Shown: positions 1 to 64,000 of the stretch, one piece after another
How positions within the stretch are numbered: position 1 is the stretch's first letter
How the letters are laid out: the number at the start of each line of letters is the position of its first letter
Origin: Spirosoma sp. 48-14
Lineage (GTDB): Bacteria > Bacteroidota > Bacteroidia > Cytophagales > Spirosomataceae
Reading direction: 5' to 3'
DNA: 64,000 nucleotides
NCBI RefSeq assembly: GCF_001898575.1
Contig: NZ_MKUD01000018.1
Location: 61,747-125,746 of the forward strand
Translations under genes and position numbers: made by a program
Notes under the pieces: model-generated
What the model saw: the letters and a program-made list of their open reading frames with translations, nothing else
Told to the model about the DNA's origin: nothing
The model's database searches: none

Positions 1-805
1 GATCCTGTTGAGCGCGTTTCTGATCGGTGATGTCTCGTACAATCCCCTGATACCATTCAGGATGCCCAATCACATCTTCAACGGCCCAGACCGAAATCTG
101 GCAAATTCGCTTGCGGCCATTTCGGTGAATAAGCGTGGTTTCGAAGTCTTTGATCTGTCCATGCTCGCGTACGTTAAAACGTAGATTACGGAGTTGGTTA
201 AGATCGGCAAAAAGGCGGGCTGGATTTAGATGAATAAGTTCATCACGGCTATAGCCTAACAGGCGCTCGACGGATGAATTGGCATCCTGAAAGCGCATTT
301 CATCATTTGCCACAAAGATGGCGTCGATCGATCGCTCAAACAGGGTCCGATACTTATTTTCCTTTTGAACCAGTTCGGCCAGAACACTAGCCTGCCGGAG
401 GGCATACCGAATGCTTCGCCCTAACAGTTGAGCGTCGATACGACCTTTTACCAGATAATCGGCAGCTCCCAGTTCTAAAGCCGACTGGTCGACTGTAAGA
501 TCGTCCTGACCAGTCAGCAGAATCATAGGAGCGCGACATCCCATCTGAAACGCTTCCTGAATCAAATCGATACCCGTATAATGGCCCAGCCGATAATCGA
601 CCAGATACACATCATGCTGGTCATTATCAATAGCAGCCAGCGCCCTATCGTAACTATCGACCCAATCAAGCTTAATCGATGCATTTTCCTTGGCCGAAAC
701 CAGGGCTTTTGTCAACAGGTAATCATCTTCGTCGTCTTCAATCAGAAGCACGCGAATGATTTCTTTTTTCTCATTAACATTGAGCGTGGCTGGCGCAGTA
801 ATCAT
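1..805 (-). CDS. Response regulator receiver + PAS domain protein (partial, runs off the left edge)
   Basis: Reverse-strand reading from ATG at 805: MITAPATLNVNEKKEIIRVLLIEDDEDDYLLTKALV...VYLVDYRLGHYTGIDLI...PMILLTGQDDLTVDQSALELGAADYLVKGRI...KYRTLFERSIDAIFVANDEMRFQDANSSVERLLGYSRDEL...WYQGIVRDITDQKRAQQD; REC then PAS/PAC. Open to the window edge, so absent from the ORF track. Confidence 0.85.
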   Translation of the reverse strand, partial: MITAPATLNVNEKKEIIRVLLIEDDEDDYLLTKALVSAKENASIKLDWVDSYDRALAAIDNDQHDVYLVDYRLGHYTGIDLIQEAFQMGCRAPMILLTGQDDLTVDQSALELGAADYLVKGRIDAQLLGRSIRYALRQASVLAELVQKENKYRTLFERSIDAIFVANDEMRFQDANSSVERLLGYSRDELIHLNPARLFADLNQLRNLRFNVREHGQIKDFETTLIHRNGRKRICQISVWAVEDVIGHPEWYQGIVRDITDQKRAQQD

Positions 806-877
806 AACAAATACAGAAAATTGTAAGCAACAAACAGTTAAGAACCAGACGCCAGGACACGTCCTGTTTTCAACCAG

Positions 878-1318
878 TTATGGCAATTTGACGGTATCCA
901 TCCAATACGTTTTCAAAGCCCCTACCATTTCAACCAATCGATTAAAATTGAATGGCTTTGTCACAAACGAATTCACTCCCAGATTATACGTTTTAAGTAC
1001 ATCCTCGTCGGCAGTTGATGTGGTCATCACAACAACGGGCAATCGGCGAAGTTTAGGATCATCTTTTATCTCACTCAAGGCCTGAAAACCATTTTTACGG
1101 GGCATATTCAGGTCAAGAATTAGCAAATTGGGCCAGGGAGCATTTTTTTCGTTGTATCGCCCTTCCCGACGCAGATATTCCATCAATTCTTCTCCATCTT
1201 CAACGAACTGAATAGTATGCACATAACCACTCTGACGAAGCGCCTTATCCATAAACAGGCGATCGTCTGTGTCGTCATCAGCTATCAAAATCGTCATGGA
1301 TGTAGGTTTACGGTGCAT
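878..1318 (-). CDS. CheY-like response regulator (Rcp1-type)
   Basis: ILIADDDTDDRLFMDKAL...LLILDLNMPRKNGFQALSEIK...VVVMTTSTADEDVLKTYNLGVNSFVTKPFNF; Asp/Thr/Lys REC signature. Confidence 0.9.
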   Translation of the reverse strand: MHRKPTSMTILIADDDTDDRLFMDKALRQSGYVHTIQFVEDGEELMEYLRREGRYNEKNAPWPNLLILDLNMPRKNGFQALSEIKDDPKLRRLPVVVMTTSTADEDVLKTYNLGVNSFVTKPFNFNRLVEMVGALKTYWMDTVKLP

Positions 1319-1628
1319 ATAGATCTTAAAAGTTACGGCTGTTAATGCTGATAGGTTTAGTCGGAGCTAAAATTACCAGGAAAGGCGTTCGCTAAATTTT
1401 ATAAATAACGTGGTTTTGTTATTTTCCAGAAGCTAACCCTACATTCAAAATTACTCAAAAACATCAACTTTTTTAGTAGCACCGGATCATAAAATCGAAT
1501 ATACTTATTTTGGTTACGAATAAACCTATTAAATAATCATATTTAAAATTATTAACTGTTTCTTTCATCAACATTGCATAAAACAACGTCTGTTTCCTTG
1601 TATTTAATTTGAATGGGGGATTCTACAG

Positions 1629-1650
1629 CTTGGGGAAATATTTCCCCAAG
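1629..1650. promoter_or_regulatory. Perfect 22-bp palindrome CTTGGGGAAATATTTCCCCAAG upstream of the outer-membrane protein gene
   Basis: Self-reverse-complementary sequence in a ~430-bp AT-rich intergenic region. Confidence 0.4.
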
Positions 1651-1817
1651 TTCTTCTATAAATGGCTAGATAGCCCTACCAGAACGTTAGTAATAACTAT
1701 TTCATTTTTAATAAGATACCCCTGTTTCGGGCAGCTAATTCTATTTTGGCACGAATTTGCGTCCCTGTGCGGCATAGATCAGGACCAATCATACCCTGTT
1801 CTGCCCACAAAATCGTT

Positions 1818-2462
1818 ATGAAAAAGTCAGTAAAAATTCTTCTCGCCACCGCCATTCTGACGGGAAGCTTCTCTATGTTACAATCAAACCATGCTGCTGC
1901 ACAAGGAATTACCCGTGTTGGTTTGAAAGGAGGCTTAAATGCTAGTTCACTATTTTACGACAGTCAGGGAGTAAGCGACAAAAACGAGCGTATAGGCTTC
2001 CATGTCGGTGTATTCGCTCAAGCTCCAGTTGGTGAGTTTTTTGCCATCCAGCCCGAATTATTGTATATGACAAAGGGAGCTTCGGCAACTTATAATGTAT
2101 TAGGCTTCACAGGAAAAAACACCTTCAAACTAAATTACGCTGAACTGCCCGTTTTGGCGACATTTAAATTAGGCCAAGCTGTTGAACTGCAGGCTGGTCC
2201 TTATGTGTCGTATTTGCTTAATTCAAACATTAACTCAAACGGCGATTTCGGAACTGGGTCAAGTGCCATCAACCGCGACAATTTCAACAAAGTTGATTAT
2301 GGCATTGCTGGCGGGCTCAATATTTACTTTGGCAAAGCCTTCATTGGCGCCCGGTATGAACAGGGCTTACAACAAATTGCCAACAGTGGTGCGGCCAAAA
2401 CCGTGTTGGGTAATGCCAAAAACGGTGTAGGTCTACTCTCTATTGGCTTTAGTGTAAATTAA
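1818..2462 (+). CDS. Porin family / PorT-like outer membrane beta-barrel protein
   Basis: ATG 1818 gives signal peptide MKKSVKILLATAILTGSFSMLQSNHAAAQ, then GLKGGLNAS...RIGFHVGVFAQ..FAIQPELLYMTKG; C-terminal beta strand GVGLLSIGFSVN. The ORF track start at 1746 is upstream of the likely start. Confidence 0.85.
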   Translation: MKKSVKILLATAILTGSFSMLQSNHAAAQGITRVGLKGGLNASSLFYDSQGVSDKNERIGFHVGVFAQAPVGEFFAIQPELLYMTKGASATYNVLGFTGKNTFKLNYAELPVLATFKLGQAVELQAGPYVSYLLNSNINSNGDFGTGSSAINRDNFNKVDYGIAGGLNIYFGKAFIGARYEQGLQQIANSGAAKTVLGNAKNGVGLLSIGFSVN

Positions 2463-2547
2463 AGAGCGAAAGAGTGAATGAGTGAAAGAGCGAAAAATGG
2501 CTGACGTCAGCTTTTCGCTCTTTCACTCATTCACTCTTTCGCTCTTT
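2461..2547. repeat. Long perfect hairpin, period-8 arms (family B copy 1)
   Basis: 36-bp perfect arms AAAGAGCGAAAGAGTGAATGAGTGAAAGAGCGAAAA (2461-2496) and its reverse complement (2512-2547). The inner 12-bp palindrome GCTGACGTCAGC leaves only a 3-nt ATG bulge. Arm reads AGAGCGAA|AGAGTGAA|TGAGTGAA|AGAGCGAA. Confidence 0.9.
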
Positions 2548-2589
2548 ACCCATATCTTGCTGTCATCTTATCAATTTTCCCCATCGGAT

Positions 2590-3687
2590 ATGACGCAGAT
2601 ACGGCAGTTGACGGCTTATCTTGAATCGTTTGCCCCGTTAGCCTATCAGGAATCTTACGACAATGCGGGTCTTATCGTAGGCGACCCTGGCACTGACATT
2701 ACAGGCGTTCTGGTTACTCTGGATGTAACTGAAGCGGTTGTGGATGAAGCGATTGCTAAAGGTTGTAACCTGATTGTTGCTCACCATCCTATCGTTTTTA
2801 AAGGCTTAAAAAAGCTGAACGGCAAAACGTACGTAGAACGAACGGTTATCAAAGCCATCAAATACGACGTAGCCATCTACGCAGCCCATACCAACTTAGA
2901 CAATGTGGTGGGCGGAGTTAATTTCAAAATTGCGGAAAAACTACAGCTTACTAATGTTCACATTCTGGCCCCTAAAACACAGGTGCTGAGTAAACTTGTA
3001 ACATTTGTTCCTCCAACAGATACCCAGCGAGTACTGGATGCGTTGTATGCCGCTGGGGCTGGACAAATTGGGGAATACAAAAACTGTAGTTTTCGCACGG
3101 AGGGTACAGGAACCTACCAACCTGGCGAAAGAGCAACTCCCACCATTGGCGAAATAGGCAAATACCACGAAGAAACAGAACATCGAATTGAGGTCATCAT
3201 ACCAACCCACCAGCAGGGTCAGGTACTAAACGCCCTTCGACAGGTGCATCCGTACGAAGAAGTAGCGTATTATCTGACCACGCTCGATAATCAGCATCAG
3301 GAGGTGGGTTCTGGCGCTGTAGGCGAACTAGCGGAGCCTTTATCTGGTGAAGCGTGGCTTTCGTATTTGAAAAAGAATATGCAGCTTAACCTCATCCGGT
3401 ACACTCCTCTACCCAGCTGGCCTATCCGGCGTATTGCGGTTTGCGGAGGTGTCGGTAGCTTTTTATTACCCGATGCCATACGGGCTGGAGCCGATATTTT
3501 TGTAACAGCCGACTACAAGTATCACGAATTTTTTGATGCCGACAACCGCATTGGCATCTGCGATATTGGTCATTATGAAAGTGAGGTTTTTACGAAAGAG
3601 TTGATTAGCGGGCATTTGGCAAAAAAATTCACTACTTTTGCGGTAATTTTATCTGAAACGGATACCAATCCGGTTCGATATTTTTAA
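2590..3687 (+). CDS. Nif3-like dinuclear metal center protein
   Basis: ATG 2590: MTQIRQLTAYLESFAPLAYQESYDNAGLIVGD...GCNLIVAHHPIVFKGLKKL...YAAHTNLDN...GGVGSFLLPDAIRAGADIFVTADYKYHEFFDA...ICDIGHYESE. Confidence 0.92.
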   Translation: MTQIRQLTAYLESFAPLAYQESYDNAGLIVGDPGTDITGVLVTLDVTEAVVDEAIAKGCNLIVAHHPIVFKGLKKLNGKTYVERTVIKAIKYDVAIYAAHTNLDNVVGGVNFKIAEKLQLTNVHILAPKTQVLSKLVTFVPPTDTQRVLDALYAAGAGQIGEYKNCSFRTEGTGTYQPGERATPTIGEIGKYHEETEHRIEVIIPTHQQGQVLNALRQVHPYEEVAYYLTTLDNQHQEVGSGAVGELAEPLSGEAWLSYLKKNMQLNLIRYTPLPSWPIRRIAVCGGVGSFLLPDAIRAGADIFVTADYKYHEFFDADNRIGICDIGHYESEVFTKELISGHLAKKFTTFAVILSETDTNPVRYF

Positions 3688-3791
3688 TGAATAGTGTATA
3701 ATGAATAATGTAAAGTCCACAAGCTATTGAAAGTCAGTGGATTATAACATAGGTCATTATACATTAAACATTATTCATTATACATTAAAAA
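3681..3791. repeat. Imperfect hairpin, period-7 arms (family A copy 1)
   Basis: Left arm TTTTTAATG[AATAGTG]TATAATGAATAATGT (3681-3711) pairs with ACATTATTCATTATACATTAAAAA (3768-3791): 24 paired bases, with one 7-nt unit bulged. Confidence 0.8.
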
Positions 3792-3803
3792 CCAATTTTC
3801 CGA

Positions 3804-4559
3804 ATGGAACTGACGATTGCGCAAAAATTAGACGCTCTCCTTAAACTACAATCGCTTGACTCTCAACTAGATGAACTAATCAAAATTCGGGGTGGGCTTC
3901 CCGAAGAAGTTCGTGACCTGGAAGATGATATCGCTGGCTTCGAAACCCGTATTGGCAAGTTTCAGGCAGAAATCAAAGCATTGGAAGAAGATATTGAGCG
4001 CAATCGCGTTGCGAAGAAAGATGCCGAAAAGCTGATTAATAAGTACAAAGATCAGCAAATGAACGTCCGTAACAACCGCGAATTCGACGCGATTTCGAAA
4101 GAAATCGAATTGCAGTCGCTCGAAATTGAACTGGTTGAAAAGCGTGCTAATGAAGCTCAGTTTCGGGTACGCGGCAAAGAAGAGGAAATCAAAACAACTC
4201 AGGCAGCTCTCGATGAGCGCCGGGAAGATTTGAAGGCCAAAAAGCAGGAACTGGATCAGATCACTTCCGAAAGCCAGGAAGAAGAGAAGGAAATCATCAA
4301 GCAACGTGAATTACAGGCAACTACGATCGAGACTCGTTTGCTAAACTCGTATAACAAAATTCGTGGCAATGCTCTTAATGGCTTAGCCGTTGTTATAGTC
4401 AAACGTGGTGCCTGTGGGGGCTGTTTTAACGTCGTTCCGCCCCAGCGGCAGGCCGACATCAAAGACAAAAAGAAAATTATTGTCTGCGAACACTGTGGCC
4501 GTATCCTGGCCGATGTAGAAGGTGTTCCCGAACCAGCCCCTGTTGGCCGTGGTCGGTAA
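3804..4559 (+). CDS. C4-type zinc ribbon, coiled-coil protein (DUF164/CT398-like)
   Basis: MELTIAQKLDALLKLQSLDSQLDEL... coiled coil, C-terminal ACGGCFNVVPPQRQ...IIVCEHCGRIL. Confidence 0.9.
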   Translation: MELTIAQKLDALLKLQSLDSQLDELIKIRGGLPEEVRDLEDDIAGFETRIGKFQAEIKALEEDIERNRVAKKDAEKLINKYKDQQMNVRNNREFDAISKEIELQSLEIELVEKRANEAQFRVRGKEEEIKTTQAALDERREDLKAKKQELDQITSESQEEEKEIIKQRELQATTIETRLLNSYNKIRGNALNGLAVVIVKRGACGGCFNVVPPQRQADIKDKKKIIVCEHCGRILADVEGVPEPAPVGRGR

Positions 4560-4618
4560 GTGTCTATCTCCAAAAGCTGGTAATCAACCCGGTCTTGGGA
4601 ATTATTTTTTATCAGGAG

Positions 4619-4642
4619 CACCGGGTCTACACCCGGTGTTTT
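4619..4642 (+). terminator. Hairpin plus T-rich tail after the zinc-ribbon gene
   Basis: CACCGGGT-CTAC-ACCCGGTG followed by TTTTTG; overlaps the probable start of the next gene. Confidence 0.5.
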
Positions 4643-6093
4643 TGTTTCTATTTCTTTCCCTCCCAGCTAGTCTTTATGCTCAGGGTTTTACCTGGACTCC
4701 AGGTCTGCTGCGAGCCTATACCGATCTGCAAAAACTAAAGGTGCAATCGGCTCAGCAAATATTAGTCCGAGAAGCCCCCTCAAATGGCATCCGTATATTT
4801 CTGGACGATTATGCGGATATGCTCGTACTGGTCACCACCGACGATGATAAAGCGTTTGCCCGATTAAGTGATCGGGAAGATGATCGGCTCGATGAACTAA
4901 ACGATCTGGACAAAAATTCTCCCTGGCAACGAGTTACGCTGGCCGAGGTACGGCTGCACTGGGCTTTTGCCAAGCTCAAATTCGGCAAAGAGATCAGTGC
5001 CAGTTGGGATGTAATTAAGGCGTATAAACTTCTGGTCGAAAATCAGAAGCTGTTTCCCGACTTTTTGCCCACCTACAAATCATTAGGGACACTGCATATC
5101 ATGATTGGGTCGGTACCTGACAATTACGCCTGGGTGGCCCATTTGTTAGGGTTGCGGGGCACCATCAGGCAAGGTCAACAGGAATTGGTACGGGCTCAGC
5201 AAGACTCTATCTTTCGACTGGAGACACGCCTGATCGACCTTATGGTACGCGCCTATGTCCTGAAATTCACCGATTCCGAAAGCCAGGTAGTGCAACAACT
5301 CGTCAATGAACATGCAGACAATCTGCTTCTTCATTTTTTTGGGGCTACCATTGAGCAGAAGGCAGGTCATAGTGAACAGGCTCTTAGCTATTTACTGAAA
5401 CGCCCTACAGGCTCCGCCTATCAATCGCTGCCCATTATCGATAACATTTTGGGAGATATTTACCTGCAAAAAGGTGAATACGGTATAGCAAACGATCATT
5501 TTCAGCGCTTTCTTACTAGTTATAGAGGCCAAAATTTCCTGAAAGATTCGTATTACAAACTATTTCTAAGTCACTGGCTTGCCGACGAACCAGACGCCCA
5601 AAGCCGACCATTTCTCCAAAAAGTACTCACCACTGGTCGAACAACCGTCGAATCCGATAAGGCTGCCCAGAAGTTTGCCGAAACGTACGTTAAAAAAGGA
5701 GCCTCAGCAAATCAGAAAGTGTTGATGCGAGCCCGCCTGGCTTCCGATGGCGGGTTTACCGATAGTGCACTGGCTTATCTACGTCCGTATACCGAAGCCA
5801 AATTTACTTCCGCAGCCGAAAAAGCAGAATATAATTACCGAATGGGGCGCATCTATCAACGACGCAATGAGCCTGATGCCGCTATACCTTATCACAACCA
5901 AGCCCTGACACTCAGCGAGCCGGAAGGCTTGTCGTTTGGAGCAACAGCCGCTTTGCAACTAGGTTATATTTACCAACAAAAAAACGACCGGAAACGCGCC
6001 CGATCGTTTTTTCAGAAAGCCCTTAGCTTCAAGCGTCATGAATACAAAAATAGCATCGACAACAAAGCCAGAGCGGGATTAAGTCAGTTGTAG
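4636..6093 (+). CDS. Secreted TPR-repeat protein
   Basis: ORF track starts at 4522, inside the upstream gene. A signal peptide (VFLFLFLSLPASLYAQG) starts near GTG 4636. TPR-like repeats at the C terminus (YNYRMGRIYQRRNEPDAAIPYHNQAL...ALQLGYIYQQKNDRKRARSFFQKALSF). Confidence 0.75.
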   Translation: MFLFLFLSLPASLYAQGFTWTPGLLRAYTDLQKLKVQSAQQILVREAPSNGIRIFLDDYADMLVLVTTDDDKAFARLSDREDDRLDELNDLDKNSPWQRVTLAEVRLHWAFAKLKFGKEISASWDVIKAYKLLVENQKLFPDFLPTYKSLGTLHIMIGSVPDNYAWVAHLLGLRGTIRQGQQELVRAQQDSIFRLETRLIDLMVRAYVLKFTDSESQVVQQLVNEHADNLLLHFFGATIEQKAGHSEQALSYLLKRPTGSAYQSLPIIDNILGDIYLQKGEYGIANDHFQRFLTSYRGQNFLKDSYYKLFLSHWLADEPDAQSRPFLQKVLTTGRTTVESDKAAQKFAETYVKKGASANQKVLMRARLASDGGFTDSALAYLRPYTEAKFTSAAEKAEYNYRMGRIYQRRNEPDAAIPYHNQALTLSEPEGLSFGATAALQLGYIYQQKNDRKRARSFFQKALSFKRHEYKNSIDNKARAGLSQL

Positions 6094-6136
6094 CGTTGTT
6101 AATCTTAACTGGCTTACTTCAAAGCGAGCTTTATAC

Positions 6137-7324
6137 CTATTCCAAGGCTGCAACACCTGGCAGCGTTTTCCCTTCCATATATTCGAGCAAGGCACCACCT
6201 CCCGTCGAAACATAGCTTACCCGATCTCCGTAGCCAGCCTGGTTGACAGCCGATGCCGAATCGCCACCACCAATGAGGGAGAATGCGCCATTCTCTTCGG
6301 TAGCTTTTACAACGGCCTCAGCGATAGCGTTTGTGCCATGCGCAAAATTCTCAAATTCAAACACACCCATTGGACCATTCCAGAGGATCGTTTTCGAGCT
6401 CAGTACGATGTCGGTGAATAGCTTGATCGTTTCAGGACCAATGTCAAGACCCTCCCAACCATCAGGAATCTCGCCTGTAGCTACTACCTGGCGGTTGGCA
6501 TCGTTCGAAAAATTATCGGCACACAGGTTATCGAGGGGCATATAGATTTTTACGCCTTTTTCCTCGGCTTTTTTCAGTAGTTCGAGCGCCAGTTCCTGTT
6601 TATCAGCTTCAAGTAGCGACTTACCAATCTGTCCACCCTGTGCTTTTGTAAAGGTGTAGGTCATACCGCCACCAATGATGAGGTTATCGACCTTATCCAG
6701 TAATTTCTCGATAATCAGGATTTTATCGGAGATTTTAGCCCCACCCATAATGGCTGTAAAGGGCCGCTCAGCATTATCCAGTACCTTTTTGGCATTATCA
6801 AGCTCAGCCTGCATGACATAACCGGCAACACGGTCCGTAAAAAACTGCCCCATTACGGCCGTACTGGCATGGGCACGGTGTGCCGTACCAAAGGCATCAT
6901 TTACCCAAACATCGCCCAGTTTGGCCAGTTTTTCGGCAAAAGCCACATCACCTTTTTCCTCTTCTTTGTAAAAACGCAGGTTTTCGAGCAGCAGAATCTC
7001 ACCCGGTTGCAGGCTGGCAGCCAGATCGGTAGCCGACTGACCGATGCAATCGTCAGCAAACTTTACTTCGCGGCCAAAGGCTTCGTTCAGCGCTGGAATT
7101 ATGTGTTTTAATGAATATTTCTCTTCGGGACCACCCTTCGGCCGACCCAGATGCGACATCAGAATGGCAGCACCACCATCGTTAACGATTTTCATCACCG
7201 TCGGGATAGTCGCTTTGATGCGCGTATCGTCGGTAATATGATACTCTTTGTCGAGGGGCACATTGAAGTCAACCCGGACCAGGGCTTTCTTCCCGGCAAA
7301 ATTGTAGGAATCTACGGTTTTCAT
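6137..7324 (-). CDS. pgk: Phosphoglycerate kinase
   Basis: [14 protein letters not shown]...[37 protein letters not shown]...[16 protein letters not shown]...[12 protein letters not shown]...[18 protein letters not shown]...[12 protein letters not shown]...[23 protein letters not shown]. Confidence 0.98.
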
Positions 7325-7475
7325 GCGACTGCGTATGGTCGTTGGTTTGCGAGGCCAAACTTAGCAGTTTTTCAGCAGACACAAACAGGAAGTTCATGCT
7401 TATGTTCGAAAGAAAGAGGACCATGTCGGGCGTAAGCATGCAACTACTAGTTGTCAATGGCTAGCCATAAACTGT

Positions 7476-7871
7476 TCAGACTTGAGCAATTCGTAGGGAG
7501 GTAAAGCGGGCAATCTGATCAAAATCGGCGTCGTTATGCAGGATTGGGATGTCGTAGAAAATAGCATAATGGGCAATCAGACAATCGTTCGGTTTACGAA
7601 TCGTCACGCCTTTTTTGCGCAGAAATCGATAAATAGTTGCAGCCTCAACAGCCGCTTCAATGGGGTCTATTTGCAATACAGGATGAGCTAGCAAACTTCT
7701 TTTTATTCGTTTAAACTGATTGTCAACATGTATTCCCTGAAGAACTTCCTGTAAAATAGTAGGCGTTATATATAGTAAGCCATTTTGAAGGATGAGTTCT
7801 GCTACCTGATCGGTCCTGGCATCCCGAACATCCCGTAAAAAATCAATCCAAACCGACGTATCGACAATCAT
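7476..7871 (-). CDS. VapC-like PIN-domain toxin
   Basis: MIVDTSVWIDFLRD...EVLQGI...KKGVTIRKPNDCLIAHYAIFYDIPILHNDADFDQIA; PIN acidic residues. Overlaps the upstream antitoxin by 4 bp. Confidence 0.9.
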   Translation of the reverse strand: MIVDTSVWIDFLRDVRDARTDQVAELILQNGLLYITPTILQEVLQGIHVDNQFKRIKRSLLAHPVLQIDPIEAAVEAATIYRFLRKKGVTIRKPNDCLIAHYAIFYDIPILHNDADFDQIARFTSLRIAQV

Positions 7872-8083
7872 TTATCCCAGTCGTTTGGAGTTAGGTCAGT
7901 GCGCATTTGTTCTAAATCGCCATCCCACTGCACCTTTCCACGTAAAGACAACAAATCTCTACGATGCATCATTTTTATATATTCTTGAAGCGCTAATTCA
8001 ATGATCGCTTTTTTTGTCTTAGAACGGCTCAGTTCCATTGCTTCTTGAAGCAAATCATCGTTTATATCAATATTTGTCCGCAT
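7868..8083 (-). CDS. VapB-like antitoxin
   Basis: MRTNIDINDDLLQEAMELSRSKTKKAIIELALQEYIKMMHRRDLLSLRGKVQWDGDLEQMR; type II VapB (DUF2191-like) pattern. Confidence 0.9.
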   Translation of the reverse strand: MRTNIDINDDLLQEAMELSRSKTKKAIIELALQEYIKMMHRRDLLSLRGKVQWDGDLEQMRTDLTPNDWDK

Positions 8084-8129
8084 AACTTTTCAGTATTTCC
8101 ATACACAAAATTAAAGAATTTTATACACA

Positions 8130-9317
8130 TCAATAGTTTCCTTCACTTCCTCCACCGCCGAAATTACCTCCCCCAAAACGAAGATCGCTTTTGGGCTGAT
8201 GGGCTGCCCCCGCTGCTTGAACAGCCGATGCGGTTGCGGCATTCAGGAAAAACTCATCGGGCGAATCGTCATCCGGGGCATCGGTGAAGCCATATTTTGG
8301 TGTACTTATATAGCGAATACAACCCACGGCAATCCCGATTAAAAGGAAGCCTCCAATAGTAAGAGCCACATTGAGCGGCACCAATGCCGTGTAGTCATGA
8401 AGGGTTATAACAGCCGCAATGATCCCAAGAACGCCCAGAATCAGGAGCATTCGATTTCGTCGTCGTAATCCCTGCCACAAATAGATCCCCGGAATCAAAA
8501 ACGTTAAGATCCAGAATAACCATGCCAACGAAATCTGGGGCGCTTCTGACTGATGCAGGCTGACCGGACTAGCCCGAAGTAGCAACCCATTCAATTCACG
8601 GACCACAAAGTAGTTACCGCTGGCAGCCAATACGATGAGCGAAACCCATTGAGCCAGATTGAGCGGATCGGTATAATATACCTCTCTGGGGTTCCGTATA
8701 TTAACTTGCCTGACTGTCAGATAGATCAGTATCGAAACTCCCATCATAATAAACGGCAAGGCATCTTTTCCCCAGCTATAGGTTAGCAATCCATCGAAAA
8801 TGCCCGTATACAATGTACCAAGGGTAAACAACGCCAGTAGGGTGTCGCCATAATAGCCCAGAACGAGCAGTAGCAAGGGCAGCGTCAGAAAGCAGTGTTC
8901 GGCTGTCGATAACCCATTAGGCAGTAATTGATTAAAGCCAAATGCCAGAAATCCGGTCGTAGTGACCACAAACGCATTATCGATCCCATTCCGGTACAGC
9001 AGTTTCTTATTGATAAGCAACTGCCCGACTACCCCTATTCCGATTCCCGATATGATGTTGAAGATGGCATAGGTCGTTGACATGGAAAAGATCGAAAACA
9101 TGCTGGCTGGCAACAAGTAACACGCCAGAATAGCTACCGTCGTGAACAAAAACAGCCCGATTTCGAGAAAGCCGTTCGTCTGTCGAAATTCGACCGGATA
9201 GGTATTTCGCACCGCTTCCATCTGGCTCTCCGATAGCAATTGCTGTCGATACCAGCGCTCGGCCTGCGCAAGTATCTCCCGGTTATAAATCCACTGTTCA
9301 TTATAGGCTTTTATCAT
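8130..9317 (-). CDS. Multi-TM membrane protein, partner of the DUF2157 protein, Gly-rich C-terminal tail
   Basis: About 10 hydrophobic segments; 4-bp overlap with the upstream gene; tail FGGGNFGGGGSEGNY. Confidence 0.7.
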   Translation of the reverse strand: MIKAYNEQWIYNREILAQAERWYRQQLLSESQMEAVRNTYPVEFRQTNGFLEIGLFLFTTVAILACYLLPASMFSIFSMSTTYAIFNIISGIGIGVVGQLLINKKLLYRNGIDNAFVVTTTGFLAFGFNQLLPNGLSTAEHCFLTLPLLLLVLGYYGDTLLALFTLGTLYTGIFDGLLTYSWGKDALPFIMMGVSILIYLTVRQVNIRNPREVYYTDPLNLAQWVSLIVLAASGNYFVVRELNGLLLRASPVSLHQSEAPQISLAWLFWILTFLIPGIYLWQGLRRRNRMLLILGVLGIIAAVITLHDYTALVPLNVALTIGGFLLIGIAVGCIRYISTPKYGFTDAPDDDSPDEFFLNAATASAVQAAGAAHQPKSDLRFGGGNFGGGGSEGNY

Positions 9318-10276
9318 TTCGCATTGCGTTTAGGCAACTGACTCATCAGGTAATACACCAGGGCAATACCAGTCAGAATAAAATACCAGTAATAGGCTTC
9401 GTCGTCCAGATGCAGATAGTAAAAAAACAGGTAGGTAGCCCCAATGTAGCCATACACTACGCTCATCAGCAGGAAGAGAAACGATTGCTCCTGGCGGGCA
9501 AACCGATCCAATACCACACAAGCCGCAGCCAGGCCAACCGCAAATCCAATGCGCAGTTCCTCAAAGTTGAACAATCCACCCAGCAGAGCCACCATCAGCA
9601 GGTTACCGGCCATGGTCAGATAGGTGTAGGTAAAGTGCGCTTTGATCTTTCTGCGCTGTAGCACAAAGGCTAAGGCAATCAATACCAGCGAGAGACCGAT
9701 GGCTGAAAAGACGGTAGGCCGATCAAAAAAGTTCGTTTTAAAATACAGTTCCAAAGGTCGAACGGTGACCCCTACCCACGAAATCAACGCCGTTAGAGCC
9801 ATTCCTAAAATACCTCGATGATCAAACCGATAGGCAATTGGTAGAAACAGTAAAGCGGGTAAGAGTGTCACCAGACCATACCGTCCCCCAAACACGTTGT
9901 ATGCGTACTGGGCATAGCCTTCGAGGGTAAGAAACAGCAGACAAGCCAGAATCAGGGCATAATCGCCAAATGTAGACCGACTTTTGGTTTCGCTGAGCGT
10001 CCAGTCAGGTCGGTATCGCCAGGCAAAGAAAAAGCTCCCGAAGCAGGCTATTGCAATGGCGGCCAGTAGTGCTCCGTGCCCGATTTGATCGAAGTTATCA
10101 TACACCAGCAACCCCAAACCCGAACTGAGCAGCAAAATACCGATATATAGCATGGAGCGCAGTTCCCAGTGAACAGAAAATGGCTTTTTCTGCTCAATTT
10201 CGGCCATCTTCGCCTGTTGTTCCGTCGGTAAAATACCTTGCTTATTCAGCGCGGCAAGTATGTCGGAAGGGGACAT
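9314..10276 (-). CDS. DUF2157-type multi-TM membrane protein
   Basis: MSPSDILAALNKQGILPTEQQAKMAEIEQKKPFSVHWELRSMLYIGILLLSSGLGLLVYDNFDQIGHGALLAAIAIACFG. Confidence 0.7.
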   Translation of the reverse strand: MSPSDILAALNKQGILPTEQQAKMAEIEQKKPFSVHWELRSMLYIGILLLSSGLGLLVYDNFDQIGHGALLAAIAIACFGSFFFAWRYRPDWTLSETKSRSTFGDYALILACLLFLTLEGYAQYAYNVFGGRYGLVTLLPALLFLPIAYRFDHRGILGMALTALISWVGVTVRPLELYFKTNFFDRPTVFSAIGLSLVLIALAFVLQRRKIKAHFTYTYLTMAGNLLMVALLGGLFNFEELRIGFAVGLAAACVVLDRFARQEQSFLFLLMSVVYGYIGATYLFFYYLHLDDEAYYWYFILTGIALVYYLMSQLPKRNAK

Positions 10277-10366
10277 AAATACTTATTTTTTTGTTATATT
10301 GAGAGGGTGTAAACCCGCTCCGTGATTGCGGAATTTCATCCATATGCCGCATCACTGCCTTACCAC

Positions 10367-12055
10367 ATGATTGGACGACAAAAAGTTATACTAACCCCTC
10401 GTTATTACCTCGACAATTTCCGGTATGTGCTGGACTTTGTCAAACGACTCTACGGTGGTTTATTAAACGAAGCTGAATGGAATTTTGTGCATCAGTTTGA
10501 AGCGCTCAGCCAGGATGCACAGTGTCTATATGTACGATTCAGCAATCGCAAAGGACTCTTTTTTCGCGTTAACAAACTACAATATACCGAAATAACTGAC
10601 CTACCGGCCGCTACCAGCGAGCTCCTTAACACTGGTTTTATTGAACAACTAGCCGCCAGTCATACCCATTTAGGTGAAGAGGCCCTGGGCGTTTTTACCA
10701 AACCGGAGCTTCTGGAACTTCTGCCACTCGAACCGGAAGAGCTCAGACCATTGGCGAAAGAAAAGAAGGAGGCTGTCATTCGGTATGCCCTGCAAGAACT
10801 GGATTTTGGCGAAATAGTTACGAGCCTGACCACCCACGAAACTGTGGTCAAGATGAACTTTGAGGCCGAAGGCATGATGATCAAATACCTGTTTTTCGGC
10901 AATCGAAGTGGTAACATGACTGAATTTGTCGTGCGCGATCTGGGTATGGTCAACTTTGAGCGATATGATGAAAGTAAACTAACGGCGCGCTTCCGAACCC
11001 GCAAAGAAGTAGAAGATAAGCTGCTTATTTCGCTCACTAACGAAGAATTCCACGATCTGAAAGAAGCTGAGACGCCAGCCGACGACATTTACAACTGGTT
11101 TCTGAACTGGAATGAAACTCGCCCGGAGCTGACCGAAATCGCCATTCCGGGTTATCAGAAACTGGTGTGTCGGGTAGGCGCATTTCTGGAACGACAAAAA
11201 TTACCGGAACAGGCTCTGTCGGTTTACGAACTTTCGGACCGCGTACCGGCCCGCGAACGGCGCGTACGGCTGTTGTTTCGAAATGGTTCTGTCGATGAAG
11301 CCCTGGCACTCTGCGACGAAATTGCCCTGAATCCCCTAAATGCGGAGGAACGCTATTTTGCCAACGACTTCCGGGATAAAATTCTGAGTGTGGGCGAAAA
11401 GAAACGGCCTCGCAAAGCCACCACTCGCTTTCTGCTCGATGCCGAGAATGTCAGTATTCCAGTGGCCTATCGGCATCATGTCGAAGCAGGGGTAATGAAT
11501 TATTATCTGGAACAGGAATTCGATGCAGCCTTTACCGAAAATTATCCCTGGCGCGGCCTGTTCGGGCTGGTTTTCTGGGACATCATTTACGATGCCAATG
11601 TGTCGGCTATTCACCATCCGCTCCAACGTGCCCCGTCGGATTTCTACCTGCCCGACTTCTATCTGAAACGCGAGGACTTACTCAAAAAACGACTGGCGGA
11701 ACTAACTACTCACGACGACTGGCGACGGCACACTGGCCGAATGTTCAATGCGAAATATGGCATCACAAACGTACTGGTCGATTGGTCGGATGAGTTGCTG
11801 ACACTGGTCCAGCGTATTATCGATCTCCTTTCTGTTGAACAATTACGACTCATTCTGCTCGAAATGGCCCGCAACGTCCGTGAGCATACACGCGGTTTCC
11901 CTGACTTATTGATCTGGAACGAACAGGGTGCATACGAGTTTGTAGAAGTAAAATCACCCACTGACCATCTTGGTCCTCAACAACTTCACTGGTTAGAATT
12001 TTTTCAGACCATTGGGGTCTATGGAAAGGTACTCCGAGTAATCTGGGAAGCCTGA
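10367..12055 (+). CDS. VRR-NUC domain nuclease, FAN1-like
   Basis: C-terminal NVREHTRGFPDLLIWNEQGAYEFVEVKSPTDHLGPQQLHWLEFFQTIGVYGKVLRV (VRR-NUC GFPDL..VEVK..L...Q..W); central TPR-like segment. Better start at ATG 10367 (MIGRQKVILTPRYYLDNF) than GTG 10322. Confidence 0.82.
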   Translation: MIGRQKVILTPRYYLDNFRYVLDFVKRLYGGLLNEAEWNFVHQFEALSQDAQCLYVRFSNRKGLFFRVNKLQYTEITDLPAATSELLNTGFIEQLAASHTHLGEEALGVFTKPELLELLPLEPEELRPLAKEKKEAVIRYALQELDFGEIVTSLTTHETVVKMNFEAEGMMIKYLFFGNRSGNMTEFVVRDLGMVNFERYDESKLTARFRTRKEVEDKLLISLTNEEFHDLKEAETPADDIYNWFLNWNETRPELTEIAIPGYQKLVCRVGAFLERQKLPEQALSVYELSDRVPARERRVRLLFRNGSVDEALALCDEIALNPLNAEERYFANDFRDKILSVGEKKRPRKATTRFLLDAENVSIPVAYRHHVEAGVMNYYLEQEFDAAFTENYPWRGLFGLVFWDIIYDANVSAIHHPLQRAPSDFYLPDFYLKREDLLKKRLAELTTHDDWRRHTGRMFNAKYGITNVLVDWSDELLTLVQRIIDLLSVEQLRLILLEMARNVREHTRGFPDLLIWNEQGAYEFVEVKSPTDHLGPQQLHWLEFFQTIGVYGKVLRVIWEA

Positions 12056-12056
12056 T

Positions 12057-12097
12057 AGCCAGCTTGATTGATCATTATCAATCAGGCTGGCTTTTCT
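12057..12097 (+). terminator. Rho-independent-like terminator of the VRR-NUC gene
   Basis: AGCCAGCTTGATTGAT-CATT-ATCAATCAGGCTGGCT followed by TTTCT, 2 nt after the stop. Confidence 0.7.
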
Positions 12098-12153
12098 ACA
12101 CGTATGTTAAAATAGAGCTATCTTGCCAGACTTATTACTTTTCACGCCTTTTC

Positions 12154-13404
12154 ATGAATTTACGTTTCTGGTCATGGCTATGGGTATTCGCAGTTTTACT
12201 AAGCCATTTGCCAACTGTCAATGCCCAAATCACAATTACGTCGGCACCTAGTACTGCTTGTTTATTTTCGCCTATCAGCATCGCATATAACAGTGTCCAG
12301 GCTGGTACCCTATATGTCTATCTGTATAACTCAGGTACCGCTGATTATGGTTCTCCCAAACAAATGCAGACTATTTCTACGGGTAGCAGTCTGACTGTCA
12401 CTATTCCTGGCAGTCAAATAGCAGGTCAGTCTATTATCAGGTTAACCAATAGTACTACCGGACATACCGTTACTGCTCCGATCATAATAAATGCAATTCC
12501 CGTACCTCCAATAATTGCCAATGTATTCGCTTATTGTCAAGGGACTGTTGCTTCTCCTCTTGTTGCCATAGCTAGTAATGGAGGTACATTAAATTGGTAC
12601 GGAACTAGTGCCGTTGGGGGAGAATCTTCATCAGTTTCACCAACTCCACAAACATCGATTGCGGGCTCGACCACCTATTATGTTAGCCAAATTGCTAATG
12701 GTTGTGAAAGTCCCAAAGCCTCTATTTCAGTCGTCGTTAGGCCTACACCCAGCTCCCCATTAACTAGCTCTGTAACGTATTGTCAGGGTAACCCGGCAAA
12801 CACATTAACCGCAACAGGAAGCAATTTAGTATGGTATACATCTCCAATAGGGGGAACGGGAAGTTCCGCGGCCATTACTCCCAGAACAAACACTGCTGGC
12901 ATCTATAGCTATTATGTTAGCCAGAGTATTAATGGATGCGAAAGTCCACGAGCCGCTGCTAATGTGACTATCCATCCTATACCCTCACTAACTATCACCC
13001 CATCAGATCCTATAGTAACACCTACACAAACTAGTTTAACCCTTTCAGCCATTGCTTCCACATCGGCCTTAACCTGGTCAACTACTGAAACAGTATCCAG
13101 CATTATGGTCAGTACGGCCGGACCGTATTCTGTAACAGCCCTATCAAACAACGGTTGTCGTGCCGAAGCTAGTACGTATGTTACTCAGCTTGCACCGGGA
13201 GAAATTTACACGACAAAAACAGGAGACTGGAGCGAGCCGTCGGTTTGGTCTTCAAACCAAATTCCTGGCAATACTGATCCCGTACGGATACGGCATTCGA
13301 TTAACTTACCTACAGGTTTTCAAGGCCATACCGGATTATTGACTTATGCTGTGGGTGGACAACTAATAATGCAGACTAGCAGCGGTTTAAAAATGGGGCT
13401 TTAA
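12154..13404 (+). CDS. Secreted Ig-like repeat protein
   Basis: Signal peptide MNLRFWSWLWVFAVLLSHLPTVNAQ; two Ig-like repeats (YCQGxxAxxLxA...LxWYxxxxGGxxSSxxxTPxT..AGxxxYYVSQxxNGCESPxAxxxV). Confidence 0.75.
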   Translation: MNLRFWSWLWVFAVLLSHLPTVNAQITITSAPSTACLFSPISIAYNSVQAGTLYVYLYNSGTADYGSPKQMQTISTGSSLTVTIPGSQIAGQSIIRLTNSTTGHTVTAPIIINAIPVPPIIANVFAYCQGTVASPLVAIASNGGTLNWYGTSAVGGESSSVSPTPQTSIAGSTTYYVSQIANGCESPKASISVVVRPTPSSPLTSSVTYCQGNPANTLTATGSNLVWYTSPIGGTGSSAAITPRTNTAGIYSYYVSQSINGCESPRAAANVTIHPIPSLTITPSDPIVTPTQTSLTLSAIASTSALTWSTTETVSSIMVSTAGPYSVTALSNNGCRAEASTYVTQLAPGEIYTTKTGDWSEPSVWSSNQIPGNTDPVRIRHSINLPTGFQGHTGLLTYAVGGQLIMQTSSGLKMGL

Positions 13405-13426
13405 CGTAATCCATTGGCTATACCAC

Positions 13427-14164
13427 TCAGACCTTTCCCACCCGCAGGAAAATCGGAAACCGGACCTCCCGTTCCTCAGGTCCCCAAGTTTGTTTCAACT
13501 GCTCTCCTAAATCGGTAACCGGGTCTGATTCGTTTTCATATATATACTGTCGAACTGCCGACCACGTTCGCAGGTAATTCAGAAACCGCTCCAACGACCA
13601 GGTTCGGGTTGCTGTAAACTGTTCCCTTTTGGCATCTGCAAAGGGGAACGGTAAACTCTCGTAGGCATGATCAATGTGCTTACGCTGAGGGTCCCAGTAA
13701 GGGCCTATCCGGTTTCGGTAGAAATCAATCAAAATTGGGGCCAGGTCGGAGCCAGGTTGTACCAGCCCATACCCCCATTCTGCAAGAACAGCACCTGGCT
13801 TAGCTACGCGCCGAACCTCCTGATGAAACGCCTGGATGTCGAACCAGTGAATCGCCTGTGCGACTGTAATTAAGTCAAACGTATGATCCGCAAAGGGAGT
13901 ATGTTCAGCCGTTGAGAGCTGATAGTGGATATTCGGTTTCTGCACCGCTTCGGCCAGTTGCTTTTCACTAATATCGGTGGCTTCAACTTGCGTAAAGAGG
14001 TCGGCCAACGCGCCCGCTACTTGCCCATTTCCCGTTGCACAATCCCAGGCTATATGACGATTATTGACATACTGGAGTATAAAATCATACAAATCAGCGG
14101 GGTAATCAATTCGGTATTGGGCGTACAGATCGGCGTGGCCAGAGAAACGGTCGAGCGGTTGCAT
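13427..14164 (-). CDS. Class I SAM-dependent methyltransferase
   Basis: DCATGNGQVAGALADLFTQVEATDISEKQL...FDLITVAQAIHWFDIQAFHQEVRRVAKPGAVLAEWGYG. Confidence 0.9.
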   Translation of the reverse strand: MQPLDRFSGHADLYAQYRIDYPADLYDFILQYVNNRHIAWDCATGNGQVAGALADLFTQVEATDISEKQLAEAVQKPNIHYQLSTAEHTPFADHTFDLITVAQAIHWFDIQAFHQEVRRVAKPGAVLAEWGYGLVQPGSDLAPILIDFYRNRIGPYWDPQRKHIDHAYESLPFPFADAKREQFTATRTWSLERFLNYLRTWSAVRQYIYENESDPVTDLGEQLKQTWGPEEREVRFPIFLRVGKV

Positions 14165-14240
14165 ACATTTTATTTTGGCAAATATTAAACGTTTTGTCAG
14201 AATAATAGTCTAAGACTTATAGGAAAAACCGTAGCCAAAA

Positions 14241-14271
14241 TTGGGTTATCATTCGAAACCATCTATTTTTG
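14241..14271 (+). promoter_or_regulatory. Putative Bacteroidota-type promoter upstream of the cytochrome c gene
   Basis: TTG (14241) - 20 nt - TATTTTTG (14264-14271), matching -33 TTG / -7 TAnnTTTG. Confidence 0.5.
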
Positions 14272-14331
14272 CGCGTCTGACCTTGTAACGTAATAAAATT
14301 CGTTTTTTCCATTTATCGCTTACCGATTCTT

Positions 14332-14724
14332 ATGAAAAAATTCTTTGGCCTTCTTATCGCTTCGGCTTCGCTGGCCGTAGCGTCCTTCGATGCTAACGCT
14401 CAGGCGCCAGCCGATATTCCGGCAGATATGAACGCCCTGATGACAAAATACACCTGTATTGCCTGCCACCGTCCTAACCAAAAACTGGTCGGTCCAGCCT
14501 ATGCTGATGTAGCAAAGAAGAACTATTCGAACGAGGAAATTGTGAAGCTGATTTATACCCCTGTTCCATCGCACTGGCCAGGTTATCCGCCAATGGCTCC
14601 GATGACGCAGGTTCCGAAGGAAGATGCCATGAAACTGGCCGTCTGGATTAACTCGCTTGATGGTGGTCCTAAAACCACGACAAAGAAAACCACGACAACC
14701 AAAAAGACAACGAAGAAGTCGTAG
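14332..14724 (+). CDS. Secreted c-type cytochrome with Lys/Thr-rich tail
   Basis: Signal peptide; CIACH heme motif; PSHWPGYPPMAPMTQVPKEDAMKLAVWI; tail KTTTKKTTTTKKTTKKS. Confidence 0.9.
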   Translation: MKKFFGLLIASASLAVASFDANAQAPADIPADMNALMTKYTCIACHRPNQKLVGPAYADVAKKNYSNEEIVKLIYTPVPSHWPGYPPMAPMTQVPKEDAMKLAVWINSLDGGPKTTTKKTTTTKKTTKKS

Positions 14725-14745
14725 TCGTGTAACATCCAATTCGTT

Positions 14746-14787
14746 CATAAAAAAGTCGTTCCTGAGCTCAGGAACGACTTTTTTATG
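14746..14787. terminator. Bidirectional terminator between convergent genes
   Basis: Perfect 42-bp palindrome CATAAAAAAGTCGTTCCTGAG|CTCAGGAACGACTTTTTTATG, with a U-tract on both strands. Confidence 0.85.
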
Positions 14788-14812
14788 ACTCAGACTTTCA
14801 CTAATTCAATTA

Positions 14813-15607
14813 CTAAACCGATACCTTTAAACTCCGCTGGCGCACAGCTTCGTATAAAATTACCCCTGTAGCTACTGATACATTGAGCGACCCAACCGCA
14901 CCAAGGAGTGGAATCTTCACATGAGCGTCGGCCATTCGAAGTAGTTCGGGCGATATACCATCTTCTTCGGAACCCATGATTACGGCAATCGGCCCGGTCA
15001 GATCGGTAGTGCGCTCGTAGAGGTCACGACTCGACTTTTCCGTACAAGCCACAACCGTAATGCCACTTTCCTGAAGGTATTTTACGGTTTCGGTCAGTTC
15101 GGGTTCCCGGCACACCGAAATATGGTTCAAAGCGCCCGATGAGGTTTTCATGGCATCGGAATTAATGGCTGCCGCACCACGCCCCGGAATAACAATACAC
15201 TGTACGCCAGTACACTCGGCCGTACGGGCAATGGCTCCAAAATTTCGCACGTCAGTGATTCGGTCCAGCAATAAGATAAACGGCTGTTCCCCCCGCTCAT
15301 AGACATCGGCAATCACGTTCGACAGCTTAACATACTGAACCTGAGCAACCAGACATATTACGCCCTGATGGTTTTTGCGGGTCATTCGATCCAGCTTCTC
15401 GACCGGTACGCGCTGAATAGTTACCCGATTCTGAAAGGCCAGGTTTTGGATATCAGGATTGCTCAACCCCTTTTCCATGTAGAGTTTATCAATCTGCTGA
15501 TCGGAACGCAATGTTTCGATAACGGATTGAATACCAAACACCATTTCGTCGGGCTGTGGACGAAATTGAGGACGAGGGCGAAAATTACGCTTGAATTGCT
15601 GGGGCAT
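14813..15607 (-). CDS. rlmB: 23S rRNA (guanosine-2'-O-)-methyltransferase, RlmB/SpoU family
   Basis: FGIQSVIETLRSDQQIDKLYMEKGL...LLLDRITDVRNFGAIARTAECTGVQCIVIPGRGAAAINSDAMKTSSGALNHI...IAVIMGSEEDGISPELLRMADAHVKIPLLGAVGSLNVSVATGVILYEAVRQR. Confidence 0.93.
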   Translation of the reverse strand: MPQQFKRNFRPRPQFRPQPDEMVFGIQSVIETLRSDQQIDKLYMEKGLSNPDIQNLAFQNRVTIQRVPVEKLDRMTRKNHQGVICLVAQVQYVKLSNVIADVYERGEQPFILLLDRITDVRNFGAIARTAECTGVQCIVIPGRGAAAINSDAMKTSSGALNHISVCREPELTETVKYLQESGITVVACTEKSSRDLYERTTDLTGPIAVIMGSEEDGISPELLRMADAHVKIPLLGAVGSLNVSVATGVILYEAVRQRSLKVSV

Positions 15608-15619
15608 TTGTTTTCATGA

Positions 15620-15705
15620 AATGAATAATGGATAATGAGCAATGAATAACGGAGTTAAAGTGACTATCACCTGCATTATTCATTGTTCATTATCCATTAT
15701 TCATT
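15620..15705. repeat. Hairpin with period-7 arms (family A copy 2)
   Basis: 30-bp arms AATGAATAATGGATAATGAGCAATGAATAA (15620-15649) / TTATTCATTGTTCATTATCCATTATTCATT (15676-15705), with one G.T pair; arm = AATGAAT|AATGGAT|AATGAGC|AATGAAT|AA. Confidence 0.88.
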
Positions 15706-15712
15706 AAAAAGT

Positions 15713-17158
15713 TTAATCGCGGATGGTGCCGGTTCGCCATGCTTCGACAATCGGATACCAGATCGGCTGATACTCGATATAGCGGACCAACTCATAATGA
15801 TCTTCTACGAACTGGTTGGGCTTTTTGGTGAAGGTAAAATTCACCTCCGAAACATTGGCCCGGCGATTATAAACCCATACTTCGCGCTCTCGGTTCCGTT
15901 GTACCCGATCAGGCGGCCCCAGTACGATGTAAATCATACCTTTATCGGTCTTCCAGCCTTCCTTATAGGTGGTAAACAGGCGGTTTGCTTCTTCAACCCG
16001 GTCGAAATAAGCTTTTAAAGTCCGTTTGGCCACCTCTTCATTGCCCGCCATCAGGCTCAACCAATATTTATCGAACGCTTTTTTAGTATCCTGCGCCTGA
16101 TTCAATTCACTGATTTCGGTACTGGTACTCATGTACAGTACAGGCTTGATCAATTTTTCGGGACGGGTCAGTTTCGGGAAGCGCTTGTCAGCAACTACCA
16201 GCCCGATTCCTGAGGCATCCGTAGTATCTTCTACAAAGTAATACAAGCCTTCATGCGGTAACACAAACGGCTGATTTGTAGTAATTTTCAGCGTTGAATC
16301 GATGTTCAGCGATTTAGCTGTCGGCTTGGGAGATGTGTTCATGGGCGACGAAGCCGCATCAAAATCATGCCGATACCGGACGCCATATAGTGGCTTATTG
16401 GCCCCACTAACATCCCGAAGAATAATGGTGTCGCCTACGTTTGCGAAGTTTTTCAACTGGGGTTGAGACCCGTGTCTATCGAAGAGGGTGACCCGATCAC
16501 TCAGTTTGGTTCCGGTAAACCGTAGCGACAGGTCGTTACGAGCCTTCGTACCGTTCATCGTTTCGGTAATTTCCGTCAATAAGACAGCATTGGCCACGCC
16601 TTTCGGTCGTTTTACATCAAAGGTTAATGTGAGGTGGTCAGAAGCAGCACCTACGTTCTGTGTCGATAAGGACACCGTTGAATAGCCCAATCGCTCACGG
16701 TTGTTGTAGTCGGGATACATGACGTAGGCGATCTGAAAATGCTCAACAAAATCGCTGGGTTTCAGAACGGCCTCTCCCATTGGGTTTTTAGCCGTGAGAT
16801 CCATATAGACCCGTACCGTCGACGAGTCGACAAACAGAAACTTACCTTTTATGGACGTAACGACCCACTCCCCGCCTTTCATCGACATAGCCGGACCTGT
16901 TCCTATCGCTGGGCCATCGGCAGCCTTCACCGGAGCAGGTGTTTGTACCGTTGCCGGACGAGAATCGGCAGGTTGAGCCGCTCCTTCAGCCCGCTGCGGT
17001 TCACCAACACGAACCGTTGGTTTGCTGGGTTGATTTCGCTGTGCTTCGGTGCGGGCATCGTAGGCCGCATTGACGCGTGCCTGTTCCTTTTTTTTGTTGC
17101 TGGCACAGCCGAACAACAGACCAAGTAGAAGTAAAAAAGACAGAATTCGCATAAACAA
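15713..17158 (-). CDS. GWxTD domain-containing lipoprotein
   Basis: Lipobox LLGLLFGCASNKK; YKEGWKTDKGMIYIVLGPPDRVQRNREREVWVY. Confidence 0.9.
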   Translation of the reverse strand: MFMRILSFLLLLGLLFGCASNKKKEQARVNAAYDARTEAQRNQPSKPTVRVGEPQRAEGAAQPADSRPATVQTPAPVKAADGPAIGTGPAMSMKGGEWVVTSIKGKFLFVDSSTVRVYMDLTAKNPMGEAVLKPSDFVEHFQIAYVMYPDYNNRERLGYSTVSLSTQNVGAASDHLTLTFDVKRPKGVANAVLLTEITETMNGTKARNDLSLRFTGTKLSDRVTLFDRHGSQPQLKNFANVGDTIILRDVSGANKPLYGVRYRHDFDAASSPMNTSPKPTAKSLNIDSTLKITTNQPFVLPHEGLYYFVEDTTDASGIGLVVADKRFPKLTRPEKLIKPVLYMSTSTEISELNQAQDTKKAFDKYWLSLMAGNEEVAKRTLKAYFDRVEEANRLFTTYKEGWKTDKGMIYIVLGPPDRVQRNREREVWVYNRRANVSEVNFTFTKKPNQFVEDHYELVRYIEYQPIWYPIVEAWRTGTIRD

Positions 17159-17317
17159 ACGTGGATGTCGGACGAAAAAGTCAGACGAAAGTTGGCAATG
17201 TTTTGTTCCGCAAATGCGTTCCAGATTCGTGTCTGGGATTATAGTTTACTAATAACGAAAAAACAGGGGTGTTCGACTTATATACCCTATCATTTTTCTT
17301 TCGGTTTACAAAAGAGT

Positions 17318-17325
17318 AATTTTGT
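17318..17325 (+). promoter_or_regulatory. Putative -7 element TAATTTTG upstream of the methyltransferase
   Basis: TAnnTTTG match about 60 nt upstream of ATG 17383. Confidence 0.35.
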
Positions 17326-17382
17326 CGATTCAATTGCAATAGCCGACGGGCTATAGGTTCAGGCCCGCGTCCCTACTAGATC

Positions 17383-18153
17383 ATGTACAAAACTACAGAA
17401 ATAACCTCCGCCGAAATAGCTTCCGATAATCCCGTTCATCAACGCCTGCTGTTTCCGTATGTTGAAGCGGCTCAGATGGTCAGCGGTAATGTACTCGAAA
17501 TCGGTTGCGGCTGGGGCCGGGGACTCGAATTACTCACCAAAGCGGCCAATCATTATACGGGTATCGACAAGAATCAGGACCTGATCAACGCCCTACAAGC
17601 CGAATACCCTCAGTCGACATTTATTTCGGCAAACATTCCTCCATTGCGTACCCTTGCTGACAATACGTTCGATTACATTGTAACGTTTCAGGTGATCGAA
17701 CATATTGAGAACGATGATTTGTTTGTGAAAGAAGCCTATCGCGTACTTAAACCCGGCGGCAAACTACTCCTCACAACGGTCAACAAAAGTTTCTCCCTCA
17801 CCCGCAACCCCTGGCACGTACGGGAGTATTACGCCGATGGCCTGAAAGCCTTAATCACCAAATACTTCCCTACGATCGAGACGAAGGGTATACATGGCAA
17901 CGAAAAGGTGATGACCTACTATGAGCAGAATAAAGAGTCGGTTAAAAAACTAACCCGATTCGACATTTTTAACCTGCAATACCGGCTCCCTCGCCGACTT
18001 CTGCAAGTTCCTTACGATCTGATGAATCGTCTGAACCGAAATCGGCTCCTCCAGGCCGATGGACTAGCCGCTCAAATAAATTACACCGATTATCAGGTTA
18101 GTCAGGACCCGGCCGGAAGCCTCGATTTCTTTTACATCGCCACAAAAAAATAA
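17383..18153 (+). CDS. Class I SAM-dependent methyltransferase
   Basis: GNVLEIGCGWGRGLELL...YTGIDKNQDLI...FDYIVTFQVIEHIENDDLFVKEAYRVLKPGGKLLLTTVN. Confidence 0.92.
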   Translation: MYKTTEITSAEIASDNPVHQRLLFPYVEAAQMVSGNVLEIGCGWGRGLELLTKAANHYTGIDKNQDLINALQAEYPQSTFISANIPPLRTLADNTFDYIVTFQVIEHIENDDLFVKEAYRVLKPGGKLLLTTVNKSFSLTRNPWHVREYYADGLKALITKYFPTIETKGIHGNEKVMTYYEQNKESVKKLTRFDIFNLQYRLPRRLLQVPYDLMNRLNRNRLLQADGLAAQINYTDYQVSQDPAGSLDFFYIATKK

Positions 18154-18229
18154 GCTGTTCTTAAGCACATCGCCTACGTTTCTATTTCATAGATTCATTT
18201 TTTCGATTTTGTTAACCAACTTACCTATG

Positions 18230-18272
18230 CAAGCCTTGTAAAACATCATTTACAAGGCTTGTTCTTTTATTT
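18230..18272 (+). terminator. Terminator-like hairpin after the methyltransferase
   Basis: CAAGCCTTGTAAA-ACATCA-TTTACAAGGCTTG followed by TTCTTTTATTTT. Confidence 0.7.
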
Positions 18273-18402
18273 TCTATGCCTATTCCCGAAATTTATCGTT
18301 GCTTTTCCGGATAGGTTCAGTTAATTGATAATGTAGGTTACCAGAAAACGTTTCCGCTCGGGTACTGCAATACCTTTTCTATCAAAAAAGCCGCTGACGT
18401 AG

Positions 18403-19242
18403 ATGCAAACGATTTTCAAAACGGTTGTCCGATTATTGGTATTAACCCTCCTGTATATTGGAGGCATCCGTTGCAGTAAGACTGACCAGGTAGAGCCCGT
18501 AAGGCTACGATTAAAACAGGTCGATGGTGTTCTCGCCGACTCTCCATTCCGTATTCACACAATTTACACCTATGATAGTCTGAATCGGCTTAGCACGATT
18601 GCCCGAGCCGACAGCAGTTTCACGACCATTTCGTATAGCAACCCTGACAAACAATACATTTTTTATGTTGATTACAGTAGCAATGATCGAACGCGAGGAG
18701 CCCTGACCCTCATTGATCCGTACAAGTTGGACCAAAACACGATCCGAGGGTTACAATACTACTTTGGTGGAAAATTTAACCCGGAAGCCACCACAACCAG
18801 TCTTTACAACGGAACGGGTATTGCGTTGAAAACGCATTTTAACGACTTTATCTATTCGCTGGATACCAGTAAGCATTTGATTCAGTATAGTTCATTTATA
18901 CCTCCTCGCCACGATATATACTCCCAATCGGATTACGTATATACAAAGGACAATATCACGTTGGCTACGAATACCTATTTTGTCGTCTATACCAACCAGG
19001 TTCGCTCCAAGAACGAAATCTCTTATGTGTATGACACGAATACCAATCCTTTATCTGGGCTGTTCGATCTCAGTATAGACCCTGAATTTCGTTTCAGCCA
19101 GAATAATGTGATTAAAAAATCGCAGAACAACCTCATTTCTAATTACACCTATGTGTATAACCAGCAAGGTTTACCCGTTAAACGCACTGAGTCCCGAAAT
19201 GGGAATACCTATGTGATGAACTACACTTACGAAGAATACTAA
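18403..19242 (+). CDS. Hypothetical lipoprotein
   Basis: Lipobox-like LLVLTLLYIGGIRCSK; IYTYDSLNRLSTI... Bacteroidota-style YD motifs. Confidence 0.7.
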   Translation: MQTIFKTVVRLLVLTLLYIGGIRCSKTDQVEPVRLRLKQVDGVLADSPFRIHTIYTYDSLNRLSTIARADSSFTTISYSNPDKQYIFYVDYSSNDRTRGALTLIDPYKLDQNTIRGLQYYFGGKFNPEATTTSLYNGTGIALKTHFNDFIYSLDTSKHLIQYSSFIPPRHDIYSQSDYVYTKDNITLATNTYFVVYTNQVRSKNEISYVYDTNTNPLSGLFDLSIDPEFRFSQNNVIKKSQNNLISNYTYVYNQQGLPVKRTESRNGNTYVMNYTYEEY

Positions 19243-19314
19243 ACAAACGGTTAATAATCAGACGCTTATCAACCATTCAGTCTTCGTAAAAATAGCTTTT
19301 GTGGCTTTCAGCAC

Positions 19315-20655
19315 TTAATCCCGCCAGCCTTCCGGTTTGAAAGGAGTTTGATGATCGGATTGTAAACAAGGTGCTAAAGGTGGGCGGTCAGCATTAGGCC
19401 AAAGCCGAACCTTGGCTTTATCCCGATCTTTAAGGTACGGTGGTGATGGCTCAGGATTAGGCTGACGACCATTAATGGCGAAAAAAAGGCCATCGCCAGT
19501 AGGTGTGTAGGCACCAGGGCGTCGAGTGGTATCAAAAGGAGCTGTGGCTCCATAAGCCAGTACCCCCTGCGTATCTTTTCGATCCAGCCAGTAATGAACC
19601 AGTGAAACTGCCGACGCCGAGAAATACCCGACAACGCCCACCTGCGGACGGCCTACCTGATGAACATTACCCACCAAAGCCGTTGGGGGCGTGTCGGCCA
19701 ACCCGCCCGTATGCTGAGTCTGTTCCTGAAAGCGCTTATAATATTGGTAAGCATCCGCAGTTAATGAATACTGGCGGATATCGACCAGACCAGGCGCATA
19801 ATCATAAAAAGGTACCTGGGCCACCCGCTGCTGACTGATCAGAGCCCCATCACTAAATTTATCATCGAGCACAACGATGTCGTAGCCGTAGACGATTTGC
19901 CAGCAGGGTGTACGACAACCATAATCATAGATCCAGTCCTCATTAGGCACTTCCGGGGCTTCTTCACCTGCCTTCCCGGCTCGGGGGCTGAAACAATCTT
20001 CATACAACTCAGTGCCTGTTACAAAGTAGTCGCGATCTTTATACACGTTTGGCAACACTTTGTAAACGGCATAAACCCCTTGCCGACAGCTATGACACCA
20101 ATTTTGGCGCTCCCATAGTTTCCACTCCCAGCGGTAATAGTTATGCTCAGTAACGGGGTCCTGGGTATCGATAACGATGTCGTGTGCCGCTGTGTAGCCC
20201 TTTAGCTGAGTTGGCGATAAACTGTTCTGATTAAATGCCACATGCACATCCGAAATAGGCGCAACAGCCGACATTATCTGTTGAGTGGACTGATACTGGC
20301 TTCCGTCCGTAAGGGTGAACTGGAGTTGGTAAGCATGGCCAATCTGTCCTTTAAAATCACTGGGAAGCTGGTAACTACCATCAATCGTTTCATGACATTC
20401 GATGGTTTGAACGGAGTCGACTACCACGGAAACTATAGCATGGGGCACCGGAACGGTACTGTATTGGCCAGTTAGCCGATCAGCTTGTGCCCGCTTTAGT
20501 GTAATTATCTGCGGTTCGGCCCGATTGGTAATTGTTCCATCGACGATCAGAATGGTCGCCGTACCGTATTGAGCTAATTCTTCCGGGTAAATACAGGCGA
20601 AAGGTAAAATCAGGGCAAAGCTATAAACCACTAAAAAGCGAAACGTTGAGCGCAT
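19315..20655 (-). CDS. DUF4249-type lipoprotein
   Basis: FALILPFACIYPEEL...TILIVDGTITNRAEPQIITLKRA...YQLQFTLTDGSQYQST; size and layout typical of DUF4249. Confidence 0.75.
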   Translation of the reverse strand: MRSTFRFLVVYSFALILPFACIYPEELAQYGTATILIVDGTITNRAEPQIITLKRAQADRLTGQYSTVPVPHAIVSVVVDSVQTIECHETIDGSYQLPSDFKGQIGHAYQLQFTLTDGSQYQSTQQIMSAVAPISDVHVAFNQNSLSPTQLKGYTAAHDIVIDTQDPVTEHNYYRWEWKLWERQNWCHSCRQGVYAVYKVLPNVYKDRDYFVTGTELYEDCFSPRAGKAGEEAPEVPNEDWIYDYGCRTPCWQIVYGYDIVVLDDKFSDGALISQQRVAQVPFYDYAPGLVDIRQYSLTADAYQYYKRFQEQTQHTGGLADTPPTALVGNVHQVGRPQVGVVGYFSASAVSLVHYWLDRKDTQGVLAYGATAPFDTTRRPGAYTPTGDGLFFAINGRQPNPEPSPPYLKDRDKAKVRLWPNADRPPLAPCLQSDHQTPFKPEGWRD

Positions 20656-20760
20656 GGCTGGAGGTTAATCCATTCTAAAACTACGCTGAACTTGTATTCT
20701 ACTTTCAGAATCAATCCAACATGTTCAACTTTTCATGAAAACAACGAAATACGCTGCCAG

Positions 20761-21714
20761 TCAAAATGGTAACTTCCCTAAATCAACATTGCCCCCTGTC
20801 AGGATAATGCCAATTTTTTGCCCCGCAAACTGATCTTTGTGCTTCAGTACAGCAGCTAACGGCACTGCACTCGATGGCTCGATTACAATTTTCATCCGTT
20901 CCCAAACCAATCGCATGGCGGCACTAATTTCGGCATCCGAAACGGTCAAAATATCCGCAACGTGTGCCCGAATAATGGCCAGTGTTCGTTCGCTCAACGT
21001 AGTCATCAGGCCATCGGCAATGGTATTGATATAGGGTGCTTTTTCAACCCGGCCGCTTCTGAACGACACTATGGCATCGGCCGCGCCTTCGGGTTCTCCG
21101 GCAATAACCCGTGTAGTAGGCGAAAGATAATGAGTTGCCAGGGCCGTCCCACTCAACAAACCTCCCCCACCAACGGGTGCCAGAATGGTATCGAAAGGTA
21201 CATTCTGGCGGTCAGCTGCATCTTCGATCAGTTCTTTTGTGGCAGTGGCTTGCCCGGCAATAACCCGATCATCATCGAAGGGATGAACCAATACGGCTCC
21301 GGTTCGTTCCATCACCTCCCGCACACCAGCCTCCCGGGCATCGAGCGTTGGTTCGCATTCTATTACTTCGGCACCATACCCTAGCACAGCCTCTTTTTTA
21401 ACCTTAGGGGCCGTTCGGGGCATAACGATATAAGCCGGAAGCCCAACCTGTCGGGCGGCAAACGCAACTGCCTGGGCGTGGTTGCCCGATGAATGTGTTG
21501 TAATCGCTTTCCCTTCCTGATGCTGAACGACCTGCAATATGGCATTCAGGCCACCCCGCGCTTTAAACGCCCCTATCTTCTGAAAATTCTCGCACTTAAA
21601 AAACAGATTGGCGCCTGCCTGCTCATCGATAGTTTGATTGGTCAATACGGGAGTGCGATGAATATAAGGCCGGATGCGGTCGTGAGCCGCGAGGATGGTA
21701 TCGAATGAAATCAT
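20761..21714 (-). CDS. PLP-dependent threonine/serine dehydratase
   Basis: HRTPVLTNQTIDEQAGANLFFKCENFQKIGAFKARGGLNAI...ITHSSGNHAQAVAFAARQVGLPAYIVMP...APVGGGGLLSG...IEPSSAVPLAAVL...GIILTGGNVDL. ORF reaches 21741; M at 21714 is the better start. Confidence 0.92.
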   Translation of the reverse strand: MISFDTILAAHDRIRPYIHRTPVLTNQTIDEQAGANLFFKCENFQKIGAFKARGGLNAILQVVQHQEGKAITTHSSGNHAQAVAFAARQVGLPAYIVMPRTAPKVKKEAVLGYGAEVIECEPTLDAREAGVREVMERTGAVLVHPFDDDRVIAGQATATKELIEDAADRQNVPFDTILAPVGGGGLLSGTALATHYLSPTTRVIAGEPEGAADAIVSFRSGRVEKAPYINTIADGLMTTLSERTLAIIRAHVADILTVSDAEISAAMRLVWERMKIVIEPSSAVPLAAVLKHKDQFAGQKIGIILTGGNVDLGKLPF

Positions 21715-21806
21715 GGAAATGACAGCTACTAAAGCGTCCAAATTACGAAGAAAACGGGGTAATCGTTTGTTGAGTAAATCTATTTACACTGTTTTGTCCA
21801 GTTAGA

Positions 21807-21836
21807 GTGGGGGCAGATTTAAGAACCTGCCCCCAC
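21807..21836. promoter_or_regulatory. Perfect inverted repeat GTGGGGGCAG-N10-CTGCCCCCAC between divergent genes
   Basis: 10-bp GC-rich arms in the intergenic space between 5' ends. Confidence 0.5.
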
Positions 21837-21938
21837 GAACGCAAACAACTTCTAAGTCCTTACTACCCGTCCACCGTAACGGAAAGTCAGAAACCCCATT
21901 CTGGCTGTTGACAACCACATGCCAAGGCCGTAACTTGC

Positions 21939-22850
21939 ATGAAAGTAAGATTAAATATGAGAGATTTAATTCAACTTGCCATTCCTGGATTTGTGATTCT
22001 GCTGGTTGCCGAGGTAGTCGTGACGGTCAAGCAGCAGAAAGATTATTACATGACTAAGGACACGGCCAGCAGTTTGTCGATGGGAATCGGCAATGTCATC
22101 ATCAGTGCGTTGATTGGGAAAGCTATGGTGTTTGGCTCGTTTACGCTAGTCTATCAATTTCGGCTGTTTACGATTGATATGACCAACTGGTGGGCCTGGG
22201 TGATTTTGTTCTTTGCCGAAGATTTCAGCTACTACTGGTTTCATCGAATCAGTCATAGTAGCCGATATTTCTGGGCATCGCACGTTGTGCATCACTCTTC
22301 CATGAAATACAATCTGGGGACAGCACTTCGCCAAACCTGGACGGGTAATCTGTCGGGGGCTTTCATTTTCTGGCTGTGGTTACCTTTACTTGGCTTTCCG
22401 CCTATTGCGATCATGACTATGCAGTCGATTAGTTTGTTGTATCAGTTCTGGATTCATACCGAACTCATTAATAAGTTTCCAGCCCCAATTGAAGCCATTT
22501 TCAATACGCCTTCGCACCACCGCGTACACCACGGTTCCGACCTGGATTACCTCGACAAAAACCACGCGGGTATTCTGATCATTTGGGATCGGCTGTTCGG
22601 TACCTTTCAGGAGGAGCGTCATCGTCCTACCTACGGGCTGACGACAAATATTGATACCCATAATCCGGTCAGAATCGCGTTTCATGAGTGGGTATCGATC
22701 GGACAGGATTTGCGTCGGTCGCGATCGGTCCGGGATGCGTTAGGCTATCTTTTTGGTCCTCCCGGCTGGAGTCACGATGGTTCACGAAAAACAACGAAGC
22801 AATTACGGGCACAACAAAACGCTAAGGTTAGATCGAAGGTTGAAGCCTAA
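21939..22850 (+). CDS. Sterol desaturase / fatty acid hydroxylase family protein
   Basis: FFAEDFSYYWFHRISHSSRYFWASHVVHHSSMKYN...HTELI...NTPSHHRVHHGSDLDYLDKNHAGILIIWDRLFGTFQEE; histidine boxes. Confidence 0.95.
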   Translation: MKVRLNMRDLIQLAIPGFVILLVAEVVVTVKQQKDYYMTKDTASSLSMGIGNVIISALIGKAMVFGSFTLVYQFRLFTIDMTNWWAWVILFFAEDFSYYWFHRISHSSRYFWASHVVHHSSMKYNLGTALRQTWTGNLSGAFIFWLWLPLLGFPPIAIMTMQSISLLYQFWIHTELINKFPAPIEAIFNTPSHHRVHHGSDLDYLDKNHAGILIIWDRLFGTFQEERHRPTYGLTTNIDTHNPVRIAFHEWVSIGQDLRRSRSVRDALGYLFGPPGWSHDGSRKTTKQLRAQQNAKVRSKVEA

Positions 22851-22947
22851 CACGTGCCATATGGGTGCCCGGCCACTGGTCGTTCCGCCGTCGTGAATAC
22901 GTCTGGATGCCTGGTTACCACCCCCGACTACTATTGTCAATTTTCCA

Positions 22948-24270
22948 CTAGAAGAATTTCGTATTGGTTACGTAATTGACCAACTGCTGCGACTGAAAGA
23001 GGTTGTTCATCAGGTCAATGTTATTGAGCTGAGCCTGTTGGTACGTCTTTATTTTATCCAGATAATCGAGCAGACCAATCATACGCGCGTTATACGCTTT
23101 TGTGGCTTCAACCGAAATATTCCGAATCCGGTCCAGGTAGCCATCGGGCCGTTCGTTGAGTTGGGCATAATAGGTATTCAGCTTGTCGTAGGCATTCAGG
23201 ACATCGCTTTGAACCACAACCTGCTGATTGTCTAAACCACTCGTTACCGCCTTCAGATTCGTTTCGGCCGACCGGATTGCTCCCTGATTCCGATTGTGAA
23301 CAGGCAAATCCATCGACGCCTGAAAGCCCAGAAAATTCACATAGGCATTCCCGTATTTCTCAAACAGCAAACCCGTTGTCAGATCGGGAGTGCGACGCGC
23401 TTTTTCCAAAGTCAGGCTACGCTGAGCATTGTTGATCTGTTCCTGCGTAATGGCAATATCCGGCCGATGGGCCTGAGCGGAGTCTAACGCTGTTGCCAGG
23501 GGCGGAGCAGTCCTCTGAAGTGTCGGTAATTCGGAAGGCAGGATGAACGTTTGGGCAGGCTGACGCAGCAACACCCGCAATGTTGCCTGCTCATCGGCAA
23601 TCTGAGTACGGTAATTAGCCTCATTCGCCTGAAGGTCACGAAGGGCTACTTCCAGCCGGGTAACTTCGTAAGGAGCCACCCCACCCGACTGAAGTGCAAT
23701 CCGATACGATTCGAGCAGCCGTTGTTGTCGCGCCAGTTCGTCTTCAAACAAACGCAGTGCCTGCAAATCATAATACAGGTTGGCGTAAGTCGAATACAAC
23801 TGGTAGTGTAGTGTGCGCATCAGGTCGCGAAAGGCCAGTTGAGCCAGCGATTTATTACTTTCGGCCAGAGCAACCAGTTTGCTACGCTTACCCGCCAGTT
23901 GAATTACCTGTTGCAGTTGTACGGCATAATACCCACTGTTGTAAATCCCGGCATCCATATCAGCCTGCGATGGACGACCAAACGGAAGGACTTTATGGGT
24001 CTGCGGGTTATATAGGTTACCCTGAAACCATAGATTCGGGTTTGGTCGCAGACCAGCCTGGGTAATGGCAGCATCAGCCATATCGATCTGGTAACGTTGG
24101 GCAAGTAGCTGAAAATTTCGCTCCAGAAACAATTGCTCTAGCTGGGGCAAGCTTTGTCGAATCGTATCGGCTGGTGTTGCAGCTGTTTGTGCGAGCAATG
24201 GTGAACCTACGCCCAAACCCAGCAGGAAAGCACTAAGAAAACAGGCGTAATAGAATCGAAAACGGAACAT
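22948..24270 (-). CDS. TolC family outer membrane efflux protein
   Basis: Signal peptide MFRFRFYYACFLSAFLLGLGVGSPLLAQ; long helical TolC-like sequence with ...EVTRLEVALRDLQANEANYRTQIADEQATLRVLL. Confidence 0.85.
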   Translation of the reverse strand: MFRFRFYYACFLSAFLLGLGVGSPLLAQTAATPADTIRQSLPQLEQLFLERNFQLLAQRYQIDMADAAITQAGLRPNPNLWFQGNLYNPQTHKVLPFGRPSQADMDAGIYNSGYYAVQLQQVIQLAGKRSKLVALAESNKSLAQLAFRDLMRTLHYQLYSTYANLYYDLQALRLFEDELARQQRLLESYRIALQSGGVAPYEVTRLEVALRDLQANEANYRTQIADEQATLRVLLRQPAQTFILPSELPTLQRTAPPLATALDSAQAHRPDIAITQEQINNAQRSLTLEKARRTPDLTTGLLFEKYGNAYVNFLGFQASMDLPVHNRNQGAIRSAETNLKAVTSGLDNQQVVVQSDVLNAYDKLNTYYAQLNERPDGYLDRIRNISVEATKAYNARMIGLLDYLDKIKTYQQAQLNNIDLMNNLFQSQQLVNYVTNTKFF

Positions 24271-24490
24271 ACTGGGAAAGCGGATTAATTTTACCCGACT
24301 GATTAGGGTAGCAAATACCACTCTGCCCGTTAAGGAGCTGTTAAAGCCTGATTAATTCTTGCTTAAAAAGAAAATCTGGCCTAGGAGTTAACACTTATGA
24401 TATACATGGTAAAAACGCTTATGTACGCATCAGCGCCATTAACCCGTAATTTGTGTAACTACAGGCAGCATTTTTAAGTTAGAACACATT

Positions 24491-25192
24491 ATGATTGCAG
24501 CGTTTCTGGTAGCCTGTTCGTTATGCCTTCCTCCGACCGATTCATCGGCAACGGCTGATACCTTACAGCCACGACGGCCACGTATCCGCCCAGCCTTCAA
24601 TGTCGATTTTCGCGATTCGTTTCTGGAAAAACAGCATGTGAATGTATGGGGTGTCAATGCGGGTATCGAGTATGGGAAGAAACGCCACCAAATCACACTA
24701 GGCTATTACTGGATCAGCTATGCCTCTTACCTGAGCCTGATCGACTGGCGACGGAATGCCGCCCGGCGCATTAATCTGGCTTATTACACCCGTACGGATA
24801 TGTGGTTTATCAGCATGATGTACTGGTTCAATATCACCAAAAACAAGCAATGGACCGTCAGTATCCCCATCGAATTGGGTGGAGGTGTGGCCTATGCACT
24901 TCCGCTCGATCTGACTAAAGAAACCCCTATCGACCGAACCAAACGGGACTTTCTGGTTCCACTCCAGGCGGGTTTGTATGGGCAATGGAAAGCCACTCGC
25001 TGGTTTGGTTTGAGCGCACAGATTGGCTACCGGGTTTCGGTATTTCAAACCGCCATCAACCAGAATTTCAACGGGAGTTATTACAGTATTGGGCTTAATA
25101 TTTATCCAGCTATTGCAACGGATGTTTGGCGATGGATCAGGAAGAAAGAGCGAATTTCGCCTTTTCATCCCCCATTGCCCCCAAAATCATGA
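24491..25192 (+). CDS. Outer-membrane beta-barrel-like hypothetical protein
   Basis: N-terminal signal-like segment, alternating amphipathic strands (HQITLGYYWISYASYL...WTVSIPIELGGGVAYAL...WFGLSAQIGYRVSVF). Confidence 0.6.
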   Translation: MIAAFLVACSLCLPPTDSSATADTLQPRRPRIRPAFNVDFRDSFLEKQHVNVWGVNAGIEYGKKRHQITLGYYWISYASYLSLIDWRRNAARRINLAYYTRTDMWFISMMYWFNITKNKQWTVSIPIELGGGVAYALPLDLTKETPIDRTKRDFLVPLQAGLYGQWKATRWFGLSAQIGYRVSVFQTAINQNFNGSYYSIGLNIYPAIATDVWRWIRKKERISPFHPPLPPKS

Positions 25193-25932
25193 AAGAGGTT
25201 CCCAGACCGCCTTTGTCGAAAGTACGTCTGCACCAGATCATCATGCTGGTGCTATCGGTATATGTTGTCTTAGCCCTGCTCGTTCGGGAACTGATTCCGA
25301 TTCGTAAGACTACCGGAGAATTGCTCGATCAGGTCGATACGGGTATCTGTCTGTACTTTTTATATGACTTCTTTTTACGGCTCTATCTGGCCCCCAACAA
25401 ATGGGAATTTTTACGCTGGGGCTGGATCGATTTGCTGTCAAGTATTCCAGCTTTCGATTGGGGGCGACTAGGCCAGTTAGTGCGAATCATTCGGATTCTG
25501 CGCATGGTTCGCGCTTTTCGATCCATTCGGGACTTTCTGAATTTCTTCTTCCGGGACCGCGCCAATGGAACCCTGGCCGTAGTATTGCTCAGCTCCTTGT
25601 TACTTATGATTTTCGGGGCCATCGCTATTCTGTACGTCGAACGGGTTCCCGATGCCAATATCAAGACGCCATCCGATGCCTTGTGGTGGGCCTTCGTTAC
25701 GATTACCACCGTTGGCTACGGCGACCGATTTCCCATTACCAGCGCCGGTCGACTGATCGCAGCTGTCCTCATGATTGCGGGTGTTGGTCTCTTCGGTACG
25801 TTTACAGGCTACGTCGCTAATTTCTTTGTCGAGGATGAGCAGGAGCAAACAGACAATGACATTCAAAAGTTGATCAGCGAGGTCAGGCAATTACGAGAGA
25901 AAATAGAAGAGATGGAGAAGCGAATGCCATAA
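25189..25932 (+). CDS. Voltage-gated-type potassium channel (ion transport 2 family)
   Basis: Selectivity filter ITTVGYGDRFPIT; S4-like RIIRILRMVRAFRSIR; start ATG 25189 overlaps the upstream stop as ATGA. Confidence 0.95.
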   Translation: MKEVPRPPLSKVRLHQIIMLVLSVYVVLALLVRELIPIRKTTGELLDQVDTGICLYFLYDFFLRLYLAPNKWEFLRWGWIDLLSSIPAFDWGRLGQLVRIIRILRMVRAFRSIRDFLNFFFRDRANGTLAVVLLSSLLLMIFGAIAILYVERVPDANIKTPSDALWWAFVTITTVGYGDRFPITSAGRLIAAVLMIAGVGLFGTFTGYVANFFVEDEQEQTDNDIQKLISEVRQLREKIEEMEKRMP

Positions 25933-25947
25933 GCAGTTGCCAGCCCC

Positions 25948-26913
25948 TTACTTCTCCTTCGCCACGCTGGCGGGTAAGTCATACAACAGCCAGCTCTTGT
26001 TCTCAATAGAAGCCGATTTTTTCCGGATCAGATTAATAAAATCGGTGATACCAAGAGGTTCGTTGCCATTCGCGTGGATGAGAACCAGGCTCCCTTGTTT
26101 GGGTTGCTGATTTTTAGCCAGCCAGGCGTCGCTGCCAATGGGTAATAGACCAAATGCGAGAATTCGATCAAAAACAGCTTTGTCGGACACAAGCCCCGGA
26201 AACCGAAAGAAGATGGAGGGTGTCAACCCATTCTGCAACATGGCCTGTTCATTCGACAGCACTTCTGCATTGAGATCGGTTGATGCTTCGAGCAGGAAAT
26301 TGGCTTGAAGGGGTAAGCGCGGATTGTACCGATGATGGTACGAATGGTTGACCCAGGTAATAGCCAGTTCACCTCGACTCACCAGATTTTTGAGATAAGC
26401 TAAATCCTGCTGGTGATTCGCCATCCAGAGTCCGGTAATGGTAACCGTAATGGGAATGGGCTTTTCTTCCGGCTCAAATGCACGGATAAGTTGTTCAAAA
26501 ACCGACCGGGTCAATGGTTTGGTCGATGGGCACAGATCAATGGTAAGGCTAAACCCCCGCTCGGTTGTGTCGGTTCGTTCAATACCAGCATCCTGCAAGT
26601 TTATGTCCCGCTTTTGCTCAATCTGCATCGCTTTGCCATAGGCGGTCTGGCGTACCTGTTGCATAACCGACGCCCAGGGTAATTCTCTGATTCCATCGGG
26701 CAGTAGTGCCACGACCGATGTTTGAAGCGTCTGCGGATTAAGGACCAGATAACGGGTTTGGAAATCCTGTTTCCAGCGCCGAAGCACGACCTGCTCTGGC
26801 TTACGGGTAGTAAGTCCTACCCACATGCGATAGTCTGTAAGCTGGCCAAGCGCAGACCAGCTTACAGAAACGAACAAAATCCCAGTCAATACCAGGCAAC
26901 GTGTCGGAATCAT
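25948..26913 (-). CDS. NodB-like polysaccharide deacetylase family protein
   Basis: FSLTIDLCPSTKPLTRSVFEQLI...PITVTITGLWMANHQQDLAYLKNLVSRGELAITWVNHSYHHRYNP...IFFRFPGLVSDKAVFDRI. Start ATG 26913 overlaps the upstream GNAT stop (TAATG). Confidence 0.7.
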   Translation of the reverse strand: MIPTRCLVLTGILFVSVSWSALGQLTDYRMWVGLTTRKPEQVVLRRWKQDFQTRYLVLNPQTLQTSVVALLPDGIRELPWASVMQQVRQTAYGKAMQIEQKRDINLQDAGIERTDTTERGFSLTIDLCPSTKPLTRSVFEQLIRAFEPEEKPIPITVTITGLWMANHQQDLAYLKNLVSRGELAITWVNHSYHHRYNPRLPLQANFLLEASTDLNAEVLSNEQAMLQNGLTPSIFFRFPGLVSDKAVFDRILAFGLLPIGSDAWLAKNQQPKQGSLVLIHANGNEPLGITDFINLIRKKSASIENKSWLLYDLPASVAKEK

Positions 26914-27212
26914 TAAAAGCCGGTAGCGGTAAAAGAGGTTGATACGACCCGGTTCCAATCGGGATGGCGTTTCAGGTACGCGCTCACAAATGGGCAGAGC
27001 GGTACAATTTTCAAATTATGCTGCTCAACGTACTCTAAAACACCCTCTACTAATTTTGAACCAATCCCATGCCCTTCCAGGCTAGGATCGACCTCGGTAT
27101 GAACGAGCGCCAGTGTTTCACCATCTACTTTCTGGTATTCAACGATAGATAACTTACCATCCGTTTCCAGTTCGAAACGATGGCGATGGGTATTGTTGTG
27201 GATGCTACTCAT
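26913..27212 (-). CDS. GNAT-like N-acetyltransferase (YjdJ/GTLP type)
   Basis: RFELETDGKLSIVEYQKVDGETLALVHTEVDPSLEGHGIGSKLVEGVLEYVEQHNLKIVPLCPFVSAYLKRHPDW. Confidence 0.92.
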   Translation of the reverse strand: MSSIHNNTHRHRFELETDGKLSIVEYQKVDGETLALVHTEVDPSLEGHGIGSKLVEGVLEYVEQHNLKIVPLCPFVSAYLKRHPDWNRVVSTSFTATGF

Positions 27213-27386
27213 GCACTTGGGTTCTGTTATGTAGTTGTTTACCCGGAGCGTGAAGACTTGATTGCCCTACCTTCCGGTTTGTAGCTGCAAAAGAACCAAA
27301 AGAAACAATAGAATCCTCAGAATAGGCAGAAACACTATTTAACTCATCCGTTGTAATTTGCGCCGGTCATTCCAACTATTGCTTTT

Positions 27387-28346
27387 ATGAACCGCCTTGA
27401 CCGACTGACTGCCATTCTGATTCATCTGCAAACCAAACGGGTTGTGCGCGCTCAGGAGCTTGCCGACCGCTTTGGCATTAGCCTCCGCACGGTGTATCGG
27501 GATGTACGATCGCTGGAAGAAGCAGGCGTTCCGATTGGGGCCGAAGCCGGTGTCGGCTATTTTCTGACCGATTATCACTTGCCGCCAGTTATGTTTACCA
27601 GTGCCGAAGCCAGTGCATTGCTCATGGGCAGTAAACTGATTGAAAAGTGGGCTGATGCCTCCATCCGCACTGAGTTTGAATCAGCTTTGTACAAAATCAA
27701 ATCCGTTCTGAAACGCACCGATCAGGAGCGACTGGACGATCTGGATGCGCATATCGCTGTAGCCAAACCAAGGCATCGCCAGCCCTATTCGGATGGTTTA
27801 TTGACCCATATTCAGCATGCTATTGCGCAGAACAATGTATTGTTGCTCCGGTATCATTCACAATACAACGATGCTGAAACGGAACGGGAAGTAGAACCTG
27901 TCGGACTTCATCATTACCGGATGAGCTGGCACCTGATCGCCTTTTGTCGAACCCGTCAGGACTATCGTGATTTCCGAGTCGATCGGATTCGCGAACTGAC
28001 CAACACAGGCCAGCGATTTGCCCGACCCGAACGCTTATCGTTGCAGGACTATCTTAATCGAATGGGTAAAGACTGGGAAATTTTTGAGGCTACGGTTGTC
28101 TTTCCCAAATCCATGATCCGCTTCATGCTGGAAGAACGGTACGCCTACGGCTTCCAGCACGAAGAAGACCTTGGCGATCAGGTTCGTATGGTTTTTCAAA
28201 CACCTTACCTGGAGGGATTGGCCCGTTGGCTACTCATGTATGGCAATGCGGTAACGATTGAACAGTCGGAATCGCTTCGGGCACTGGTTCAAAAACAGGT
28301 CGATGAACTCCAGGCGCATTATTCTGCGCATCCGGTTTTGGGGTGA
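27387..28346 (+). CDS. YafY-family HTH + WYL transcriptional regulator
   Basis: MNRLDRLTAILIHLQTKRVVRAQELADRFGISLRTVYRDVRSLEEAGVPIGAEAGVGYFL...VEPVGLHHYRMSWHLIAFCRTRQDYRDFRVDRI. Confidence 0.95.
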   Translation: MNRLDRLTAILIHLQTKRVVRAQELADRFGISLRTVYRDVRSLEEAGVPIGAEAGVGYFLTDYHLPPVMFTSAEASALLMGSKLIEKWADASIRTEFESALYKIKSVLKRTDQERLDDLDAHIAVAKPRHRQPYSDGLLTHIQHAIAQNNVLLLRYHSQYNDAETEREVEPVGLHHYRMSWHLIAFCRTRQDYRDFRVDRIRELTNTGQRFARPERLSLQDYLNRMGKDWEIFEATVVFPKSMIRFMLEERYAYGFQHEEDLGDQVRMVFQTPYLEGLARWLLMYGNAVTIEQSESLRALVQKQVDELQAHYSAHPVLG

Positions 28347-28455
28347 GTTGAATATACACCCGTAAACCAAACCATTGACTTTACGGATCAGGCAACTAAA
28401 AAACTCTTTCATTGATCGTTCAGTGCAATAGTTGAACGATGAAATTTACCGCATT

Positions 28456-28575
28456 ATGGTCCATTCAATTTGTAGGTACTGCCATAATGCGCTAGTAGAA
28501 TTGATAGACGAACCTCATCGACTGAAAGCGTTTCTGCACCAAGCATTGCAGAACGACACCCAACTGATTCTGTAA
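28456..28575 (+). CDS. Possible 39-aa small protein
   Basis: MVHSICRYCHNALVELIDEPHRLKAFLHQALQNDTQLIL* in an otherwise empty gap; could be chance. Confidence 0.2.
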   Translation: MVHSICRYCHNALVELIDEPHRLKAFLHQALQNDTQLIL

Positions 28576-28624
28576 AATCCGCAAACCAACCAACTGATCC
28601 ACAAAATCTAATCGTTCTAAAACT

Positions 28625-29047
28625 ATGGAAAAATGGGTTGTTTATGCTATCATCTCGATGGTATTTGCCGGTCTCACGTCAGTCATCGCTAAATTTGGAT
28701 TGAAGAACGTTAGTGGGGATACGGGACTGGCAGTTCGCACAGTTGTCGTGTTTTTGCTGGTCTGGGGCAATATCTTTTTCCTGCAAGGAACCAAACAGTT
28801 CCGTGCTCTAGATCGGGGGGCCATCCTTTTTCTGACTATTTCCGGGGTTACTACTTCACTATCCTGGATTTTTTATTACCGGGCAATCAAAATGGGGCCT
28901 GTTTCTCAGGTAGCCCTAATCGACAAAGGAAGTATTGTCATTGCTCTGCTCCTATCTGTATGGATACTTAAAGAGCCCATCACCCTAAAAACGACTGCTG
29001 GAGCCTTGCTGATTCTGCTGGGTCTTGGAGTCATTGCCTGGAAATAA
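28625..29047 (+). CDS. Half-size EamA (DMT) transporter
   Basis: MEKWVVYAIISMVFAGLTSVIAKFGLKNV...ILFLTISGVTTSLSWIFYYRAIKMGPVSQVALIDKGSIVIALLLSVWILKEPITLKTTAGALLILLGLGVIAWK. Confidence 0.92.
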   Translation: MEKWVVYAIISMVFAGLTSVIAKFGLKNVSGDTGLAVRTVVVFLLVWGNIFFLQGTKQFRALDRGAILFLTISGVTTSLSWIFYYRAIKMGPVSQVALIDKGSIVIALLLSVWILKEPITLKTTAGALLILLGLGVIAWK

Positions 29048-29175
29048 TTTCAATCTATTTTTTAGTTTATGCATTCTTGCCTGTAACAACTTTTGAAAGA
29101 TGCTTTACCTGAAACCTACTGACATAGGGTTGTCAGCCAGTTGATGGAAATTTGGCGTAAATCAATTGAAAAGCC

Positions 29176-29607
29176 ATGCGACAAGACCTGACTGTTTCTA
29201 AATCCATCGACATTAACGCTAGCCCAGCCCGAGTTTGGGAAGTATTAACCAACCCAGCACTTATTCAGGAATACCTGTTTGGTACCCAAACGCTTACCAA
29301 CTGGGCCATCGGCAGCGAGATTATTTTCCAGGGGGAATACGAAAATCAACACTATCGCGACAAGGGTACTATTCTGAAAAATGTACCCAACCAATTACTC
29401 AGCTATAGCTACTGGAGCGGCTTTTCAGGCCTGGACGAAAGACCCGAAAACTACGCTACAGTCACCTACCAAATTGCAGAGAAAGGCACAAACCTTGCTG
29501 AGTTCACCTGGACTCAGCAAGGTTTTTCATCAGAAGCAGGGTATAACCACTCGCTCAACGGTATGGATGATTTTCTTAAGCAGATCAAGGCGATTGCTGA
29601 GCGGTAG
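29176..29607 (+). CDS. SRPBCC / AHSA1-like domain protein
   Basis: VSKSIDINASPARVWEVLTNPALIQEYLFGTQTLTNWAIGSEIIFQGEYENQHYRDKGTIL...LAEFTWTQQGF. Confidence 0.92.
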   Translation: MRQDLTVSKSIDINASPARVWEVLTNPALIQEYLFGTQTLTNWAIGSEIIFQGEYENQHYRDKGTILKNVPNQLLSYSYWSGFSGLDERPENYATVTYQIAEKGTNLAEFTWTQQGFSSEAGYNHSLNGMDDFLKQIKAIAER

Positions 29608-29639
29608 TTTGTATGGTCATTGAGTGAAGAGGGCTTCAC

Positions 29640-30029
29640 TCAATGACAAATCGTTTGTAAAACCTTTTCTACAGCATCGTCAAGCTGTTGACGTTCATCG
29701 GGTTGATGATAAGTCGCCGTATAGAGACTATCCATCGTTTTCGTGATTTTCTCAGCCAATTGCCCCGTACGCAGTGTATAGTTCGCTTTAACGGAATCGA
29801 TCTGGGCACTTTGAGCAGACGTAAGTCGTATGCTGTGTTTTGCCAACGAATCTTCCATAAAACGAATATCATTGGCCGCCTTAAATCGTTCATTTTTCAA
29901 TTGACGGGCCTCACATTCCAGCGTTGCCATCAGTTGGGCATCGCGGGTTAACTGAGATTGCTGAATTTTCTGGCAGTTGCCAACCGCGAAGCCTATGAGT
30001 ACAAATCCAAGAGCCGTATTCCTGTTCAT
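29640..30029 (-). CDS. Hypothetical secreted protein
   Basis: MNRNTALGFVLIGFAVGNCQKIQQ...; helical, lipoprotein-like N terminus. Confidence 0.6.
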   Translation of the reverse strand: MNRNTALGFVLIGFAVGNCQKIQQSQLTRDAQLMATLECEARQLKNERFKAANDIRFMEDSLAKHSIRLTSAQSAQIDSVKANYTLRTGQLAEKITKTMDSLYTATYHQPDERQQLDDAVEKVLQTICH

Positions 30030-30033
30030 TGTG

Positions 30034-31455
30034 TTATTTTATCGTTTGTGGCCACTGAATCGACTTTATAACATTGTCGCCAATACCGCGTCCCATCAAC
30101 AAACCGTTCAGGTTATCCATATCGTAGTGAATACCACCATATAGCCGGGAATTAGCACATTCCTGAGCCATGGCCGAAAAGTTGGTAAACTTCCTAGGCT
30201 GAAACCCATGCTGTACTTGTGAGCGGTCGGTAAACGCATAGTTCCCATCGCCATTCGTAAATAGTTTTATAAAGATTCGTTCACCCACACCGATTTCCGT
30301 AGCGTGTCCTGATGTATAGGCTGGAAACGCTGGTGTACCGATCACAGTCTGAAAATTTGGATCTATGTACTTCTGGATGTACGACACCGGCCGGATCAAT
30401 GAGTAATCGTATTTCGCTTTCCAACAGGCGATAAATGCATCGATCTCCGCAATACCTAACATAGCATAACCGACTACTGCTTTTTCAAGCGTAGCATTGG
30501 TTTCTTCCAGCAACTGCGTCATAATGTTAAACGTGTGGCCGGTAGGTGTGCAAGTGGCAAACGGATCGTCGGCCCAAAATTTGGCGATCTCAACCTGCTC
30601 AGCAGTATTGCCTTTAACCTGATTGTAAACAGCTAGTGCCTGTTTATAGAAATTCGATGTTTTATCGGTTGAGAAGGCAATTGGCTTTACCGGATTGCCA
30701 AACGTCATGTTGGAGGCAACAATAGGACGGCATTTTGCCCAGTAAGGACTTAGGGGTGTGAGATTTTTGGCATCGGTCGGCACCCATTTATCCACGCCCG
30801 TAACTGGCGTAAACGGTTTTGAAAACGGATTCAAATAAGAATCGTGCCCGCCGTCGGTCTTAGAATATTCGTAAATCGCCTGCGATATAGCCTTTCCATG
30901 TTGCTCAGAAAGATCAGCCAGGGGCTTGTTAATCGTAGCTGTGAAATTGGCCAGATTTTGGGCTTCCAGATCGTTTATTTTTTTCAGGTTGGCTTCACTT
31001 AAGTTCTTGCCGAACATATTCCGCATCATGTCCGCTACTGCGGCATTGACCACAATGCCCCAATGGTACCGTATATAATCTGGTGATGCTTTGGGCATAC
31101 TGGCAGGCACGAGCTGATTGATTTGTCCGGCAAGGGGGCTTGCATTCGGAATCCCACTATACACCGACTCGTAGGCGGCTATACCTACATACCCAAATGC
31201 CCGGGAAGCCTGCGGAGGTAAAAAACCCGCCGTTTCTTTTACAATTCGACATTCGAGCGAAAACCACTCACGTAGAAAATCAGCGGAATAATTAGAAACT
31301 GTGTTCGGCTTGACTGGCTCTACATCAATCGTAGAGGTACACCCTGCTATAAGTAGTCCTAAAATCGCTACATAAAGGAAACGAACTCGAATAAACCCTC
31401 TCAAATTCAACAAATTACCTAATTTCAATTGTAGTATGTAGTACACTATTTTCAT
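30034..31455 (-). CDS. Vanadium-dependent haloperoxidase / PAP2-related lipoprotein
   Basis: Lipobox GLLIAGCTS; FIACWKAKYDYSLIRPVSYIQKYIDPNFQTVIGTPAFPAYTSGHATEIGVGERIF...CANSRLYGGIHYDMDNLNGLLMGRGIGDNV. Confidence 0.88.
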   Translation of the reverse strand: MKIVYYILQLKLGNLLNLRGFIRVRFLYVAILGLLIAGCTSTIDVEPVKPNTVSNYSADFLREWFSLECRIVKETAGFLPPQASRAFGYVGIAAYESVYSGIPNASPLAGQINQLVPASMPKASPDYIRYHWGIVVNAAVADMMRNMFGKNLSEANLKKINDLEAQNLANFTATINKPLADLSEQHGKAISQAIYEYSKTDGGHDSYLNPFSKPFTPVTGVDKWVPTDAKNLTPLSPYWAKCRPIVASNMTFGNPVKPIAFSTDKTSNFYKQALAVYNQVKGNTAEQVEIAKFWADDPFATCTPTGHTFNIMTQLLEETNATLEKAVVGYAMLGIAEIDAFIACWKAKYDYSLIRPVSYIQKYIDPNFQTVIGTPAFPAYTSGHATEIGVGERIFIKLFTNGDGNYAFTDRSQVQHGFQPRKFTNFSAMAQECANSRLYGGIHYDMDNLNGLLMGRGIGDNVIKSIQWPQTIK

Positions 31456-31798
31456 GATCAGTGAAAGTTATGGTGAAGTCACGGTGTATTTACTTTGGTA
31501 CCACCTCTGACGGTTAATACCGTGTAAAGCCACCGCCAACAGATCTTACGAGACATTAAACCCCAAACAAATGAATGCCCCAGCGATACAGCTTAACTAC
31601 CCCAAGCGAACGTAGAGCCTGGATAGTGGTTTACTCGAACAAATCGGGCCAGCACCAGCCCTATGCCTGTAAGCCTTCTTTATTCGGTGTGCATTTTCGG
31701 GAAACAGATGAATCGCCGATGTACGCATAGCGTGGCAACCTCAGTCTTTCAGTCGACAACTGGAGACAGAGGATGGGGCAACGCTGTAGATAATCACT

Positions 31799-32338
31799 TC
31801 AGCACTCGGGAGGGGGCGAATGAATAGGCAGAGATCGCGCCAGAAACACAAATGACAGATCAGGAATGCGAATGGTCTTTCGCCAATGCGGGGTAAGAAA
31901 ATAAAAAACCACTCGTGGAGTGGGCGAATACTCTTTCAGTAAGAACTTAAGAAAGCGATTAGCTTTTCGTTGTGATTCACTAGCTTCGCTAATATGGTCA
32001 TTCAGAAAAGAGAGTAAATCATGCTGCCAAACCGAATGACTTTCCATTTCAAGGCCAGCAATATAAAGAATGGCCTCTCTTACTTCCATACTAACAACTG
32101 AGTAATAGTGGCCGCGATATGTAAAGCCATCAGATGTTGTATGGGTAATATCGTTGAGTTCAAATTTATTTTTTAGCGGAATTTGAAACTCGACAAGACT
32201 ATCTACCGATCGATATACTAAAAGGCGCTCCGATAAATCGTGTTCAGCCTGCCACCAGCTAGCTATCGCCACTAGCATATAAGCCAGCGTATGATATACG
32301 ATCAATATAAAAAAGCCGATGGATAGAACTTTCTTCAC
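31799..32338 (-). CDS. Hypothetical membrane-anchored protein
   Basis: MKKVLSIGFFILIVYHTLAYMLVAIASWWQAEHDLSERL...; C-terminal SPPPEC. Confidence 0.6.
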   Translation of the reverse strand: MKKVLSIGFFILIVYHTLAYMLVAIASWWQAEHDLSERLLVYRSVDSLVEFQIPLKNKFELNDITHTTSDGFTYRGHYYSVVSMEVREAILYIAGLEMESHSVWQHDLLSFLNDHISEASESQRKANRFLKFLLKEYSPTPRVVFYFLTPHWRKTIRIPDLSFVFLARSLPIHSPPPEC

Positions 32339-32436
32339 GTAAAGAGGTTTGGCAACGTAACATCAACGAATGCCAAGCCATCTACAAAACTTATGCCAGT
32401 CTTCTAATTCACTTTTCTATTGAAAATGATGGTAGA

Positions 32437-32483
32437 GCGGCTATTTGGTTATTTCTACTGCTTTGAAATAACCAAATAGCCGC
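32437..32483 (-). terminator. Terminator-like hairpin downstream of acyl-CoA dehydrogenase
   Basis: GCGGCTATTTGGTTATTTC (32437-32455) / GAAATAACCAAATAGCCGC (32465-32483), 19-bp perfect stem. Confidence 0.65.
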
Positions 32484-32516
32484 CCCGTTTTAAGGTAATC
32501 TGATTCGTTCATCAAC

Positions 32517-33725
32517 CTATTTAAAGGCAGGAATGCCGGTAATTTCTGCCCCCAGAATAAGCAGTTGAATATCGTGTGTGCCTTCGTAAGTACTAACCGA
32601 TTCAAGGTTCATGAGATGCCGCATAATCGGGTATTCGCCTGAAATACCCATAGCGCCCAAAATCTGGCGAGCCTCGCGGGCAGTTCTTAAAGCCATTTCG
32701 ACATTGTTACGTTTGGCTAGTGAGATCTGCGCTACGGAAGCCCGATCTTCATTTTTGAGCATCCCCAACCGCCAGCAAAGTAGTTGAGCCTGCGTTATGT
32801 CGGTCAGCATCTCGGCCAGTTTCTTCTGTACAAGCTGAAAACTGGCGATGGGTTTATTAAACTGAATCCGTTCGAGTGCATATCGCCGGGCCACTTCGTA
32901 GCACTCCATAGCAGCTCCAACCGCACCCCAGCAAATGCCGTAACGAGCCTGTTCCAGGCATTTCAAGGCACTTTTTAATCCGTATGCTTCGGGCAGAATG
33001 TTCTCTTTCGGCACCTGTACATCCCGAAACACCAGTTCACCCGTACTACTGGCCCTGAGCGACCATTTATTTTTGATTTCGGCGGTCGTAAACCCTTCCA
33101 TGCCACGCTCCAGAATCAGACCGCGAACTTTTCCCTGGTCGTTTCTGGCCCACACAATGGCAATATCAGCAATGTTGGCGTTGGTAATCCAGAGTTTAGA
33201 GCCATTGAGCAGGTAGTAATCGCTGCGCTCGATAAAGTTCGATTCCATACCACCGGGATCTGACCCATGATTAGGCTCTGTAAGGCCAAAGCAACCCAGC
33301 ATTTCGCCCTTTGCCAGTTTAGGCAGGTACTTTTTCTTCTGCTTTTCCGAACCAAATGTCAGGATAGGATACATGACCAGGGAGTTTTGAACGGATACGC
33401 ATGAACGCATACCCGAATCCCCCCGTTCGATTTCCTGTGTCATGAGGCCATACGAAATCTGATCCAGCCCACCGCCCCCATATTCGGTTGGGATGGTAGC
33501 TCCAAACACACCAATCTGGCCAAACTTACGAACCAGATGCTGGGGGAATTCGGCCCGTTGGGCATACTCTTCAGCAATGGGTGTTATTTCGCGCTTTACA
33601 AAATCGCGCACAGCCGACCGAACCAGCTTATGTTCGGCCGTAAAGAGGTCGTCGAGGTTATAGAAATCAGGCGATTCGAACGTATCGACCTTGTTTCTGG
33701 GCGGAGTTATCGATTGGGATTGCAT
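32517..33725 (-). CDS. Acyl-CoA dehydrogenase, glutaryl-CoA dehydrogenase-like
   Basis: GVFGATIPTEYGGGGLDQISYGLMTQEIERGDSGMRSCVSVQNSLVMYPI...GCFGLTEPNHGSDPGGMES...RQILGAMGISGEYPIMRHLMNLESVSTYEGTHDIQLLILG. Confidence 0.93.
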   Translation of the reverse strand: MQSQSITPPRNKVDTFESPDFYNLDDLFTAEHKLVRSAVRDFVKREITPIAEEYAQRAEFPQHLVRKFGQIGVFGATIPTEYGGGGLDQISYGLMTQEIERGDSGMRSCVSVQNSLVMYPILTFGSEKQKKKYLPKLAKGEMLGCFGLTEPNHGSDPGGMESNFIERSDYYLLNGSKLWITNANIADIAIVWARNDQGKVRGLILERGMEGFTTAEIKNKWSLRASSTGELVFRDVQVPKENILPEAYGLKSALKCLEQARYGICWGAVGAAMECYEVARRYALERIQFNKPIASFQLVQKKLAEMLTDITQAQLLCWRLGMLKNEDRASVAQISLAKRNNVEMALRTAREARQILGAMGISGEYPIMRHLMNLESVSTYEGTHDIQLLILGAEITGIPAFK

Positions 33726-33850
33726 AGTGGGTTAACCGAAAAAAACGGGGCTTGTTGTAGGAATAGGCTATTTTTCGCCAATTTACGAGAAGAAATGTGT
33801 ATCCGTTCAGACTGGCATTTTCTGGTTGAACGACAGGCCAAATCAATTTC

Positions 33851-34399
33851 ATGAAAATCCACATTTTTGGTGCATCTGGCTCGGGGGTTACTACGCTGGG
33901 CAACGCCTTATCTGCCCAAACTGGCATTCCTTATTTCGATACGGATGCGTATTACTGGATACCTTCAAACCCGCCCTATCTTTTCAGAAGAGAACCGACT
34001 GAACGTATTGCTTTACTGACCAGCGACATAAGCTATTCCACAAACTGGATTATTGGAGGATCGCTTCTTAACTGGGGCGACCAATGGCTTTCTGCGTTCG
34101 ATCTGGCCGTTTTCCTCTGGGTCCCTCCTGACTTACGACTGGAACGGTTGCGCAAACGAGAGTTTGAGCGGTATGGCGATATCATTTTTACGGACAAAGA
34201 TCGCCATCAACAATCCGAAGAATTCATTGACTGGGCATCGGGCTATGACACCAACGTAGCCCATGGGCGGACATTACAGGCGCATGAAAACTGGATGAAG
34301 AAACTTACCTGCCCCCTCATCGAACTTCGGGGCAACCATACTGTTGCCGAGCGGTTAGCCATGGTTACCCACCAACTGACCCTTCAAAACCATAGGTAA
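33851..34399 (+). CDS. P-loop adenylate-kinase-like NTPase
   Basis: MKIHIFGASGSGVTTLGNALSAQTGIPYFDTDAYYW (Walker A GASGSGVTT). Confidence 0.88.
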   Translation: MKIHIFGASGSGVTTLGNALSAQTGIPYFDTDAYYWIPSNPPYLFRREPTERIALLTSDISYSTNWIIGGSLLNWGDQWLSAFDLAVFLWVPPDLRLERLRKREFERYGDIIFTDKDRHQQSEEFIDWASGYDTNVAHGRTLQAHENWMKKLTCPLIELRGNHTVAERLAMVTHQLTLQNHR

Positions 34400-34428
34400 G
34401 AATCCAAATTCGTTCACTTTACTAAAAC

Positions 34429-36141
34429 ATGGCAAACTTCCTCATCGATAGCCGCAAGGCGCAAACCTACGATGCCATTGTTGTGGGGTCTGGTATCAGT
34501 GGCGGCTGGGCGGCCAAAGAACTTACGCAACAGGGTCTTCGAACGTTGCTGCTGGAACGTGGGCGTCCCGTCAATCACGTTACCGATTATCCGACGGCCA
34601 TGCTGAATCCCTGGCAACTGGAGCATCGGGGGCAGGTGCCACTGGCCATTCGAAACGAGTATTCAATAGCCAGCCGGAATTATGCCTTCCATGAGGATAC
34701 CATGCACTTTTTTGCCAAAGACAGTGAGCAGCCTTACGTGCAGGAAAAGCCCTACGACTGGATACATGGCTATCAGGTTGGTGGACGTTCGCTAACCTGG
34801 GGGCGGCAAACCCAACGCTGGAGCGATTTCGATTTTGAAGGCCCCGCCCGTGATGGTTATGCCGTAGACTGGCCCATTCGGTATGCCGATATAGCGCCCT
34901 GGTACAGCCATGTAGAACGATTTGTTGGCATAACCGGCCACAAAGATGGGCTGGCTACCCTGCCCGATGGCGAGTTTTTACCCCCACACGAGATGTCCTG
35001 TGTGGAACGTTATTTTAAACAACAGGTATCGGCTCGCCATTCGGACCGGCATGTGATTATCGGCCGGGCTGCCCATATTACAGAGCCGAAGCCTATTCAT
35101 ACACAACAGGGCCGGGCACGTTGCCAGCATCGAACCCTTTGCGAACGGGGCTGTCCATACGGCGGGTATTTTAGCAGTAATGCCTCCACCATACCCTGGG
35201 CCATGCGTACCGGCAAACTTACCCTACGCCCCTATTCGGTAGTGCATTCCATCATCTATGATGAGCAAAAACAGCGGGCAACGGGCGTTCGTGTGATCGA
35301 CACCCAGACGCATCAAATGACGGAATACTACGCCCGGATTATTTTTGCCAACGCGTCGGCGCTCCATACAAACCTGATCCTACTGAATTCCACCTCCCAT
35401 CGTTTTCCGAATGGGCTGGGCAACGATTCAGGGTTACTGGGAACGCATATGGCTTTTCATAGCTATCGGGGCCGGGTTACGGCCACTTACGATGGCTTGC
35501 TGGATTCCACCACCGACGGGCGACGGCCCAACAGCAGCTATATTCCTCGCTTTCGGAACGTTTTTAAGCAGGAAACCGACTTCCTGCGTGGTTATGCTGC
35601 TACCTTTTATTCATCTCGAAATCCTGTTGACAATCAGGAAGGTGTCGGTGCGGCTTTAAAACAGAACCTGATCAATCCTGGTCTGGGCGAATGGCAGGTC
35701 GGATCGGCCATGATGGCTGAAACCATACCGAAAGCGCATAGTACCGTTCGGCTCGATCCGGCTCTTAAAGATAATTTTGGGATTCCGCAGCTACGCGTAT
35801 CGGTTGACTATGATGAGAATGACCGGAAGATTCTGAACGATTTCTTTGAGCAGTTTAGCGAAATGTTTACCCAGGCGGGTTTTAAAAACATTCGGACGAT
35901 TGATACAGGGCGATTACCTGGCAGCGAAAACCATGAGATGGGTGGTGTCCGCATGGGCCGTGATCCTAAAACGTCGCTGCTCAACCGCTGGAATCAACTC
36001 CACCACTGTTCAAATGTATTCGTTACCGACGGCGCCTGCATGACTTCTACCAGCACCCAAAATCCGTCGCTGACCTACATGGCCCTTACGGCCCGAGCCG
36101 CCAATTACGCAGTCAGGCAGATGAAGAGATCAGCGCTTTAA
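34429..36141 (+). CDS. GMC-type FAD oxidoreductase
   Basis: YDAIVVGSGISGGWAAKELTQQGLRTLLLERG...C-terminal NHEMGGVRMGRDPKTSLLNRWNQLHHCSNVFVTDGACMTSTSTQNPSLTYMALTARAA. Confidence 0.93.
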   Translation: MANFLIDSRKAQTYDAIVVGSGISGGWAAKELTQQGLRTLLLERGRPVNHVTDYPTAMLNPWQLEHRGQVPLAIRNEYSIASRNYAFHEDTMHFFAKDSEQPYVQEKPYDWIHGYQVGGRSLTWGRQTQRWSDFDFEGPARDGYAVDWPIRYADIAPWYSHVERFVGITGHKDGLATLPDGEFLPPHEMSCVERYFKQQVSARHSDRHVIIGRAAHITEPKPIHTQQGRARCQHRTLCERGCPYGGYFSSNASTIPWAMRTGKLTLRPYSVVHSIIYDEQKQRATGVRVIDTQTHQMTEYYARIIFANASALHTNLILLNSTSHRFPNGLGNDSGLLGTHMAFHSYRGRVTATYDGLLDSTTDGRRPNSSYIPRFRNVFKQETDFLRGYAATFYSSRNPVDNQEGVGAALKQNLINPGLGEWQVGSAMMAETIPKAHSTVRLDPALKDNFGIPQLRVSVDYDENDRKILNDFFEQFSEMFTQAGFKNIRTIDTGRLPGSENHEMGGVRMGRDPKTSLLNRWNQLHHCSNVFVTDGACMTSTSTQNPSLTYMALTARAANYAVRQMKRSAL

Positions 36142-36142
36142 C

Positions 36143-36221
36143 TTTGTCATTCTGAGGAACTAAGAATCTCAAAATTCCCTAATAGGATGCATTAAGATTC
36201 TTCGTTCCTCAGAATGACAAA
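36143..36221. repeat. REP-like palindromic element (GTCATTCTGAGGAAC type)
   Basis: TTTGTCATTCTGAGGAACTAAGAATCT (36143-36169) / AGATTCTTCGTTCCTCAGAATGACAAA (36195-36221), 26 of 27 paired. Confidence 0.85.
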
Positions 36222-36230
36222 AAAGTAAAG

Positions 36231-38195
36231 CTACCGCTTGCTGGTTGCCGAACCGGGAGCAGCAGAGCCTCCCTGCTTCAACAACCAGCTTGCCAATTCT
36301 TTAGCTGCCTTAAAATTCTCATACTGAGCCGGAATTTTCCGCCCGTCTACATACTCATTATACAACCAGGGATCGCCAACCGCAAACACGGTTCCTTTGC
36401 CTACTTTGGCAACACCCATAATCACATCACCGGCATCCGTAACCATCGCTTTAGCCGGAGCTTTCACGCTCAATGGCGACAGTTCCTTGATGTATACCGT
36501 TCTGGTTGTTGGGAATACCGCATTACCAGCCGGGATACTGATTTTTCCCTGCTCAAATTTGTCGCCCTGCACCATGTTCCGATTTTTGGGCAGGAACTGC
36601 ATACCGAATCGGGCAGCTAGCTGGTTGAAATGCTTGTGTTCGCAGTTCGATGTATCGTTGGCCATCAGTACCAGCGTACCACCTGCCTCAACCCAACTGG
36701 CAATGGCATTGATGTCGCTTTCGCTCACGTAATTAGGTTTAGGCGTTTCCTTTGGTGTGTCGGGATCAACAATAATGTACACATCAACCCCTTTCAGCGA
36801 CGCGGCTGTCGGAGCGCCTGTAACAGTGGTTGTTTTAGCACCCAGTTTGCGAAAAATACTCCCCCACCAGAAAAATCCCGAATGCTGCTGATCGTCCCAG
36901 GTGTAATGAAACGGCTCCTGTTCACCCGTATAGCCTTTTCGGAATTCGTGGTTGAAATAATTATCGACGGCAACAGTTTTGCCTTTTCCGAGACCATCTT
37001 CGGCAGCGATCTCCATCTCGACACTCGCCATGATAAACGGCCCCACGCCTTTCAGGTCATCCTGCCGAATCGGTTCGCTGAGGTAGTATTCGTAACTGCC
37101 ATCGCGATAGGGTGTTCCTCCCAGCCCCCCTACTACTACCGTTTTTTCGAGGTGAATGAGTCCTTTATCGTCGGTCGTGATAAACTGTTTCAGGATACCT
37201 TGATAGCCTTTCCGCGCAGGTGTCATCATTGATGCCGGAAGATAGCCCATGCGTACACCTTTGACCAGGGCATACACAAACATGCAGGAACCCGATGCTT
37301 CGAGGTAATTTCCTTTGTCGCCCATGCGGTCGGTTACCTGCCACCAGCACCCTGATTTGGGGTCCTGAAATTTCACCAGCGACGGCATGAACCGATTCAG
37401 AATAGCAATCAGTTCACCACGACGAGGGTGATTTTTGGGAATATAATCCAGTACATCGACCAGTGCCATTGCATACCAGCCCATAGCCCGACTCCAGAAA
37501 TTGGGCGAATTACCTGTTTCTTTGTTGGCCCATTTCTGTTCACGACTTTCGTCCCAACCGTGGTAAATCAGCCCGGTTTTAGGATCGCGGGCGTGTTTCT
37601 CCATCCAGACGAACTCATTGATTATATCGTCGTAGTGTTTGGCATCGCCAAATAAGGCAGTGTACTCCGCATAGAACGGCTCAGCCATGTAGAGTCCATC
37701 GAGCCACATCTGATAAGGGTACCGTTTCTTGTGCCAGTAGCCGCCCTCTTTTGTACGTGGTTGCTCAGCCAGTTGTTTTCGAAGCAGGTCTGCTGCTTTC
37801 CGGTATTTTTCTTTACCCGGTAATGTCTGCTGATACAGTAGGAGCAACGACCGGCCGGGTGTAATAAAATCCAGATTATAATCGTCGAGCTTATAGGTAC
37901 GGATATCGCCATCAGCTTTTACATACCGATCCATATTTTTCTGGATGTAATTGAAATAGCGATCGTCGGCGGTGCGGTACCAAACCTGTTTTACACCTTC
38001 CAGCAAAACGCCCGTTTCGTATTCCCAATGGGCAATCCCCTTAGTGCCGTCCTGGCGTTTATACGAAATGGAATCAGGGTTACTGGCTATAATAGAGGTT
38101 ACCATACGCTGCGACCACGGGAGGGTTGCGCCAGACTGGGCCAATACGACCTGACTTACTACCATCAAACAACTGAAAAGGCGAAACTTCATCAT
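36231..38195 (-). CDS. Glycoside hydrolase family 88/105 with C-terminal DUF4350/ThuA-like domain
   Basis: PYQMWLDGLYMAEPFYAEYTALFGD...NFWSRAMGWYAMALVDVLDYIPKNHPRRGEL...YLEASGSCMFVYALVKGVRMGYLP; C-terminal VDVYIIVDPDTPKETPKPNYVSESDINAIASWVEAGGTLVLMAND. Confidence 0.9.
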   Translation of the reverse strand: MMKFRLFSCLMVVSQVVLAQSGATLPWSQRMVTSIIASNPDSISYKRQDGTKGIAHWEYETGVLLEGVKQVWYRTADDRYFNYIQKNMDRYVKADGDIRTYKLDDYNLDFITPGRSLLLLYQQTLPGKEKYRKAADLLRKQLAEQPRTKEGGYWHKKRYPYQMWLDGLYMAEPFYAEYTALFGDAKHYDDIINEFVWMEKHARDPKTGLIYHGWDESREQKWANKETGNSPNFWSRAMGWYAMALVDVLDYIPKNHPRRGELIAILNRFMPSLVKFQDPKSGCWWQVTDRMGDKGNYLEASGSCMFVYALVKGVRMGYLPASMMTPARKGYQGILKQFITTDDKGLIHLEKTVVVGGLGGTPYRDGSYEYYLSEPIRQDDLKGVGPFIMASVEMEIAAEDGLGKGKTVAVDNYFNHEFRKGYTGEQEPFHYTWDDQQHSGFFWWGSIFRKLGAKTTTVTGAPTAASLKGVDVYIIVDPDTPKETPKPNYVSESDINAIASWVEAGGTLVLMANDTSNCEHKHFNQLAARFGMQFLPKNRNMVQGDKFEQGKISIPAGNAVFPTTRTVYIKELSPLSVKAPAKAMVTDAGDVIMGVAKVGKGTVFAVGDPWLYNEYVDGRKIPAQYENFKAAKELASWLLKQGGSAAPGSATSKR

Positions 38196-38437
38196 TTTTT
38201 ATGGGCTACCCTCAACTAGCCAATTTGGACTAAATTTTTGTCTTATCAATCTCTATAATCTGCGTAAATCATACAGATCGTGATTGATCGCTGAATAAGA
38301 ATATAGTCATAAATTCGGCCCACATACTCTCTGACTGGCATAAAAAATGTTACTTGACAGGCAATCGAACCCAAACCCAGGGCTGCCTGTTACCTAACAA
38401 ATAGTCCTTTGCCAGATAAACACTGGCCGTTTTCACG

Positions 38438-40021
38438 ATGATTCACCAACTTTCGTTAACGCTTGCGCCCGAACTGGCTTTCGATGATGAGGCATTTCGA
38501 ATGCATGTACTCACTCATCTTTCACTACCTGATACCGCTGAGGTACTTGTCCGTAAAAAACGACAATCCATCGACGCACGCAATCGTCAGGTGCGGGTAC
38601 AGGTTGAGGCCGATGTTTTTGTAGGCCAGACTCCTCCCCCACTGATCCAATACCAAAAACCACAGACCGATGTCAGCAAAGCCCCGCAGGCTATTGTGGT
38701 GGGCGCAGGACCAGCCGGATTGTTTGCCGCTCTACGGCTTATAGAACTGGGCATCAAGCCGGTCGTTGTAGAGCGCGGTAGCGATGTACGCACCCGCCGA
38801 CGCGATCTGGCAGCTATCAACAAAGATCATATCGTCAATCCTGAATCAAACTATTGTTTTGGCGAAGGCGGAGCCGGTACGTACTCCGATGGTAAACTGT
38901 ACACACGGTCTACCAAACGTGGAGATGTCCGACGCATTCTGGAGATTTTTGTTGCTCACGGCGCTACCGAGCAAATTCTGGTGGATGCTCACCCCCACAT
39001 TGGCACCAACAAACTTCCGAACGTAGTGGCCGACCTTCGGACCAGTATTCTGAATGCTGGGGGCGACGTTCGATTCGACACCAAAGTAACCGATCTCTTA
39101 CTCGACGGGAATGAGCTGAACGGTGTGGTGTTGGCCAACGGCGAAACGATAACTGGTATTGGGGTCATTCTGGCAACAGGCCACTCTGCCCGCGACATTT
39201 TTTACCTGCTCCACAACCGAAAGGTTCGGATTGAAGCCAAGCCATTTGCGATGGGCGTTCGGATTGAGCACCAGCAACGACTGATCGACCAATTTCAGTA
39301 TCACCGCCCGAACCGCGGAGATTATTTACCTGCTGCATCTTACAGTTTAGTTGCCCAAACACGTTATCAGGGGGTAGAACGTGGCGTTTTTTCGTTTTGT
39401 ATGTGTCCAGGTGGGTTTATTGTTCCGGCAGCTACTGCCCCGGGCGAACTGGTCGTCAATGGCATGTCGCCTTCCCGTCGGGATTCGCAGTATGCCAATT
39501 CGGGGCTGGTTGTGGCCATTACCGATGTCGACTTACGGCCCTACGCTGACGAAGGCCCACTGGCCGGATTAGCCTTGCAGCAGGAACTTGAACGCTGGGC
39601 ATGCCGGATGGGTGCAACTCAGGCAGATCGACCTTCACAAACGGCTCCTGCACAGCTAATTGCCGATTTTGTGGATGGCCGTATCTCTAATGATCTGCTG
39701 CCAACGTCCTACCAGCCAGGCCTGGCTTCGGTCGATATGACGGAGGTGTTACCCGATCATATTGCCCAGCCATTACGCCAGGGGTTGCGGGATTTTGGTC
39801 GAAAAATGCGGGGCTACGTAAGCAATGAAGGGCAATTGATTGGTGCTGAGAGCCGAACCTCATCGCCTGTACGCATACCCCGTCACCGCGACACCTGTGA
39901 GCATGTCGACATTCAACGGCTGTTTCCCTGTGGCGAAGGGGCTGGTTATGCGGGAGGTATTGTTTCAGCAGCCATGGATGGTGAACGTTGTGCGGAAGAA
40001 TTAGTTAAGTTGTACAGGTAG
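38438..40021 (+). CDS. FAD-dependent oxidoreductase (NAD(P)/FAD-binding protein)
   Basis: APQAIVVGAGPAGLFAALRLIELGIKPVVVERGSDVRTRRRDLAAINK...NYCFGEGGAGTYSDGKLYTR...FPCGEGAGYAGGIVSAAMDGERCAE. Confidence 0.93.
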   Translation: MIHQLSLTLAPELAFDDEAFRMHVLTHLSLPDTAEVLVRKKRQSIDARNRQVRVQVEADVFVGQTPPPLIQYQKPQTDVSKAPQAIVVGAGPAGLFAALRLIELGIKPVVVERGSDVRTRRRDLAAINKDHIVNPESNYCFGEGGAGTYSDGKLYTRSTKRGDVRRILEIFVAHGATEQILVDAHPHIGTNKLPNVVADLRTSILNAGGDVRFDTKVTDLLLDGNELNGVVLANGETITGIGVILATGHSARDIFYLLHNRKVRIEAKPFAMGVRIEHQQRLIDQFQYHRPNRGDYLPAASYSLVAQTRYQGVERGVFSFCMCPGGFIVPAATAPGELVVNGMSPSRRDSQYANSGLVVAITDVDLRPYADEGPLAGLALQQELERWACRMGATQADRPSQTAPAQLIADFVDGRISNDLLPTSYQPGLASVDMTEVLPDHIAQPLRQGLRDFGRKMRGYVSNEGQLIGAESRTSSPVRIPRHRDTCEHVDIQRLFPCGEGAGYAGGIVSAAMDGERCAEELVKLYR

Positions 40022-40029
40022 TTTTCAGT

Positions 40030-41223
40030 ATGAAATATCCACTCTATATTGTTCTTATAGTTTTAGGCTTAACTCCTTCTCACCTAAAGGCACAAGCTCG
40101 TATCAGTGCCTATTGGGGATTTTCGTTGCCTGTTGCCAAAAAGCATGGCTTGAAAGGCAATGTTAAAACAATTACTCAGACGCAGTCCCCTGTCACGAAT
40201 AAACCCACCGATTGGCTCGACGGCTATTCAGGTCAAAACTATTCAGAAGAATACAACAAGCAGGGTTATCTGGAAAAACGTACTTCCTTCGACGATTATA
40301 ATAAACCACAGGTAGCTACTCATTACGCCTATAGATCCATCGGAGAAATTAGCGCCATTTGGGACGAAATTTTAGCCCAAAAATCGAGAATGCCTCTTTC
40401 CGAAGGCCGTATTAGCTATGAATTCAATCCAACCAGCAAGCTATATATTATTCAGGATAAGCGAATTATTGGAGGGGTTCCCCGGAATACTCGGACGGAG
40501 ATGCAGATGGATTCCGCAAACCGGGTTGCCATAAAACGTACGTATAAACAGGATACACTGCTGATAGAAGATGAACGTTATACCTGGGATAAGCCGGGAT
40601 ATTTGACGGAGCATATCATACGCAGGCGGAAGCAAGTTAACGAAATGCCCAAACTCGGTCAGGCAGAGCTTGACGCATTCATGGATGAAATAACCAGTAA
40701 TCTTTCCGAGGACGAAAAAGCAGCCTTCAAAGCAGAAGCAGCCAAGGAAAAAGTCCAATTGAAAAATCGGGAAGATAGTCTTAAACGTGTAGAAGATAGT
40801 TTATATGCCCTTCAGCCAGAATGGTCTGTCGATACAACGGCATATCGAAATCAATACGATAATCAATCCAGACTACTTAGGCAAGCATCTTATAAACAGA
40901 ATCGATTAACAGAGGTATTTAGTTTTAGTTACACCCCAGAAGCTACTCATAGGGTAGTTCAATATTATGATCGATCTGGCAATTTAATTAACGAAACCAA
41001 GAGTCGTCAGCATCCTGTAGAGGGCTACATATTATCTGACGTTTCGCGAAATAATCATGCCGGAAAATGGGAGGAACGTGTATTTGACTATACCAACATA
41101 ACCAAACCGATTTACCAGTACCAATACGATACACATAGCAACTGGATCGAACGAAGACAGGTTGATGCTACTGGTAAACAAATTGGCAGCGCCTTAGTCC
41201 GTAAGATCGAGTATTATCCATAA
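40030..41223 (+). CDS. Hypothetical secreted protein
   Basis: Signal peptide MKYPLYIVLIVLGLTPSHLKAQ; YD-like segments (YQYQYDTHSNWIERRQVDATGK). Confidence 0.7.
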   Translation: MKYPLYIVLIVLGLTPSHLKAQARISAYWGFSLPVAKKHGLKGNVKTITQTQSPVTNKPTDWLDGYSGQNYSEEYNKQGYLEKRTSFDDYNKPQVATHYAYRSIGEISAIWDEILAQKSRMPLSEGRISYEFNPTSKLYIIQDKRIIGGVPRNTRTEMQMDSANRVAIKRTYKQDTLLIEDERYTWDKPGYLTEHIIRRRKQVNEMPKLGQAELDAFMDEITSNLSEDEKAAFKAEAAKEKVQLKNREDSLKRVEDSLYALQPEWSVDTTAYRNQYDNQSRLLRQASYKQNRLTEVFSFSYTPEATHRVVQYYDRSGNLINETKSRQHPVEGYILSDVSRNNHAGKWEERVFDYTNITKPIYQYQYDTHSNWIERRQVDATGKQIGSALVRKIEYYP

Positions 41224-41236
41224 AAATTCCGTCCGA

Positions 41237-41866
41237 ATGTTACAAACCTCGTTCAACGCTTTTACCGAAAACCTCCGGCAACGGTTACAGAAACCGTTGC
41301 CCGGTGAGGCTGCGCACCAGAAAATGGCGTCGGCAGCGCGGTATCGGCTGGGTATCAAACCCAACGAGCGGACACGTCGGAGTGCGGTCCTGATTTGTTT
41401 CTATCCCTTTCAGAACTCCATTTATTTACCGCTTATTCTTCGCCCTCAGTACGATGGCGTCCATGCCGGGCAAATGGCCTTTCCGGGTGGTCGCATGGAG
41501 CGATTCGATGAGAATCTGACCCGTACCGCCTTACGTGAATCGCAGGAAGAGGTTGGTATTCGGGTGTCGGATGTGAAGGTACTCGGCCTGCTCACGGAGC
41601 TATTCATCCCACCCAGCAATTTTTACGTACAGCCTGTGGTGGGTGTACTCCCCTACCGCCCTGACTTCTACCCCGACCCTCGTGAGGTAGAAGCCATTGT
41701 TGAAGTTGATCTGGAAACCTTGCTCGACGAAACCATCGTAGGCGATAGCCAGATCGAAGTACGGGGGGTACTGGTCGACGCACCATTCTACCAGATTCAG
41801 GGGCACCGGGTATGGGGGGCTACCGCCATGATGATTAGCGAATTGCTGATGCTACTGGATGCTTAA
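41237..41866 (+). CDS. NUDIX hydrolase (CoA pyrophosphatase-like)
   Basis: HAGQMAFPGGRMERFDENLTRTALRESQEEVGI: Nudix box. Confidence 0.95.
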   Translation: MLQTSFNAFTENLRQRLQKPLPGEAAHQKMASAARYRLGIKPNERTRRSAVLICFYPFQNSIYLPLILRPQYDGVHAGQMAFPGGRMERFDENLTRTALRESQEEVGIRVSDVKVLGLLTELFIPPSNFYVQPVVGVLPYRPDFYPDPREVEAIVEVDLETLLDETIVGDSQIEVRGVLVDAPFYQIQGHRVWGATAMMISELLMLLDA

Positions 41867-41869
41867 AAC

Positions 41870-43303
41870 CTACTGACTGGTACCAGCTACATAATACAAC
41901 TCCGCAATCGCTTTCTGGTATTTCGTTTTCAGTTCTTCTCCTTTTATCCGTAAATCAATCAGCTTGGTTTCTCGGGAATTAACCAGAAACAGAGAACTTT
42001 CCCCTATGTCGAATTTTTGCTGTTCGGCCTGGAGCAGTCGTTGCTGGTTCTGGATAGCCTGTTGCTGTACAATCACCTGTCGAGCCAGTGCCTGAAGCTG
42101 GTTATAAGCCGCCTGAACGGTATTGGTAATATCCCGATTAGTCTGTTGCCGTTCTAAAGCCACCTGCTGATTTTTCACCTGAACTTCCCTCAGCTTCCCC
42201 CGTTCTTTCCGAAGAAATAAAGGAAATACTACGTCCAGCCCAATTTTATGATTCTGCGGACGGAACGAATAATAATCGCTCCAATCGTAGGGAACATCGA
42301 CCGTAGGCGTCTGACTCAACAGACTGGCACTGACCGTGATCTGTGGCTGCACCATCGCTCGCCTAAACTGCTCTTCGATCGTAAGCTGCTGGGCCTTTGC
42401 CTCCAGCTTCAGCAATTCAGGGTGCTGCTGAGTGGCCCGATTTAGGAGTGCCTGAAGCGTATCGGCCGAGTAGGTTGTTAGCGGAGCCTGCTGTGGTATA
42501 GCTGAGGCAGGTAACTCGGTCGGCTGCCCCCGTTCGTTCCATAAAAAAGTGCTCACCCTGAGCCGGGCGTTTTGCTCCTCAAGGTCTGCCTGCTGGCGCT
42601 GTACCAGTCGATCCTGTGCCGTTATCAGGGCTTCTGTCGTATCAATTATGGCGGCATCGCCTATCAAAGCTCGCTCGCGTAAGGCCCGAAAACGTAAATC
42701 GGCCAGTTCATACCCTTCTACCAGTAACCTACGCTGTTGATACGCCAAAAACCACTCCCAGTATGATTTGGCCGCATCGAAAAGCGTTTTGTTAACAAGT
42801 TTCAGCCGGTCAGCTTCAGCCAGATTTACGGCCAGACGAGCCTGCCTCACCGCCGATCGTCGGGCATCAATACTAATCGTTCTACCGATTGGCAAACTTA
42901 CACCGATTCCAGCAAGGCCAGATGACGGGGTTCGTTCGGCCGGATTGATATATTGACCCGCATTCTGGTCATACGAAGCATTCAAATCAATTCCTGCCCA
43001 CCATAACGGCACAACCAGCTTATTTTGCCAGTGGTTGTAGTATAAGGTGTTGCCAAACTCTTTCCGGTCGTAGCTCGAAGCTAGTTTCGGGTCGAATGCC
43101 CCCCGTGCCTGCATTACGACCTGCTTAGCTTCTTCGCCAAATAATCCGGCCTGTTTGATGATTGGATGGTTGGACCGGATCAACTCGAAGAATAGTTCAG
43201 CCGTAAAAACGGTGGTATCTGTCGGGCTAGTCAATGACTGAGCTGATACCCTACCCATAAAAATGCCTAATCCGAAAAGGAATAACATTGTCAACCGCTT
43301 CAT
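41870..43303 (-). CDS. TolC family protein
   Basis: Signal peptide MKRLTMLFLFGLGIFMGRVSAQ; TolC-like helical repeats; 4-bp overlap with the HlyD gene. Confidence 0.88.
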   Translation of the reverse strand: MKRLTMLFLFGLGIFMGRVSAQSLTSPTDTTVFTAELFFELIRSNHPIIKQAGLFGEEAKQVVMQARGAFDPKLASSYDRKEFGNTLYYNHWQNKLVVPLWWAGIDLNASYDQNAGQYINPAERTPSSGLAGIGVSLPIGRTISIDARRSAVRQARLAVNLAEADRLKLVNKTLFDAAKSYWEWFLAYQQRRLLVEGYELADLRFRALRERALIGDAAIIDTTEALITAQDRLVQRQQADLEEQNARLRVSTFLWNERGQPTELPASAIPQQAPLTTYSADTLQALLNRATQQHPELLKLEAKAQQLTIEEQFRRAMVQPQITVSASLLSQTPTVDVPYDWSDYYSFRPQNHKIGLDVVFPLFLRKERGKLREVQVKNQQVALERQQTNRDITNTVQAAYNQLQALARQVIVQQQAIQNQQRLLQAEQQKFDIGESSLFLVNSRETKLIDLRIKGEELKTKYQKAIAELYYVAGTSQ

Positions 43304-44658
43304 TTCTTCGCTCCTTTTTCGTCCTTAGGTTCTTCTTTCAAACTGGGCGGAAAGCCATTGAGCTGGCGCCAGAGTTCATACCAGACGGGTACATCGTCGA
43401 GCATAACCCAACCGTATACACCTGACCCGACCCGCAACTGAGAGGGCCAGGGCTGATCGCCCTTTTCCTGTATCGGCTGGACCAGTAGCCGGTATTTACC
43501 CCCTACACTGCTTACCGCATCGATTACCGCGACACGCCCGCCAAACGTACCGACCGATACAGACGGCCAGCCCGAGAATTGAATAGCTGGCCAGCCATCG
43601 AACTGCAACCGAACGGTTCGCCCGCGTTGAATCAGGGGAACATCCATGGCACGCACATACAACTCAACGGCAAGCTGGGGATTGGCAGGCTGAAGTGTAG
43701 CAATCGGCTCCCCTTCTTTAATGGTTTCGCCAATACCAGCTTTCGATGGGCGAACAACGTATCCTGCCTGCGGTGCCCGAACCACGTAGAGGCCACGTCG
43801 AACATCCACACTAGTCATCTTATTTCGAAGCTTGGAAATCTCCCCGTTGATATCAGCCAGATACGAAACGGCTGAACTTCGGTCCGACTGCGCTTTGGCC
43901 AGTTTTTCCTGAAAATCAGCCCGAAGAGTACCTAATTCTAGTTTGGCGTTCACCAATTCCTGCCGCGACACATTGACTTTATTCTCCTGCGAAATCACTT
44001 TGGCGTTATCTTCCTGCACTTTGAGCCGTCTGGTTTCCAGATCAGTGAGTGAAAATAACCCATTTGTGTAGCCTTTTTCGTAGCGAGCCAATCGGTCGAG
44101 CGCAATCTGGTAGTTCTTCCGAATAGCAGCCAGATCAGCTTCGTCGGCTGATAGCTTGTATTCGCTTTGCCGAACTTTGTTCCGCGCAGCTTCGAGTTTT
44201 ACCGTAATGCCCGTCTGTAAGGCCGTAATTTGCCCATCCAGTGCCTTTATTTTGGCGTCGGTAGCCTGTAAACTGCCTTGTTTAGCAGCCAGTTGTTCAT
44301 CCAGCCGCAGGGGTAGGTTGGGATCAAAATATTCGTCTTTTATGTCGGAGATTACCAGTAAGGTGTCTCCTTTTTTTACGTAGTCGCCATCTTTAACCGA
44401 CCAGCGTTCGATACGACCGGCAATAGCGTTCTGGATCGTCTGAGGGCGGTCCTGGGGTGTCAGGGCTGTAAGCGTTCCTTCGCCGTTGATATTCTGCTGC
44501 CAGGGCAAAAACATGATCAGAACACCGACTATCAGAAAGAAAAGCATCCAGCGCCCCAGCCTTCGTCCTCCATCCGACTGCGGAAGTGCGTGAAGCGTTT
44601 TAAGAGGGTACTTGGCCAATAACTCTTCATTGACCCGCTGATTGGATATATTAAGCAT
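43300..44658 (-). CDS. HlyD family membrane-fusion protein
   Basis: Single TM, NGEGTLTALTPQDRPQTIQNAIAGRIERWSVKDGDYVKKGDTLLVISDI; YVVRAPQAGYVVRPSKAGIGETIKEGEPIATLQP. Confidence 0.92.
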   Translation of the reverse strand: MLNISNQRVNEELLAKYPLKTLHALPQSDGGRRLGRWMLFFLIVGVLIMFLPWQQNINGEGTLTALTPQDRPQTIQNAIAGRIERWSVKDGDYVKKGDTLLVISDIKDEYFDPNLPLRLDEQLAAKQGSLQATDAKIKALDGQITALQTGITVKLEAARNKVRQSEYKLSADEADLAAIRKNYQIALDRLARYEKGYTNGLFSLTDLETRRLKVQEDNAKVISQENKVNVSRQELVNAKLELGTLRADFQEKLAKAQSDRSSAVSYLADINGEISKLRNKMTSVDVRRGLYVVRAPQAGYVVRPSKAGIGETIKEGEPIATLQPANPQLAVELYVRAMDVPLIQRGRTVRLQFDGWPAIQFSGWPSVSVGTFGGRVAVIDAVSSVGGKYRLLVQPIQEKGDQPWPSQLRVGSGVYGWVMLDDVPVWYELWRQLNGFPPSLKEEPKDEKGAKK

Positions 44659-44672
44659 TGTTCTTTCAAGAT

Positions 44673-45677
44673 TCAGGATAATGGTTGATCGATCAGGGGC
44701 ATGTCCGTTACGGTTCCAATTTTCTCGACAGCCGTAACCAGATCAAAGACCGTATCGATACCCGAAATAAGCTTATCGACCGAGCCCGTAATTAATACAA
44801 TGACCAGCTCGGCAGCGACAAACTGGCCCAGCGACATTTCCCGGCCAACCACCAGTGTCGTTCCCAGGATCAATAGACCACCTGTTACAATCGTTTTGAA
44901 GGCCACGCCACCATAGAAAAACTGGCGAAGTACTTTAAAGTGCTCGTTACGGTACTTTACATAGTTGGCGACCAGCTCATCCATTTTGTCCATGGGCTCA
45001 TGATCAGTCGCTTTCGGCTGATTACGAAACGTTGATAAATTACTTGCTATCTCTTCGAGCCAGGCCACCACTTTGTATTTATATTTTGACTCGTTCAGAC
45101 TTGTCCGTACACCACTCGGCCCATATAACCGACTCAAGAGCCAGATCATAAACACTGTGAAAAGCCCGAATCCGACAAAAATCGGGTGATAGGCCGACAG
45201 AAGAATTAGCCCGAAAATGATCTGAACCGTTGCGGCTGTCAGATCGATCAATAATTTAGGCAACCCTTTTTGAATGGTCAGTACATCAAAAAAGCGGTTC
45301 ATCAACTCAGGTGGATAATAGCCTTCCAGGGCTTCAGGCTCAATCCGGGGCAATCGGTAGGTAAATTCAAAAGCTGCCTTGGCAAAAATACGTTGCTGCA
45401 ACACTTCAACCAGAGCCATCTGCCCTACCAGTAACAAACCGGCCGCCAGTACACCAAAAATCACTACCCCGATCAGGACATACACCGAGCTAAAAACCAG
45501 CCCTCCAGAAACCAGGTTAAAAACGGCCTGAATACCTAATGGCAGGGAAAGGCTAATAATCCCGGTCACCAGTGCATACAGATAGATGTAGCCTATGTCT
45601 TTTTTCTCATTGACCAGAAGCCGCATCAATCGCTGCCAGGGCGAGGGGGGTATATCGATAGGCCTTACAACACTCAT
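44673..45677 (-). CDS. ABC transporter transmembrane (TMD) protein lacking a nucleotide-binding domain
   Basis: ABC exporter TM region (GYIYLYALVTGIISLSLPLGIQAVFNLVSGG...MNRFFDVLTIQKGLPKLLIDLTAATVQIIFGLILL...SLGQFVAAELVIVLITGSVDKLISGIDTVFDLVTAVEKIGTV); ends at 334 aa with no Walker A or LSGGQ. Confidence 0.88.
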   Translation of the reverse strand: MSVVRPIDIPPSPWQRLMRLLVNEKKDIGYIYLYALVTGIISLSLPLGIQAVFNLVSGGLVFSSVYVLIGVVIFGVLAAGLLLVGQMALVEVLQQRIFAKAAFEFTYRLPRIEPEALEGYYPPELMNRFFDVLTIQKGLPKLLIDLTAATVQIIFGLILLSAYHPIFVGFGLFTVFMIWLLSRLYGPSGVRTSLNESKYKYKVVAWLEEIASNLSTFRNQPKATDHEPMDKMDELVANYVKYRNEHFKVLRQFFYGGVAFKTIVTGGLLILGTTLVVGREMSLGQFVAAELVIVLITGSVDKLISGIDTVFDLVTAVEKIGTVTDMPLIDQPLS

Positions 45678-45708
45678 GATAGTTTTATAATATTATATGA
45701 TAGTTTTA
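45676..45708. promoter_or_regulatory. Candidate regulator site in the TetR/ABC divergent region
   Basis: Direct repeat ATGATAGTTTTA at 45676 and 45697 (21-bp period), with palindrome TATAATATTATA between. Confidence 0.4.
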
Positions 45709-45796
45709 CTAATTTTAATGCAAATATAACTTTCTGTACTGATCGTTTGTTTAATTTGCGTCCCCTGTTTCGACAATTGGTTATAAATCAGGATAA

Positions 45797-46495
45797 ATGG
45801 AGTATTCTGTACATGTCCGCATGAACGAGCACCTGTTTCTGCGTGACCCTGAAAGCTCAGAACTAGGCCGGCGTATTGTTCGGCAAGGCATTTTACTGGT
45901 CAATGAGATTGGCTTTGAAGACACTACCTTTCGGAAATTAGCCGACCGGATGGGAACAAAAGAAGCTAGTATTTACCGCTACTTCGAGAACAAGCATCGG
46001 TTGTTGGTGTATCTGGTAGCCTGGTACTGGCAATGGCTCGAATTTCAACTGGTTTTCCAAACAAATAACCTAACCGACCCCCGTCAGAAACTGGAGAGGC
46101 TGATTCGTTTGCTTCTGTTCGTTGATCTGGACGAATCGCACAGCAAGGATATTGATTTGCGGGCACTTCACAACATTGTGGTACATGAGTCCAGCAAAGC
46201 GTATTTTACCCATCATGTGACTGAAGATAATCGACAGCAGTTGTTCAAACCGTATAAAGACCTCTGCCACCGCATTGCCGATATCATTCTGGCCTACAAT
46301 CCTACCTATCCCTATGCCCGATCGCTGGCCAGTTCACTCGTCGAAACAGCCCATTATCAGGCTTTTTTCATGGAGAACCTGCCAACTCTTACTGATTTTG
46401 GCTCGAAGGATATTACTAGGCAGTCGGAAGCCATGCATAAACTTCTGGGTTTTGTGCATCACCTACTGTTTGCCTCACTCGATGCCAACATTTAA
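45797..46495 (+). CDS. TetR/AcrR family transcriptional regulator
   Basis: RRIVRQGILLVNEIGFEDTTFRKLADRMGTKEASIYRYFENKHRLLVYLVAWYW. Confidence 0.93.
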   Translation: MEYSVHVRMNEHLFLRDPESSELGRRIVRQGILLVNEIGFEDTTFRKLADRMGTKEASIYRYFENKHRLLVYLVAWYWQWLEFQLVFQTNNLTDPRQKLERLIRLLLFVDLDESHSKDIDLRALHNIVVHESSKAYFTHHVTEDNRQQLFKPYKDLCHRIADIILAYNPTYPYARSLASSLVETAHYQAFFMENLPTLTDFGSKDITRQSEAMHKLLGFVHHLLFASLDANI

Positions 46496-46524
46496 GTATT
46501 GATTTCTGGCAAATGCTAAATGCC

Positions 46525-47169
46525 TTACTCCTGTTGAGCGTTCTTATACAGAGTTGCCAGATTAAAGGTCATACCTTCGGTAACGGTCACATCATGGTCC
46601 CAGCCGTCCCGAATTAAAATAGCATCAGCCGATTCAGACTCCCAGATGACAGGAATAGTTTCGGTAAAAATCCAGATCACTTTTTTAACCCCAAACTCGT
46701 GTAGCTGGCGCGTTTTTTTCACAAAATACTCATGCTGATAATGGTACTTACTCAGATCCGCTTTAGTATCAATTTCGATGACGTAATCGGGGGCAATAGG
46801 CATGTATTTGTTCGTCAGAGGAATACCCTTGAGTCGTGCTTTATCGTATAGAGCAATGTCACACGAACGCCATTTTTTTTTGTCGATCTGAACACCTAAT
46901 TCGCTGGCTAAGATGCGGAAGCGTTGCCGCAACGGATGCATAAACAGAAATTCCTGTAAAATTTCCACTAAATAACTCTGTAAGTAGCTTGCTCCCATAA
47001 TCGCTTCTGGCTCAAGAAGGCCCTTTAATACATCCCGGTAGCCAGCATAATAAATGGGCTTATCGTCCATTTCGTAGACGAGCTGACGTAACAAAAGTTG
47101 CCTTTGCCGACGTTGCTCAGGCGTTGGGACTATTTTCTGGGGTTTGCTTTTCTCCTCAACCGGTATCAT
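46525..47169 (-). CDS. Uma2 family (DUF820) PD-(D/E)XK nuclease-like protein
   Basis: YLQSYLVEILQEFLF...CDIALYDKARL...APDYVIEIDTKADLSKYHYQHEYFVKKTRQLHEFGVKKVIWIFTETIPVIWE. Confidence 0.7.
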   Translation of the reverse strand: MIPVEEKSKPQKIVPTPEQRRQRQLLLRQLVYEMDDKPIYYAGYRDVLKGLLEPEAIMGASYLQSYLVEILQEFLFMHPLRQRFRILASELGVQIDKKKWRSCDIALYDKARLKGIPLTNKYMPIAPDYVIEIDTKADLSKYHYQHEYFVKKTRQLHEFGVKKVIWIFTETIPVIWESESADAILIRDGWDHDVTVTEGMTFNLATLYKNAQQE

Positions 47170-47827
47170 AGCTCAATCCGTTTGCTGCAATATAGAGATA
47201 AACCTCTAACCTTAGGGCATTGGCCTTAACCCTTCCCATTTAAACTGCTAAGTGCCATTTTGTGAAAATCTGGATTCGGTTTTCTTTTACAACGATCCAT
47301 ACTACGCCTATCGCCCAGCCCACGCCTGACAAGAAAACAGCCTATGGTCATGAAAAGTCGATTGAGCATACATATTTAGGAAGAACAGTGGAAACAGTGG
47401 AAGGATACTCATCCAATTAGTGGCCCAATTTAGCGTTTGAGCCCCTTTAATGCTGACGAATGGATTATGATCGTAAAAAATATTATTTTTTTTCAGTTCA
47501 TTATGTCAAACAAACATTAAGTACTTCCTGAAAACGCAGTAAATACAATTTTTTGATAGCTTATAGTATATATTAGTAGTCAGCTTATTCATTTCTTGAG
47601 GCATATAGGCCGATTAACCAAAAAATAATAAGCTAATATGCAGTCATCAATAAGCATTTCTACGGATGGAACAGTTCATATTTCATCGTGGATTGCGTAA
47701 CAAAAAACATTCAGGGTCAGGCAACTACCGATTGTTATAGTCGCCAAGGTTAATAGCTTTGCAAATTGTAACAAATTCGGACTCTGAACCGTTAAAATCT
47801 TCGTTCTTTCTTGCAAATTATTACTCT

Positions 47828-48994
47828 GTGAAAAGGTGGATTGCTATCGGCCTCGTCGTTCTGGTTCTCGGCGGGATTATTGTGTATAATAAGATATTAC
47901 ATCCGGCTCCGGGAGCCGCTGGCGGTGGACCCGGTGGTGGAGGGGGCGGTGGTGGCCGAGGAGCCGCTGAAGGCGGAAAAGGCGGTGGCCCCGGCGGAAA
48001 AGGCGGCCCAGGTGGTGGCGGCCCGGCCAGTGTCCAGGGCTTTGTTGTCGTTTCCCAACGGCTGCAAGAAGATGTCGTTTCCAGTGGCTCGCTGCTGGCA
48101 GCCGAGCAAGTCGATATCTACCCTGAAATTTCAGCTCGAATCACACAACTGAACATTCGGGAAGGCCAACCTGTAACAAAAGGAGCTTTGCTGGTCAAAC
48201 TTTTCGACGCTGACCTGAAAGCGCAGCTTCAAAAATTACAGGCTCAGGCCGAAAACGCCCGTCGTACTGAAGAGCGTAATAAACAACTGCTGTCGCGGGG
48301 GGGGATTAGTCAGCAGGAATACGATATTGCCACGACAAACCTTCAGTCTTCCATAGCCGACATTGAACTGGTAAAGGCCAATTTGCAGCGTACCGAAATT
48401 CGGGCTCCTTTTTCGGGTATCATTGGGCTTCGGAATGTAAGTGCTGGTGCTGTTGTTTCGCCAAACACGCTCATTGCTCGTTTGCAACAAGTGTCGTCGC
48501 TGAAACTCGATTTTTCAATTCCTGAAAAATACGGTCCTTATGTGCATAATGGCAGTACGATTTCGTTTCTAGTAGACGGTGCTGCCAAACCCAGCGAAGG
48601 TGTTGTGTATGCCATCGAGCCGGGTGTGGAAGAGCAAACCCGTAACCTCCGCATTCGAGCTCGGGTCAACAACTCATCAGCCCGATTCCGACCTGGCACC
48701 TTTGCCCGTGTAACACTGACCGTACAGAATGAACAGAGCCTTGTTGTGCCAACGCAGGCTGTAATCCCGCAAACGCGCACCAATCAGGTGATTGTGGTAA
48801 AAAATGGAAAGGCTGTTTTCAAAGATGTAAAAACCGGCTTACGAACAGCAGGGGTTATTCAGATCTTATCGGGACTGGCGGCAGGCGATACAGTGGCAAC
48901 AACGGGTTTATTGTTCCTCAAACCTGATGCGCCTGTAAAAGTCGGCAAAGTAATTGGCGTACAGGGGAATGGCCCCAAAGTAGCGAGTAATTAA
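47828..48994 (+). CDS. RND efflux periplasmic adaptor (MFP) with Gly-rich linker
   Basis: GTG 47828: VKRWIAIGLVVLVLGGIIVYNKILHP; AAGGGPGGGGGGGGRGAAEGGKGGGPGGKGGPGGGGPA; ISARITQLNIREGQPVTKGALLVKLFDADLKAQL; RTEIRAPFSGIIGLRNVSAGAVVSPNTLIARL. Alternative TTG start at 47759. Confidence 0.92.
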   Translation: MKRWIAIGLVVLVLGGIIVYNKILHPAPGAAGGGPGGGGGGGGRGAAEGGKGGGPGGKGGPGGGGPASVQGFVVVSQRLQEDVVSSGSLLAAEQVDIYPEISARITQLNIREGQPVTKGALLVKLFDADLKAQLQKLQAQAENARRTEERNKQLLSRGGISQQEYDIATTNLQSSIADIELVKANLQRTEIRAPFSGIIGLRNVSAGAVVSPNTLIARLQQVSSLKLDFSIPEKYGPYVHNGSTISFLVDGAAKPSEGVVYAIEPGVEEQTRNLRIRARVNNSSARFRPGTFARVTLTVQNEQSLVVPTQAVIPQTRTNQVIVVKNGKAVFKDVKTGLRTAGVIQILSGLAAGDTVATTGLLFLKPDAPVKVGKVIGVQGNGPKVASN

Positions 48995-49105
48995 TGGTTC
49001 ATCGTATTCGGTTTATGGGTTCAGTTCACGGTGGATAGTCCATCGTCATTTACTGAACTAAAAATTGACTACTGAACCCCGTAAACTTTACAACTTCATA
49101 CAGCA

Positions 49106-52100
49106 ATGAGTCTCCCCGAACTAAGCTTAAATCGGCCCGTTTTCGCGATGGTGATGTCCATCGTGATCGTGCTGTTTGGTGTTATCGGCTTTACGTTCCT
49201 TGGTGTACGGGAGTATCCGGCTATTGATCCACCCGTTATTTCGGTTCGGACCAATTACACCGGTGCTAACCCTGAAATCATTGAGTCGCAGATTACAGAA
49301 CCCATCGAAAAATCGCTGAATAGTATCGAAGGCATTCGGACAATTTCATCGATCAGCGCCTTAGGTGCCAGTACGATTACGGTTGAGTTTAACCTCGACG
49401 CCAACCTCGAACAGGCAGCTAATGATGTACGCGATAAGGTAGCCCAAGCCCAACGTCAACTCCCGCAGGATATTGATGCTCCGCCGGTAGTTACAAAAGC
49501 CGATGCGAACTCAGATCCCATCATTTTTATGAATGTCCAGAGTACGACACGCAGCGCTACGCAACTGTCGGACTATGCGGAGAACGTACTTCAGGAACGG
49601 CTGCAAACGATTCCAGGGGTTAGCCAGGCCAATATTTTCGGGCTGAAACGTCAGGCGATGCGCCTTTGGATCGATCCGATCAAACTATCGGCCTATCGCT
49701 TGACTTCGCAGGATATTCAAGCCGCCCTGACCGCCCAGAACGTAGAGCTACCAGGTGGTAAAGTGTACGGAAATAATACGGAGTTGACCGTAAAAGCTGT
49801 TGGTCGACTGACCAGCGAAGACGATTTCAATAACCTGATTCTGCGCCAGACCAGTAACCAGATTATACGTTTCAAAGATGTAGGTTATGCGACGCTGGGT
49901 GCCGAAAACGAAGAAACCTCCTCAAAGCAAAACGGAACGGTAGGTGTCATTCTGGCCCTGATTCCTCAGCCAGGAGCCAACTACGTTAACATTGCAGACG
50001 AGTTCTATAAACGATTCGATCAGCTCAAAAAGGACTTACCCCCCGATATTATCGTTTATGTCGGAACCGACCGCAGTATCTTCATCCGTCGGGCTATTGA
50101 GGAAGTAGGCGAAACACTGCTGATCTCCTTTATACTGGTTGTACTGGTTATTTATCTCTTCTTCCGCGACTGGCTTATTGCCTTCCGTCCCCTGATCGAT
50201 ATTCCCGTATCGTTGATTGGCGCGTTCTTTATTATGTACGTGGCCGATTTCAGTATCAACGTATTGACACTGCTGGGTATCGTGCTTGCAACGGGCCTTG
50301 TGGTAGATGATGGTATCGTGGTTACGGAAAACATCTTTAAAAAGGTTGAAGATGGCATGGATACCGAGATGGCTGCCAAGGAAGGCTCGAACGAAATCTT
50401 CTTTGCGGTTATCTCCACATCCATCACCCTCGCTATTGTATTCCTGCCGATTATCTTTCTGCAAGGATTCGTCGGTCGTCTGTTCCGTGAGTTTGGTATC
50501 GTGGTGGCTGGTGCCGTATTAATCTCGGCCTTTGTTTCGCTGACACTGACGCCCGTATTGAGTGTAAAACTGACGAGTAAAAATCACGGCCGCTCCTGGT
50601 TCTACCGAAAGACGGAGCCATTTTTTGAATGGCTCGACGAATCCTACCGCGATTCGCTCAATGGGTTTATGAAGAAGCGAGGCTGGGCGTTTGCCATGAT
50701 TGGGGTGTGTCTGCTCCTGATCTTTGGCGTTGGTTCCCAACTCAAATCAGAGTTAGCTCCGTTGGAAGACCGAGGCCGTACCCGGATTGCCATTACCTCA
50801 CCAGAAGGAACCAGTTTCGAAGTGCAGTCGGCCATTACAGATAAGGTACTACAATTCGTACTGGATTCGATTCCTGAAAACAAGCTGGCATTTAGTGTAG
50901 TAGCACCGGGTTTCTCAGGCGCGGGGGCGGTGAACTCGTCGTTCGTGATGGTTAACATGGTCGATGCCGCCGATCGGAAGCGTTCGCAACAGGACATTGT
51001 CGATTACCTAACGAAAAACCTTCGGAAATTTAGCGAAGCCCGTATGTTTGCCACCCAGGATCAGACGATTCAGGTAGGTCGTCAGGGCGGTGGATTACCA
51101 GTTCAGTTCGTGATCCAGAATCTGAACTTTGAGAAGTTACGGGAAAAAATGCCTGCCTTCCTCGAAGAAGTGCAGAAAGACCCAACCTTCCTCAACTCAG
51201 ATGTTGACCTGAAATTCAACAAACCCGAATTGAACATCACCATCGAACGGGAGAAAGCAACGAACCTTGGCGTGTCGGTACAGGATGTAGCACAAACACT
51301 GCAACTTGCTCTCAGTAACCGTCGTCTGGCGTACTTCCTGATGAATGGAAAACAGTATCAGGTAATTGGGCAAGTTGATCGGCACGACCGCGATGAACCC
51401 GTCGATCTGGCGTCGTTCTACGTCCGCTCGAATCAGGGGCAGTTGATTCAGTTAGACAACCTCGTGAAGTTCCAGGAAGTAAGTAGCCCTCCGCAGGTAT
51501 ACCATTACAATCGCTTTAAGTCGGCGACGGTATCGGCAGGTCTGGCTCCTGGCAAAACAATTGGCGATGGCGTTGAAGCCATGCGTGCCATTGCAGCCCG
51601 CACTCTCGACGATACGTTCCAGACTGCCCTTTCCGGTCCCTCTCGCGATTACGCCGAAAGCTCATCCAATACCCTGTTTGCTTTCGGTCTGGCGCTGGTG
51701 CTGATTTACCTAGTCCTGGCGGCTCAGTTCGACTCGTTCATCGACCCATTCATCATCATGATGACCGTACCGCTGGCCTTGGCTGGGGCCGTCTTCTCGC
51801 TCTGGATGTTTAACCAGACGCTGAATATTTTCAGCCAGATCGGGATTATCATGCTGGTGGGTCTTGTTACGAAAAACGGAATTCTGATTGTGGAATTTGC
51901 CAATGAACAGCGGCTATTGGGCAAAAATAAATTTGAAGCGGCTGCGGAGTCGGCAGCCTTGCGCCTTCGTCCGATTCTGATGACGACCCTTGTAGCTGCC
52001 TTTGGCGCACTGCCGCTGGCAATGGCGTTGGGTTCAGCCTCAAAAAGCCGCGTACCACTGGGGATTGTGATTGTGGGAGGTTTACTTTTCTCGCTGGTTC

Positions 52101-52219
52101 TTACCTTGTATGTAGTACCAGTTATTTACACCTACATGACCCGGCGGAAAGATGTGAAACCCGTTGAACCGCAAGCTGGGGAAACGCCAAAACCAGCTCA
52201 GCAGAAAGTACACGCATAA
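49106..52219 (+). CDS. RND efflux transporter permease (AcrB/HAE1 family)
   Basis: MSLPELSLNRPVFAMVMSIVIVLFGVIGFTFLGVREYPAIDPPVISVRTNYTGANPEIIESQITEPIEKSLNSIEGI...GLVVDDGIVVTENIFKKVEDGM; 1037 aa. Confidence 0.98.
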   Translation: MSLPELSLNRPVFAMVMSIVIVLFGVIGFTFLGVREYPAIDPPVISVRTNYTGANPEIIESQITEPIEKSLNSIEGIRTISSISALGASTITVEFNLDANLEQAANDVRDKVAQAQRQLPQDIDAPPVVTKADANSDPIIFMNVQSTTRSATQLSDYAENVLQERLQTIPGVSQANIFGLKRQAMRLWIDPIKLSAYRLTSQDIQAALTAQNVELPGGKVYGNNTELTVKAVGRLTSEDDFNNLILRQTSNQIIRFKDVGYATLGAENEETSSKQNGTVGVILALIPQPGANYVNIADEFYKRFDQLKKDLPPDIIVYVGTDRSIFIRRAIEEVGETLLISFILVVLVIYLFFRDWLIAFRPLIDIPVSLIGAFFIMYVADFSINVLTLLGIVLATGLVVDDGIVVTENIFKKVEDGMDTEMAAKEGSNEIFFAVISTSITLAIVFLPIIFLQGFVGRLFREFGIVVAGAVLISAFVSLTLTPVLSVKLTSKNHGRSWFYRKTEPFFEWLDESYRDSLNGFMKKRGWAFAMIGVCLLLIFGVGSQLKSELAPLEDRGRTRIAITSPEGTSFEVQSAITDKVLQFVLDSIPENKLAFSVVAPGFSGAGAVNSSFVMVNMVDAADRKRSQQDIVDYLTKNLRKFSEARMFATQDQTIQVGRQGGGLPVQFVIQNLNFEKLREKMPAFLEEVQKDPTFLNSDVDLKFNKPELNITIEREKATNLGVSVQDVAQTLQLALSNRRLAYFLMNGKQYQVIGQVDRHDRDEPVDLASFYVRSNQGQLIQLDNLVKFQEVSSPPQVYHYNRFKSATVSAGLAPGKTIGDGVEAMRAIAARTLDDTFQTALSGPSRDYAESSSNTLFAFGLALVLIYLVLAAQFDSFIDPFIIMMTVPLALAGAVFSLWMFNQTLNIFSQIGIIMLVGLVTKNGILIVEFANEQRLLGKNKFEAAAESAALRLRPILMTTLVAAFGALPLAMALGSASKSRVPLGIVIVGGLLFSLVLTLYVVPVIYTYMTRRKDVKPVEPQAGETPKPAQQKVHA

Positions 52220-52256
52220 CAGAAAAGAGCCTCCAGGCTAACTAACCATAGACGTG

Positions 52257-52302
52257 TTCAGGGGGAGAATCTGAGTTAATCAGGTTCTCCCCCTGACTGT
52301 TT
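52257..52302 (+). terminator. Terminator after the RND permease
   Basis: CAGGGGGAGAATCT...AGGTTCTCCCCCTG followed by ACTGTTTTTA. Confidence 0.65.
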
Positions 52303-52412
52303 TTATAGATTATCCGATCAATTCAGCATCCGAAAGGTTATAAACAGCTGCATTTATACTTCTTTCTTTTTAGGCCATCCTTCACCAACCCTGGCCTCCT
52401 CGGATAAAACGA

Positions 52413-53594
52413 ATGAAATCGCTCCTACCCTTTTTGCTGGTGATGCTGGTCAGTACAGCATTTGCGCAATCGTCCATTAATGTTGATAAAGAGTTTACGT
52501 TTGCCGCCCAGCAATATCAGGGCATGCTGAAAAGCCATCCCGACACGACTAAATTCCCCCAGTCGACCAAGCCTGATGGATCGCCCGATGATCGGAAATC
52601 AGACTGGTGGTGCAGTGGCTTCTTTGGCGGCTCGCTCTGGCATATCTACGAACGGACGAAGGCGCCCATGTGGAAGGAAGCCGCCAATAAATGGACTATG
52701 GCTGTGGCAAAGGAACAATACAATACAGGGACACACGACCTGGGTTTTATGATCTACTGCCCGTTTGGGAATGGCTATCGCCTGACTAAGAACGAGACCT
52801 ACCCACCCATCATGCTCACAGGTGCTAAATCGCTATCGACTCGGTTCAATCCTAAAGTGGGTGTAATTAAGTCGTGGAATAAATTTCAGAATTATGACTA
52901 CCCGGTTATCATTGACAACATGATGAATCTGGAGTTTTTATTCTGGGCGGCCAAACGGTCGGGCAATAAGGAGTTTTATAACATCTGCGTTACCCATGCC
53001 GATAATACCATCAAGAACCATTATCGTCCTGATTACAGCAGCTACCACGTCGTTTGTTACAACCCCGATGGAACGGTAGCAGCGAAGAAAACGGCGCAAG
53101 GTTATGCCGATAATTCGGCCTGGGCACGTGGGCAAGCCTGGGGGTTATACGGCTTTACGGTCATGTATCGCGAAACGAAAGATAAAAAGTACCTCGACTT
53201 TGCCCGACATATTGCTGACTTCTACCTGAATCATCCGAACCTACCTGCCGATAAGATTCCGTATTGGGATTTCAATGCCCCCAATATTCCGAATGAAGAG
53301 CGGGATGCTTCGGCCGGAGCCATTACGGCTTCTGCTCTGCTTGAACTGTGCACATACGGCGGCCCTTCGGCCAAAACATATTATCAGGCAGCGGTGAAAA
53401 TGTTGGAAAGCCTGTCGAGCCCGGCCTATAAAGCCAATTTGGGAGAGAACAATCACTTCATCCTGAAACACAGCGTTGGTCACAAACCAGCCAAGAGTGA
53501 AGTAGATACCCCAATTATTTATGCAGACTATTACTATCTGGAAGCGTTACTCCGTTACGATGCGTTGTCTAAAAAGCCCGGATTTAAACTCTAA
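52413..53594 (+). CDS. Glycoside hydrolase family 88 (unsaturated glucuronyl hydrolase-like)
   Basis: Signal peptide; SDWWCSGFFGGSLWHIYERT...HDLGFMIYCPFGNGYRL...QGYADNSAWARGQAWGLYGFTVMYRETKDKKYLDFARHIADFYLNH...ERDASAGAITASALLEL. Confidence 0.93.
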   Translation: MKSLLPFLLVMLVSTAFAQSSINVDKEFTFAAQQYQGMLKSHPDTTKFPQSTKPDGSPDDRKSDWWCSGFFGGSLWHIYERTKAPMWKEAANKWTMAVAKEQYNTGTHDLGFMIYCPFGNGYRLTKNETYPPIMLTGAKSLSTRFNPKVGVIKSWNKFQNYDYPVIIDNMMNLEFLFWAAKRSGNKEFYNICVTHADNTIKNHYRPDYSSYHVVCYNPDGTVAAKKTAQGYADNSAWARGQAWGLYGFTVMYRETKDKKYLDFARHIADFYLNHPNLPADKIPYWDFNAPNIPNEERDASAGAITASALLELCTYGGPSAKTYYQAAVKMLESLSSPAYKANLGENNHFILKHSVGHKPAKSEVDTPIIYADYYYLEALLRYDALSKKPGFKL

Positions 53595-53598
53595 TTTT

Positions 53599-53652
53599 CG
53601 GTTTTTGGTTAGCTGACACACGGTTGCTTTCGTATCAGCTAACCAAAAACCG
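53599..53652. terminator. Terminator-like hairpin between convergent genes
   Basis: CGGTTTTTGGTTAGCTGA (53599-53616) / TCAGCTAACCAAAAACCG (53635-53652), 18-bp perfect. Confidence 0.65.
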
Positions 53653-53670
53653 GATACTGTAATCCACTAT

Positions 53671-54375
53671 TTATTCTTCACGCTTGATTGTCTGAACGGT
53701 AACAATTGTTGGGGCAGATAAATAAAAATCGAACAGCGAACGGCCCAGTATCTCATGGCTAATAGCATTCAGATGGTCGCCATCGCTATTAATAAAATAT
53801 TCTTCTTTAGGGCGAATCACCGAATCCGTATCAAAAACACTGAATAACTGGTCATCAGCCTCATTAAGTACAATGGTTCGACTCCGTTGTTGTAGCCACT
53901 GATCAACTCGATTCAGGTGCGGAAATGGAGTCAGCAGCAACACACTATGCCGATACGGCTTTAATTTCTTTAATAAGCAGGAAAATATAAGCGAACGGTT
54001 AGGCCGCACAAACGACAGGACGCCATCCCGAACCGCACTCAGGCGATTCTTTAAAGCTGATCCGTCCGACTGTTTGAACCGAACAGATGAATATGGCAAT
54101 ATAGGTGTAGCCAACGTGTTAGCACAGTGCAACTGACCGTGAGCCGACTGAAGGAGCGAAGCATCCAATTGGACAACAATCAGATCATAGCGATTAAGAG
54201 GCAATTGCGATAACGTAGCTACAATCTGCGGAATGGTCAGATGCGCGTAGGCTTCAACAGTAACAGTTTGACCAGCCCGGCTGATTTGCCGGATAAAATG
54301 ACCGATATAGTTTAACTTTCCTCCTGGCAAGCCATACCCATATGTATGTTCATCGCCAATAACCAGCACATTCAT
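53671..54375 (-). CDS. SGNH/GDSL-hydrolase-like hypothetical protein
   Basis: MNVLVIGDEHTYGYGLPGGKLNYIGHFIRQI...LNRYDLIVVQLDASLL...NSDGDHLNAISHEILGRSLFDFYL. Confidence 0.55.
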   Translation of the reverse strand: MNVLVIGDEHTYGYGLPGGKLNYIGHFIRQISRAGQTVTVEAYAHLTIPQIVATLSQLPLNRYDLIVVQLDASLLQSAHGQLHCANTLATPILPYSSVRFKQSDGSALKNRLSAVRDGVLSFVRPNRSLIFSCLLKKLKPYRHSVLLLTPFPHLNRVDQWLQQRSRTIVLNEADDQLFSVFDTDSVIRPKEEYFINSDGDHLNAISHEILGRSLFDFYLSAPTIVTVQTIKREE

Positions 54376-54682
54376 TCGGTGATGCCAATAGGCTGAATAA
54401 ACCCATTTCCTATCGTTACGTTATTGGCCCGCAAACTGTGGCAAGAAATAGAAATTAATTATCAACTTAAACAATAATTGCAACGTTATACGGTTAAAGA
54501 GCGTAGTAGTAAATAATCGTTTATTACGGGTTCGACTGATACGCAAGATTTAGTACTATACCGGCCTTTCCCCTTGATTTCCAGAAGGCTGCGTAAAAAG
54601 ATCTGGCGAATCGACACAGCTCATACGAATTGAATGAATTAAGTATTTACAATCAGGGCGTTTACGTAAATCTGACAGAACT

Positions 54683-55291
54683 TTGTTTTTTCGCAAATCA
54701 TCTTCGTTCTCCGAAAATGACCTGCTTAGCGTCATAAGGGCTTGTCGTACCAACGACCCCCGTGCCCAACGGACGCTGTTCAAGCAATTTTTTGGGTACG
54801 CTAAAAGCATCTGTCTACGGTATACCTCCAATGTCGAAGAGGCCGAAGATGTTCTGAATGAGGGCTTTCTTAAAGCCTTTCAGCATCTGGATAGTTACGA
54901 CGAAACCTTACCGTTCAAAGCCTGGCTACGTACTATTCTGGTCAACACGGCTATCAGTCACTACCGAAAGAACCATCGTTTTGATCAGCATACGTCACTG
55001 GAAACTGGCGAGCAGGTAGCGTTTGACGAAAACGTCGTCGATCAGATTGCTGCCGAAGAAATCCTGGCATTAGTTCAACAATTAACCCCTACCTACCGTA
55101 CTGTATTTATGATGCATGTAGTGGATGGCTATAGCCTACACGAGATTGCAGGAATATTGAACCATAATGAAGCGACGGTGCGCTCCAATTACGCCCGCGC
55201 CCGACAAAAATTACAATTACTCATCAAACAAGCGTATCCTTTTTACGAAAAGGCTGGCCCTGGGGCTGGCTTTCCATATCATGAGCACTGA
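54683..55291 (+). CDS. ECF-type RNA polymerase sigma factor
   Basis: ACRTNDPRAQRTLFKQFFGYAKSICLRYTSNVEEAEDVLNEGFLKAFQHLDSYDETLPFKAWLRTILVNTAISHYRK...YRTVFMMHVVDGYSLHEIAGILNHNEATVRSNYARARQKLQ; TTG start. Confidence 0.95.
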   Translation: MFFRKSSSFSENDLLSVIRACRTNDPRAQRTLFKQFFGYAKSICLRYTSNVEEAEDVLNEGFLKAFQHLDSYDETLPFKAWLRTILVNTAISHYRKNHRFDQHTSLETGEQVAFDENVVDQIAAEEILALVQQLTPTYRTVFMMHVVDGYSLHEIAGILNHNEATVRSNYARARQKLQLLIKQAYPFYEKAGPGAGFPYHEH

Positions 55292-56993
55292 CCGATTTTC
55301 CGATATTATCCGGCGAAAACTGGAAAGTATTCGGCCGGAATTTACTGAAAAAGACTGGGCCCGAATGCAGGCAACCCTGCATCAGGCTGGTCCTCCTCAG
55401 GCCGGTCCGACGGCTACCGGTAAGCCCTTTAGCGGGGGTGTCTGGACAGGGCAGCCCTGGCTACTGGCAGCAGCCAGCGTCAGCACGGCCTTGCTGATCG
55501 CCTACAGCGTCTGGCAACGTACCGAAATTAACCACTTGCGTGAAACCATTGGGCAACTGAAAAAACAGCCTGCCAGCAATCAGACTGTGCCTAAATCTGT
55601 TGAGGGTGATCGGCCGGATGTATCGCAGGCTGAAGGAATCCATCAACCGCTGCAACAGCATGAGTCGCTGACTGCGTCTGCCCTGAAAGAGGAGGTAGCC
55701 ACTCGTCACGATACGGTCTACATTACCCGGTATATAACGACTCCGGCACAACCACGTCTGGATATCCCCTTGCGTGATCGATTTAAACAGCCAACCGAAA
55801 CACCTCCTGAACAACGCTACGCCACGGCTAGTCGTGCGCCTTCCACAGGTAGTCTGTCGCGTCAGGAACGTAACCTAAACAAGAACCTTAAAACCAGCCC
55901 ATATGGTGTTTCCTCTACTCCGTTAACGAATGATAGTACCTCTAATGCGCCTAACCAGACTGCCATCATCCATGAACACTCAACTCCTGCCGGCCTGAAT
56001 CAGCCAGAAGAGCGAGTGGCAAGCGGCCGGGATCGGAGCATCAATTCTCGCGACAACCAAACACGAAACGTTCCATCCGGGACAAAGGGAAATTATTCGG
56101 GGACCCGGGATAATAGTCCGGTCAATTCATCGGCTAAGCCTGCCAATTCGGTGGTCGATACTGAGGGAGTAGTAGCTATAAATGAGCCGCAGTCTACGGA
56201 AACGGAACGCACACAGAGTGCCCCAGCGGGCAACTATGAACTGTTGGCAGGCCGTCCTTTATCGACCGACAACGCGAACTGGAATGCGCTTCTTGCACAA
56301 CGTGCCCGCCGGATGCGTCCTACCCGTACAACTGTGGTTACTGGCCAGACGCAAGCCCCCGAAAGCCAGCGAATCGAACCCGCCATTGCTAAATTCCGGG
56401 CGGGTATAGGTGGAGAGGTGAGTGCCCATCTTTGGAGCGCTGGTGCGTTTGCCGAAATGCCAATTGGCAAAAACGTTATGGTTGGGGTTGGCCTAAGCCG
56501 GGCGGTCTATCTGGGCGGTACATTTCTGACAGCCTATGATTTTGATACCCGTACTCGTCGGAATTTCAAGCAGGAATTTGGTCGTCAGCTTCCCCCAACG
56601 GTCAATTATGATAGTGACGTTCTCGATATCGACACGCGGGTTATTCGCATGCAGATTCCAATTACGGTAGGTTATCGAGTTCCGTTGTCCCGGTCGCTGA
56701 CGTTCCAGCCTACGATGGGTACGTTTATGAATCTGAGCAGCAAGGAAAAAGTTACCTATTACTACCGGGTTCCGCAACGAGGTTTCAACCAGATCGATTT
56801 CAGTACCGATTGTGGAACGGATTTATTTAGCGGATTCACCTTTAGCACGGGTCTTGAGTGGCAACGTAAGGGGTGGGTACTACAAGGTATACCTACGCTT
56901 ACCCTCCCTACGTCAGTGGCTACTTTGCCAGGGCCAAGCTGGGAAAACAATACGACCGTTGGCCTGCGAGTCAGGCTGATGTATCAGTTTTAG
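55281..56993 (+). CDS. Anti-sigma-like inner-membrane N terminus with outer-membrane beta-barrel-like C terminus
   Basis: Start ATG 55281 overlaps the sigma factor stop; one TM (PWLLAAASVSTALLIAYSVW), Ser/Thr/Asn-rich linker, C-terminal beta-rich module ending in ENNTTVGLRVRLMYQF. Confidence 0.75.
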   Translation: MSTDRFSDIIRRKLESIRPEFTEKDWARMQATLHQAGPPQAGPTATGKPFSGGVWTGQPWLLAAASVSTALLIAYSVWQRTEINHLRETIGQLKKQPASNQTVPKSVEGDRPDVSQAEGIHQPLQQHESLTASALKEEVATRHDTVYITRYITTPAQPRLDIPLRDRFKQPTETPPEQRYATASRAPSTGSLSRQERNLNKNLKTSPYGVSSTPLTNDSTSNAPNQTAIIHEHSTPAGLNQPEERVASGRDRSINSRDNQTRNVPSGTKGNYSGTRDNSPVNSSAKPANSVVDTEGVVAINEPQSTETERTQSAPAGNYELLAGRPLSTDNANWNALLAQRARRMRPTRTTVVTGQTQAPESQRIEPAIAKFRAGIGGEVSAHLWSAGAFAEMPIGKNVMVGVGLSRAVYLGGTFLTAYDFDTRTRRNFKQEFGRQLPPTVNYDSDVLDIDTRVIRMQIPITVGYRVPLSRSLTFQPTMGTFMNLSSKEKVTYYYRVPQRGFNQIDFSTDCGTDLFSGFTFSTGLEWQRKGWVLQGIPTLTLPTSVATLPGPSWENNTTVGLRVRLMYQF

Positions 56994-57005
56994 CAATTGT
57001 TACCT

Positions 57006-57060
57006 GCTTTAAATAGAACATCCCGAAAGCGTTACGTTTTCGGGATGTTCTATTTAAAGC
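57006..57060. terminator. Bidirectional terminator between convergent genes
   Basis: GCTTTAAATAGAACATCCCGAAA (57006-57028) / TTTCGGGATGTTCTATTTAAAGC (57038-57060), 23-bp perfect. Confidence 0.8.
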
Positions 57061-57065
57061 CATTT

Positions 57066-58382
57066 TTACTTCGTAGCCGAAACCCGCCAGATGCGCCCAC
57101 TGGCATCATCGGCCACGAACATTGCCCCATCCTTAAGCACCGTAACGCCAACAGGTCGCCCATAGGCTTCGTTATCATTACCTGTAAGGAATCCGGTTAA
57201 AAAGTCTTCTGGTTCACCGGGTTTCCCATTTTGGAAAGGAACAAAAACAACTTTATATCCGACAAGCTGTGAGCGGTTCCAGGAACCATGCTGGCCAATA
57301 AATGCCCCATTCTGGTAATGAGCCGGGAACTGTGTTTTATCGTAAAAAGCCAATCCCAGAGAAGCGGTATGCGAGCCCAGCGGCACATCAGGTACGATCG
57401 TCTTTTTTACTAAATCAGGCCGTTCTCCTTTCCGACGTGGATCTTCGTGCTGGCCAAAATAGGCATAAGGCCAGCCATAAAAAGCGCCTTCTTTAACACT
57501 GGTCAGGTAATCTGGCACCAGATCATCACCCAGTTCATCACGCTCATTGACGGCCGTATACAACACGCTTGTCGTTGGCTCCCAATCCATACCTACCGGA
57601 TTTCGCAGGCCAGCCGCGAAAATGCGTTCGCCCGTACCGTCGGGGTTAACTTCCAGAATATTGGCCCGACGGATTTCATTTTCAGGGCCGTTTTCACCCA
57701 CGTTACTTCCCGACCCAACAGAGATATAGATTTTCTTTCCATCAGGGCCAGCCAGCAGGTTCCGCGTCCAGTGATTGTTGTAGCCGCCAGCCGGTAAATC
57801 CACGATCTTCTTGCCTGGTGTTTTCATCGTTGTCTGGCCCGCTTTGTAGTCGTAGCGAAATAGACCATCCGTGTTGGCAACATAGAAATAGTTTCCCAAG
57901 ACCAACATGCCAAATGGCTGATTCAGGCCTGTCAGGAAGGTTTCTTTCAGATCAGGTTTACCATCTTGGTTCGTATCCCGAAAGAGTGTGATTCGATTGG
58001 CGCTGGTGCCCGTTTCCTGCGATTTACCTTTATCCGAAGCGGCATTTATCACCTTTTCTTTCAGACCATTTTGTTCGGTATTAGCCTCAGCAACAAAGAT
58101 ATCGCCATTGGGGGCTTCGTAAATCCAACGAGGGCTCTTCAGATCACGGGCAAATTCGGTAACGGTAAACCCAGCAGGGGCTTTTGGTATTTTGCCTTCC
58201 GGCCAGCCGACCACGTTACTAAATTTAGTTGACGATTTGGTAGCGTATGGAGCGGGCAGCTCAATGGTAGTATCGACCATGGCTACCGAATCGCTGGACT
58301 GATCGGTATTTTTCTTCTGACTACAGGCCAGAAAAGCGGCTGAAAGTACAGCCGTTGTAAAAAGATAAGGTATGATTTTCAT
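57066..58382 (-). CDS. PQQ-dependent sugar dehydrogenase-type lipoprotein (sorbosone dehydrogenase-like)
   Basis: Lipobox LSAAFLACSQ; VTEFARDLKSPRWIYEAPNGDIFVAEANT...GGYNNHWTRNLLAGPDGKKIYISVGSGSNVGENGPENEIRRANILEVNPDGTGERIFAAGLRNPVGMDWEP...GQHGSWNRSQLVGYKVVFVPF. Confidence 0.95.
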   Translation of the reverse strand: MKIIPYLFTTAVLSAAFLACSQKKNTDQSSDSVAMVDTTIELPAPYATKSSTKFSNVVGWPEGKIPKAPAGFTVTEFARDLKSPRWIYEAPNGDIFVAEANTEQNGLKEKVINAASDKGKSQETGTSANRITLFRDTNQDGKPDLKETFLTGLNQPFGMLVLGNYFYVANTDGLFRYDYKAGQTTMKTPGKKIVDLPAGGYNNHWTRNLLAGPDGKKIYISVGSGSNVGENGPENEIRRANILEVNPDGTGERIFAAGLRNPVGMDWEPTTSVLYTAVNERDELGDDLVPDYLTSVKEGAFYGWPYAYFGQHEDPRRKGERPDLVKKTIVPDVPLGSHTASLGLAFYDKTQFPAHYQNGAFIGQHGSWNRSQLVGYKVVFVPFQNGKPGEPEDFLTGFLTGNDNEAYGRPVGVTVLKDGAMFVADDASGRIWRVSATK

Positions 58383-58386
58383 CGTT

Positions 58387-58426
58387 GAGTTGAGTCAATA
58401 CGTAGCTTACTGCAATGACTCAACTC
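58387..58426 (-). terminator. Hairpin downstream of the small secreted protein gene
   Basis: GAGTTGAGTCA / TGACTCAACTC, 11-bp perfect arms. Confidence 0.5.
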
Positions 58427-58449
58427 CATGATTAATCATTTGGTTACGC

Positions 58450-58806
58450 CTAATCCTTTTTTGCGGTCAGCGTCGATCCTTCAATAGCCATCGAGAAACC
58501 CGTCACGGCTTTGGTAGCCGCATCCCAGATAAAGGTAATTACAGAGCCATACGAACTTGTTGACTTGAACGTATCGGCTTTGTCCTGCTTCAATAACTTA
58601 TTTTTGCCATAGCTGTCGGCCTCGCCATACAATTCCCCTTTATCAGCAGTCAACGTAAATTTCTGAATGGGGCTCCCACTTTCAAAGGTATACGAGCCTG
58701 TGTATGGTTTGAGAGCGACTGAATCCGCAACCGTAGTTTGTGCATTTGACGGAGTAGCCAAAGCAACCAAAGCTATTCCTACTAGCAGTGTTAAAATCGT
58801 TTTCAT
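58450..58806 (-). CDS. Small secreted hypothetical protein
   Basis: Signal peptide MKTILTLLVGIALVALATPSNAQ; LKPYTGSYTFESGSPIQKFTLTADKGELYGEADSYGKNKLL. Confidence 0.75.
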   Translation of the reverse strand: MKTILTLLVGIALVALATPSNAQTTVADSVALKPYTGSYTFESGSPIQKFTLTADKGELYGEADSYGKNKLLKQDKADTFKSTSSYGSVITFIWDAATKAVTGFSMAIEGSTLTAKKD

Positions 58807-58832
58807 AAATCAGTTAGGCGTTAGGAGATGAT

Positions 58833-59264
58833 TCATAGCAAGGTACGCGAAAATTTGGCATATGGAATCGGCCCCTTGTAAAACACATCACTGACAGCCT
58901 CCATCCCGAAACGTCGGTAAAAGTCAGCCGCATCCAGACGGGCATCGCACCAGAGTGTGGTCGCGCCCAGCCGACGAGCCTCGTCAATAACCTGATTCAG
59001 GAGTTGGGTACCAATTCCACGTCGCTGGTAGTCGGGCCGGGCGGCAAATTTTCGGAAACGGGCCATCCCTCCATCAACAAACAGGGAAATCACAGCCACC
59101 AGGTCATCCGCCAGAAAGGCGCCAAAGTGGTATCCTTCGGAATCATTTTCTACTTTCACATACTCAAACGGTTTATCGGGCCAGAGCACCGCATGGCGAA
59201 GTGGATAGGTTTGTTCGGGCGTTATTACACGGATCGTAATCGCGGAAGACAGTGAGTCGTTCAT
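58833..59264 (-). CDS. GNAT family N-acetyltransferase
   Basis: LADDLVAVISLFVDGGMARFRKFAARPDYQRRGIGTQLLNQVIDEARRLGATTLWCDARLDAADFYRRFGMEAV. Confidence 0.95.
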   Translation of the reverse strand: MNDSLSSAITIRVITPEQTYPLRHAVLWPDKPFEYVKVENDSEGYHFGAFLADDLVAVISLFVDGGMARFRKFAARPDYQRRGIGTQLLNQVIDEARRLGATTLWCDARLDAADFYRRFGMEAVSDVFYKGPIPYAKFSRTLL

Positions 59265-59497
59265 TGGGGTATCAGGTCAATATCGAACCATTTCTGCAAA
59301 CATAACAGGATCGTTTTGAAAATATCGGCGAGTATCCGTATCGCAATTTTTACTCTTAGTCTAGCATAATCGTACTATATCAACTTACAGCTTTGTCGCT
59401 CCTGGAGGGCAAAACGGGTAGAAATTTCTCGTAGCATTCATTTACTAATAAGTGAGCAGAAAAATCAATACACACGCATTTTTATAACCTGAATAGG

Positions 59498-60835
59498 ATG
59501 AACAATTCCAGAAGAGAGTTTATTAAAAAAGCGGCCTTAGGTACTGCGGGTTTTACGATCGGTGGCCTAGGCATGTCGGCTAAAAGTTATGCCAAAATTA
59601 TTGGCGCTAACGAACGCATTCATGTTGCCATTGCCGGACTTGGCCGACGACTGGGCGCTTATTATGAACCCATTTCACGAAAAGAAAGTAATGTCGAGTT
59701 GATGTACCTCTGCGATGTTATGCAAAAACAGCGGGAATCAGCGCTTCAAAAATTTTCGAAATACATCGATTACAAGCCCAAACTGGAAAACGATCTCCGC
59801 AAGGTGATTGCCGATAAAAACGTCGATGTGCTGATCAATGCCACACCCGACCACTGGCATACTCCCGGCACCTGCCTGGCTGTGCAGGGAGGCAAACACG
59901 TGTATGTCGAAAAACCGTGCAGCCACAACCCACGCGAAGGCGAAATTCTGGTCGAATACCAGAAAAAGTACGGCAAGGTCATTCAGATGGGAAATCAGCA
60001 GCGTTCGGCAGTTGAGTCGATCGATATCATCAATCAGATTCACAAGGGCGTTATCGGAACAGCGTATAAAGCGGTAGCCTTTTATGTTGCCAACCGGGGC
60101 GAAGTCCCTGTTCCGAAGGCAGCACCCGTACCGCAAGGCCTCGACTGGGAGTTGTTTCAGGGGCCCGCTCCCCGTATGGACTATACCCACGACACATGGG
60201 ACTACAACTGGCACTGGTATGGCTGGCTCTATGGAACAGCCGAAGCGGGCAACAATGCTACGCATGAGCTGGACGTAGCTCGCTGGGCTTTGCAGGTAGA
60301 ATTTCCCGAACACGTTACGGTAGAAGCGGCCAAACGCCACTTCCTGAATGATGGCTGGGTCATGTACGACACCATGGATGCGACCTATCGTTTTCCGGGC
60401 AATAAAATCATTAAGTGGGATGGCAAAAGCCGGAATGGCTACAAAACCTACGGCAGCGACCGGGGCACTATCATTTACGGCACCAATGGCAGTGTATACG
60501 TTGATCGAAATGGCTATAAACTATTCGACCGGGATGGCAAAGAAGTGAAAAGCAGTAAATCGCAGGGCAACGAAGCCGGAACAGCGTTAGGTGGCGGGGG
60601 AGATATGACTACCCGACATGTCGTTAATTTCTTCGAAGCGGTACGGGGTAAAGAGAAACAGGCATCTACCATTGAAGAAGGGGCCAGAAGTACGTTACTT
60701 TGCCACTTAGCCAACATCGCTTATCGAACGAATAAATCGCTCGATATAGACCCTAAAAATGGCCATATCCACGATAAAGACGCCATGAAACTCTGGAGTC
60801 GGGAATACGCGAAAGGTTGGGCTCCCATTGTTTAA
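59498..60835 (+). CDS. Gfo/Idh/MocA family oxidoreductase with twin-arginine-like leader
   Basis: MNNSRREFIKKAALGTAGFTIGGLGMSAKSYAK; RIHVAIAGLGRRLGAYY; VDVLINATPDHWHTPGTCLAVQGGKHVYVEKPCSHN. Confidence 0.95.
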   Translation: MNNSRREFIKKAALGTAGFTIGGLGMSAKSYAKIIGANERIHVAIAGLGRRLGAYYEPISRKESNVELMYLCDVMQKQRESALQKFSKYIDYKPKLENDLRKVIADKNVDVLINATPDHWHTPGTCLAVQGGKHVYVEKPCSHNPREGEILVEYQKKYGKVIQMGNQQRSAVESIDIINQIHKGVIGTAYKAVAFYVANRGEVPVPKAAPVPQGLDWELFQGPAPRMDYTHDTWDYNWHWYGWLYGTAEAGNNATHELDVARWALQVEFPEHVTVEAAKRHFLNDGWVMYDTMDATYRFPGNKIIKWDGKSRNGYKTYGSDRGTIIYGTNGSVYVDRNGYKLFDRDGKEVKSSKSQGNEAGTALGGGGDMTTRHVVNFFEAVRGKEKQASTIEEGARSTLLCHLANIAYRTNKSLDIDPKNGHIHDKDAMKLWSREYAKGWAPIV

Positions 60836-60880
60836 GACCTCGCTGGTCATCAATCAATGCTCCTCTGCGGAAAGAGTTAC

Positions 60881-60913
60881 ACTGGATTTGTTGCATAAGA
60901 AGTAACGAATCCA
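60881..60913 (+). terminator. Hairpin downstream of the oxidoreductase
   Basis: CTGGATTTGTT-GCATAAGAAGT-AACGAATCCAG, one G.T pair. Confidence 0.4.
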
Positions 60914-60939
60914 GTCTTCTACGCAACATTACCGGATAG

Positions 60940-61064
60940 GCCTATACGATCAATGCTTTAGATACCTTGAGCCGTGAGATTGAAAACGCTGTGATGCCTA
61001 CGGGCCTCGTCCCCCCCCCCTCTACTACGAAGAATTCGCGTCGCTGATCACCTTCCTGTCTTAG
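60940..61064 (+). pseudogene. Possible C-terminal remnant of a c-type-cytochrome/membrane-bound dehydrogenase-like gene, frame broken at a C10 tract
   Basis: AYTINALDTLSREIENAVMPTGLVPPP, then in a shifted frame LYYEEFASLITFLS*; resembles the xxMPxGLxxxLxxxEFAxLxxFLS ending. No start codon or upstream body. Confidence 0.35.
61011..61020. repeat. Homopolymer C10
   Basis: Ten consecutive C between GGGCCTCGT and TCTACTACG. Confidence 0.95.
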
Positions 61065-61070
61065 CAGAAC

Positions 61071-61166
61071 TTGTAAAGAGCGAAAGTGCGCATGAGTGAA
61101 AGAGCGAATAGCCTACTCTGGCTAATAGTTCGCTCTTTCACTCATGCGCACTTTCGCTCTTTACAA
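61071..61166. repeat. Long perfect hairpin, period-8 arms (family B copy 2)
   Basis: 38-bp perfect arms TTGTAAAGAGCGAAAGTGCGCATGAGTGAAAGAGCGAA (61071-61108) and its reverse complement (61129-61166). Inner TAGCC/GGCTA extends the stem with a 4-nt bulge. Arm = AGAGCGAA|AGTGCGCA|TGAGTGAA|AGAGCGAA. Confidence 0.9.
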
Positions 61167-62639
61167 ATGTATATCGTAGGCTTTAAGCTTGTTATACAGC
61201 GTTTTGCGATCGATATTGAGGACTTCAGCGGCTTTGGTTTTGTTATAACCTGTTTTCTCAAGCACTTTCAGGATGGCAGCCCGCTCGGCATTTTCCGATA
61301 CCGATTTCAGGTTACCTCCCGATTGTGTGAATACAGGAATTCCTGGACGAGCCGGATCATAATTGATCTGAATGTTGGCAGGCACCGTTTCTTCCGGACT
61401 GAAATATTGCGGAGAAATAATTTCCTGTGGCAATACGTCAGCTTCGATGTAGTCACCGGGTGTTAGCAGTACAGCTCGTTTCACCACGTTCTGCAACTCA
61501 CGCAGATTACCATGCCAGTAGTAATCCTTCAGCTTCTCTTTAGCCTCTTCCTCAAACCCCAGAATGTCTTTCTCTAGCTGCTGATTAGCGACTTCAAGGA
61601 AGTGATCGGCAAAGATCATAATATCCGATTTGCGCTCCCGCAAAGGCGATAAATGCATTTCGAACTCGGCAATCCGATGATAGATATCCTCCCGGAATTT
61701 TCCTTGCCGAACGGCCTCACGCAAATCCTCGTTCGTAGCGACAATAATCCGGACATCGACGGGAATATCCTGGTTGCTACCAATACGCCGGATCTTACGT
61801 TCCTGCAACACACGTAGTAGCTTTATCTGATTGTCGTACGAAAGGTTACCGATTTCATCCAGGAATATAGTACCGCCGTTGGCGTATTCAAAACTGCCCG
61901 CCTTATCCGACATAGCCCCCGTAAATGATCCCTTGATGTGACCAAACAGTTCGCTACCAGCCAGTTCCTTACTCAGAGCGCCACAGTCGATAGCCACAAA
62001 TGGTTTATCAGCCCGTTTACTTTTGAGGTGGATCGCGTTGGCTACAAATTCTTTTCCAGTACCCGTCTCACCCGTTATAATCACCGACATATCTGTCGGA
62101 GCAATTAAGTCAATGTGTTTCTGAAGTTGCTCAGCAGCGCGACTTTTTCCAAAGATGAACCGTTTTCCGTCCGGAGCTAAAGCCGTTTTGGCCGGGGCCG
62201 TCCTGGCACCACTCGTTTTGGTAGCTGTGGCAGAACCATTGGGCGAAGTAGCACTTTTCGCCTGGTTAAGCGATTGAGCCCGTCGCTCAAGAGCTGCCTT
62301 AATGGTATACAGGATTTCGTCGGGATAAAGCGGCTTTGTTACGTAATCATAAGCGCCGTGTTTGACTGTTTGCACAGCCATTCGAACGTCGGAGTAGCCC
62401 GTGATGATAATGACGGCAGTGGTAGGATGCATGACCTTGATACGACGAAGCATTTCAAGACCATCAATATCAGGAAGTTTAAAATCGCAAATGACTAGTT
62501 CAAATGCTTCTTTTCTCAACAGGACTAACCCATCATCCCCACGCTGTACCGACGCAGTTTTATAGCCTTGTTTGCTCAGAAAACGCTCTAGCAACAGGCA
62601 TATGTCATTGTTATCGTCAATAATCAGAATTTTTTCCAT
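61161..62639 (-). CDS. Sigma-54-dependent response regulator (NtrC/AtoC family)
   Basis: MEKILIIDDNNDICLLLERFLSKQGYKT...VIICDFKLPDIDGLEMLRRIK-type REC; MSVIITGETGTGKEFVANAIHLKS; GSFTGAMSDKAGSFEYANGGTIFLDEIGNL; Fis-type HTH AAILKVLEKTGYNKTKAAEVLNIDRKTLYNKLKAY. ORF track extends to 62678. Confidence 0.97.
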   Translation of the reverse strand: MEKILIIDDNNDICLLLERFLSKQGYKTASVQRGDDGLVLLRKEAFELVICDFKLPDIDGLEMLRRIKVMHPTTAVIIITGYSDVRMAVQTVKHGAYDYVTKPLYPDEILYTIKAALERRAQSLNQAKSATSPNGSATATKTSGARTAPAKTALAPDGKRFIFGKSRAAEQLQKHIDLIAPTDMSVIITGETGTGKEFVANAIHLKSKRADKPFVAIDCGALSKELAGSELFGHIKGSFTGAMSDKAGSFEYANGGTIFLDEIGNLSYDNQIKLLRVLQERKIRRIGSNQDIPVDVRIIVATNEDLREAVRQGKFREDIYHRIAEFEMHLSPLRERKSDIMIFADHFLEVANQQLEKDILGFEEEAKEKLKDYYWHGNLRELQNVVKRAVLLTPGDYIEADVLPQEIISPQYFSPEETVPANIQINYDPARPGIPVFTQSGGNLKSVSENAERAAILKVLEKTGYNKTKAAEVLNIDRKTLYNKLKAYDIHL

Positions 62640-62724
62640 GAAGAAGCATTGAACTTGTTCAGACAGACCATGTCCCATTTATGAACAACGAAAAAATCTA
62701 TCCAAGCTGTATGAACAAAGTTAC

Positions 62725-63099
62725 TCAAACCTGAATGGTTTGCAAAGCCATTTCAACCGAACGACGCGTAAACGGCTTTCCAATAAAGTAATCGGCTCCT
62801 TGTTCAGTAGCTCGTCGACGCTCTGCCTGTCCATCGAAAGCACTGATCATAATTACTTTTGCTTCGTTCTGATCTTCTTTTATAGAGGGCAGCAGGTCGA
62901 AACCTAATCCATCAGGTAAATTAAGATCTAAGAATATAGCGTCGAATTTTTGAGTGTGCAACCATTGGCGCCCTTCTTCAATAAAATGAGCACATGTAGG
63001 CTGATAGCCTAAGCGCCTTAAAAGCCCCGACAACAATAAGCAGATATCAGCCTCATCATCGACAATTAAAACACGCTTTGCCTGAGATGCTGTATTCAT
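62725..63099 (-). CDS. CheY-like single-domain response regulator
   Basis: MNTASQAKRVLIVDDEADICLLLSGLLRRLGYQP...DAIFLDLNLPDGLGFDLLPSIK...VIMISAFDGQAERRRATEQGADYFIGKPFTRRSVEMAL. ORF track extends to 63153. Confidence 0.93.
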   Translation of the reverse strand: MNTASQAKRVLIVDDEADICLLLSGLLRRLGYQPTCAHFIEEGRQWLHTQKFDAIFLDLNLPDGLGFDLLPSIKEDQNEAKVIMISAFDGQAERRRATEQGADYFIGKPFTRRSVEMALQTIQV

Positions 63100-63566
63100 G
63101 ACAATTGGTCTGAATTGTTGTCCTGTATTTACTCGTGTTACCATGCTAGCCAAGACTCATCCTGTTTCATAAACGTTCGTTACCTTATACCTTAATAAAA
63201 TATGTGCCGAAAATGTTTAAACATCCTAAATTGAGGTAGCAACACGCATTAATACCCAATAGATTAATTATTTGTGTAATAAATACTGTTTGCAGAAAAT
63301 TGAAGCGCATCGCTCGTTACCTAAAGAAGCGCGCTATTTTTCCACGTTTATTCTACACCTGTGGAATATATTCTACAGTTTTCATTTATTGATTTTTCCC
63401 AAAGTAACATTCCTGCCAATCCGTAAACATCAATTAAAAGCTCATTTCCAAGCCTATAGGCCATTTAACGTCAATAATTCTAAGTTCTAACGATTCTTGG
63501 CACAACTTTTTCTAACTAGTTAATCGATTACAAGGTGGCTATTCTGATTTACTCAAGGGAAATGAC

Positions 63567-63734
63567 ATGGGAAACCTTCTTTACACCATTGCAGTCATTC
63601 TAATCATTATCTGGCTCTTGGGCTTCTTAGGTGTGCTTGGGACAGGAATTGGTAGCAGCAATTTGATACACGTATTGCTGGTGATTGCAGTGATTGCCAT
63701 ACTTCTACGCCTGATTCAGGGGCGGGGTGTGTAA
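63567..63734 (+). CDS. lmo0937 family (DUF5670-like) small membrane protein
   Basis: My translation: MGNLLYTIAVILIIIWLLGFLGVLGTGIGSSNLIHVLLVIAVIAILLRLIQGRGV* (55 aa); below the ORF-track cutoff. Confidence 0.88.
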   Translation: MGNLLYTIAVILIIIWLLGFLGVLGTGIGSSNLIHVLLVIAVIAILLRLIQGRGV

Positions 63735-63860
63735 GGAAGGGAGTACAATTGATGAGGAAAAAAGCAGTTCGCTGCAAACATAATATTCCTATTCAACAAG
63801 TGCGGGACAAACCGCAATACAACATTTTAGGTTAAGTACAAGTTACGGTGGGTACGGAAT

Positions 63861-63893
63861 CCCTGCGCCAAGTTGAGCGCGGGGATTTTTTTT
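63861..63893 (+). terminator. Rho-independent terminator
   Basis: CCCTGCGC-CAAGTTGA-GCGCGGGG followed by ATTTTTTTT. Confidence 0.75.
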
Positions 63894-64000
63894 ATATGCT
63901 TCTTTAGCCGTTGCTTACAGGGGTTGGTCGCCTAGAAAAGCGGGTATAAAGGATCAAGGCCAATACTTGTGGAGGGCGTTGTATTTTTCTAGGTTTGTGA

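Follow-up and report, generated by a model that had tools for sequence, protein, structure and literature searches.

Co-changing and swapped arms of gene-end hairpins in Spirosoma suggest that DNA replication templates one arm on the other

The window analyzed here, a stretch of 64,000 nucleotides from the 8.68-Mb genome of Spirosoma sp. 48-14 (G000), contains two long hairpins with arms of 8-nt periodicity, each located at the 3' end of a gene (Table 1). Copy 1 follows a gene for an outer-membrane-type protein, and copy 2 follows ntrC, coding for an NtrC-type sigma-54 response regulator. An earlier note, made from the letters of this stretch, described both elements, and its description was confirmed: the 38-nt arms of copy 2 and the 37-nt arms of copy 1 are 100% complementary, RNA folding places an asymmetric bulge of 4 nt near the tip of the former and of 3 nt in the latter, the coding regions end with TTG-TAA-AGAGCG (ntrC) and AAT-TAA-AGAGCG (copy-1 gene), and the three differences between the left arms of the two copies are mirrored in the right arms. 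The RNA-folding z-scores are -14.3 for copy 2 and -14.1 for copy 1. Neither stem is immediately followed by a U-tract; past the copy 2 stem the sense strand of ntrC reads GUUCUGCU, which contains no canonical U-tract. No match to Rfam families was found anywhere in the window.

Table 1. Features of the window related to the two period-8 hairpins.
Feature	Position	Strand	Remarks
Outer-membrane-beta-barrel-like gene	1746..2462	+	Ends ...LLSIGFSVN*; ancestral convergent neighbour of ntrC
Copy 1, left arm	2460..2496	+	37 nt; starts with the TAA that ends the outer-membrane-type gene
Copy 1, loop	2497..2511	.	ATGGCTGACGTCAGC; 3-nt bulge, inner stem
Copy 1, right arm	2512..2548	+	
Segment of about 58.5 kb between the two formerly adjacent genes	2549..61070	.	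Only in the clade of G000, G001 and G015
3' remnant of convergent gene, c-type cytochrome/HEAT-repeat protein	60836..61070	+	Read directly; intact, 922 aa, in G001
Copy 2 of the period-8 hairpin, left arm	61071..61108	+	38 nt; perfect complement of 61129-61166
Copy 2, loop region	61109..61128	.	20 nt; inner 5-bp stem, 4-nt asymmetric bulge (RNA folding)
Copy 2, right arm	61129..61166	+	Holds ntrC stop 61161-61163 (TTA on +) and last codon TTG 61164-61166
NtrC-type sigma-54 response regulator gene	61161..62678	-	C-terminus AYDIHL* in all genus orthologues examined

The 3' ends of ntrC and the copy-1 gene face each other as neighbours, 56 to 130 nt apart and with a single hairpin for both, in 27 of 30 congeners as well as in Larkinella, Fibrella, Fibrivirga, Arsenicibacter and Roseivirga. 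Only in Spirosoma sp. 48-14, its sister species (G001) and Spirosoma panaciterrae DSM 21099 (G015) are the two genes located about 58.5-60 kb apart, with their orientation unchanged and a period-8 hairpin for each. Synteny with the congener G022 breaks exactly at both hairpins (window positions 2463-2592 and 61070-61160). The ancestral adjacency of the genes and the location of these breaks indicate that a single ancestral terminator site was split, with one copy in the window marking each side of it, and gene-end hairpins may be hot spots of rearrangement. Transfer of the 58.5-kb segment as a single block is not supported, its two end genes being 2 Mb apart in G022. The break may have arisen by recombination of two hairpins already in place, though G022 has no hairpin beside Nif3. 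A later deletion in the genome of sp. 48-14 removed about 2.6 kb from the new convergent partner of ntrC, so that this gene is now a fragment. The remnant carries a run of 10 C's at about 61013-61022.

The possibility raised in the earlier note that the element brought the stop codon of ntrC is refuted by comparison with other species. In 30 of 30 congeners the encoded protein terminates in AYDIHL* with no shift in its last residue, and the stop codon, which may be TAA, TAG or TGA, keeps its position whether it is followed by a period-8 hairpin, by another repeat family or by an ordinary terminator. Since the stop has not moved under differing hairpins, it is older than the element.

In all 30 Spirosoma orthologues a hairpin starts at most 36 nt from the ntrC stop. 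At least six families are found at this site, and parsimony on the ntrC tree gives about 12 family switches and no loss; the number of switches is approximate because families were assigned by eye. The arms are of the period-8 type in G000, G001 and G015, of a GTAAGT type in G022, G003 and G032, and of the TTGAATGA type in others, while classical terminators occur at the site in G010, G027, G007 and more genomes, one example at the ntrC position comprising an A-tract, a GC stem and a U-tract (TAAAAAAGCCAAACG...CGTTTGGCTTTTTTA). As in intrinsic terminators, a stable stem-loop lies directly downstream of the stop codon, and in several congeners the stem is followed by a U-tract. The site always holds a hairpin, the arms of which are replaced wholesale between species, yet stay matched. 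Judging from these orthologues, the ntrC element occupies a permanent terminator site with turnover of sequence. Given the position of the hairpin and the classical terminators that occupy this site in other species, its most likely role is at the 3' end, in termination or in protection of the mRNA end. As the period-8 hairpin has no canonical U-tract, the proposed role in termination is based on its position and on what replaces it in other species.

The ntrC-site arms of G000 and G001 differ by matched changes only, including a C inserted in both arms. The non-coding flank beside the stem is CTTG in G000 and AAAG in G001, and the G000 stem thereby reaches the last codon of ntrC. A pair of convergent TAA stops is inherently an inverted repeat; those of G001 form both ends of the ntrC-site stem. 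The inclusion of the stop codon in the stem would be explained by this pre-existing inverted repeat and by the outward extension of the arms.

The two copies in the window belong, as the earlier note had supposed, to a dispersed family of hairpins with a common 8-mer grammar (GAGYGAAW, period 8), which numbers hundreds of copies in the genome. A threefold WGAGYGAA pattern, with up to 3 mismatches allowed, gave 325 + 315 matches, compared with one for the reversed pattern. The period-8 motif is present in 36 of 36 Spirosoma genomes searched; within the family, 21 of 36 genera have it. Among 396 genomes representing a sample of the phylum, three contain a stricter hairpin pattern; all belong to the family, and this sample yielded no period-8 hairpin outside it. 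A literature search for an earlier description in Spirosoma returned nothing relevant. The same grammar at hundreds of sites throughout the genus would be expected if the 8-mer motif were selected by a sequence-specific DNA- or RNA-binding protein, such as a nucleoid or 3'-end factor. This explanation is highly improbable, since the sister species have unrelated sequences at the same site and the number of matches per strand varies from about 5 to 250 among congeners.

Period-8 elements are one of several families of hairpins at gene 3' ends, the others including AATGAATAATGG, ACAGGATTNA, TTGAATGA, GTATGATG and GTCATTCTGAGGAACGAAG, as well as ordinary A-tract/GC/T-tract terminators. In three Spirosoma genomes sampled, every 100 kb contains 6 to 12 hairpins with a score of at least 20 matched pairs, and none was found in 250 kb of E. 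coli; dinucleotide shuffling of the 125-kb contig produced no stem with a score of at least 12.

Other families are represented within the window. A period-7 hairpin (AATGAATAATGGATAATGAGC...) is located at 15620-15705, with GTATGATG-type hairpins at the orthologous sites in G001 and G015; Arsenicibacter and some Larkinella likewise carry the period-7 family at the 3' end of ntrC. A TTTGTCATTCTGAGGAACGAAGAATCT-type hairpin lies between convergent genes at 36143-36221, where S. panaciterrae has an unrelated ATAGAACGCAGATTCGTATGATT hairpin instead. A tip or loop motif, GGCTGACGC / GCGTCAGCC, is shared by a minority of gene-end hairpins with otherwise unrelated arms, including those of other genera (G000 C1:395574, 492837, 547924, 718046 and 744663; L056, L059 and L164). 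The loop motif GCGTCAGC was considered as a universal core and rejected: hairpins, which make up about 1% of the bases, contain 14 of its 92 occurrences, an enrichment, yet only a minority of them carry it.

The association of long hairpins with gene ends was analyzed in 2.3 Mb of three genomes, with any simple ORF call of 120 codons or longer taken as a gene; distances to gene starts were left unused because of this definition. Within 100 nt after a stop codon were 222 of 256 long hairpins, compared with 36% of random intergenic points, and the gaps between convergent genes hold 71 of the 256 (28% vs 6%). The overlap with a stop codon seen in the window is a general feature, the stems of 20 of 36 period-8 hairpins overlapping the end of a CDS as against 40 of 221 other hairpins (p = 6e-6). 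At C1:572161 a direct reading revealed that a family swap shifted the stop of the gene by about two codons; stop changes therefore occur elsewhere, though not at ntrC.

Paired changes are likewise not limited to the two window copies and extend to other genomic copies and to orthologous ones, as the earlier note had anticipated. In gap-free alignments of orthologous stems, made with one genome per species and ambiguous within short repeats, 27, 43 and 22 two-sided Watson-Crick changes were observed, where 4.6, 10.6 and 4.7 would be expected if the arms changed independently. Paired or clustered changes restoring arm identity are thus 4- to 6-fold above independence, as template switching would produce.

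Covariation is the standard proof of a selected RNA structure, and the hairpins could be terminators selected purely as RNA, their arms co-changing by ordinary compensatory evolution via G-U intermediates with no copying at the DNA level. Their location at gene ends agrees with this. The only type of switch with a single G-U intermediate is the A-T to G-C transition, which accounts for just 38 of the 92 two-sided switches, leaving 59% for which no such intermediate is possible. The terminators of B. cereus are known to evolve by compensatory changes, with GU making up 89.5% and AC 10.5% of the intermediates and A-T to G-C transitions 79% of the switches (PMC5381666). The standing mismatches of long Spirosoma hairpins transcribed in one direction comprise 33 sense G-U and 30 A-C, a ratio differing from 89.5% (p = 1e-13) but not from 50% (p = 0.8), with standing mismatches here being set against inferred intermediates in B. 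cereus. In shorter hairpins with tight loops G-U outnumbers A-C by 31 to 15, and this excess indicates that RNA selection also acts. E. coli terminators, used as a control for the G-U test, provided only 15 suitable stems with 1 mismatch.

Two further kinds of change were revealed by comparison with the sister species. The loop is inverted relative to its flanks in 4 of 52 orthologous hairpins of G000 and G001, including C18:51423 and C1:631299, against a null expectation of 0. Whole hairpins have been exchanged for other families between flanks conserved to the base (C18:77366, C18:97889, C1:572161, C1:595316 and C1:631299), and the old hairpin leaves no remnant. Inverted loops and wholesale replacement of arms, together with the equality of G-U and A-C in long stems and the switches lacking a single G-U intermediate, leave selection on RNA alone a distinctly improbable cause. 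Paired changes alone are no proof of RNA selection, and DNA-level copying is indicated by the inverted loops and by the outcome of the G-U test. Because the covariation was apparently produced largely by such copying, signals of the R-scape type could be misread.

The matched changes could also arise if different members of a mobile miniature element (REP-, MITE- or REPIN-like), mobilized by a transposase in trans and preferentially tolerated just after stop codons, were inserted at the same site. Hundreds of copies per genome, restriction to one family and TAAAGAG ends on both sides of many copies are consistent with mobility. Like REP, BIME and REPIN sequences associated with RAYT (PMC3733652, PMC2817692, PMC3116915), the period-8 hairpins are high-copy extragenic palindromes found near gene 3' ends, for the most part behind genes and in the gaps of convergent pairs, but their arms are longer, perfect and of short period. 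The unpaired GTAG or CGTC tag at one end that defines REP/RAYT (PMC3733652) is absent from the flanks and ends of the 35 copies listed, and no RAYT is adjacent; six Y1-transposase loci were examined and none has period-8 hairpins at its flanks, although one copy lies about 1.4 kb from a Y1 gene. The same genome does contain a genuine RAYT, which favours mobility, but it is flanked by another palindrome family (GTAACGCGGGTGGAAACCCGC), and the period-8 hairpin was on this ground rejected as the RAYT-linked REP of the genome. Clean empty sites, for example at C1:579695, were observed for other hairpin families and not for period-8 copies. Sites of period-8 hairpins in G000 are usually hairpin sites in G001 and G015 too, hairpins are swapped with no trace of the previous one, and insertion does not explain the matched arm changes of orthologous copies with homologous loops. 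A mobile element is for these reasons rather unlikely, while retaining some weight.

The whole of the evidence is best accommodated, with a fair degree of probability, by a hairpin standing at an ancestral bidirectional-terminator site at the 3' end of ntrC, its arms rewritten mainly by DNA-level copying and filtered by selection for termination. Copying is favoured by the matched arms, the absent G-U preference, the transversion switches and the inverted loops. More generally, the co-changing and swapped arms of Spirosoma gene-end hairpins suggest that replication uses one arm as the template of the other, and that RNA selection is not the sole agent. The ancestor would have been a bidirectional terminator between the two convergent genes. 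During replication this sequence could fold back, so that one arm is templated from the other by quasipalindrome correction through template switching, which would keep the arms matched while lengthening and rewriting them. Selection for a strong 3'-end hairpin in both directions of transcription would filter the outcomes. Short-period arms such as GAGYGAAW would be favoured, as out-of-register fold-back adds whole units, and arm copying running outward into the fixed coding end would bring the stop codon inside the stem.

Quasipalindrome correction by template switching during replication was reportedly described by van Noort and colleagues in 2003. Common to that process and to the Spirosoma hairpins are changes of several bases, matched between the arms, by which perfect stems arise and stay perfect. 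Template switching has been described for RNA genes (Monttinen & Loytynoja 2022, PMC8794818); the Spirosoma case, proposed from sequence comparison, would differ from known examples in acting on gene-end hairpins that occur naturally by the hundreds in one genus and in rewriting whole arms and loops. The bidirectional intrinsic terminators of B. cereus (PMC5381666) are similar in their location just after stop codons, in being common to convergent genes and in their paired Watson-Crick changes. Unlike them, the Spirosoma hairpins have arms of 25-38 bp instead of the usual short stems, are replaced by unrelated families, undergo loop inversions and have no excess of G-U over A-C in long stems, and the period-8 type has no U-tract beyond the stem.

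Copying between arms accounts for their matching and not for the same 8-mer at hundreds of sites, and some dispersal process must exist; transposition by some enzyme and copying between sites are both possible. A broader and more tentative proposal is that of a genome-wide pool of hairpins, in which template switching at replication would continually rewrite each arm from its partner and hairpins at other sites would serve as sources of overwriting, function being inherited as position and structure while the sequence is a spreading repeat. In this genus the origin and upkeep of long perfect stems are directly testable on hundreds of natural hairpins that evolve fast while keeping their positions, and family swapping at a constant site makes sequence conservation a poor guide to the conservation of terminators.

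A separate, genuine REP/RAYT family is present in Spirosoma sp. 48-14 (GTAACGCGGG...). Hairpins of the GTAACGCGGGTGGAAACCCGC type are located on both sides of a RAYT-size Y1 transposase gene (L102:1126-1214 and 1864-1940; contig C1, near 318616); their loops are mirror images, and the GTAACGCGGGTGGAAACCCGC palindrome is dispersed at other sites. Judging from this arrangement, the flanked gene and its palindromes make up a true Spirosoma REP/RAYT system. At C1:579695-579775 and C1:569264-569317 hairpins are inserted where G001 has near-clean empty sites, as has S. panaciterrae at the latter position, and these two are possible recent mobile palindromes.
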